NCBI GenBank assembly: GCA_030038195.1 | Contig: JASHPJ010000009.1 | Coordinates: 1 to 34,453 of the forward strand | Reading direction: 5' to 3' | From: Acidobacteriaceae bacterium | GTDB lineage: Bacteria; Acidobacteriota; Terriglobia; Terriglobales; Acidobacteriaceae | Length of the DNA: 34,453 nucleotides | Part shown: positions 1-34,453 of the stretch, piece after piece | Layout of the letters: the number at the start of each line of letters is the position of its first letter | How positions within the stretch are numbered: the stretch's first letter is position 1 | Translations under genes and position numbers: made by a program | The notes under the pieces: model-generated | Told to the model about the DNA's origin: nothing | Databases searched by the model: none | The model's input: the letters and a program-made list of their open reading frames with translations, nothing else

Positions 1-127
1 TCCGATCCCGCACCCGATATACCCACACGCGGCCCACCTCCAGCCGCCGTGCAATGTCTGAAGGCCGCTCTCCCCGCTCCAGCGCCCAAAGCACACGATC
101 ACGCAGGTCTTGCGAATAGCTATGCAT
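1..127 (-). CDS. IS630-family transposase, N-terminal fragment (runs off left edge)
   Basis: Reading leftwards from an ATG at 127-125 gives 42 codons open to the window edge. They start MHSYSQDLRDRVLWALERGE and continue with a PSDIARRLEV helix-turn-helix, then a segment rich in valine and arginine. The SxDLRxRVxxAxExG...SxxxIAxxxxVxxxxV pattern is the N-terminal HTH of IS630/Tc1-type transposases, which bind the element's terminal repeats. The DDE catalytic domain would lie outside the window, so it cannot be seen whether the gene is intact. The sequence just upstream of the start (about 150-190) is A+T-rich and includes gtatgtatac, as expected near an IS end, but I could not define a terminal inverted repeat. 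Confidence 0.75.
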   Translation of the reverse strand, partial: MHSYSQDLRDRVLWALERGERPSDIARRLEVGRVWVYRVRDR

Positions 128-663
128 CCCGGCCGCCTCCAAACAGCAGGAATAGTATCGCACAGTATGTATACACCTAAATTAGAAATGCTCTAGCCGG
201 TGGCAGCTCTTGCTTAGCTTTTTGATCCCACCCTTGCCCATCGGTTAGAGTGGTCCACGAAGGCGAACCAAGCAGTGTGGCTGAAGCAGCAATATCGGCC
301 GCATGGCCGATCAATCCGGCTTCCAGCCGTAACTGAAGCCACCGCCTGTTAGGCGGTGGAGTATTCACACTCAGGACACCAGGCCTCTGACCGTTTAGTG
401 TTTGTACCAATTGCGGGCCCCCAGGTCCTGATTTTGAGACCTAGAAAACCACGATGCTGATGGAACAAATTCATGCGATCAGGGACCTAGCGAGGATTCT
501 GACACGATGCGCAGATGCGTACGGCTGCTTCTCTCTGCCGCGCCGGACGTGGTGAGCAGGCGGTGCGCCTGATAGAATCGGCGCGAGCTGCGGAGAGAAG
601 GTTGTTGATGCGTCACGCGGCTGCGCTTCAAAAGCATGAAATTTTGTTCCGAGTGAGAGTGGC
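128..663. other. Gene-poor stretch between IS fragment and dehydratase gene
   Basis: No convincing gene was found. Short frames exist on the minus strand (177-410 and 471-674) but neither has a recognisable domain or a good ribosome site. The stretch contains an 8-bp perfect hairpin at 339-359. It also has a short inverted repeat, AGGTC (423-427) and GACCT (438-442). A possible -10 box, TAGAAT at 573-578, lies 85 bases upstream of the dehydratase start without a good -35. On the minus strand one frame ends in residues W-C-P-E-C-E-Y and stops inside the hairpin. It could be the degraded end of a mobile-element protein, but this is weak. Confidence 0.4.
339..359. repeat. 8-bp perfect hairpin (CCACCGCC / GGCGGTGG)
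   Basis: CCACCGCC at 339-346 pairs with GGCGGTGG at 352-359 across a 5-base loop. There is no T-run on either side, so it does not look like a classical intrinsic terminator. It lies near the end of the IS630 fragment and may be part of mobile-element debris. Confidence 0.5.
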
Positions 664-1836
664 ATGAAGATCACCGAAGTGCGAACGCGCGTGGTTCAGT
701 GGGAGGGCGAGACGGTCCCGCTGCCTCCTCATTTCTGCACCAATCCGATGGACCTGGTGATGTTTCGTGAGGCGTCCATGGGGAATTTTGTCTTTCATGG
801 ATGGGTGCTGGTGGAGATCTTTACGGATGCCGGGCTGGTGGGCGTGGGCAATGCGGCGCTGTCTCCGCTGGTGACCAAAACGTGCATCGATCAGTACCTG
901 AAGCCTTTGCTGCTGGGCGCCGATCCGTGGGATATCGAGTTCCTGTGGCAGCAGATGTACCGGCGCACGATGGCTTTTGGCCGCAAAGGCGTGGGCATGA
1001 CGGCGATCAGCGCGGTGGACATTGCGCTATGGGACCTGCTGGGCAAGTCGGCCAGGCAGCCAGTCTACCGGCTGCTGGGTGGACGGACGAAGAAGCGCAT
1101 TCCGGTGTATGCGAGCCGGCTCTACAGCATGCCGATCGACGAGCTGAAGCAGGAGGCGCAACGCTATCTCGACCAGGGCTACAAGGCGATGAAGCTGCGC
1201 TTTGGCTGGGGCCCGGTGGATGGCGCCGAAGGCATGCAGAAAAATGTGGCGCTGGTGCGCGCAGTGCGCGAAGTGACTGGTGACGGAATCGACCTGATGG
1301 CGGACGCGTACATGGGCTGGACGCTGGACTATGCCAAGCGGATGCTGCCGCTGCTGGAACCGTTCCATCTGCGCTGGATCGAGGAGCCGGTGATTCCAGA
1401 CGACACGCGCGGCTATCGCGAGCTGAAGGCGCATGGCCGCGTGCCGATTGCAGGAGGCGAGCACGAGTTCACGGTCTTCGGCTTCCGCGACCTGCTGGAG
1501 GCAAACGCGCTCGACTATATCCAGTTCGACACCAATCGCGTGGGTGGCATCAGCCAGGCGCGGAAGATTGCGGCGATGGCAGAAGCGTTCCAGGTGCCGG
1601 TGATTCCACATGCGGGCCAGATGCACAACTTTCACGTGGTGATGGCCAGCCTGAACTCACCGATGGCGGAGTTTTTCCCGAAGGTCGATGTGGAAGTGGG
1701 CAACGAGCTATTCTGGTATATCTTCGATGGCGAGCCGGAGCCGGTGGATGGGTATATCGACCTCGACGAGGAAAAGCCGGGACTGGGACTCACGGTGAAT
1801 GAGGAGTCGCTGAGGCGGTTCCGGATGATCGAGTAG
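664..1836 (+). CDS. Enolase-superfamily sugar-acid dehydratase, L-rhamnonate-dehydratase-like
   Basis: The 390-residue protein has the capping domain (about 1-130) and TIM barrel (about 140-390) of the mandelate racemase/enolase superfamily. Visible metal ligands are Asp214 (LMADAYMGW), Glu240 (LRWIEEPV) and Glu266 (AGGEHEF). Asp289 (QFDTNRVGG) and His316 (PHAGQMHNFH) form the expected Asp-His dyad, and Glu344 lies in EVGNELF. The GEHE, PHAGQMHNxH and GNELF blocks are those of the rhamnonate dehydratase group, which converts L-rhamnonate to 2-keto-3-deoxy-L-rhamnonate in the cytoplasm. Substrate is inferred from family; a related aldonate is possible. It converges on the glycan cluster (36-base gap to the stop at 1873) and has its own promoter region. 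A GAGAG-like ribosome site precedes the ATG. No aldolase or dehydrogenase partner is visible. Confidence 0.85.
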   Translation: MKITEVRTRVVQWEGETVPLPPHFCTNPMDLVMFREASMGNFVFHGWVLVEIFTDAGLVGVGNAALSPLVTKTCIDQYLKPLLLGADPWDIEFLWQQMYRRTMAFGRKGVGMTAISAVDIALWDLLGKSARQPVYRLLGGRTKKRIPVYASRLYSMPIDELKQEAQRYLDQGYKAMKLRFGWGPVDGAEGMQKNVALVRAVREVTGDGIDLMADAYMGWTLDYAKRMLPLLEPFHLRWIEEPVIPDDTRGYRELKAHGRVPIAGGEHEFTVFGFRDLLEANALDYIQFDTNRVGGISQARKIAAMAEAFQVPVIPHAGQMHNFHVVMASLNSPMAEFFPKVDVEVGNELFWYIFDGEPEPVDGYIDLDEEKPGLGLTVNEESLRRFRMIE

Positions 1837-1872
1837 CCCTCATTGTTCGTTGCTGCTTTTCTCACGCGGCAA

Positions 1873-3117
1873 TCACATGGTTGCGGGGATGAGCTCGAAG
1901 ACATGCGGCAGCGGCTGAGCGGATTTGCGCTGATCGTCAACGATCGCGCCGTCTTTTTCCTCAATGGCCTTGGTGGCACCCGCCGCGTCGGGGGTCTTGG
2001 GGTCTTCAATGGCGAGGATGAAGTTGGCCTGATCGAGCTGCGTGCGCTTGAGCTCGTCGCCGTCCACGCCGCGGGCCTGGCTGAGCATGGGAGTGGAGTA
2101 GAGCGCGAGGTTGACGCCAGCGGCGAGCTCTTCGCGCGTGAAGGTAGCGATGACGTGGCCGTCGATCTTGAGCGTGTAGCGCGGCGCGGACAGGTGATCG
2201 ACACCGAGCATCTGCTGATCCATTTGAGCCAGGTCAGAGATGCTGAGAACGAACTGGATCATGCCGTTGTTAAGGTCGAGCGGAAGCGGGAGCGCACCGT
2301 CGGTCTGCGTCCATTGGAGTGTACCGGCGTTGAGGGTGAGGCCGGAGACATGCGTGTTGACGGTGGCGACGGGGCTGGGCTGCTGTGCATCGAGATGCAC
2401 GCTGCTCACGATCGGCGATACGCCCCAGGTGCGCGCAAGCGCGGCGGCCATGACCCAGTGCGCGGCTTCAGAGGGATGAATGCGGTCGGGGACGAGGAGT
2501 GCGGCGAGCGACGGGTTCTTCTGCATGCCGGCGGTGGTGAGATCGGTGATGGACGTAAAAAAATCGCTGAAGCCGAAATGTGATGTTGCAGCCAAGTCCT
2601 TGACGGATGCGGCGTAATGGGCGATGACTTCGCCGTAGTGCGGAAATTCAGTGCCGTGGGTGAGCTCATCGTAGGGCGTGGGCGAGATGAGCGTGATTCT
2701 GGCAGCGGGCAGGGTGGTCTGGATGGAATTGAGCAGCGCGCGATAGCCGTTTTCGTAGATGTCGAGATATTTCTGGTTGAAAGGCATGTAATAGCCGTCG
2801 TTTATGCCGAGCATGATGGTGACCACGGTGGGCCGGCAGGGGAAGAGATCGCGCTTGAGGCGCGTGGACATGTCGCCGGTGTAGCCGCCGTTGACGGTGT
2901 CGCCGGGGACGCCGGCGTTGAAGAAGGCGATGCGCAGATGCGGATAGCGGGTGAGGAAGATGTCTTCAACGAAACGCGCGTAGTAGCGCTGCGCGGTGAT
3001 GCTGTCTCCGTAGAAGGCGACACGGTCGCCGTCGTGAAGCGCCAGTTGCTGAGCAGGCGCGAAGGCTGCGATTGCCAGAGAGAAGAAGAGCAGGAGATTT
3101 GAGCGGAGTGGTTTCAT
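1873..3117 (-). CDS. Exported SGNH/GDSL-family esterase
   Basis: This 414-residue protein starts with a signal peptide (MKPLRSNLLLFFSLAIAAFA, likely cleaved after Ala22). The four SGNH blocks are present: FYGDSIT with nucleophile Ser39, NAGVPGDT with Gly72, GIND with Asn106, and DRIHPS with Asp211 and His214. This fold hydrolyses esters, often acetyl groups on sugars, in the periplasm or outside the cell. Residues 230-414 form an extra C-terminal part I do not recognise, possibly a beta-rich carbohydrate-binding or packing domain. It is the last gene of the minus-strand cluster, 33 bases after the glycosidase stop, which suggests deacetylation of the same glycan. It is not a clear match to rhamnogalacturonan acetylesterase. 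Confidence 0.85.
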   Translation of the reverse strand: MKPLRSNLLLFFSLAIAAFAPAQQLALHDGDRVAFYGDSITAQRYYARFVEDIFLTRYPHLRIAFFNAGVPGDTVNGGYTGDMSTRLKRDLFPCRPTVVTIMLGINDGYYMPFNQKYLDIYENGYRALLNSIQTTLPAARITLISPTPYDELTHGTEFPHYGEVIAHYAASVKDLAATSHFGFSDFFTSITDLTTAGMQKNPSLAALLVPDRIHPSEAAHWVMAAALARTWGVSPIVSSVHLDAQQPSPVATVNTHVSGLTLNAGTLQWTQTDGALPLPLDLNNGMIQFVLSISDLAQMDQQMLGVDHLSAPRYTLKIDGHVIATFTREELAAGVNLALYSTPMLSQARGVDGDELKRTQLDQANFILAIEDPKTPDAAGATKAIEEKDGAIVDDQRKSAQPLPHVFELIPATM

Positions 3118-3150
3118 CGGGAACGATGCTCCTTCGTTTGCACGCGGCGG

Positions 3151-4950
3151 TCAGTACTCGACCAGGTAGGCTGTGCCTTTGAGGGTGACGGGGTCTTTTT
3201 CCGAAGAGTGGAAGCGGATGACGAGCGGGATGCCGGGCGTGAGGTCGCGCGTGTCGATTTCACCCAGGGCCCAGCTCATGCCGCTCCAGACGATCTTGTC
3301 GTAGTCGAGCTTGATGGGAATGTCGCGGCCGGCCTGCGTGGCGGAGAGCGCGAAGACCTTGGCCATGTTCGCGCCATTGGGAGGGCCGCCGGCCCAGGTG
3401 CGGCGCAGATGGCCGTCGGGCGTCATCTCCTGAAGGATGACGCGCAGCACGCCGTGCATGGGCGGGTTGACGGAGGCCTGCACGGAGCCAGGACCGGTGG
3501 ATTGAAACGCGATGGAGAAGGGCTCGATCGAGCGCGGGATGACGACGTCGTCCTGTATGCCGAAGTCATATTTGGGAGAGGCGTAAGCACCGTAGCCGAC
3601 CATGGCCATCTGGCCGGGGCCGAGCGTGACCTGGTTGCCGGTGAGTTGCGGCTGAAAACCGGCGTCGCGGAATTGAATGCGGCCAGGGCCGAGCGGCGGC
3701 TGGCTGGGGGCGAGCATGGGCAGCTTGATAGTCGCCACGTCTTGCGCAGGGTTGACGACGACATAGACTGCGCCGCGCGTGGTGACGCCGCCGAAGCCGT
3801 AGGACTGCGCGTCGCCGGGGATGCCACCGAAGGTGTGGATGCGGCCGAGGCCCTGCAACTCAAAGAAGAGCGATTGTGCGCGCGCCATCCATTGCACGTC
3901 TTTGCCCTGGATAAGCTCGAGGTTGCCGTGGATGGTGTTGACCCATCCGCCGCGGGCCATCATGAGCAGATAGGCGCCTTTCCAGGCGTGCATGGCGCGG
4001 TAGTAGATGGTGCCGGTTTTGCCCACCATGAAGCCGGTGGAGTCAATGCGCTCGAGCGGGAAGCCGAGCTGCTCGAAGCGGCGGACCATGTGGTCGCTGT
4101 AGATATCCATGGAGCGCCAGAAGCTGGACTCGGGCACGTCGGAAGGTCGCGGATCGCCGGTGTACTCCATCTGGAAGACTTCAAGCCAGCGCAGGTCAGT
4201 GGGATCGCTGAAGGGAAGCGGCGTGTAAGTGTTGTCGAGCGTGCCGCCGAAGCCGTTGAAGGCGAGAAGAACGGCGTCGGGATTTTTGTGGCGGAAGGCG
4301 CGTAGGGCTTCGCGGAATGCCGTGGCGTTGCGCTCGCGGATCTCGGCCTTGCTCATTTTGGCCGCGTCGGCGGGCGTGGCGGCAGTCATGTCGACAAAGT
4401 CGAACTTAAACATGCGGATGCCATGGTCGTACCAGAATTGCAGCGCGTTCATGAAGTCGGGGAGGAAGCCGCCTTCAAAGAACGACATGGCGGTGCCGTC
4501 GGTGTTGAGCGAGTCTTTCCACGCGGGCGCGGCCTGGATCTTGACGAGTGTGTTGGTGCTGAACCACAGGCCGGGAAGGACGCCGTTATCGCGACACTTT
4601 TTGATCCAGGCATCGGGGCCGTTGGGCCAGTTGGGCTTGCGCCACGTGCGGTAGCCGCCGTCGGGCGCGAACCAGAAGGCGTCCATCATGTAGTAGTCGA
4701 ATCGGACGCCGGCGTGCTTGAGGCGCAGAAGCTCGTCGAGCTCGCGCATGGCGAGAGCTTCGGTGAGCGGGATGTTATCGGAGAGCTCGTCGTAAGAAGA
4801 CCAGTTGTTGTAGACGGAGATGGGCGCAGCGAGCGCGGGCGGTGGCGGCTCGTCCTGCGCGGGCACTGAGCAGGCGGCGTAGAGCAGGACGAGGCAGATG
4901 GTGATGCGAGAGGCATGCGTGGCTCTTCCGACGCGCTGGAGCGGGTTCAT
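3151..4950 (-). CDS. Exported clan GH-D glycosidase (alpha-galactosidase-like)
   Basis: The start is taken at 4950, where ATGA overlaps the upstream stop and GGAGAG precedes it; an upstream ATG at 5055 would lie inside the neighbour. The product is 599 residues. A signal-like segment (residues 15-31, ITICLVLLYAACSVPAQ) precedes a TIM barrel (about 45-440). Motifs DYYMMDAFW (Asp90) and MFKFDFVD (Asp184) resemble the GH27/GH36/GH31-type nucleophile strand. The later SFWRSMDIYSDHMVRRF block is placed like the acid/base region of clan D. A C-terminal beta-sandwich (about 495-599) follows. It probably removes alpha-galactosyl or similar side groups outside the cytoplasm. I could not assign a numbered family; it may be a divergent branch. 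Confidence 0.75.
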   Translation of the reverse strand: MNPLQRVGRATHASRITICLVLLYAACSVPAQDEPPPPALAAPISVYNNWSSYDELSDNIPLTEALAMRELDELLRLKHAGVRFDYYMMDAFWFAPDGGYRTWRKPNWPNGPDAWIKKCRDNGVLPGLWFSTNTLVKIQAAPAWKDSLNTDGTAMSFFEGGFLPDFMNALQFWYDHGIRMFKFDFVDMTAATPADAAKMSKAEIRERNATAFREALRAFRHKNPDAVLLAFNGFGGTLDNTYTPLPFSDPTDLRWLEVFQMEYTGDPRPSDVPESSFWRSMDIYSDHMVRRFEQLGFPLERIDSTGFMVGKTGTIYYRAMHAWKGAYLLMMARGGWVNTIHGNLELIQGKDVQWMARAQSLFFELQGLGRIHTFGGIPGDAQSYGFGGVTTRGAVYVVVNPAQDVATIKLPMLAPSQPPLGPGRIQFRDAGFQPQLTGNQVTLGPGQMAMVGYGAYASPKYDFGIQDDVVIPRSIEPFSIAFQSTGPGSVQASVNPPMHGVLRVILQEMTPDGHLRRTWAGGPPNGANMAKVFALSATQAGRDIPIKLDYDKIVWSGMSWALGEIDTRDLTPGIPLVIRFHSSEKDPVTLKGTAYLVEY

Positions 4951-6785
4951 TCGCGGCTCTCCGTGGATATGGGTTGCATGTGGGAGTAATCGGGCGGCCC
5001 GAGATGGGCGCGCACTGCGCCGCCGAGCGTGGCGGCGTTCTGGAAGCCGCGCCAATCTGCGATGACACCGCCTTGCGGCGAGAGCAGGCGCAGGGCGCCG
5101 GTGGTTGCGTCTGCGGGCGCGGTTGCAAAGCGCAGCGCGCCGGGATAGACATCGTCGAGGTCGCCGATGGCGTTGGAGACGGCTGCACTCGTGGCGTCGC
5201 CCAGCAGGTAGACGGTGACCTTGAGACGGTCCGCGCCGTACTGGCCGGCAAGGCTGCGCAGCACGACGAGCTGAGCGCGCGGCTCGGGAGCGAGCAGGCC
5301 GTCCTGATCGAGAGCGGGGTTGATGGTTGCTTCGATTCGAAGAGACGCAGCGGCCGGTGCGGGGCGCGCGGGATCCTGTTGCGAGCTGCCGGTCTCGAAG
5401 CCTTTCGACTGCAGCGCTGCGAGCGTATCGTTCTGCTGGCCGGACACATCGAAGAGCGGCTGGCCGGCGAGAGTGTAGACGTTTTTCGAAGACGTCCAGG
5501 GCGCGGTGAGGCGATAGATGAGCGGCGAGGTCGAGGTGATGCGGTTTTCAGTGAAGACGGCGGGGGTGCCGTCGAAGTCGGCGTCATTGACGATGGCGGC
5601 TGCGCCGGGAATGCGCGGATTCCACTGGATGGTGTTGCGCGCGAAGGTGAGCCTGCGAATGACGCCGCCGTTCCAGGTGTGCATGTAGACTGCACCCTGC
5701 AGCGCGGCGAGGCGCGGGCTGAGCGCGTTAGCGATGCAGAGATTGTCGCGGACGGCGCTGTCGCTGGTGACGTAGCCGGCGGCGAAGACGGCGATGCAGT
5801 AGCCCTGCGTGTCATGCGCGTAGTTGCGCTGGACGATGTTGCGGGTGTTGTCCCAGTCGATGTCGTAAGCGCCGCCGTCGATGCCGGGAGTGTCTGTGAC
5901 ATAGGCTTCGTTGTCTTCGACAGTGCAGGTGTTGCAGGTCCAGGTCCAGATGGCGTTGGGCGTGCCGATGTCCTGCGTGGGCTGCATGCCGGTTTGCCAG
6001 GCGGCGCTGGCCTGGATTGCGCTGTCAGCGTCGCGAAAGAGGATGATGCCGTCGCCGTAAACGTCGTGCGCGGTGGAGTTGCGGATGACGACGTTGCGGT
6101 TGAGCGGGGCATTGGGCGGGTAAGGGAAGTTGCCGCCGCCGACGAGGATGCCGGACCACTGGTTGGTGTGGGCGGCGTCAACTCCGTCAACCAGGATGTT
6201 ATTGAAGACGACCGCGGGTCCGCTGGGGCCGACGACGACGAGACCATTGTCCTTGTTTTTCATTGCGCCGCCAAAGATATTGTGCACATAGAGGTTTTTG
6301 AGCGCGATGTAGCTCAGCGGGCCTTTGTCGCCGGTGACGAAGACGCCGTAGGTGTTGGCGCCGGAGAGATCGAGCGAGTCAATCTGCCAGTGTTGCTGGT
6401 TGGAGAAGAGCAGAACCTGGCGCGCGCCGGCCGGAGCGACGATGCGCGGGCGCAGTCCGCGGCCGTAGGCGGTGAGGCGAATGACGCGGCCTTCGCTGCC
6501 GGAGCCTTGTGGAGCGAAGCTGCCGTGACATACCGTGCCGCGCGCCAGCGCGATGCGGTCGCCAGGCGCGAAGGGATGCGCCTGGGCTACGGCAAGGGTG
6601 TTCCATGGGTGCGCTTCAGAACCATCGCCGGCAGCGGGCGCGGAGCAATCGATGAAATAGGAGTGCGGTTGTGTGGATGCGGCCTGGGCGTGTGTGGGAG
6701 CCGCGTAGTAGAGAGAGGCGAAGAAGATCAGAGATGCGATCCGGCCTGGAGCGAAAGAGCGAAGGCTGGACGCGAGGCGAAACAT
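4947..6785 (-). CDS. Exported right-handed parallel beta-helix protein (pectate-lyase-like fold)
   Basis: The start is set at 6785, where GGAGAT precedes an ATG and a signal peptide follows (FAPGRIASLIFFASLYYAAP, cleavage near AQA). The open frame continues upstream to 6959 but would run into the receptor gene. The 612-residue product has the SxGDGSEAHPWNTLAxAQ and FAPGDRIALARG opening typical of NosD/pectate-lyase-like beta helices. Repeated coils follow, rich in N and V (NNILVDGVDAAHTNQWSGIL, VIRNSTAHDVYGDGI, VEDNEAYVTD, VQRNYAHDTQGY, VRDNLCIA, FARNTIQWN) at about 120-400. A less repetitive C-terminal part follows. No specific lyase or hydrolase catalytic set could be picked out. The stop overlaps the next start by four bases (ATGA), which indicates translational coupling to the clan GH-D enzyme. 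Confidence 0.8.
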   Translation of the reverse strand: MFRLASSLRSFAPGRIASLIFFASLYYAAPTHAQAASTQPHSYFIDCSAPAAGDGSEAHPWNTLAVAQAHPFAPGDRIALARGTVCHGSFAPQGSGSEGRVIRLTAYGRGLRPRIVAPAGARQVLLFSNQQHWQIDSLDLSGANTYGVFVTGDKGPLSYIALKNLYVHNIFGGAMKNKDNGLVVVGPSGPAVVFNNILVDGVDAAHTNQWSGILVGGGNFPYPPNAPLNRNVVIRNSTAHDVYGDGIILFRDADSAIQASAAWQTGMQPTQDIGTPNAIWTWTCNTCTVEDNEAYVTDTPGIDGGAYDIDWDNTRNIVQRNYAHDTQGYCIAVFAAGYVTSDSAVRDNLCIANALSPRLAALQGAVYMHTWNGGVIRRLTFARNTIQWNPRIPGAAAIVNDADFDGTPAVFTENRITSTSPLIYRLTAPWTSSKNVYTLAGQPLFDVSGQQNDTLAALQSKGFETGSSQQDPARPAPAAASLRIEATINPALDQDGLLAPEPRAQLVVLRSLAGQYGADRLKVTVYLLGDATSAAVSNAIGDLDDVYPGALRFATAPADATTGALRLLSPQGGVIADWRGFQNAATLGGAVRAHLGPPDYSHMQPISTESRE

Positions 6786-6891
6786 CAGATTCAGATCTCC
6801 GGTGCGTGAGAAGGCGCGCGTGCGCACTGCAAGGCCGGCGCGAAGAGTCTTCGCGCCGGCGGGCGTATGCCAATTTTCGAGAAAGAGCCGG

Positions 6892-9800
6892 CTAAAAGTC
6901 CAGACGAATGGCGAACTGGCCCTGGCGCGGGTTGTCCTGAACGCCGAGAATCTCGCCAAATGTGGACGAATTGATGCCCGCGTGCGTGCCCCCGCAGCCC
7001 TCGATGTTGTAGTAGTGGCGATTGAGCAGGTTGTAGAAGTCGACGCGCAGAGAGACGACGTATTTTCCCTCTGGACCGACCCGGTTGTTCTTGAGGAATG
7101 TCGAATTCTCGTTGGCCTGGCCGGGGCAGCGCAGGCGCGAGTTGGTGGGCGAAGGCGGCAGCACGCCGGCGTCAGGATTGGACGCTACGCTGGTGGGCAT
7201 GTAAAAGTCTTGCGGCGGAGGCGTGGCACTGGACGCGACGGGGACATATTTTCTCGGGTTTGAGGGGCCTTTGTAATCGGTGACGTGGAAGATCGGATAG
7301 ATATCGCCCCAGAGCGGCCAGTAGGGATTGTTTGCGCCTACCATGAATGGCTGGCCAGTGTAGTAGCTGACGACACCGGCGACGGTCCATCCGTTCACGA
7401 GCGTGTTGACGACGGGACCCTGGGTAGCCAGCCAGCGGCGGCCATGGCCAAAGGGAAGCTCATAGCTTGTGAATCCTTTGACGACCTGCGGCAGATCGTA
7501 GCCGGTGAGCGCATGGGCCGCCTGGCGCATATTTTCGAAGTCCTGGACGCCGGTGTAGAAACCGTTGTCCTCGGCCTGCGCGGAGTAGGAGTCACCTTCC
7601 TGGCGGGACCAGTCGTAGCTCATGTCCATGGTGAGGCCGCGGCCGGCACGCTTGACAACATCGACGACCAGCGAGTCATAGAAGCTCTGGCCGAGCGGCA
7701 GGCCGGCGTATTGCAGGTTGGCGTAGTACCAGTAGGTGGCTTCGGCATTAGCCATTTGCGGCATGGGTGCAATGGCCGCCATCGCCGGGCCGTAGAAACC
7801 AGTGTAAGGGCACGGAGCGCCATAGGTAGCCGGAGATGGTCCGGCTACTGCCGAGCAATAGATGTAGTCGTTGTAGGGATTGATGGCCTGGTATCCGTTG
7901 GCGGCCGTGGCGGGGTTAGAGTCGACCAGATTCAGGAAGGTTGAGGTGCTGCTTTCATTCCATGCCAGCGCGGCGTCGGTAAGGCGATGGCCGCGATTGC
8001 CGACATAGGCGATCTCCAGTCTCATATTCGGCGTGAGCTGCTGCTGCACGCCGAAGTTGAAGGCCTCGCTGTATCCCAGGCGAAGCGAGCGGGGATCGAC
8101 GCTGACCGGAAACGGAGACATATAGGATGGGTCTGTGCTGGTGGTTGCCTTTGAAAACACGCCCGGATAATTGAACGCACCGCTTTGGGTGGTCCACGTG
8201 AAGTTGTTTGCGGCGTTCGAGCCGAGCTGAGGCGCAAATCCGTCGGGAACACCAGAGTAAAACGCAACGCCTACAGGGTTAAAGATCATGCCGTAGGAAG
8301 CGTGCACCACGACGTTGGGCAGGAACTGGTAAGCGATGCCGATCGATGGGCCGTAATTGTTGACGTACTCGTTCTTTTCGAAGCTATCGCCGCCGCCCTT
8401 AGCGAAGACCAGTGTGCCGGGAACGCCATAAATGGGACTGATGGCGGTCTGGTCGAAGTTGGCCCAGTTGCCGTATTTTTCATGGAACCGGGTGTTGTAA
8501 TTCCAGCGCAGGCCCAGATTCACGGTCAGCTTGGGAGTGACCTTGTAGCTGTCCTCTGCGAAGAGTTCGATGTTCTTCTGCCGGCCATAGAGATTGTAGG
8601 GCACGGATAGAGTGGCGCTGTTGACCAGGCCCAGCTCATAGGTAGCGAAGGCGAAGCCGTCATATCCGGTGCCATGGCAGCTCCATTGGCTGCCGCAGGA
8701 GGTGGGGTTGTAAGCAAATTTGAAGGAGTAGGCCCCGCTGCCCGAGCGGCTGTCGACCTCATGCGCGATGAACTGGCCGCCGAAGCTCATGTTGTGGCGG
8801 CCTTTGTTCCAGGTGACCGTGTCGCCGGTGGTGATGATGGCGCCGGAGGTATCGCCCTGCCAGGTGTTGCCGATGAAGGTTTCGCTTGTGCCCACATTGC
8901 CGTTGTCAGAGAAAGAGATCTCCGGGAACGTATTGGCTCCGGTGCTGCCGAATCCTGTCTGCGAGTTCCAGTCTGAAGGATCGGCGGGAGCGCTGCCGTT
9001 GTCGTCAAAAGCGTCAGTGAAGTTGACGACATTGAGAAGGTTCGGCGTGAAAGTATGCGTTTCGCTGAGGCGGTACTGCTGTTGCGTGTACTGCTGGATG
9101 CGCGCATTGGAGAGCGGGCCGCCGTTTTGTGTGCCTGCGGCCCACACGCCACCGCCATCGTCGAGCGTGCGTGGTTTGTGGTCGTAGATCCACGAGCCGG
9201 AGAGACGATCCTGCTCGCGCAGGACATGATCGAGCTTGACGACAAATTCGTTGGGGGTCTGGCTGGGCGTGTTGGAGAGGAGGGTTCTTTCGTTGGCGAC
9301 GAGGCCGCCGAGTTCAGGAGCGTAGCTCGAATAGAGCGTGTTGATTTTTTGAGCGAGGGGGCTGATCTGGCTTTGCGGAATGGTGTTGTTGGTGAACTGG
9401 TTGCCGGTAGCGGGGTCGTAGATCATGCCCACCTGGGCCTGCACGCTCTGGTTTGCGTCATTCATCACCATCAAAGGAGTGCCGGGCACACCGTTGTGAT
9501 TGGCTGCATTGCTACAGAGATCAGTGCCGCTGGTCCAGGTGCAGAGAGTTGCGCCGAGCAGGGCGCTGAAGTTGCCCTGCAGGAAATCCTGTGTGGGCAC
9601 GGTTGCGCCGCCGCCGTTGAGCCGGTAGTCGATGGACTGGAAGCGCTCGAATGTGCCGAAGAAGAAGGTCTTGTTCCTGTGAATGGGGCCGCCGAGGCTG
9701 AAGCCGTAGTCCCAGGCGCGCTCCTTGGGTTTTTCAATGTCTTCATTGTCGTTGGTCCAGGTGTTGGCATCGAGCAGCTCGTTGTGGCCGTAGAGGAAGG

Positions 9801-10569
9801 CTGATCCGTGGAGTGCGTTGGTGCCGGACTTGAGGTTGAAGGACATGACGCCGCCACCCGTAATGGCACTCTGAGCGTCGAGGCCGCTGGTCTGCGCCTG
9901 CACTTCTTCAACGGCCTCCATGCTGGGGCCGCCGTCCATCGAATCGCCGCGGATGTTGGAGGTGCCGGAGGTGCCGTCGATGGTGTAGTCCTTCACGAAC
10001 CACTGGCCTCCGTTGACGACGGCGCCGTAGGGTGAGCTGACCAGCGAGTAACCGGGGGTGATGGCGACGGCAAAGTCTTCCACGAACCGGCCGCCGCCAT
10101 AAATGCTGAGCGGCAACTGGTTAACAACATCGGCCTTCATGTTGGTGCCCACCGATGCCGTGTCCATGTCGAGAATGGGGGCATCGCTGGTGACGGTGAC
10201 GGATTCGCTGGCGGCGCCGACTTTGAGCACAGCGTCGATGCGGGCCACCTCAGTGGAGTTGAGCGTCATGCCCGATTGCACAAAGCTCTCGAATCCGGTC
10301 TTGACGAAATCAATGGAGTAGTGGCCGGGCGGAAGATTGGGGACGACATAGATTCCATCCCCGTTGGAGACGGACTTGGTGGGCACATTGGTGTCTGTGT
10401 TGGTCACGGTGACATCCACGCCAGCCACGACGGCGCCAGTCGAGTCAGTAACGGTGCCGGTGATGGTGGCGCGGTTGGCCTGTCCATAGGCAGTCCTTGT
10501 GGCAATGGCGGCCAGAACGGCGAGAAGTACGACGCCAAGCAGTCTGATCCTATATGTTGTGTGTTTCAT
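6892..10569 (-). CDS. Oar-type TonB-dependent outer-membrane receptor
   Basis: The start at 10569 is chosen because GGGAGG lies six bases upstream; an in-frame ATG at 10599 overlaps the previous gene. The product is 1225 residues. It has a signal peptide (VVLLAVLAAIATRTAYGQA) and then a carboxypeptidase-regulatory-like domain (about 25-110: TITGTVTDSTGAVVAGVDVT and LPPGHYSIDFVKTGF). A plug (about 115-260, including VNQLPLSIYGG and YTIDGTSGTSNIRGD) leads into a long 22-strand-type barrel ending in Phe (FAIRLDF). Such receptors take up large or bulky ligands across the outer membrane with TonB energy. No SusD-like lipoprotein is encoded beside it, as is usual in acidobacteria. It lies 26 bases after the propeller enzyme and 106 bases before the beta-helix gene, so it is probably the importer of the glycan the cluster processes. 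Confidence 0.9.
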   Translation of the reverse strand: MKHTTYRIRLLGVVLLAVLAAIATRTAYGQANRATITGTVTDSTGAVVAGVDVTVTNTDTNVPTKSVSNGDGIYVVPNLPPGHYSIDFVKTGFESFVQSGMTLNSTEVARIDAVLKVGAASESVTVTSDAPILDMDTASVGTNMKADVVNQLPLSIYGGGRFVEDFAVAITPGYSLVSSPYGAVVNGGQWFVKDYTIDGTSGTSNIRGDSMDGGPSMEAVEEVQAQTSGLDAQSAITGGGVMSFNLKSGTNALHGSAFLYGHNELLDANTWTNDNEDIEKPKERAWDYGFSLGGPIHRNKTFFFGTFERFQSIDYRLNGGGATVPTQDFLQGNFSALLGATLCTWTSGTDLCSNAANHNGVPGTPLMVMNDANQSVQAQVGMIYDPATGNQFTNNTIPQSQISPLAQKINTLYSSYAPELGGLVANERTLLSNTPSQTPNEFVVKLDHVLREQDRLSGSWIYDHKPRTLDDGGGVWAAGTQNGGPLSNARIQQYTQQQYRLSETHTFTPNLLNVVNFTDAFDDNGSAPADPSDWNSQTGFGSTGANTFPEISFSDNGNVGTSETFIGNTWQGDTSGAIITTGDTVTWNKGRHNMSFGGQFIAHEVDSRSGSGAYSFKFAYNPTSCGSQWSCHGTGYDGFAFATYELGLVNSATLSVPYNLYGRQKNIELFAEDSYKVTPKLTVNLGLRWNYNTRFHEKYGNWANFDQTAISPIYGVPGTLVFAKGGGDSFEKNEYVNNYGPSIGIAYQFLPNVVVHASYGMIFNPVGVAFYSGVPDGFAPQLGSNAANNFTWTTQSGAFNYPGVFSKATTSTDPSYMSPFPVSVDPRSLRLGYSEAFNFGVQQQLTPNMRLEIAYVGNRGHRLTDAALAWNESSTSTFLNLVDSNPATAANGYQAINPYNDYIYCSAVAGPSPATYGAPCPYTGFYGPAMAAIAPMPQMANAEATYWYYANLQYAGLPLGQSFYDSLVVDVVKRAGRGLTMDMSYDWSRQEGDSYSAQAEDNGFYTGVQDFENMRQAAHALTGYDLPQVVKGFTSYELPFGHGRRWLATQGPVVNTLVNGWTVAGVVSYYTGQPFMVGANNPYWPLWGDIYPIFHVTDYKGPSNPRKYVPVASSATPPPQDFYMPTSVASNPDAGVLPPSPTNSRLRCPGQANENSTFLKNNRVGPEGKYVVSLRVDFYNLLNRHYYNIEGCGGTHAGINSSTFGEILGVQDNPRQGQFAIRLDF

Positions 10570-10595
10570 AGAGCCTCCCCGTATGCTTCTTCGTG

Positions 10596-11714
10596 TCACT
10601 GATTGCCTCCGGAAGCTGTTTGGACAGCTTCCTGCAGTTTGACTTCCACTACGCCGATGGCGCCGGGAGTCGTGGTGATGCCGTTGGCGTCGGCGTGGGC
10701 GCCGGCGATCTTCTCGTTGGCGGAGTAGAAGAGCGTGAAAGATCCGCCGCCTTCGTCGATGAGGCCCAGCGGGGTGCGGACTTCGCTGGCCCAGATGCCG
10801 TTGCCGGATTGCACGGTCAGCCGCCGGCCGCGCGACCAGCGGATGCCATCACGCGAGAAGGAGTAGCCGACGGCGTTGGGCTCGTGGTTGTCATAGACCG
10901 CGACGTAGGTCCCATCGCCGAGCCGGGAGACGATGGGATTCTCGATGAAGCGCGGCTCCATCCTGAGCGGGTTCAGAGCGGAGCAGCGGGTCCACGGGCC
11001 GCCCAGCGCAGAAGCGCGCGCCAGGCCCACCTGCCAGAGCGAGATGGGCAGGCTTTCAGTCCGGGCGCTGCCGTAAAACGCGTACCACGCGCTGCCGACG
11101 GCGTATGGAAAAAAGGAGTCCGTGCCCTGCAGACCCTCCCACGCGCCGGAGTTTTTGTTCCGCTCAAGGATGATGCCTACATCCTTATAAGGACCGCCGA
11201 TGCCGTCGATTCCAGGCGTGGCGGAGACGGCGCGCCAGATGCGGCCTTCGTGGTTGGTGAGCCACTGCCGCGATGTGTCCGGGGCAGCCTGGTAGGCCAC
11301 GTAGAACAGGTTCCAGCGGCTTTCCCGAGGGTCGAAGACCGGCATGGGCGACCACAGGGCGGCACGCGGATCCCTCCCGGTGAAGTCGCCGCTCGATTCG
11401 CGGAGCGTGCCGATGCGCCGCCAATGGGCGCGGTCGCGGCTTGTCCAATGTGCGAGCTTCATTTTTACCCAGTGCGGGTCGCCGACCATCTCCGAGGTAA
11501 AGAGATGATAGACACCGTTGAGTTTGATTATCCTGCCGCCTTCGAACCCGTATTTGTTGCCTTCCGCGCCGGCCGAGCGCGTAGTGAGCACCGGGCCGTC
11601 GAACTGCCGGGTCACCACAAGCTCGCGGTCAGCGGCCATGAGGAAGACTGCAGAGGCGGCAAGCGACAGAATCGCCAGCCGGTTGAGTGATTTCGAAACG
11701 GACTGCAGCCTCAT
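10596..11714 (-). CDS. Exported five-bladed beta-propeller glycosidase (GH43/GH32-like fold)
   Basis: The start at 11714 has AGGAG five bases upstream; another in-frame ATG lies at 11732. The 372-residue product begins with a signal peptide (LNRLAILSLAASAVFLMAAD). Propeller blades are visible as repeated W/Y-rich strands: FEGGRIIKLNGVYHLFTSE, MKLAHWTSRDRAHWRRIG, DPRESRWNLFYVAYQ, SAWYAFYGSAR, DGTYVAVYDNHEPNAVGYSF and GSFTLFYSANEKI. This is the pattern of five-bladed propeller hydrolases, families GH43, GH62, GH32 and relatives. Catalytic carboxylates cannot be assigned with confidence, so it may also be a non-catalytic or unclassified member. It is the first gene of the minus-strand cluster, so the operon promoter should lie in 11715-12251. 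Confidence 0.7.
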   Translation of the reverse strand: MRLQSVSKSLNRLAILSLAASAVFLMAADRELVVTRQFDGPVLTTRSAGAEGNKYGFEGGRIIKLNGVYHLFTSEMVGDPHWVKMKLAHWTSRDRAHWRRIGTLRESSGDFTGRDPRAALWSPMPVFDPRESRWNLFYVAYQAAPDTSRQWLTNHEGRIWRAVSATPGIDGIGGPYKDVGIILERNKNSGAWEGLQGTDSFFPYAVGSAWYAFYGSARTESLPISLWQVGLARASALGGPWTRCSALNPLRMEPRFIENPIVSRLGDGTYVAVYDNHEPNAVGYSFSRDGIRWSRGRRLTVQSGNGIWASEVRTPLGLIDEGGGSFTLFYSANEKIAGAHADANGITTTPGAIGVVEVKLQEAVQTASGGNQ

Positions 11715-12077
11715 CGATCTCCTGGAACGCATTCATGCCGGCAGCAGGACGGCATGAGTCCACAACGCCGCCGGAAACGGACTTGAACCCGGCGCAAGAA
11801 CCTGATTTTTCAGGCGATTCCGTTGTAGGCGCTCGTAATCACCCTCTTCAAGGTAATGAAGGTTATGCGCCACGTTAACCAAGTTGCAGAGAGGCAATTC
11901 GGAATGGAGAGCACCGGAACTGGACTGAAGCAGCCCGATTTTTGAGGCCCCGCGTGCAGGCCGCCGCACAGATTGCATGGAGCCGGTCTCAAACCGTCGA
12001 CGAACGATGGTGCACAGCCCAGATTCGGAGGCGAACCGGCTTTTGCAGCAGAAATTACTTGCTTTGCGCCGAAGTTC

Positions 12078-12111
12078 AATAACCGGTATTAACGGCGCAA
12101 ATAACCGTTAT
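12078..12111. promoter_or_regulatory. Tandem operator-like repeat AATAACCGnTAT
   Basis: AATAACCGGTAT (12078-12089) and AATAACCGTTAT (12100-12111) are direct repeats whose starts are 22 bp apart, about two helical turns. TAACGG (12090-12095) and CCGTTA (12105-12110) form an inverted repeat in the same block. The position, about 140 bases upstream of the membrane regulator and 365 upstream of the glycan operon, suits a binding site for a regulator controlling one or both. The regulator's identity is inferred, not shown. Confidence 0.45.
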
Positions 12112-12152
12112 CCAAGCGCAGAGGCGAAATTTAAGATACGGAGCACCTGTGC

Positions 12153-12182
12153 TTGACAGGCTGTTGATGTGGGAATTACGGT
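12153..12182 (+). promoter_or_regulatory. Possible sigma-70 promoter of the membrane regulator gene
   Basis: TTGACA at 12153-12158 is a perfect -35 box. TACGGT at 12177-12182, 18 bases further on, keeps the first two and last bases of TATAAT. The gene starts 70 bases downstream. The weak -10 suggests either activator dependence or that this is not the real promoter. Confidence 0.35.
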
Positions 12183-12251
12183 GATTGGGTCTGGAGAAGG
12201 CGTCAGCCGCTCCGCAGTACGCTGCCGCGCTGCGCTTCCTGAGCCGGGAGC

Positions 12252-13577
12252 ATGGTCTTGGTGTCTCGACACAATCCGGTAGACGGCTTTTCTCTCTATG
12301 AAAAGCGCGAGGAGCTTCGCCGGGTCATCCAGAGCAGGCACTTTGCCAACTCGCCCAAGAAGACCCGGTTTCTGGAGTTCATTGCCGAGCAGACCTTCCA
12401 GGGCAACAGCGAAAAACTCAACGAATACCTGATTGGTACGGAGGTCTACGAGCGTGGTGCCGACTTCGATCAGCAGAAAGATCCGATTGTCCGCGTGCAA
12501 GCGCACGAGATTCGCCGGCTGCTGAAAAAGTACTACGAGGAAGAGGGCGCCGACGGCGTCATACGGATGGATCTTCCTCCCGGTCATTATGTGCCCGTGT
12601 TCAGCCGCATCGAGCCGGGAGAAACGGCTGAGGCTGTGCCTCCTGCGCCGCAGGCTGCGACTGCATCCAGAGGGATCAACCGCGTCCACCTTGTGCTTAC
12701 GGTTGCGCTGGCGGCAGCCTGCGTGGTGCTGGCTGTGCTGCTGGCGCGGCGCGGAGGGCAGGACACGAATGCGGCGCAGGCGCGGCATGTGGCCGCGACG
12801 CTTCCGGTGAACCTGGACTGGTTCTGGCATCCGTTTCTGCCGCCGGCGGGGGCGCCGCTGATCGTGATTCCCAACCATCCGCTGCTGCGCGCGGCTCATG
12901 GCGGCGACAGCGCGCAGACCTGGGCCAGCGGGCACGACATTCCCAAGGCCAGCCTGCCAGAGTTTCGCGACACGATCCACTTCAGGGAGCTGAAGCGGTT
13001 TGTTTTCGTGCCTTCGCTGACGGATTTTACTTCAGTAGGAGAGACAGTTGGACTCGTCGATCTGTGCGAGATGTTTTTCCATGTCGGCGATACGTGCCTG
13101 GTGCGGCAATCGCGGCTGCTGAACTTCGAGGAGATCAAGAGCAACAACGTGATCCTGCTGGGCGGCAATCAGTCGTGGAGCGGGCGCGTCTTTCTCAACG
13201 TGGAGGGCTTTCACTTTCAGGATGGCGTGATCATCAACCGCAGTCCGCAGCCGGGCGAAAAGCCGATCTACAAACCCGAGTTCGATCCGGTGACGAATGA
13301 GCTTACCCGCGATTATGCGCTGGTGCTGATGCTGCCCAATGAGAGAAAAGAGAACCGGGTGCTGTTGATCTACGGCATCTACACGCAGGGATCGCAGGCG
13401 GCGATCGAGTTTGTTACCAGCCAGGAGAAGATGGTGCAACTGCGCACGGCGCTGGCTGCGCTGTCGCCGGACCACAAGACCGTTCCGCCGTACTTCCAGG
13501 TTCTGCTCACGACGACGGTAGAGAATGCCGTGCCCGGCGACACGTCGATTGTAGCGGTGAGGAAGGTTGCGGACTGA
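12252..13577 (+). CDS. Single-pass membrane protein with HTH-like cytoplasmic domain; candidate membrane-bound transcription regulator
   Basis: The 441-residue protein has three parts. Residues 15-120 form a basic domain with blocks LRRVIQSRHFANSPKKTRFLEF, LNEYLIGTEVYERGADFD, DPIVRVQAHEIRRLLKKYY and IRMDLPPGHYVPVF. I recall this module at the N-terminus of many acidobacterial proteins; its last block (LPPGxYVPxF) ends like a winged-helix wing. Residues 145-165 form one transmembrane helix (VHLVLTVALAAACVVLAVLL) followed by RR. Residues 170-441 would be periplasmic, with a block (PLIVIPNHPLL to VILLGGNQSW) I do not recognise as an enzyme. The plan resembles CadC-type one-component regulators. 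Divergent placement next to the glycan operon suggests it senses a periplasmic product and controls that operon. Function is inferred. A GGGAG sequence sits just upstream of the ATG. Confidence 0.65.
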   Translation: MVLVSRHNPVDGFSLYEKREELRRVIQSRHFANSPKKTRFLEFIAEQTFQGNSEKLNEYLIGTEVYERGADFDQQKDPIVRVQAHEIRRLLKKYYEEEGADGVIRMDLPPGHYVPVFSRIEPGETAEAVPPAPQAATASRGINRVHLVLTVALAAACVVLAVLLARRGGQDTNAAQARHVAATLPVNLDWFWHPFLPPAGAPLIVIPNHPLLRAAHGGDSAQTWASGHDIPKASLPEFRDTIHFRELKRFVFVPSLTDFTSVGETVGLVDLCEMFFHVGDTCLVRQSRLLNFEEIKSNNVILLGGNQSWSGRVFLNVEGFHFQDGVIINRSPQPGEKPIYKPEFDPVTNELTRDYALVLMLPNERKENRVLLIYGIYTQGSQAAIEFVTSQEKMVQLRTALAALSPDHKTVPPYFQVLLTTTVENAVPGDTSIVAVRKVAD

Positions 13578-13855
13578 GCGCGGATGTGCTGTATTGCTCC
13601 TTATCATGGATGCGGGAACAATTCGATGATTGGAGCGAGCTTCGCACTGCCCCTACGGGGCGACCTCTCCAACTCTATGCATTCCCAGGGTTGCGTCCGC
13701 TGACGCGGACTTCATCCTGGGCTCACTTCGATGGCTCCCTGCGGGAGCGAGGTTGTTGGGGCACAGCGATTCTCATCCTTTTCCGTGGACGGATACGTCC
13801 AAGAGGGACTCAGGATGACAGCGGTGTTTATGTCATGAACTAGTATGATGCGAGC
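13578..13855. other. Intergenic stretch with repeat-like segments
   Basis: This 278-base gap between the membrane regulator and the kinase has no supported gene. It contains CCCCTACGGGG near 13651, a CCGCTGACGCGG near 13698, and a 33-base block at 13809-13841 shared with 16782-16814. The composition looks like a diverged dispersed repeat rather than a control region. Kinase translation starts 14 bases after the repeat block. Confidence 0.5.
13809..13841. repeat. Dispersed 33-bp repeat block, copy 1
   Basis: This block matches 16782-16814 at 31 of 33 positions; both begin CTCAGGATGACAGCGGT and end TGAACT. Here it ends shortly before the kinase start, whereas the other copy is one half of a longer inverted-repeat element. 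Confidence 0.75.
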
Positions 13856-15388
13856 ATGACGGCCTTGCAGCTGGAAGCACTCTCCAACGGCTTGATGGAA
13901 TATTGCCTGAAGCCGTGCGCGGTGGCTGCCTGCTTTGTGCTGGTTGCGCTGCTGTGGACCTTTCCGCTGCAGCACGTGATTGCGTATCCGTTCGTGTTCC
14001 TGTTTTTTGGCGCGATCATGGGCAGCGCGTGGTTTGGCGGCGTGATTGCCGGATGCATGGCGGTTGCGCTCTCCACGGTCATCATTACCTACTTCTTCAT
14101 TCCTCCATTTTTCTCGATGTCGGTGGCGAAGGATTCGCAGAGCTTTTTGACCGCGTTCTTTGTGTGCGCTATTGCGATTTCGGTGGTGAGCTCGGCGCGG
14201 AAGCGGAGCGAGAATGCGATCCGGAGCGCGCGGGATCTGCTGGAAGTGAAGGTGCGGGAGCGCACCGCGGAACTGGTGCAGTCGAACCTGGAGATCAAAG
14301 AGAGCGAGCGGCAGTTGCGGCTGCTGACGGAGGCAATTCCGCAGCAGATCTGGCGCGCCGATGCGGCAGGGTGTATTGAATATTGCAACCAGCATCTCAT
14401 CGAGTATCTGGGCAGGCCGATGGAGGAGCTGCGCGGCGAAGGATTTTTCAGCGTTCTGCATCCTGAAGATGAGCCGCTGTTCCGGCGCGGCTGGCAGGCG
14501 GCGCTCGAGTCGGACGGTAACTTTGAAGTGGAGGCGCGGGTGCGTGGCGCAGACGCTGCGTACCGCTGGTTCCTGGTGCGCAGCCTACCACAGTATTCCG
14601 AGAAGGCGGAGATTGTGCGCTGGTACGGCATCCATATCGATATCGAGGAGCAGCGGCGCGCGCAGCAGGGCCTGACGGCGACGCAGGAAAAGCTCTCGCA
14701 ACTGTCGCGCACGCTGGGCATGGCGGAGATGGCGGCGTCGATTGCGCATGAGCTGAACCAGCCGCTGACGGCGGTGGTGACGCATGCATACGCGTGCCGT
14801 GAGTGGCTGCATGCAGAGCCGGCGAATCTGGACAAGGCGTCGGCCACAGCGGAAAAGATCGTGCAGGAGAGCACGCGGGCCAGCGCGGTGGTGAAGCGGG
14901 TGCGGGCGCTGTTCCGCAAGGATGAGCAGGTGAGGGAGCCGACGGACATCAACTGGCTGATTTACGAGCTGGTGAGGCTGCTGCGCGATGAGGCGATTCG
15001 GCGCGAGGTCCTGATCCGGCTGGCGCTCGCGGAGAATCTTCCGCGGCTGGCGGTGGACCCGGTGCAGATCCAGCAGGTAATGCTGAACCTGGCTACGAAC
15101 GGCATGGATGCGATGATGCAGTTGGAGGGGCCGCGCGAGCTGACGATCCGCACGAAACAACACAGCGACAACGAGGTGCTGGTAACGGTGGAGGATCGCG
15201 GGCCGGGCATGAGCGAGGGGATTGCAGGCAAGATCTTCGAGCCGTTTTTCAGCACCAAGCCGCAGGGCACAGGCCTGGGACTGGCTATCTGCCGTAGCAT
15301 TGTGGAGGCGCACGACGGCAGGCTCTGGGTCAGCAGGGCGGAGCACGGCGGCGCAGTGTTTCAATTTACGGTGAGGGCCCAGTCATGA
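13856..15388 (+). CDS. PAS-domain sensor histidine kinase (FixL-like), membrane-anchored
   Basis: The 510-residue protein begins with three to four hydrophobic helices (about 20-110) arranged like the DUF4118 module of KdpD-type kinases. The PITY-like YFFIPPFFSM follows the third helix. A short coiled region precedes a PAS domain (about 155-265: WRADAAGCIEYCNQHLIEYL and HPEDEPLFRRGW). The HisKA domain carries His298 in IAHELNQPL, and the ATPase has the N-box NLATNGMDAM, DRGPGM, FEPFFSTK and GTGLGLAI. The HELNQPL-type phosphoacceptor belongs to the FixL/DctB group. No haem-PAS signature could be verified, so the signal is unknown. The stop overlaps the response regulator start by four bases (ATGA), making them a coupled pair. 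Confidence 0.9.
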   Translation: MTALQLEALSNGLMEYCLKPCAVAACFVLVALLWTFPLQHVIAYPFVFLFFGAIMGSAWFGGVIAGCMAVALSTVIITYFFIPPFFSMSVAKDSQSFLTAFFVCAIAISVVSSARKRSENAIRSARDLLEVKVRERTAELVQSNLEIKESERQLRLLTEAIPQQIWRADAAGCIEYCNQHLIEYLGRPMEELRGEGFFSVLHPEDEPLFRRGWQAALESDGNFEVEARVRGADAAYRWFLVRSLPQYSEKAEIVRWYGIHIDIEEQRRAQQGLTATQEKLSQLSRTLGMAEMAASIAHELNQPLTAVVTHAYACREWLHAEPANLDKASATAEKIVQESTRASAVVKRVRALFRKDEQVREPTDINWLIYELVRLLRDEAIRREVLIRLALAENLPRLAVDPVQIQQVMLNLATNGMDAMMQLEGPRELTIRTKQHSDNEVLVTVEDRGPGMSEGIAGKIFEPFFSTKPQGTGLGLAICRSIVEAHDGRLWVSRAEHGGAVFQFTVRAQS

Positions 15389-16023
15389 CAGCAGCGCGCG
15401 AGAAGGTGTTCATTGTCGATGACGATCCCTCGATCTGCGAAGGGCTTGAGAACCTGCTGGAGTCAGTGGGCATCGCGGCGGAGCACTTTCCTTCGGCGGA
15501 GGCTTTTCGCGCGTGCTGGGACAGGGCGAAAGCGGGCTGCCTTCTGCTGGATGCGCGGCTGCCGGGAATCAGCGGCGTGGAGCTGCAGGAGGAGATACGC
15601 AAGGCGGGGTTGGGGCTTCCCATCATCTTTATGACGGCGCACGGCGACGTGCCGATGGTGCGCAAGGTGATGAAGGCGGGTGCAGTCGAGTTCCTGACCA
15701 AGCCGTTTCAAAAGGAGGAGCTGATTCACGCGGTTGAGCAGGCGTTTGATTACGATCGCGCGCGCAGACGGGAGGCCGAAGAACTGGATTCTATTCTGGC
15801 GCGCCTGGAGTCGCTCAGCGAGCGCGAGCGCGAGGTGATGGGGCTGGTGACGGCGGGGTTGCTGAACAAGCAGATTGCCGCGGACCTGGAAGTGAGCGAG
15901 ATTACGGTGAAGCTACATCGGCGGAAGGTGATGGAGAAGATGCGGGCGAACTCGCTGGCGGAACTGGTGAAGATGTGCGAGCGGGTGAAGGCATCGCCGC
16001 GCCTGCGTCCGGGCCGGTCTTGA
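15385..16023 (+). CDS. FixJ/LuxR-type response regulator
   Basis: The 212-residue protein has a receiver domain (8-120) with acidic VDDDPS, phosphoacceptor Asp56 in LLLDARLPG, the switch Thr in FMTAHGD and Lys in LTKPF. A LuxR/GerE HTH follows (about 145-205: LSEREREVMGLVTAGLLNKQIAADLEVSEITVKLHRRKVMEKM). It is the expected DNA-binding partner of the kinase encoded immediately upstream with an ATGA overlap. The VKLHRRKVMEKM recognition helix is typical of the FixJ/TodT/StyR subgroup. The nearest genes it could control are the minus-strand 184-residue protein or distant targets; no FixJ-like operator was recognised here. Confidence 0.92.
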   Translation: MTAAREKVFIVDDDPSICEGLENLLESVGIAAEHFPSAEAFRACWDRAKAGCLLLDARLPGISGVELQEEIRKAGLGLPIIFMTAHGDVPMVRKVMKAGAVEFLTKPFQKEELIHAVEQAFDYDRARRREAEELDSILARLESLSEREREVMGLVTAGLLNKQIAADLEVSEITVKLHRRKVMEKMRANSLAELVKMCERVKASPRLRPGRS

Positions 16024-16081
16024 GAAGAACCGGCAATCGTTCGCGAGCGGTTGCCGACCGAATGGTTTTGAGGACTCCAGG

Positions 16082-16636
16082 CTATATTGAGAAGCTGGTC
16101 GCCGATGCCGGCCTGTCTCCGCCCGGCAGGGCGCAGAGCACGTCGTCTTCCAGACGGAAACGGAAACCAAGCACCTTTGCGCGCATGACGAGCGAATGGA
16201 CGGCGCGGGCCGAGTTGTCATTGCGCTGCGCGTAACCGGTGATGATCATCTCTCTTCCTTTCGAGGAAGACTCCCGATAGATGCGAAGGCAGGCCGTTTC
16301 GATATCCGGAAGAGTGCGAAACAGCAACGCGCGCACATCGATTGCATCGCGCAGAGCCTGCAAGGTGGCGTGACGCCGGCCCACTTTCTGCGGAAGATAG
16401 GCGTCCCATGGGTCGGGCGCGCGCGCAAGCCAGTCGCATTCCGCGATGTCTTCGAGAAGCTGGAAGCGAAGCAGCTTCAGCGGTGCGCGGGTGAGCTCGC
16501 CAAAGCGCATCTGTATGCGCAGGCGGCTGAGAAAGTGGCTGACGTTGCAGAGTTGCTCGGTCAGCCGCGGGCCTCGCTCCGATCGCCATTGCTCTCTGTA
16601 GGCTTCGAAGGAGGAACTGGCGGAAACAGACGGCAT
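16082..16636 (-). CDS. Unrecognised 184-residue soluble protein
   Basis: An AGGAG eight bases upstream of the ATG at 16636 supports the start. The protein has no signal peptide or membrane helix. It is rich in Arg and Leu, with a helical N-terminal half (YREQWRSERGPRLTEQLCNV, FLSRLRIQMRFGELTRAPLK). Further on come a WDAYLPQKVG patch and a C-terminal segment EMIITGYAQRNDNSARAVHS. I do not recognise the family. The composition, with Trp, Tyr and Cys scattered normally, favours a real gene over the long overlapping plus-strand frame. It is convergent with the response regulator (58-base gap). A role in regulation or stress would be guesswork. Confidence 0.65.
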   Translation of the reverse strand: MPSVSASSSFEAYREQWRSERGPRLTEQLCNVSHFLSRLRIQMRFGELTRAPLKLLRFQLLEDIAECDWLARAPDPWDAYLPQKVGRRHATLQALRDAIDVRALLFRTLPDIETACLRIYRESSSKGREMIITGYAQRNDNSARAVHSLVMRAKVLGFRFRLEDDVLCALPGGDRPASATSFSI

Positions 16637-16696
16637 GAAGAAAGCTCCTGTGGTTCTTGCCCGATCCGGTTACAGCGGTTCTCCGACTGTGCAGAG

Positions 16697-16832
16697 CTAG
16701 TGTGGTGTCCTAGAAGTTCGTATCATAAATTGACATCCCAAACCGCAGGTCCTTCGATTCCGGTCGCCGCTGTGACCCTTGCTCAGGATGACAGCGGTAT
16801 TTATGTCGTGAACTTCAGTTACAGGACACTAG
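16697..16832. repeat. Inverted-repeat element (about 136 bp), palindromic repeat family A
   Basis: The element starts CTAGTG (16697-16702) and ends CACTAG (16827-16832). Reverse-complementing the right side gives CTAGTGTCCTG, GAAGTTCACGACATAAAT and TGTCATCC. The left side shows CTAGTG, TGTCCT, GAAGTTCGTATCATAAAT and TGACATCC in the same order. It is therefore a diverged long inverted repeat with no coding capacity. Its right arm (16782-16814) is shared with 13809-13841. It looks like a MITE or REP-type dispersed element. Confidence 0.7.
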
Positions 16833-16875
16833 TTATGCAACCACATGAATTTGCTCCTTTGGAACTCTGCAGTTT

Positions 16876-16911
16876 CCCATCCTTTCGCCTGAAAAGCGGC
16901 GAAAGGATGGG
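16876..16911. repeat. 14-bp perfect hairpin
   Basis: CCCATCCTTTCGCC (16876-16889) pairs perfectly with GGCGAAAGGATGGG (16898-16911) around an 8-base loop. Neither side has a T-run, so it is a strong RNA hairpin but not a classical terminator. It may belong to the neighbouring repeat element or act with the adjacent terminator. Confidence 0.7.
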
Positions 16912-16935
16912 GCACGGAAGTTTAAGCTGAAAACC

Positions 16936-16971
16936 GTGAGGCGGTGTTTCCCCCTGAAAACGCCGCCTCAC
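16936..16971 (-). terminator. Intrinsic terminator of the amt-PII operon
   Basis: On the minus strand, 40 bases after the PII stop, GTGAGGCGGCGTTT pairs with the opposite arm AAACACCGCCTCAC (one G-U pair). The stem is followed by GGTTTTCAGCTT. The strong stem and short T-run downstream of the last gene fit a Rho-independent terminator. Confidence 0.7.
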
Positions 16972-17010
16972 GCGCCCTCCATGACCCGCATGGAGAATTG
17001 GAGGATGGCT

Positions 17011-17349
17011 TCAGACGGCCGCAACGCCCCTTTCACGGCTGCGGATGCGGATCGCGTCTGTTACGTCGTAGAGGAAGATTTTGCCATCGCCTATGCTGCC
17101 GGTGTAGGCAGTGGCGAGGATGGTGTCGATTGCCTTGTCGGCGATGTTGTCGTCAAGCACGAGCTCGAGCTTGATCTTTGGAAGCAGATCGACCTCGTAT
17201 TCCCGGCCCTTGAAGGTTTCGGTGTGGCCTTTCTGGCGGCCGTGCCCGCGCACCTCCGAGACCGTCATGCCTTCCACTCCGAGCTGGATGAGAGCCGACT
17301 TGACGGACTCGAATTTGTTGGGCCGGATAATAGCTTCGACCTTGATCAT
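17011..17349 (-). CDS. glnK: PII nitrogen regulatory protein (GlnB/GlnK)
   Basis: The 112-residue protein has the full-length PII pattern. It begins MIKVEAIIRPNKFESVKSAL. The T-loop reads GHTETFKGREYEVDLLPK with Tyr51 at the classical uridylylation position. The B-loop is TGSIGDGKIF, and the C-terminal RIRSRERG binds nucleotide. PII proteins sense 2-oxoglutarate and ATP/ADP and, as GlnK, plug the ammonium channel. It follows the amt gene by 39 bases with AGGAG before the ATG, the classic amt-glnK operon. This context favours GlnK over GlnB, although sequence alone does not separate them. Confidence 0.93.
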   Translation of the reverse strand: MIKVEAIIRPNKFESVKSALIQLGVEGMTVSEVRGHGRQKGHTETFKGREYEVDLLPKIKLELVLDDNIADKAIDTILATAYTGSIGDGKIFLYDVTDAIRIRSRERGVAAV

Positions 17350-17388
17350 CGGATTCTCCTATCCTGGTTAGAGAGCTGTGTTCGAGGA

Positions 17389-19002
17389 TCAATCGGCGCT
17401 GGCGCTGGCAACCGACTTGACTTCTGCGGCGCGGCCGATGGTGAGATCGGCGGGCATGCCGGCAGGCGCGGCCAGCGACGAGATGACGTATTCGGGATAA
17501 GCCGAGATGCCATGCTCGTGCAGGTCGAGGCCGTAGAGTTCGCCTTCCTCAGAGACGCGGAGCGTGCCGGTGAGGTTGACTACGTACATGAGCACGAGCG
17601 CGACTGTGAAGGTGGACAGGGTAATGATGGCGCTGCCGATGAACTGTGCCTTGAGCAGGGTGAAGCCGCCGCCGTAGAACAGGCCGGTGAGTGGCGCCGA
17701 GTTGTCAGGGCCGGTGGGGCCGGGAGCGCCGTACAAGCCGCAGGCGAACAGGCCGAGCGACAAGGTACCCCAGATGCCGCAGATGCCGTGCACGGGAACT
17801 GCGCCGATGGGATCGTCGATGCGCAGCCACTCGAGCAACTCGACGCCCAGACAGACGACGACACCGGCGATGCCGCCGAGGATGATGGCGCCGGTGGGGC
17901 TGACCCAGTAGCAGGGACAGGTAATGGCGACCAGTCCGGCAAGGAAGCCGTTGACGGTGAAGCCTACATCCCACTTCTTGCTGACGATGTAGGCGTAAAT
18001 CATGGCGGTGAGGCCGGCGGCGCAGGCCGCCAGGGTGGTATTGGTGGAGACGCGGCCGATACCGGCGAAGTCCATGGCCGAAAGCGTGGAGCCGGGGTTG
18101 AAGCCGTACCATCCGAACCAGAGGATCAGGCCGCCGGAGGCCGCGATGGTGAGATCGTGCGGCAGCATGGGTCCACCGCCGTCGCGCTTGAACTTGCGGC
18201 CGAGGCGCGGGCCCAGAACGATGGAGCCGGCTAGAGCGATGAAACCGCCGATGGTGTGGACCACCGTAGAACCGGCGAAGTCATGGAAGCTCTGGCCGAG
18301 GCCGGGCAGGAAATTACCCGATGAGCCCATGGTTGCCAGGAAGCCATCGGGACCCCAGGCCCAGTGGCCGATGATGGGATAAATGAAGCCGGACACGCCG
18401 ACGGAGTAGAGCAGATCGCCGACGAAGCCGGTGCGGCCGATCATGGCACCGGAGGTGATGGTGGAACAGGTGTCAGCGAAGGCGAACTGGAAGATCCAGA
18501 CGGCGAGAAATGCGACGCCCGTGGACTCGTAGGTCTCCGGCGCTCCCTGCAGGAAGAACCAGTGGTAGCCGATAAAGCCGTTGCCGTGGCTGAACATGAA
18601 GGCGAAGCCGATAGCGTAGAAGAGGATGCCACAAAGACATGTGTCGACAATGCACTCCATGAGTACATTGACGGTTTCGCGGGAGCGGCAGAAGCCGGCT
18701 TCAAGCATGGTGAAGCCGACCTGCATGCCGAAGACGAGAAACGCGGCAACCAGGGTCCAGGCGGTGTTGACGGGGTTGACCACGTCAGCAGCCTTGACTG
18801 TGCTGTCAGCAGCGAGCACCTTGGTGAAAAAGATGCCGGTGACCGCGGCCATGATGAGCAGCGTGGAACCGACGCCGATCACCTTGCCAGCAAGAAGCGT
18901 GGCGCCGTAGCGTCTCCACTCCCGATCGCGCAGGCGAACGGCCAACCTGGAAAGCTTTTGTGCAAGGGAAAGGGATTCCCCTCGCCGCACAATCGACTTC
19001 AT
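17389..19002 (-). CDS. amt: Ammonium transporter Amt
   Basis: The start at 19002 has AAAGGAG at normal spacing; the frame opens further up to 19128. The 537-residue product has an unusually long basic N-terminus (1-40). A hydrophobic segment (about 38-62) ending VLAAD follows, probably a signal peptide. The Amt channel comes next. The gate residues are visible: Asp241 in FHDFAGST, the twin histidines His249 (TVVHTIGG) and His405 (VPVHGICG), and WFGWYGFN. The GMQVGFTMLEAGFCRSRETVN start resembles AMT1-like members. The C-terminal tail (GLDLHEHGISAYPEY) is the PII-interacting region. It moves ammonium across the inner membrane under PII control. Confidence 0.93.
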   Translation of the reverse strand: MKSIVRRGESLSLAQKLSRLAVRLRDREWRRYGATLLAGKVIGVGSTLLIMAAVTGIFFTKVLAADSTVKAADVVNPVNTAWTLVAAFLVFGMQVGFTMLEAGFCRSRETVNVLMECIVDTCLCGILFYAIGFAFMFSHGNGFIGYHWFFLQGAPETYESTGVAFLAVWIFQFAFADTCSTITSGAMIGRTGFVGDLLYSVGVSGFIYPIIGHWAWGPDGFLATMGSSGNFLPGLGQSFHDFAGSTVVHTIGGFIALAGSIVLGPRLGRKFKRDGGGPMLPHDLTIAASGGLILWFGWYGFNPGSTLSAMDFAGIGRVSTNTTLAACAAGLTAMIYAYIVSKKWDVGFTVNGFLAGLVAITCPCYWVSPTGAIILGGIAGVVVCLGVELLEWLRIDDPIGAVPVHGICGIWGTLSLGLFACGLYGAPGPTGPDNSAPLTGLFYGGGFTLLKAQFIGSAIITLSTFTVALVLMYVVNLTGTLRVSEEGELYGLDLHEHGISAYPEYVISSLAAPAGMPADLTIGRAAEVKSVASASAD

Positions 19003-19224
19003 CGTGTAGCTCCTTTGTTCGAAGTTGTCCTGGTCTTTTCGAAACTGTTGCAGTCGTTTTTGTGAAGCGCACGCTGGCGATAGTGATAAGTTGCTGCCTG
19101 GAACCCTGGCAGTTACACGGGCTCCCAACCGTCTGCGCCAGCTTGTAAACTGCCGCGCCGGCGCCTAGAGCGGCGGTGTGTGCATCGATAGCTGCAACTT
19201 AATCGTTCTTGAATCGAGAAACAA

Positions 19225-19240
19225 CTATACCTTGGTATAG
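19225..19240. promoter_or_regulatory. Palindrome CTATACC-TT-GGTATAG, operator-like
   Basis: Seven-base perfect arms separated by two bases lie 223 bases upstream of the amt start. The A+T-rich dyad of this length resembles PadR-type or similar operators. No sigma-54 -24/-12 element for amt was recognised in the same stretch. Whether it controls amt or is a relic is unknown. Confidence 0.4.
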
Positions 19241-19340
19241 ATTGACGCATGTTTCCCCAGTTCTTATGGTGGCTCCAGCTTCGAGTTCAATTGCGAAGCC
19301 GCGTTGGTGTGTTTCTTCAATGGGCCACGCGGGGAGTCAA

Positions 19341-19459
19341 GAAAGCTCTGATTAAGTCATTCACTCATCCCTCAGGGGCTAAAGCCCCATTCGTCTTACG
19401 GCACTTACGGCACGGCTGAAGCCGTGCCCTTTCAAAACGGTGACTTAATCAGAGCTTTC
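19341..19459. repeat. MITE-like palindromic element with 19-bp perfect terminal inverted repeats (family B)
   Basis: GAAAGCTCTGATTAAGTCA (19341-19359) is the exact reverse complement of 19441-19459. The match continues imperfectly outward for about seven bases (5 of 7). Inside are two nested palindromes: GGGGCTAAAGCCCC (19375-19388) and GGCACGGCTGAAGCCGTGCC (19409-19428), followed by CTTTCAAAAC. There is no open frame. Related internal sequences occur at 19743-19860 and 27877-28085, so this is a dispersed family. Confidence 0.85.
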
Positions 19460-19564
19460 CTGAGTCTTATGACTCCGCGAGAGAGTGGCACGTCTGGAAA
19501 GGCCCTGTGCGGCGCAACGATTGCTGCAATGAATGGAACTCGCTGCGCAGGATGGTTTGAGACA

Positions 19565-19705
19565 ATGGCCTTTAAGATCGAAGTGTGGATCATCTTTGCC
19601 GCCAAGGTCGTGTTCTTTACAGGACTCACCGGATGTGCCGTTGTTGTGCTACTGAGTTGGATTTCGATCTTGCCGAGTTGCTTTTCCGACAAAGATGAAT
19701 CCTGA
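19565..19705 (+). CDS. Probable small single-helix membrane protein (46 residues)
   Basis: From ATG 19565 the frame encodes MAFKIEVWIIFAAKVVFFTG, continuing through a hydrophobic stretch (LTGCAVVVLLSWISIL) to a charged tail ending SDKDES. It would be one or two membrane helices with an acidic C-terminus. The frame is open further upstream to 19424, but that part lies in the repeat element and looks non-coding. The ribosome site is weak. I faintly recall similar short acidobacterial proteins, but cannot name one. Function unknown. Confidence 0.45.
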   Translation: MAFKIEVWIIFAAKVVFFTGLTGCAVVVLLSWISILPSCFSDKDES

Positions 19706-19742
19706 AAAAATCCCTGAACAAGTACCGGCTTTCATGCGACCT

Positions 19743-19860
19743 GTCCCTCCGGGGCGAAAGCCCTCCATTGGTTTGGCAGGCTCTGCGGCACCTTTCGGCG
19801 AGCCCAGGGGAGGCTTGAAGCTGTACCCTTTCAAAACATCAAGTTTTTAGGCAGATTCTT
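19743..19860. repeat. Diverged copy of palindromic repeat family B
   Basis: The left part TCCCTCCGGGGCGAAAGCCC corresponds to TCCCTCAGGGGCTAAAGCCC of the 19341-19459 element. The right part GGCTTGAAGCTGTACCCTTT, followed by CAAAACATCAAG and TTTTTAGGCAGATTCT, closely matches the right end at 28031-28081. It fills much of the gap before the Tat-exported glycosidase, and no gene is seen in it. Confidence 0.7.
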
Positions 19861-20025
19861 GCGCATGCCACCAGGTCTTGATCTGCATGGTTTTTTGCGA
19901 CTACGCTGCTTGCGATCCGGCGTGGGTGCGGAGTGGTATTCTTGGGCCGCGCGCCGGGGAGGAGTCTTATCCGGAGACTGCCAGCGCGCGGCGATCTTTG
20001 TGGCTCGATCGGTGGAGAGCGGTGC

Positions 20026-22248
20026 ATGGGGAGCAGCAGAAGAACCTTTCTGAAGCAGACGGCGGCGGTGTCTGCGGCCAACCTGATTGGAAGCGATGGG
20101 CAATTGAGCGCGGCGCTGCTCAAGAGCGCGCAGAGTGAAACGGCGGCGCAGCAGGCGGGCTGGTATGGCCGTCCGATGCGCTGGGCGCAGTTGAGCTTTG
20201 TCGAGAGCGATCCGGGCAATTACGATCTTGGCTTCTGGCTCGATTATTTCAAGCGCGTGCACGCCGAGGCCGCAATTCTCAATGCGGGCGGCTGCGTGGC
20301 GTTTTATCCCACGCAGATTCCGCTGCACTATCGCAGCAAGTGGCTTGGCGACCGAGATGCCTTCGGCGAGATTGCCGCGGGCTGCCGCAGGCTGGGGATG
20401 AACGTGGTGGCGCGAACCGATGCGCACGCGTGCCACCAGGATGTTTACGATGCGCATGCGGACTGGATTGCGGTGGATGAGAATGGCAACAAGCGCCGCC
20501 ACGCGTCCGATCCTGACTTCTGGCTGACCTGCGCACTGGGGCCGTATAACTTCGAGTTCATGACGCAGGTTCATCAGGAGATCATGACCCGATATAGGAC
20601 AGACGGGATCTTCACCAACCGCTGGGCCGGCTCCGGGATGTGTTATTGCGAGCATTGCCGCGAGAACTTTCATGCATTTTCAGGCATGGACCTGCCGCGT
20701 ACGCAGGACCCGCAGAATCCGGCGCGGCGCGCGTATCTCGTCTGGCACCAGCAGAGGCTGTTTGCGTTGTGGCGACTCTGGAACGGCAAGATCCAGCAGA
20801 TCAACCCGGATGCGAGCTTCATTCCCAACACTGGCGGCGGGGCCCTGAGCGAGCTGGACATGAAGACGATCGGCGAGCTTGCCCCCACGCTGGTCGCAGA
20901 CCGGCAGGGAAGATCGGGCGCCATGGCCCCGTGGATGAGCGGAAAAAGCGCAAAGGAGTTCCGTGCGACGATGGGGCACAAAGCTGTGCCCGCCATTTTC
21001 AGCGTAGGACTCGAAGACAAATATCGCTGGAAGGATTCAGTGCAGAACGGCGACGAGATTCGGCTGTGGGTTGCTGACGGCATTGCGCAGGGATTCCGTC
21101 CAGCATTTACCAAATTCAATGCCAGGCCCTTCGACAAGCGCTGGTTCCCGGTGGTCGAAGAGATTTTCCAGTGGCATTACGCGCATGCCGATTACTTTCG
21201 CAACGAAGAATCCTATGCGCGCGTGGGGATGGTCTACTCGCAGCAGACGGCTGCATTCTACGGTGGCCCTGATGCTGCCGCCAAGGTGGAGAATCCCGCG
21301 CTGGGTTTTTACCAGGCGCTGATCGAGGCCCGAATTCCCTTTGACATGGTGCATGACCGGCTGCTGGACCGTGATCCTATCGATCGATACCGGATGCTGA
21401 TCCTGCCCAACATTGCCGCGCTTTCAACAGAGCAGTGCCGGCAGATTCGTGCATTCGTCGAGCGCGGCGGAAGCATCGTTGCCACCTATGAGACCTCGTT
21501 GTATGACGAGTGGGGCGTGCCACGCGCGGACTTCGGATTGGCGGAGCTTTTCGGCGCGTCATATGCGGGGAGCAACGAAGGCCCCATGCTCAACTCGTAT
21601 CTTGAGCTCGAGCGCGACCCGGCTACGGGACAATACCACCCGCTGCTCGCGGGGCTTGAAGATGCCGGCCGCATCATCAACGGGATTCGCAGGGTCCACG
21701 TGAATCCCATTGGCGAACCGGGCTTTTCGCCTCTGAAGGTGATTCCCACTTATCCTGACCTGCCCATGGAAGAGTGCTTTCCGAGGCCGGTGAAGAGCCA
21801 GGATGCAGGCGTGTTTCTGCGGCAGGCGGGCAAAGGCCGAGTCGTTTATTTTCCCTGGGACATCGGCAGCACGTTCTGGGAAGTGATGAATGTGGATCAT
21901 GCGAAGCTGCTGCGCAACGCCGTGCTTTGGGCCACGCAGGAGCCTATGCCGGTAACCGTGGAAGGAAAAGGCATCGTGGATGTGTCGATCTGGGGGCAGA
22001 AAGGTTCCATGACCGTGCACCTGGTGAACATGACGAACCCGATGATGATGAGAGGGCCGATTCGCGAGGTGATTCCTCTCCCGGAACAAAAGCTCACGAT
22101 TCGCGTTCCTGCGGGCCGGCGCGTGAAAAGAGTTCACCTGCTTGCGGCTGGCAATGAGATTCCTTACCGCGAGGAGAACGGCTTGATTCGGCTGGCAGTG
22201 CCAGGCGTGCAAGTGCACGAAGTGGTTGCCCTCGACTTCGCCGTGTGA
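20026..22248 (+). CDS. Tat-exported glycosidase-like protein (GHL6-type barrel plus trimerisation-like region)
   Basis: The start at 20026 gives a twin-arginine signal (SRRTFLKQTAAVSAANLIGS) and has GGAGAG upstream; the frame extends to 19933. The 740-residue product opens with a TIM-barrel-like region (about 45-400) of the hypothetical glycosyl hydrolase 6 kind. Key patches are GCVAFYPTQIP, DGIFTNRWAGSG with Asp193, and a CYCEHC cluster (Cys206, 208, 211) that could hold metal. The middle (about 400-620: VGMVYSQQTA, LPNIAALSTEQCRQIRAFVE, GGSIVATYETSLYDEWG) matches the beta-galactosidase trimerisation (GH42 M-like) domain. A beta-sandwich ends the chain. Tat export suggests folding in the cytoplasm, perhaps with a cofactor. 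Substrate unknown; it stands alone between repeat DNA and a convergent gene. Confidence 0.75.
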   Translation: MGSSRRTFLKQTAAVSAANLIGSDGQLSAALLKSAQSETAAQQAGWYGRPMRWAQLSFVESDPGNYDLGFWLDYFKRVHAEAAILNAGGCVAFYPTQIPLHYRSKWLGDRDAFGEIAAGCRRLGMNVVARTDAHACHQDVYDAHADWIAVDENGNKRRHASDPDFWLTCALGPYNFEFMTQVHQEIMTRYRTDGIFTNRWAGSGMCYCEHCRENFHAFSGMDLPRTQDPQNPARRAYLVWHQQRLFALWRLWNGKIQQINPDASFIPNTGGGALSELDMKTIGELAPTLVADRQGRSGAMAPWMSGKSAKEFRATMGHKAVPAIFSVGLEDKYRWKDSVQNGDEIRLWVADGIAQGFRPAFTKFNARPFDKRWFPVVEEIFQWHYAHADYFRNEESYARVGMVYSQQTAAFYGGPDAAAKVENPALGFYQALIEARIPFDMVHDRLLDRDPIDRYRMLILPNIAALSTEQCRQIRAFVERGGSIVATYETSLYDEWGVPRADFGLAELFGASYAGSNEGPMLNSYLELERDPATGQYHPLLAGLEDAGRIINGIRRVHVNPIGEPGFSPLKVIPTYPDLPMEECFPRPVKSQDAGVFLRQAGKGRVVYFPWDIGSTFWEVMNVDHAKLLRNAVLWATQEPMPVTVEGKGIVDVSIWGQKGSMTVHLVNMTNPMMMRGPIREVIPLPEQKLTIRVPAGRRVKRVHLLAAGNEIPYREENGLIRLAVPGVQVHEVVALDFAV

Positions 22249-22355
22249 TGGTGTTTTGCCCGGCATGCGAGAGAGCGCGATTCTCGAACGCCACGGAAGT
22301 TCTCCGATGGGTGTAGAGCGAAGCCGCAGCTCTGAAGCGGCGTTTTCCTTAAGAA

Positions 22356-22407
22356 AGAGCCGCCAGGTGCATCCATTCACACTGCGCGTGAATGGGAGAA
22401 CGGCTCT
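22356..22407 (-). terminator. Terminator-like nested hairpin after the cyclic-di-GMP gene
   Basis: AGAGCCG (22356-22362) pairs with CGGCTCT (22401-22407), which overlaps the minus-strand stop codon. An inner perfect stem CCATTCAC/GTGAATGG sits at 22373-22380 and 22388-22395. On the minus strand the outer stem is followed by TTTCTT. It lies between two convergent genes, where termination is needed. Confidence 0.55.
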
Positions 22408-24868
22408 AACGCGAACCTGAGCCCACCAGGAAGAGGCCGGCTTCGCCACGGCGGCGCTGGCGATAGAAGCTCTGCTTGCTCAGGTACATCTCGCGGTCGG
22501 CTTTGCCCAGCAGCTCTTCGGCGGTGTCGCCGTCGTCAGGGTAATAGGCAATGCCGATGCTCGAAGAGATGGACGCCTCGATGCGCAGTCCGGCGCAGGC
22601 TCTTTGCACAGCGTCATCGAGCCTCTTCAACTGGGTCCCGGTCAGCGATTCGTCCATGGCAGGGAACAGGAAGGCGAACTCGTCTCCACCCATGCGGGCA
22701 ACAATGTCGGCGGGGCCTGAGCAGGTGCGGAAGCCTTCGGCGATGGCGCGCAGCAGGTCGTTGCCCTTCAGGTGGCCGTGCCGGTCGTTGACGGCTTTGA
22801 ACGAGTTCAGGTCGCACACGCCCACGGCAAAACGCTGCCCGGTCGCGTGCGCTCTTTCCACCTGCGCATTGATCTGCTGCGAGAAGTAGCGCATGTTGAC
22901 GAGCTGCGTAAGGTGGTCGATGCGGGCATCGGCTTCGGCATTGCGGAACCGGAACGCGTTTTCAAGCGAGAGCGAGAACTTGGGCTGGATTGCTTCCAGG
23001 ATGCGCAGATGGTCCTTGGAAAAGGCGGCGTGCTTTGAGGAGTAGACGGAGAGAACGCCAAAGGCGGCATTGGCTGAATCAAAGAGCGGAATGGAAAGCG
23101 CGGAGCTGTTTTCACTCAGCATGCCGCTCTCGACCACGTAATTCGTCTCCATCGTCGGATTGCCGTTCACAATGGGCCGCTCGTTCTGCGCAACCCATCC
23201 GGACAGTCCTTCGCCGAGCGGGATGTGCTGCGACGAAAATGCATGAGCCAGGGCACCATCAATGTACTGCGCTTTCACCGACTCTTCTGACTTGAGGTAG
23301 ACAGCGAAGCAGTCGAACGGGATGAGCGGCTGCAGGCGCTTGGACATCATGGCGCTGGTTTCGCGCGTGCTCAGCGAAGTGCCCAGCATCTGGCTCAGCT
23401 CGAAGACGGCCTTGGCCTCGCGGCTGGCCGCTGCAATCAGGTTCAGAGACTCTGCCGCCAGCGCGTTGGCACTCTCGCTGCGTGAGGGCCGGTCATGCTC
23501 TACGGAGCCGGATGCGGCTTGTTCGGGCTGGAAGCCCGCGCCGGGCGCCGCGCCGCGCTCAATGAGGAGGTCGGTCCTGAGCGGCTCCATCTCTTCGCTC
23601 TGCTGGCGCGCCAACTCTTCCAGTTGCAGATAGCGCTCTTCTAACAGCCGCACAACCACCGGATCGAATTGCGTGCCCGCTTTGCTTTTGACGAAGGCCA
23701 TCGCCTCGTCGATCGGCATGGCCCGGCGATAAGGCCGTTCTGAGGCAAGGGCGTCGAAGCAATCCACCGCGGTGAGGATGCGCGCTCCGATGGGAATGTC
23801 TTCGCCCCTGAGGCCATCGGGATATCCACTGCCATCCCAGGCCTCATGGTGCGACCGCACGATGGGAACCACGGGATAGGGAAAGTGTACCCGCTCCAGG
23901 ATGTTGGCACCCACCACCGGATGAATCTTCATCTTTTCGAACTCTTCGTGGGTGAGCTTGCCGGGCTTGTTGATGATGTGTTCGGGAATCGCGAGCTTGC
24001 CGATGTCGTGCAGGAACGATGCGGTGGCGAGCGCCTGCATCTGGGGTTTGCTGAGACCCATTGCCTTGCCCAGCTCGGCCACATACAGTCTTACCCGCAT
24101 CAGGTGGCGGTGCGTGTTCTGGTCCTTGGCCTCCACGGCCATCGCCAGGCCTTCGATTGTGCGCAGGTGCAGCGCCTCGGTCTCGACAATGTACCGGTCG
24201 CGGTCGCGCACGATCTCCATCTGTGCCTCGTAGGCGCGATAGGCCGTGTAGACAAGTGGGATGAGCAGCAGCGAAGTCATCCAGCCGAACTGAGCGCCGA
24301 TAAAGCTTGCGGCGGCGGCCAGCATGGCGCTGACAATATAGAACGGGGTATGCAGCAGCAGTTCGCGGCGCCATTGCTTCGATTGTGCAGTGCCTGACTC
24401 GAAAGCCTGCAGCAGGGCCGCGGGAATAGAGTGGATGAGCAGGTAGACCGCGGCTGCCAGGGCCAGAGCGGGCGCTGTTTCACTGCTGAGCGGCTGGAGC
24501 GAAGACGCATACGTCTGCCACGCGAGCACGGTTGCCGTGGCCGCGCTGGAAGCGTCGAAAAGAAGACGGACCAGAGAGGCAGGCGCAACGTTGCCGAACG
24601 GCCACTGCGCGATGGCTCCCGAAACAGCTAGGACGGCAGCCTGAAGCGGTGAGAGCTGCAGAATGCCCAGCAGCACGAAGGGGAAGTTGAGCGGCATCGT
24701 TGCCTCGGTCCGGGGCACGGCCACCTTCATCCTGGCGCTAAGCACAACGGCTGCCAGATAGACCGCGAAGTGCGGCCACTGGGTCATGACGTGCCCTGAG
24801 ACCCAGTACAGGCTGGCGACTGCGCTGGCCACCACGAAGCACACGAGAGCCTTGACTCGAAACGTCAT
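22406..24868 (-). CDS. Membrane HD-GYP / GAF / GGDEF cyclic-di-GMP protein
   Basis: The 820-residue protein has about eight hydrophobic helices (5-210). An HD-GYP phosphodiesterase domain (about 235-420) follows, with FLHDIGK (His287-Asp288) and HHEAWDGSGYPDG (340-352). A GAF domain spans about 480-640. The GGDEF cyclase (about 645-810) has an intact GGDEF motif at 727-731. Both catalytic signatures are intact, so it may both make and break cyclic di-GMP. The usual RxxD inhibitory site before GGDEF is replaced by GPAD. It would act at the inner membrane in response to a signal via the N-terminal sensor or GAF. It is monocistronic between two convergent or tail-to-head neighbours, ending 158 bases from the Tat glycosidase. 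Confidence 0.9.
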   Translation of the reverse strand: MTFRVKALVCFVVASAVASLYWVSGHVMTQWPHFAVYLAAVVLSARMKVAVPRTEATMPLNFPFVLLGILQLSPLQAAVLAVSGAIAQWPFGNVAPASLVRLLFDASSAATATVLAWQTYASSLQPLSSETAPALALAAAVYLLIHSIPAALLQAFESGTAQSKQWRRELLLHTPFYIVSAMLAAAASFIGAQFGWMTSLLLIPLVYTAYRAYEAQMEIVRDRDRYIVETEALHLRTIEGLAMAVEAKDQNTHRHLMRVRLYVAELGKAMGLSKPQMQALATASFLHDIGKLAIPEHIINKPGKLTHEEFEKMKIHPVVGANILERVHFPYPVVPIVRSHHEAWDGSGYPDGLRGEDIPIGARILTAVDCFDALASERPYRRAMPIDEAMAFVKSKAGTQFDPVVVRLLEERYLQLEELARQQSEEMEPLRTDLLIERGAAPGAGFQPEQAASGSVEHDRPSRSESANALAAESLNLIAAASREAKAVFELSQMLGTSLSTRETSAMMSKRLQPLIPFDCFAVYLKSEESVKAQYIDGALAHAFSSQHIPLGEGLSGWVAQNERPIVNGNPTMETNYVVESGMLSENSSALSIPLFDSANAAFGVLSVYSSKHAAFSKDHLRILEAIQPKFSLSLENAFRFRNAEADARIDHLTQLVNMRYFSQQINAQVERAHATGQRFAVGVCDLNSFKAVNDRHGHLKGNDLLRAIAEGFRTCSGPADIVARMGGDEFAFLFPAMDESLTGTQLKRLDDAVQRACAGLRIEASISSSIGIAYYPDDGDTAEELLGKADREMYLSKQSFYRQRRRGEAGLFLVGSGSR

Positions 24869-25232
24869 CCTGTACTCTCAAAGAGTCTCGGCCCGGACGC
24901 ATTGTTTGGGGGAAACAACCCCGGTCCGCCGCTTTATCTTACTGAGCAAAAAATAATTTGGACCTTAGACTTGTATGCTACCGGGTGGCGAGAGAAAGCC
25001 CAATGCACCTTTCGTGGCACCGTAATGCGCAGAGAGTCACCTGGCTTGTCGGAACATGATCCCGATCTTCTTTCAAATCAATGAGATGAAAAATCAATCG
25101 CTGGTTACTTTCGGCTGGCCGGAGCGGAAAGACCGTTTGAGCACGGCAGGCAATCGGGCCGGCACACGGACTGTCTGCCCAGACCGGAGTGCAGCTCGAC
25201 GTGGGGGCCGAGCTGCACGGTTGGAATCGGAT
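24869..25232. other. Intergenic region upstream of the cyclic-di-GMP gene
   Basis: This 364-base gap has no supported gene. The part nearest 24868 is A+T-rich (24935-24985) and presumably holds the promoter of the minus-strand cyclic-di-GMP gene, but no clear box pair was found. No cyclic-di-GMP riboswitch core was recognised. The right end carries the hairpin at 25189-25218. Confidence 0.5.
25189..25218 (-). terminator. 10-bp perfect hairpin after the exported glycosidase
   Basis: GTGCAGCTCG (25189-25198) pairs perfectly with CGAGCTGCAC (25209-25218). It starts 14 bases after the minus-strand stop at 25233. There is no T-run after the stem, so it may stall or protect RNA rather than act as a textbook terminator. 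Confidence 0.5.
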
Positions 25233-27551
25233 TTAAAACTGTGCGTCGAGGTCTACGGGGCCCGCCAGGTTTTTGAGCGTGACCGTGTTGCCGCTGAAGT
25301 CGCTGATGGATTGACCATTGGCAGTCACGGAGCGCAGCCTGGCGCCGTCTGGGAGCGGGAAACGGACGATCGCTTCGGGCACAGTGGCGGTGGATTCGAG
25401 GTGCAGATGCATGGTATCGGCCTGCGTGTAGTCCAGTCTGAGAGAGACCTTGCCTCCGAGCGTGGTGGGCGCGGACGCGATGGCAATCTTTTCACCGGGG
25501 CGAATCCAGTTTGCGGGGATGCCGGCCAGAACGTGAAGCGAGTCGCCGTCTTCATAGAAGAGCATGTCGCGCACAAGGAGAATGAGATTGGCCGGGCCCC
25601 ATGCTTCGGGCATATCGCCGGTTCCGTAGCCGTCTGGCACGTCTTTCGACTGGCCGGACGCGCAGGCGAGCGGCTTGGTCTTGTCTACCTTGATCTCTTC
25701 GCGGAACGTATCGGTGGTGTAGGTGTGGTTGAGCGTGGCGATGAGCAGGCTGACGGTTTTGTCGATGTTGCCGCGGCGCAGGTAGGTTTCCGCCACGTTC
25801 ATCGACTCGCTTGGCCACACGCCTCCCGCGCCCATCCACGCCATGTGCGTGGGCAGTCCCTGCAGCTCGTCGCGACGCATGCGGCTGAGCAGGTTGGTTA
25901 CCCACGGATTGCCGGGCTTGAGCAGGCCGGTTGGATAAACGGCAATGAGGCTCTGCGAAACGTCCGCGCCGGGCTCGGTGGGCATGGCGGGCAGATACGG
26001 CGCGTCGGGATCGCCTTTTTCGAGAGCAATGGAGCGCTGCATCGCCGTGAAGTAAGCCTGCTTGTAGTCAGCGTAGTCTGAGGCGAAGCGGGCCGCGTCG
26101 TCAGGCTTGCCGAGGATATTTGCGGCCATCTCGGCAATCTTGATCGTATAGAGTCCCCAGGTGTTGTGCGGAAAGGGATGGCCTTCGGGCAGGCCGCTGT
26201 CACCGTAGCTCCAGGGCAGCAGGCCGTACCAGTAGGGTTTTTCGCCGGGCTTGAGCGGGGGCGAGGTCTCAGGCGTGCAGCTCCACGGAATCTGGCGATG
26301 GATGGGACGGGTTGCGTCGGGCGCATCTTCGGGAACCATGCTCTCTTCGCGATGCAGATTAATCCAGTCTGCGGCGGCGGCCAGGTGCGGATAGGAGCCG
26401 GCAAGCCACTGCCTGTCGCGGGTGAGCAGATAGTAGTCCCACACGGAGGCTGCATTGCCGCCGATGTTGTCCCACGCGGGCCAGCCGCTGGTGACGGGCC
26501 AATCCCACTCGCCGTCGTCTTTCTGCAGGCTGAAGGTGTGCTTTACCGTGTCGAGGCCGATGCCAAGATAGCCGGCGAACTCGATGGAGCGGCCCTGAAA
26601 GTATTCGCCGCGTCCCCAGAACTCGCGATAGAGCGCAGGACCGTCGAGGGTCCATAGCTCACCGTGCTCGTCGCGCTCGGTGAGCATGAGGATATAGGCC
26701 ACGGAAGCCTGATAGAAATCGGAGAGCTCTTTCTCGCGCGCCGGCAGCTCGATCTGCGTGCCTTGGCTCCAGAGTTTCTGCCATGCGGCGCGCGCATCGG
26801 CCAGCAGCGTGGGTGCGTCGGCCGCGGGCACGACCTGTTTCTCCGCGCCGGGCTGCTCGTAGGGAAGCTTGATCCAGAAGGTGATCGAGCTGCCCGCCGG
26901 AATGATGCGCTGCTGGACGAGCGTGAGCCCGTCGTCGGCAGTGGATTGCACGGACACGCCGCTCGCCGGCTCGACGACGGCCAGCAGATTGCCGTCGCGC
27001 GTGGCCAGTTGATCGCCGCTGGCAAATGCGGGCAGGTTGCGCTGCTTGCCGCTCAAGCGAAGCTCAAGCGTGCGCGGATGTGAGTCGCTGTTGGAGACCG
27101 ACAGCAGAACAACGTCCAGTCCCTTGCCGGCCGCGCTGGCAAAGGCGGTTTCGCGGACGCTGAGTGCATCGCCCTTCCAGCCGGTTACCACGAAGGGAAA
27201 GCGCATCTCATCCAGGCGCTGGCCCCCAGGCGTCAGCGATTTTTCCCGGCCGCCGGAGATTTCATCCAGGTGAATGCCGAGCGCACCGTCAAGCTGCTCG
27301 CTGAATCCGAACAGAACCGCGCGTCCCTTGCGCGCCAGGCTCCATTGCGACCACTGGAGCTGACCTTCCCTGGTCACAATTGTCTTGTGGCTGCCCATGG
27401 GCAGGCCAATCATGCTGCGCGCATCCACGTCAGCGTACTGGTGGGTGATGTGCAGCGAGTCCTGCTGTTGCGCGGTAACGGCAGACGCGGCGCACGCAAG
27501 CAGCGCTGCGCAGGCCAGGGCTATGCGGATTGCCAAGGAGATGCTTTTCAA
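25233..27551 (-). CDS. Exported (alpha/alpha)6-barrel glycosidase candidate, probable TTG start
   Basis: The frame opens at 27749, but the first 66 codons look non-coding. TTG at 27551 has AGAAGG seven bases upstream and begins a good signal peptide (KSISLAIRIALACAALLACA, likely cleaved after VTA at 27). The mature 772-residue protein has an N-terminal beta-sandwich (about 30-250). A helical part (about 290-660) follows with EFWGRGEYFQGRSIEFAGYL, DGEWDWPVTSGWPAWDNIGG, LPWSYGDSGLPEGHPFPHN and GYGTGDMPEAWGPANLILLV. A C-terminal beta domain completes it. This layout is that of six-hairpin glycosidases (GH63/65/78/95 and others), but no numbered family is recognised. Candidate acids are Glu and Asp in the W-rich motifs. 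It is read away from repeat DNA and the AraC gene. Confidence 0.65.
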   Translation of the reverse strand: MKSISLAIRIALACAALLACAASAVTAQQQDSLHITHQYADVDARSMIGLPMGSHKTIVTREGQLQWSQWSLARKGRAVLFGFSEQLDGALGIHLDEISGGREKSLTPGGQRLDEMRFPFVVTGWKGDALSVRETAFASAAGKGLDVVLLSVSNSDSHPRTLELRLSGKQRNLPAFASGDQLATRDGNLLAVVEPASGVSVQSTADDGLTLVQQRIIPAGSSITFWIKLPYEQPGAEKQVVPAADAPTLLADARAAWQKLWSQGTQIELPAREKELSDFYQASVAYILMLTERDEHGELWTLDGPALYREFWGRGEYFQGRSIEFAGYLGIGLDTVKHTFSLQKDDGEWDWPVTSGWPAWDNIGGNAASVWDYYLLTRDRQWLAGSYPHLAAAADWINLHREESMVPEDAPDATRPIHRQIPWSCTPETSPPLKPGEKPYWYGLLPWSYGDSGLPEGHPFPHNTWGLYTIKIAEMAANILGKPDDAARFASDYADYKQAYFTAMQRSIALEKGDPDAPYLPAMPTEPGADVSQSLIAVYPTGLLKPGNPWVTNLLSRMRRDELQGLPTHMAWMGAGGVWPSESMNVAETYLRRGNIDKTVSLLIATLNHTYTTDTFREEIKVDKTKPLACASGQSKDVPDGYGTGDMPEAWGPANLILLVRDMLFYEDGDSLHVLAGIPANWIRPGEKIAIASAPTTLGGKVSLRLDYTQADTMHLHLESTATVPEAIVRFPLPDGARLRSVTANGQSISDFSGNTVTLKNLAGPVDLDAQF

Positions 27552-27876
27552 GAGAATACCTTCTTTTTGCGAGGGGTTCGGCGACAATTCGCTACTATAG
27601 GGTCGCCTGTTTTTGCCCGTCAACAACGGGCACGGAGTCGAACACACTGCAACCTGCGCTTTGCAAGCTCGAATGCAAGCGCGCGCCGGCGCGTCGCAAA
27701 GGCCGCAGAGCCCTGCCTGGTGCGATGAAAACCTTGATTTCTTTGGCATGCCACTGTGCGGCGTCCTCCAAGCTTTGGCTGCAAAACCAAGAGCAAAATT
27801 TTAGACACTCAGAGCAATTTTTAACCAAAAGCCGGTTCAACATTTTGTCGTTGGGAAAAATCGCGGCCACGCAGAG

Positions 27877-28085
27877 CCTGTTTAAAGACTCTTCAGAGCA
27901 AGGCAAGAGCCTTGAAAGGGTACGGCTTCAGCCGTGCTATAATACGTGTTGGATCAACTTCTCTTTTTCACCCTCCGCTTCGCCGGCCGGCGAAGCAGAG
28001 GGTGAAGTATCCATCAAAATCACGCTTTTTGGTACGGTTGAAGCCGTGCTCTTTCAAAACATCAAGCTTTTAGACAGGTTCTCAG
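27877..28085. repeat. Compound palindromic element of family B around a 40-bp near-perfect palindrome
   Basis: The right arm (28031-28085: GGTACGGTTGAAGCCGTGCT, CTTTCAAAACATCAAGCTTT, TAGACAGGTTCT) is repeated inverted and degenerate on the left (27877-27938: GAGCCTGTTTAAAGAC, CTTGAAAGGGTACGGCTTCA, GCCGTGCT). Between them, 27967-28006 is a 40-base palindrome with one mismatch (TTCACCCTCCGCTTCGCCGG and its complement). The right end reaches the stop codon of the AraC gene at 28082. No gene is seen. It could act as a bidirectional terminator for the AraC gene. Confidence 0.75.
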
Positions 28086-28996
28086 GGAACTTTGCAGTAT
28101 TGCTGGGGCGAACAACCCACGCAGGTTTTGAAGCAGCGTGAAAAGTAGTACTCGTTCTCAAAGCCAAGATCGCGTGCGATGGCTTTCACTTTCATGGAAG
28201 TGGACTGCAGCAGGAAACATGCTTTCTTGATTTTGAGGTGCATGAAATATTTCATTGGCGGCATGCCGGTGATGGTGCGGAAGCGCCGCGAGAAGTGAAA
28301 GCGCGAAAGGCCCAGATAATCCGAGAAGTCATCGAGGCGCATCTTCTTGTCGACCGAGTGTTCCATGAAGCCGATCACGGTCTGAATCTCGCGCTCCCAT
28401 TGCGGACTGGCACTGGACGGCCGCTGGGCCATCGCCATGGCCGCCAGGATGTGCTGCGCGCAGGCATAGATCGCGGCCAGGTGCGTCTCGTCATTGATCG
28501 GCGTGTAGAGATCGTAGAGCGAGCGAAAAAGCTCGACGATGTCAAGGTGCATGCCAAGCTTGACGATGGGGGCGGTGTGCGTAAAGCCAATCAGCTTGCG
28601 GTAAAGCGCCATGCGCGACCCTGAGACATGCATCCAGTGGATGGTCCACGGGTCCTTTTCGTCGGACTTGTAGATGTGATGAGTCTTCGGCGCGCAGTAA
28701 AGCAGGTCGCCGGGCAGGACCGTCCACGTAGTGTTCCGCTGCGAATACTCGCCTTTGCCGGCCACGCAATAAATCAGGATGCCTTCGTCGAGGCTTTTAC
28801 GCTCTACGGCGTGGCCGTGCGCTCTCTTGAAGTAGCCCACCTGAAAGACCGTGAGGTCGGTGAAGAGATCGGGTTGCATCCAGCGCCGGCGGTCTTCGAG
28901 CGAGAGGAAGTGAAAGATAGCTTCTTCAAAGGTTTTTGTTTCTTCTTCGAATCGCACTGCCCTGGGATCAAAGGGGAGCTTCGTTTTTGCGCTCAT
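28082..28996 (-). CDS. AraC-family transcription regulator
   Basis: The 304-residue protein has an N-terminal cupin-type sensor (about 45-130: DEGILIYCVAGKGEYSQRN and LPGDLLYCAPKTHHIYKSDE). A C-terminal pair of HTHs follows (about 205-300: LDDFSDYLGLSRFHFSRRFR, PPMKYFMHLKIKKACFLL and IARDLGFENEYYFSRCFK). This is the sugar-responsive AraC/RhaR type. It is divergent from the second TonB-dependent receptor with 405 bases between starts, and probably controls it and perhaps itself. GGAG lies ten bases upstream of the ATG. Its stop codon lies inside the end of a palindromic repeat element. Confidence 0.92.
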   Translation of the reverse strand: MSAKTKLPFDPRAVRFEEETKTFEEAIFHFLSLEDRRRWMQPDLFTDLTVFQVGYFKRAHGHAVERKSLDEGILIYCVAGKGEYSQRNTTWTVLPGDLLYCAPKTHHIYKSDEKDPWTIHWMHVSGSRMALYRKLIGFTHTAPIVKLGMHLDIVELFRSLYDLYTPINDETHLAAIYACAQHILAAMAMAQRPSSASPQWEREIQTVIGFMEHSVDKKMRLDDFSDYLGLSRFHFSRRFRTITGMPPMKYFMHLKIKKACFLLQSTSMKVKAIARDLGFENEYYFSRCFKTCVGCSPQQYCKVP

Positions 28997-29401
28997 GCAT
29001 GTCTCCGCTGAAAGGGCATCGGCTGATTCCGCCGGAGCGGCCCTGCGCTGCCATGATAACCGGAAAACAAAAATAGCAAGATTTTATATGCTATCGCACA
29101 TTTTTGTATTGGCTATCGTTTTTGCGGTTCGTAACACTGAGGGCCGTGCTGGAGGGGGGCGTGTGCCGGTCCGCTCCAGAGAGATTCTTCCCCGGAGGCG
29201 CGCAAGGGAGAGGCGCGCTTCGGCCGCGGATCGGGATTCGCGGTGATTCGAACTCGACCCAATTGATCGTTATCTGAAACATTTTGCGTTTTAAGCGAGC
29301 GTTGCGCCTTGATTCCGACGCCGGCGAGAGCCGCGCGCCAAGGGATTGCTTTGACCTGCCGGAAGCATCACACACATCAAGACTGATCAGGAGGCTGCAC
29401 G
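28997..29401. promoter_or_regulatory. Divergent control region between AraC gene and second receptor
   Basis: This 405-base region has no supported gene. An A+T-rich island at about 29058-29130 stands out from G+C-rich flanks and contains the GCTATCG repeats annotated separately. The remainder, up to the AGGAGG ribosome site at 29389-29394, would be the receptor's untranslated leader. No riboswitch was recognised. Confidence 0.6.
29073..29118. promoter_or_regulatory. AraC-type operator candidate: GCTATCG direct repeats 22 bp apart
   Basis: GCTATCG occurs at 29090-29096 and 29112-29118, each preceded by a TTTT(G)(A/T)TAT-like run. An inverted ATAGC lies at 29073-29077. Direct repeats about 21-22 bp apart are the usual footprint of an AraC dimer. 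The site lies about 95-120 bases upstream of the AraC start and about 285 upstream of the receptor. Confidence 0.5.
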
Positions 29402-32400
29402 ATGAAGACAAAAATTGCCTGGATAGCGCTTCTGCCCGGACTCGCGATGCCGCTTTGCGGTCCTCTGCCGCTGCGGGCGCAGACGGCGACCGGCACAGTG
29501 AATGGAAGCGTAACCGATCCGGGAGGCGCGTACATTGCGCATGCCCGCGTGACGCTGACCAACAGCGCAACGGGCGTGAAACGGGAAACGGCGACCAACC
29601 AGGACGGACGATTCAACTTCAGCAACGTATCGACATCGGGCGTCTATACCGTCGGTGTCTCGGCGCCGGGGTTCAAAGATGTCGAGCAGAGCGACATCAC
29701 GGTCCAGGTGAACCAGATCGTGGCCCTTGACTACAAGCTGGCAGTCGGCAACGTGGAGCAGAAAGTCGAGGTTGCCGCCGAGTCAGAGGCTTTGCAGACC
29801 TCCAGCTCAAGCCTGGGAACGGTGATCGACACGGTCGCGGCCAACGATCTGCCGCTGAATGGGCACAATTTTACACAGATCCTCACACTTACACCGGGCG
29901 TGACTCCGGTGCAGAACGAGCAGGGCGCCAACAGCGGATCGAGCTACCAGCAGGATGTGAGCATTCCGAACACGCCGACCTTCCGGCCCAACGTCAACGG
30001 CCAGTGGAACCGCTCGAACCTGTATTACCTGGACGGCATCTGGAACTCGACCAACGTGGCCAGCGGCTATGCAATTACGCCGATCATCGAGACTGTGCAG
30101 GAGTTCAAAGTAGAGTCGCACAACGACGACGCGCAATATGGCGGCTCGATGGGCGGCACCATCAACCTTGTGTCAAAGAGCGGAACGGCGAGCCTGCACG
30201 GTGAGGCATGGGAAGACGTAAGGAACAACTTTTTTGACGCGCGCGACCCTTTCAAGGATGCGCTGAATTCCGGCCCCGCGCCTTATCACCAGAACGAGTT
30301 TGGCGTGGGTGTTGGAGGGCCAGTCTTTGTGCCTAAACTTTATGACGGCCGCAAGAGGACCTTCTTTTATTTTGCGTACGAGGGCTGGCGCTACAGCCAG
30401 CCGCAACAGACCTTCTACTACGTTCCTACGAGCGCGGAGCTGTCGGGCGATTTTTCCCACTCGATCATCGGGCAGAACATCTACGATCCAACCAATCTCA
30501 CGCCTGATCCCGCGGCGCCAAGCGGCTACACGGCGCAGCAGTTCTCTTACAACGGCGTACCGAACGTTATTCCCCCCAGCCGCATCAACCAGATGACGGC
30601 AAATTTTTTCGAGGCTTACTGGGACCGGCCCAATTACTCCAACCCGGCGCTGCCGCAGTACAACGCACAGAATATTCAGCCCGAGACGGATAACAGCAAC
30701 ACCTACCAGATCAAGATAGACGAGACCCTGGGCGCGAAAGACATGCTTTCCGGGCGGTTCACGCACTTCCACACGCTTGACGTGGAGCCGATTACCAAGA
30801 TACTGGGCACGCATGTCGACCGGCCGCGCGTGAATATGGGCGGCGACTGGACGCACCAGTTCTCGCAGACGATCGTCTCCGATTTCAAATTCGGCTACTC
30901 GCGCACTCCTTACCTCGAGACCACCGCTTTCTCCACGGGATCTTCAGCGGCGTCGTCGGAAGGATTTGCCGGAATCGCGAAGTACGGCGTGCCGGCGCTC
31001 GAACTGCAAACGCCATGGAGCAACCCCAGCGGGTCGCAGAACCAGGGCGGCGTGGGCGGAGCCGCCATCAATCAGCAGGATCACGTGTACCAGACCGCGG
31101 AGACGCTCTCCTGGCTGAAGGGCAAGCACTTCTTTTCCGGCGGTTTCCAGTGGATTCACCAGTACTACGCCACGCCGGCGTATAACCAGCAGTTCTACGC
31201 CTTCAACAACTCGACCACGGAGGATCCGAACAACGTGGGCAACACGGGCGCGTCGCTCGCGTCGGCGCTGCTCGGCATTCCCCTGGGGCAGACGTACATT
31301 GGGCAGAACTGGACGGAATCGTTTAACGAGTTTGGCGGATTCTTCCAGGACCAGTGGAAGGCGACGCCGAGGCTGACGGTCAACGTAGGCCTGCGCTACG
31401 ACAAGCTGGAGCCGATTGGCAATCTGAGCGGCACCATCTTCGGCGGATTTGATGTGAACACGGGCTACTATGACATCAGCGGCAAGCAACTGCCGCCGCA
31501 GTGCGCAACAGCCAATGCTGCGCCATGCCTGCCGGGCGCGCTGAACACGATTCCGGAAGGAAACCACATCGCGCTCGCGCCTTGCGCATCGTACCGCTGC
31601 CCGGTCGATTACAACTTTGGTCCGCACCTGGGACTGGCGTACTCGTGGAACGCGAAGACCGTCATCCGCGGCGGATATGGGCTGGTCTACGACGAATTTG
31701 CCGGGTTCATTCAGGACATGGCCAATCACGTGGGTAACTGGCCAGCCGCACAAACGGTCTTCCAGTCTCTGAACGGAACGCTGGGCTCACAGCTCACCTA
31801 CATCAACAGCCTGCAAAGCCTGAGCGCTTCGCCGTTGCCTACCGCGGCGCCGTGGGGCACGCTGTTCTGGAATGCCGATCCCAAGAAACAGACGCCGCTC
31901 TCGAACCAGTGGAACCTCGAGATCCAGCGTGAAGTGAGCCGGACACTGACCGTGACCGCCGGTTATGTGGGCAGCGCCAGCCATCACCTTGACTACACCG
32001 GGGCAGGCAACCAGGCCATCACGCCCAGCACCGGCACGCCAGCGCAAGTAGACGCGCTGCGGCCGTGGCCGGGGCAGGGCAATGTGTACTTTGGGCGCAG
32101 TATCGGCAAGTCGAGCTACAACTCGCTGCAGTTGAGCGCCAATCAGCGCATGACGGATGGCCTGCAATTCCTGATTTCGTACACATGGTCGAAGTCGATT
32201 GACAATGGAGCCAGCGGATTCCTGGCCTCTGAGAACGGCCCCGGTGGTGGCGGCGCAGGCATCCAGGACTATTACCATCCGGATCGCAACGTGGGGCCAT
32301 CAGCCTTCAACGTGCCACAGTTCCTTTCGTCGAGCATGATTTACCAGTTACCTTTCGGCCCCGGCCGGCGTTATCTGCAATCCAGTCCGGCGTCGTGGCT

Positions 32401-32863
32401 GCTGGGCGGCTGGCAGGCCAACTCGATCTTCAGTATTCGCTCCGGCCAGCCTTTCAGCATCCTCGTGAATGGCGACGTGGCGAACGTGGGCGGCACCGTG
32501 TACGGCATTGGTTACGCGCGCGCCAACCTGGTCGGCAACCCGCACGTCTCCCATCCGACAAAATTGGAGTGGTTCAACACCACGGCCTATACGATTCCCT
32601 CGTACAGCTATGGGAATTCGCCGCGCAACAGTCTCTACAGCGACCATGTTACGCAGTTCGATCTGTCGGCGTTCAAGCGAATTCCGATTGCGAGGGAAGG
32701 CACGTATCTCGAGTTTCGCGCAGAGGCATTTAACGTATTGAACATCATCAACTATGCCGCGCCGGCTAACACGGTGAACGCGACGGGCTTTGGTACGGTG
32801 TCTTCGCTGCTGCCCGGCAATCCGCCACGCGAGCTGCAGTTCACGCTGCTGATGAACTTCTAG
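29402..32863 (+). CDS. Oar-type TonB-dependent outer-membrane receptor (second)
   Basis: An AGGAGG seven bases before ATG marks the start. The 1153-residue product has a signal peptide (KIAWIALLPGLAMPLCGPLP, cut near LRAQ). A carboxypeptidase-regulatory-like domain follows (about 30-110: GTVNGSVTDPGGAYIAHARV and GVYTVGVSAPGF). The plug (about 115-260) has NDLPLNGHNFTQILTLTPG and YYLDGIWNSTNVASG. The large barrel ends in Phe (ELQFTLLMNF). It shares architecture but little obvious sequence with the receptor at 6892-10569, so the ligands probably differ. Its divergent AraC regulator suggests a sugar-type inducer. It is followed after 171 bases by a TPR protein read the same way. Confidence 0.92.
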   Translation: MKTKIAWIALLPGLAMPLCGPLPLRAQTATGTVNGSVTDPGGAYIAHARVTLTNSATGVKRETATNQDGRFNFSNVSTSGVYTVGVSAPGFKDVEQSDITVQVNQIVALDYKLAVGNVEQKVEVAAESEALQTSSSSLGTVIDTVAANDLPLNGHNFTQILTLTPGVTPVQNEQGANSGSSYQQDVSIPNTPTFRPNVNGQWNRSNLYYLDGIWNSTNVASGYAITPIIETVQEFKVESHNDDAQYGGSMGGTINLVSKSGTASLHGEAWEDVRNNFFDARDPFKDALNSGPAPYHQNEFGVGVGGPVFVPKLYDGRKRTFFYFAYEGWRYSQPQQTFYYVPTSAELSGDFSHSIIGQNIYDPTNLTPDPAAPSGYTAQQFSYNGVPNVIPPSRINQMTANFFEAYWDRPNYSNPALPQYNAQNIQPETDNSNTYQIKIDETLGAKDMLSGRFTHFHTLDVEPITKILGTHVDRPRVNMGGDWTHQFSQTIVSDFKFGYSRTPYLETTAFSTGSSAASSEGFAGIAKYGVPALELQTPWSNPSGSQNQGGVGGAAINQQDHVYQTAETLSWLKGKHFFSGGFQWIHQYYATPAYNQQFYAFNNSTTEDPNNVGNTGASLASALLGIPLGQTYIGQNWTESFNEFGGFFQDQWKATPRLTVNVGLRYDKLEPIGNLSGTIFGGFDVNTGYYDISGKQLPPQCATANAAPCLPGALNTIPEGNHIALAPCASYRCPVDYNFGPHLGLAYSWNAKTVIRGGYGLVYDEFAGFIQDMANHVGNWPAAQTVFQSLNGTLGSQLTYINSLQSLSASPLPTAAPWGTLFWNADPKKQTPLSNQWNLEIQREVSRTLTVTAGYVGSASHHLDYTGAGNQAITPSTGTPAQVDALRPWPGQGNVYFGRSIGKSSYNSLQLSANQRMTDGLQFLISYTWSKSIDNGASGFLASENGPGGGGAGIQDYYHPDRNVGPSAFNVPQFLSSSMIYQLPFGPGRRYLQSSPASWLLGGWQANSIFSIRSGQPFSILVNGDVANVGGTVYGIGYARANLVGNPHVSHPTKLEWFNTTAYTIPSYSYGNSPRNSLYSDHVTQFDLSAFKRIPIAREGTYLEFRAEAFNVLNIINYAAPANTVNATGFGTVSSLLPGNPPRELQFTLLMNF

Positions 32864-33034
32864 GGAGGCTCTGATTCAGTTGCTCGCTCCTCTTTTTGCG
32901 CCTGCTACGCGGCTTTTGTGCGGCAAGCGCAAATGCTTTTCGATGCGTTCGTTTTTGCATCGCCTTTGCGTTCACCGGTAATCTGGAAGGCGGGCGCTGC
33001 GATGGATCGCAGCGCATCCCCGGGAGTCGCGGCG

Positions 33035-34282
33035 ATGCCGGTCCCATACTCACCTTGCAGCGGCGGGAGCTTGCAGCGCGCGAAGCTCAAAGCACGGCGA
33101 GGTATCTTCCTGGTTTTCCTGCTGTGTCTGTCTGGTGTCGCGAACGCGCCGGCGCAGAGCACGTCTCTCGATGAGGCGCGGCGCCTGTTCAACGCCGGCT
33201 CCTACGAGCGCGCCGCGCAGTTGCTCGAAGCCCGGCTGAAGCTGCATCCCGAGGATGCCGGAGCGCACCTGCTGCTTGGACAGATTGATGCGGTCGAGGG
33301 CGAACGATCAGAAGCGATCCAGGAACTCAGCCGGACAATCGAGCTCGAGCCTAGCTCGGCTGTGGCCTATAACATGCTGGGAACCGCGTTAAATCGCTTC
33401 GCTGAGTTCGACGCTGCGCGCAAGGCGTTCGAGCAGGCTGTCGCGCTCGATCCAAAAATGACCGAAGCACACATCAACCTTGCGATGACGCTGGCGGAGG
33501 CCGGCGACCTGCGCGGCGCAGAGTCCCAGTTGAAGACGGCGATTGCCTTGCAGCCCGCAGCGCCTTCGGCTGCACGCGCACACTATCTGCTGGCCAAGAT
33601 CTATGCTGACCAGCAGCCGGCGCGGGCCATCGACGAGCTGACCCAGGCAGCCCGGATCGATCCCAAGGACGAGCAGACCTGGATCCAACTGGGCGATCTG
33701 AGGAGCGAGTCAGGAGATGAAGCGGCTGCGCTTGCGGCCTTCCGGAACGCTGCAGCTTTGAATCCGCATGATGGAGAAGCGCAATACGAGCTGGGTTCGG
33801 AGTACCTGATCGTAGGAAACGCGCGCGAGGCTGTCGTTCATCTGGAACTGGCTCGAAAAGCCATGCCCAACCCCACGATCGCGTTGCTTTACAAACTTGG
33901 CAGAGCGCTGAAGAAGGCCGGCAACAGCCAGCCGGCCGAACACGTGCGCGCCGAAGCGCAAACGCTGCTGGCGCAGGACACGCAGGCCAACGAACACTTT
34001 CAACAGGCTGAGACGCTGGATCATGACGGCGTTGTCCTGGAGCAGCAGGGCGATACGATCCAGGCAATCGAGAAATACAGGGCAGCACTTGAGATCAACC
34101 CGCAGCAGAACCGCTATCGCTACAACTACGCGCTGGCGCTCTGCCGTGCCGGGCGCTGGCAACAGGGGATTGCCGAGTTGAAGGAGGTTCTCGACAACGA
34201 TCCCGGCAACATCGACGCACGCCGGGCGCTGTTCATTGCAGAAGATAAGGCCAGGCAAGCCGCCACGACCGCGCAGCACTGA
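33035..34282 (+). CDS. Exported tetratricopeptide-repeat protein
   Basis: The frame opens with GTG at 32918. ATGs lie at 33002 and 33035; the latter is chosen because GGGAG precedes it and a compact signal (KARRGIFLVFLLCLSGVANA) follows. The 415-residue product contains about eight to nine TPR units, for example DEARRLFNAGSYERAAQLLE, AVAYNMLGTALNRFAEFDAA, TEAHINLAMTLAEAGDLRGA, EAQYELGSEYLIVGNAREAV and AIEKYRAALEINPQQNRYRY. TPRs act as protein-binding scaffolds. Here it would be periplasmic. TPR proteins commonly follow Oar-type receptors in acidobacteria, so a role with the receptor is plausible but inferred. The 171-base gap leaves co-transcription open. Confidence 0.82.
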   Translation: MPVPYSPCSGGSLQRAKLKARRGIFLVFLLCLSGVANAPAQSTSLDEARRLFNAGSYERAAQLLEARLKLHPEDAGAHLLLGQIDAVEGERSEAIQELSRTIELEPSSAVAYNMLGTALNRFAEFDAARKAFEQAVALDPKMTEAHINLAMTLAEAGDLRGAESQLKTAIALQPAAPSAARAHYLLAKIYADQQPARAIDELTQAARIDPKDEQTWIQLGDLRSESGDEAAALAAFRNAAALNPHDGEAQYELGSEYLIVGNAREAVVHLELARKAMPNPTIALLYKLGRALKKAGNSQPAEHVRAEAQTLLAQDTQANEHFQQAETLDHDGVVLEQQGDTIQAIEKYRAALEINPQQNRYRYNYALALCRAGRWQQGIAELKEVLDNDPGNIDARRALFIAEDKARQAATTAQH

Positions 34283-34365
34283 AAGCCGGCTCGCAATGCA
34301 TCAATGAAATACTTCCTGCTGGGGCTGAGGTACGCGCGGATTCGTATCTTTGGCGTCGTGGTTTC

Positions 34366-34411
34366 CCAGGTTCCGCCGTAGCGGACCGCGGTCTGCCGCG
34401 GCGGAGCCTGG
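34366..34411. terminator. Imperfect 46-bp palindrome after the TPR gene
   Basis: The arms from CCAGG (34366-34370) to CCTGG (34407-34411) pair with a few mismatches around the perfect core ACCGCGGT (34385-34392). It lies 84 bases after the TPR stop. No T-run follows, so it may be a terminator without a U-tract or another dispersed repeat. The remaining 42 bases to the edge show no gene. Confidence 0.4.
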
Positions 34412-34453
34412 AGTACCCGAGACCTATACTTTATCAATCGGTTGCAGAACCAG

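Follow-up and report, generated by a model that had tools for sequence, protein, structure and literature searches.

We consider it likely, from sequence, genomic association and two conserved sites, that the gene at 12252–13577 of the window (the whole stretch of DNA analysed, 34,453 nucleotides) encodes a transmembrane one-component activator for the adjacent TonB-receptor operon. The gene is most likely that of a one-piece inner-membrane sensor of a soil acidobacterium, which switches on the neighbouring uptake genes. Its family, a large set of acidobacterial paralogues, has no Pfam or NCBIfam assignment and is largely unnamed.

Layout of the candidate regulator and its locus

12252–13577, + strand: candidate transmembrane one-component regulator, 441 aa; intact open reading frame, with orthologs
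12294–12611, + strand: N-terminal domain (aa ~15–120), probably a remote OmpR/CadC-type winged helix
within 12294–12611, + strand: putative recognition helix DPIVRVQAHEIRRLLKKYY and putative wing IRMDLPPGHYVPVF
12690–12746, + strand: single transmembrane helix (aa ~147–165), hydropathy 2.97
12792–13568, + strand: C-terminal sensor domain of type 'CT', probably periplasmic; no Pfam family
10596–11732, − strand: glycosidase-like protein, GH43/GH32/GH130-like (weak; Pfam GH43 E 8.8e-6), first gene of the divergent operon
6892–10599, − strand: TonB-dependent receptor with a CarboxypepD_reg domain (OMP_b-brl_4; Pfam E 1.2e-141)
4947–6959, − strand: right-handed beta-helix protein (Pfam Beta_helix E 7.5e-9)
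3151–5055, − strand: 634-aa protein of no recognised family; Pfam gave nothing for it up to E 1
1873–3117, − strand: GDSL esterase (Pfam Lipase_GDSL_2 E 8.4e-20)

The product runs from an N-terminal domain (aa ~15–120) through a membrane helix to a C-terminal domain of ~260 aa, and its orthologs, at 67–79% identity, lie on 9 other acidobacterial contigs. Two genomes of the same genus hold further close relatives (78% and 69%) among the matches listed. Pfam and NCBIfam scans assigned no part of the 441 residues, and sequence searches of the PDB with the whole protein and with its full profile returned nothing usable; Calpain_III matches in Pfam (E 0.033–0.041) were set aside as chance. The initial annotation had described a single transmembrane helix, a C-terminal domain of no recognised type and a gene divergent from the leftward cluster, and all three descriptions are borne out. 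The hydropathy scan found one strong segment (aa ~147–165) and no second segment above the threshold, and a low-confidence AlphaFold2 model puts the membrane helix at aa 144–167; the C-terminal domain has no Pfam or NCBIfam match, and the gene order confirms the divergence. One hydrophobic segment is also the rule among the family members scanned (75 of the 76 proteins with the N-terminal domain), being present in 65, with none in seven and two in three. The lysines and arginines that flank the helix number 2 on the N-terminal side and 3 on the C-terminal side (family means 3.0 and 2.2); for this protein the charge rule is neutral and does not favour an N-inside orientation. Translation may start at TTG 12258 or GTG 12261 rather than at ATG 12252, because the upstream alignment of the orthologs has no ATG there and a GGGAG shortly upstream is better spaced for the TTG or GTG.

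For the C-terminal domain, 38 homologous CT domains submitted to Pfam gave scattered weak matches only, and no PDB entry matched it up to E 10. An S_layer_C match (E 0.043) in one of the 38 was left unused as an identity. Among the orthologs, C272 is invariant and C282 nearly so; judging from the sequence, the two cysteines would suit an oxidising compartment, and the domain is probably a periplasmic sensor.

The GH43 match of the first leftward gene scores 25.7 bits, below the Pfam cut-off, and 8 of the 11 ortholog loci have a GH43-like gene of 65–76% identity next to the regulator. The beta-helix protein has PDB relatives over aa ~95–176 (7v6m, 4.9e-11; lacto-N-biosidase 6kqs, 2.3e-9), and relatives of the 634-aa protein (58–92%) were found in 4 of the 11 loci (L012, L013, L018 and L155). 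Together, the GH43-like protein, TonB receptor, beta-helix protein and GDSL esterase may point to a plant-type polysaccharide as the substrate. In loci L012 (2692–6150) and L013 (2692–6186), the TonB receptor is only 24–26% identical to that of the window (6892–10599), with the GH43-like, beta-helix and 634-aa genes kept at 61–92% identity, a pattern that looks like exchange of the receptor inside an otherwise conserved operon. Two other arrangements in the window were recorded: a PAS histidine kinase and a LuxR-type response regulator lie directly downstream of the regulator (13856–16023), and a second TonB receptor (29402–32863) is divergent from an AraC-type regulator (28082–28996), a conventional pairing.

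Operator-like sites between the divergent genes

11850–11880, no strand: operator-like site A, made up of three direct repeats of GTAA/GTTA and adjoining the inferred leftward promoter; from ortholog conservation
12080–12110, no strand: operator-like site B, with direct repeats of TAAC at 0/10/22 and a TAACnGTTA, in the opposite orientation to A; from ortholog conservation
11823–11851, − strand: inferred promoter of the leftward operon, TTGAAG (11851–11846), 17 nt, CTACAA (11828–11823)
12153–12182, + strand: inferred promoter of the regulator, TTGACA (12153–12158), 18 nt, TACGGT (12177–12182)

When the DNA upstream of the regulator was aligned between the window and nine orthologs, two conserved islands stood out from otherwise poorly conserved sequence, with the consensus AGGTAAwnnnGGTTATn6-7GTTA for site A and TAACnGnnnTTAACn7-8TAACnGTTA for site B, the latter with single departures in L014, L016, L018 and L155. 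Repeat operators had been proposed between the two genes, with 12060–12190 as the region bound; the repeats are real and conserved and site B falls inside that interval, but site A is outside it. Of the 11 ortholog loci in which this region is available, the window included, 10 have both sites, and both are missing from L019. Locus L020 starts at residue 176, at a contig edge, and stands outside all N-domain and operator counts. At L019 (7875–9071), the regulator lacks its first 82 residues and lies in a different neighbourhood, and the joint loss may reflect one rearrangement or a misassembly.

In the window, sites A and B have GGTTAT-N7-GTTAA in common, in opposite orientations, so that each site faces its own gene alike. 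The exact pattern GGTTATN7GTTAA occurs twice in the 4.17-Mb genome (11861–11878 and 12089–12106), both times within this 519-bp intergenic region, compared with one match of the reversed control pattern in the whole genome; with one mismatch allowed, there are still 2 in the window, where 0.05 are expected. The spacer of the site A core is 7 nt in four of the orthologous sequences and 6 nt in six. Within the fetched DNA (2.76 Mb with overlaps counted), the A and B patterns are confined to these loci except for one site A match, in L094. Both sites are retained in L012 and L013, where the receptor has only the 24–26% identity given above, and in L016, where the GH43-like gene was not found. Their persistence despite a changed receptor or GH43-like gene suggests that the sites follow the regulator. 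Inspection by eye of 24 other divergent intergenic regions disclosed no operator shared across the family.

A consensus promoter scan found neither the leftward promoter nor that of the regulator, both of which were read by eye. In ten sequences anchored on site A, the leftward promoter keeps TTGAA in 6 and TANAA in 8, and all ten aligned regulator upstream regions have TTGAC. Site B lies 42 nt before TTGACA in the window and closer to it in some orthologs.

The domain layout read from the sequence, the family, its genomic association and the conserved sites are established, and they can be assembled into a model for which we infer the fold, the topology, the ligand, DNA binding and activation over repression. 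A cytoplasmic OmpR/CadC-like winged helix (aa ~15–120) would be tethered through the one membrane helix to the periplasmic C-terminal domain, on which a breakdown product of the glycan used by the adjacent operon, or an occupied envelope partner, would act. On this signal, the regulator, held in the membrane as a dimer, would switch to another oligomeric state, and its winged helices, as a pair, would bind the GTTA repeats of site A, which adjoins the inferred leftward −35, and thereby activate the uptake genes. The same winged helices would bind site B upstream of the regulator gene and so adjust the level of the protein itself.

The position of site A beside the inferred −35 would also fit the blocking of polymerase, and divergent autoregulated gene pairs are often under repressor control. 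The regulator could accordingly be a repressor that holds site A without ligand and is released on ligand binding, a reading that we regard as unlikely. We favour activation, since the repeats are placed upstream of a −35 that is weak (TTGAAG), as with activators that touch polymerase, and since the nearest working models, CadC (PMC5430869) and SusR (PMC3878776), activate in the available text of those papers.

There is a still smaller chance that a different regulator occupies sites A and B and that the membrane protein acts in another way, for example as a sensor partner of a sigma/anti-sigma or two-component system. The kinase and LuxR-type response regulator that follow at 13856–16023 would suit such a role, and DNA binding by the membrane protein is putative. 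However, tblastn (E 1e-10) found this pair in none of the 11 ortholog loci, where A and B are kept apart from L019 and from L020, whose contig stops short of the region; nor does the regulator have a sigma or anti-sigma Pfam match.

The N-terminal domain and the family it defines

Activation by the membrane protein itself presupposes that its N-terminal domain binds DNA. The initial annotation had called this domain basic and winged-helix-like. It is not basic, since aa 15–120 contain 18 K/R and 18 D/E (pI 7.05); the likeness to a winged helix stands only as a remote similarity at the level of the family, and the regulator's own domain had no Trans_reg_C match in the Pfam scan. Trans_reg_C is the commonest Pfam match among the 66 N-terminal domains of the family, found in 5 of them at E up to 5. 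The best of these matches (E 0.0011) comes from another member than the window protein, and E-values of this kind went elsewhere with 19–20 bits, the cut-off being 26.2 bits. Scored with an HMM of ten Trans_reg_C domains from the same genome, the 66 domains had a higher mean than each of 300 column permutations; the real count above 2 bits was attained by 0 of the 300 and the modal register by 1, and the single highest score was equalled by 4. This control superseded decoys made from independently shuffled sequences, for which the shared register had been 44/66 in real domains vs 12/1085 in decoys with any match, a test that was unfair because the 66 domains are homologous. In the Trans_reg_C alignment of the family, DPIVRV..RKRL falls onto the recognition helix and the GxYVPxF end onto the wing; the regulator's own domain falls out of register with it.

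Other searches with the domain were negative. A comparison by hhalign with the ten Trans_reg_C domains of the same genome gave Prob 0.1 and E 0.71, searches of the PDB with N-domain profiles returned nothing below E 0.4, and scans of viral contigs, run to widen the alignment, contained no relative of the regulator. A TetR protein (E 0.41) and a cystatin (E 0.9) from the PDB profile search were attributed to chance. AlphaFold2 models, built from alignments of 10 and 8 close sequences only, reached pLDDT 37.1 and 46.6, and the first of them, at this low confidence, has the helix-helix-helix-hairpin order expected for a winged helix. We retain the reading as a winged helix despite the negative hhalign result because of the Pfam match counts and the column permutations; the evidence is suggestive, and by sequence the domain is probably a remote winged helix of the OmpR/CadC type. 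That it is instead a protein–protein module, and that the envelope sensors of this family accompany receptors for some other reason, seems quite improbable: the regulator's domain has no significant family match, hhalign was negative and the models are of low pLDDT, but Trans_reg_C leads the Pfam matches of the family, no permutation attains the mean score, and conserved sites A and B lie beside the regulator gene.

A profile search located seven copies of the N-terminal domain in the regulator's own genome. Among the matches listed, 45 of 60 relatives match the regulator and one genome has at least 24; the domain was found in 17 of 149 genomes drawn across the phylum. Within the taxonomic family to which the window belongs, 12 of 15 genomes listed have it, with a maximum of at least 19 copies. 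Plasmids with a match account for 276 records, over 200 of them rhizobial (Sinorhizobium, Rhizobium and others), and the site was unannotated or 'hypothetical' in the 20 of these 276 matches that were shown; one plasmid member (L172) has 321 aa and no Pfam match. We fetched 58 of ~150 listed loci, drawn from 13 genomes with long contigs, together with the members from the regulator's own genome and three others. By local HMMs built from family members themselves, the C-termini of 76 proteins with the N-terminal domain in these loci were typed as CT in 48 (37 plus the 11 orthologs), malectin-like in 17 and other in 11. Pfam recognised malectin in 8 of 21 members scanned, and in ten other-type members it found GH16 (2), PD40 propellers (2), TPR (4, with TolB_N in 2) or nothing (2). 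Such varied fusions, mostly with one hydrophobic segment, form the pattern of one-component sensors.

We then related the family members to TonB receptors, which were detected with an HMM of the local receptor type run on the stretches around the members; distances are between stop-to-stop frames and concern the nearest receptor only. The orthologs by N-terminal domain, the window included, all have a TonB receptor within 5 kb (11/11), 10 of them divergent from it. Among the remaining CT-type members, a receptor lies no more than 5 kb away for 28 of 37, leaving 9 with none at that distance, compared with 7 of 40 control stretches at round-number positions in nine of the genomes (Fisher p 3e-7); 23 of the 28 are divergent from the receptor, and 21 of these 23 lie within 1 kb of it. 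A second set from two later genomes, counted without two off-centre rows that duplicate members counted elsewhere, gave 16 of 17 CT-type members (8 divergent) vs 6 of 20 controls chosen likewise (p 1e-4). The tie of the regulator to TonB-receptor loci, already proposed from the window, is thus confirmed for CT-type members in two controlled sets. Malectin-type members show no such tie (3/17 within 5 kb), and the other types reached 5/11 in the first set and 1/2 in the second.

The regulator's own genome, with ~45 TonB-receptor frames (merged by hand from 58 matched stretches), has 5 of its 7 family members within 5 kb of a receptor, 4 of them divergent. Neighbours of the paralogues include GH16, GH31, an IlvD/Edd-type dehydratase, a sulfatase and an MFS transporter, and also proteins, a VWA protein among them, with no evident part in glycan use. 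A GH16-type paralogue (L152:1855–3660, C79) has a TonB receptor and a stand-alone GH16 gene as neighbours, so that sensor and enzyme of one family stand side by side. In Granulicella tundricola, two members are annotated as 'hypothetical protein'; a TonB receptor and a GH1 beta-glucosidase are divergent from WP_013572899.1, and a GH16 gene from WP_013572754.1.

Relation to known systems and significance

Transmembrane transcription regulators are an established class, of which a 2023 survey counted 50,302 by means of Pfam DNA-binding models, with raised numbers in Acidobacteriae, according to the part of the report available (PMC10269533). Since the regulator's own N-terminal domain has no Pfam DNA-binding match and the matches of its family are weak, a survey of this design, as far as the available text describes it, would probably miss most of the family.

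Like the regulators of the CadC/ToxR type, the window protein has an N-terminal DNA-binding domain (here putative), one membrane helix and a C-terminal sensor domain (here a candidate), and its N-domain family is remotely similar to the OmpR-type winged helix. It differs from them in lacking a Pfam DNA-binding match, in a C-terminal domain of another kind and in a family that often lies beside TonB receptors. CadC is an activator with short T/A-rich half-sites, as in the regulator's locus; its consensus is TTAxxxxT and its sites are arranged head-to-head in the text available (PMC5430869), whereas here the half-site is GTTA and mainly direct repeats are found. The Bacteroides protein SusR is comparable in its task: in the accessible part of the source (PMC3878776), this membrane protein has its sensor in the periplasm and its DNA-binding domain in the cytoplasm, and it activates the sus operon. 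It would share with our candidate the control of a TonB-receptor glycan operon by a membrane one-component regulator and direct-repeat sites. In contrast, the DNA-binding domain of SusR is C-terminal, after an N-terminal periplasmic sensor, which reverses the order seen here; SusR is also described there as unique to Bacteroidetes, with predicted tandem sites 67 or 77 bp apart. The Bacteroides HTCS, in the same partial source (PMC3878776), resemble the family as lineage-expanded, locus-dedicated sensors of glycan loci, but their histidine kinase, receiver and AraC-type domains are absent from the regulator (Pfam, E up to 1).

In the open-licence PMC literature, as far as its text was accessible, we recognised no description of the regulator family and found none of the control of TonB-receptor loci in acidobacteria. 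The initial suggestion that this control mode is little described in acidobacteria is therefore not contradicted by that literature; as a mode of control, it has a precedent in SusR (PMC3878776, available text).

On balance, we lean towards regarding the proteins as an uncatalogued, lineage-expanded regulator family that is the acidobacterial counterpart of SusR and HTCS of Bacteroides, in which a diverged winged helix is combined with interchangeable envelope sensors, some of them re-used glycan domains (GH16, malectin), and many members are dedicated to a TonB-receptor or glycan locus of their own. If this is true, the family members would represent testable regulator–locus pairs, and those of the GH16 and malectin types would hint at the class of ligand from the sequence. 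The family would also add a new DNA-binding domain to Pfam-type catalogues and would increase the number of membrane-tethered regulators known in the acidobacterial lineage.
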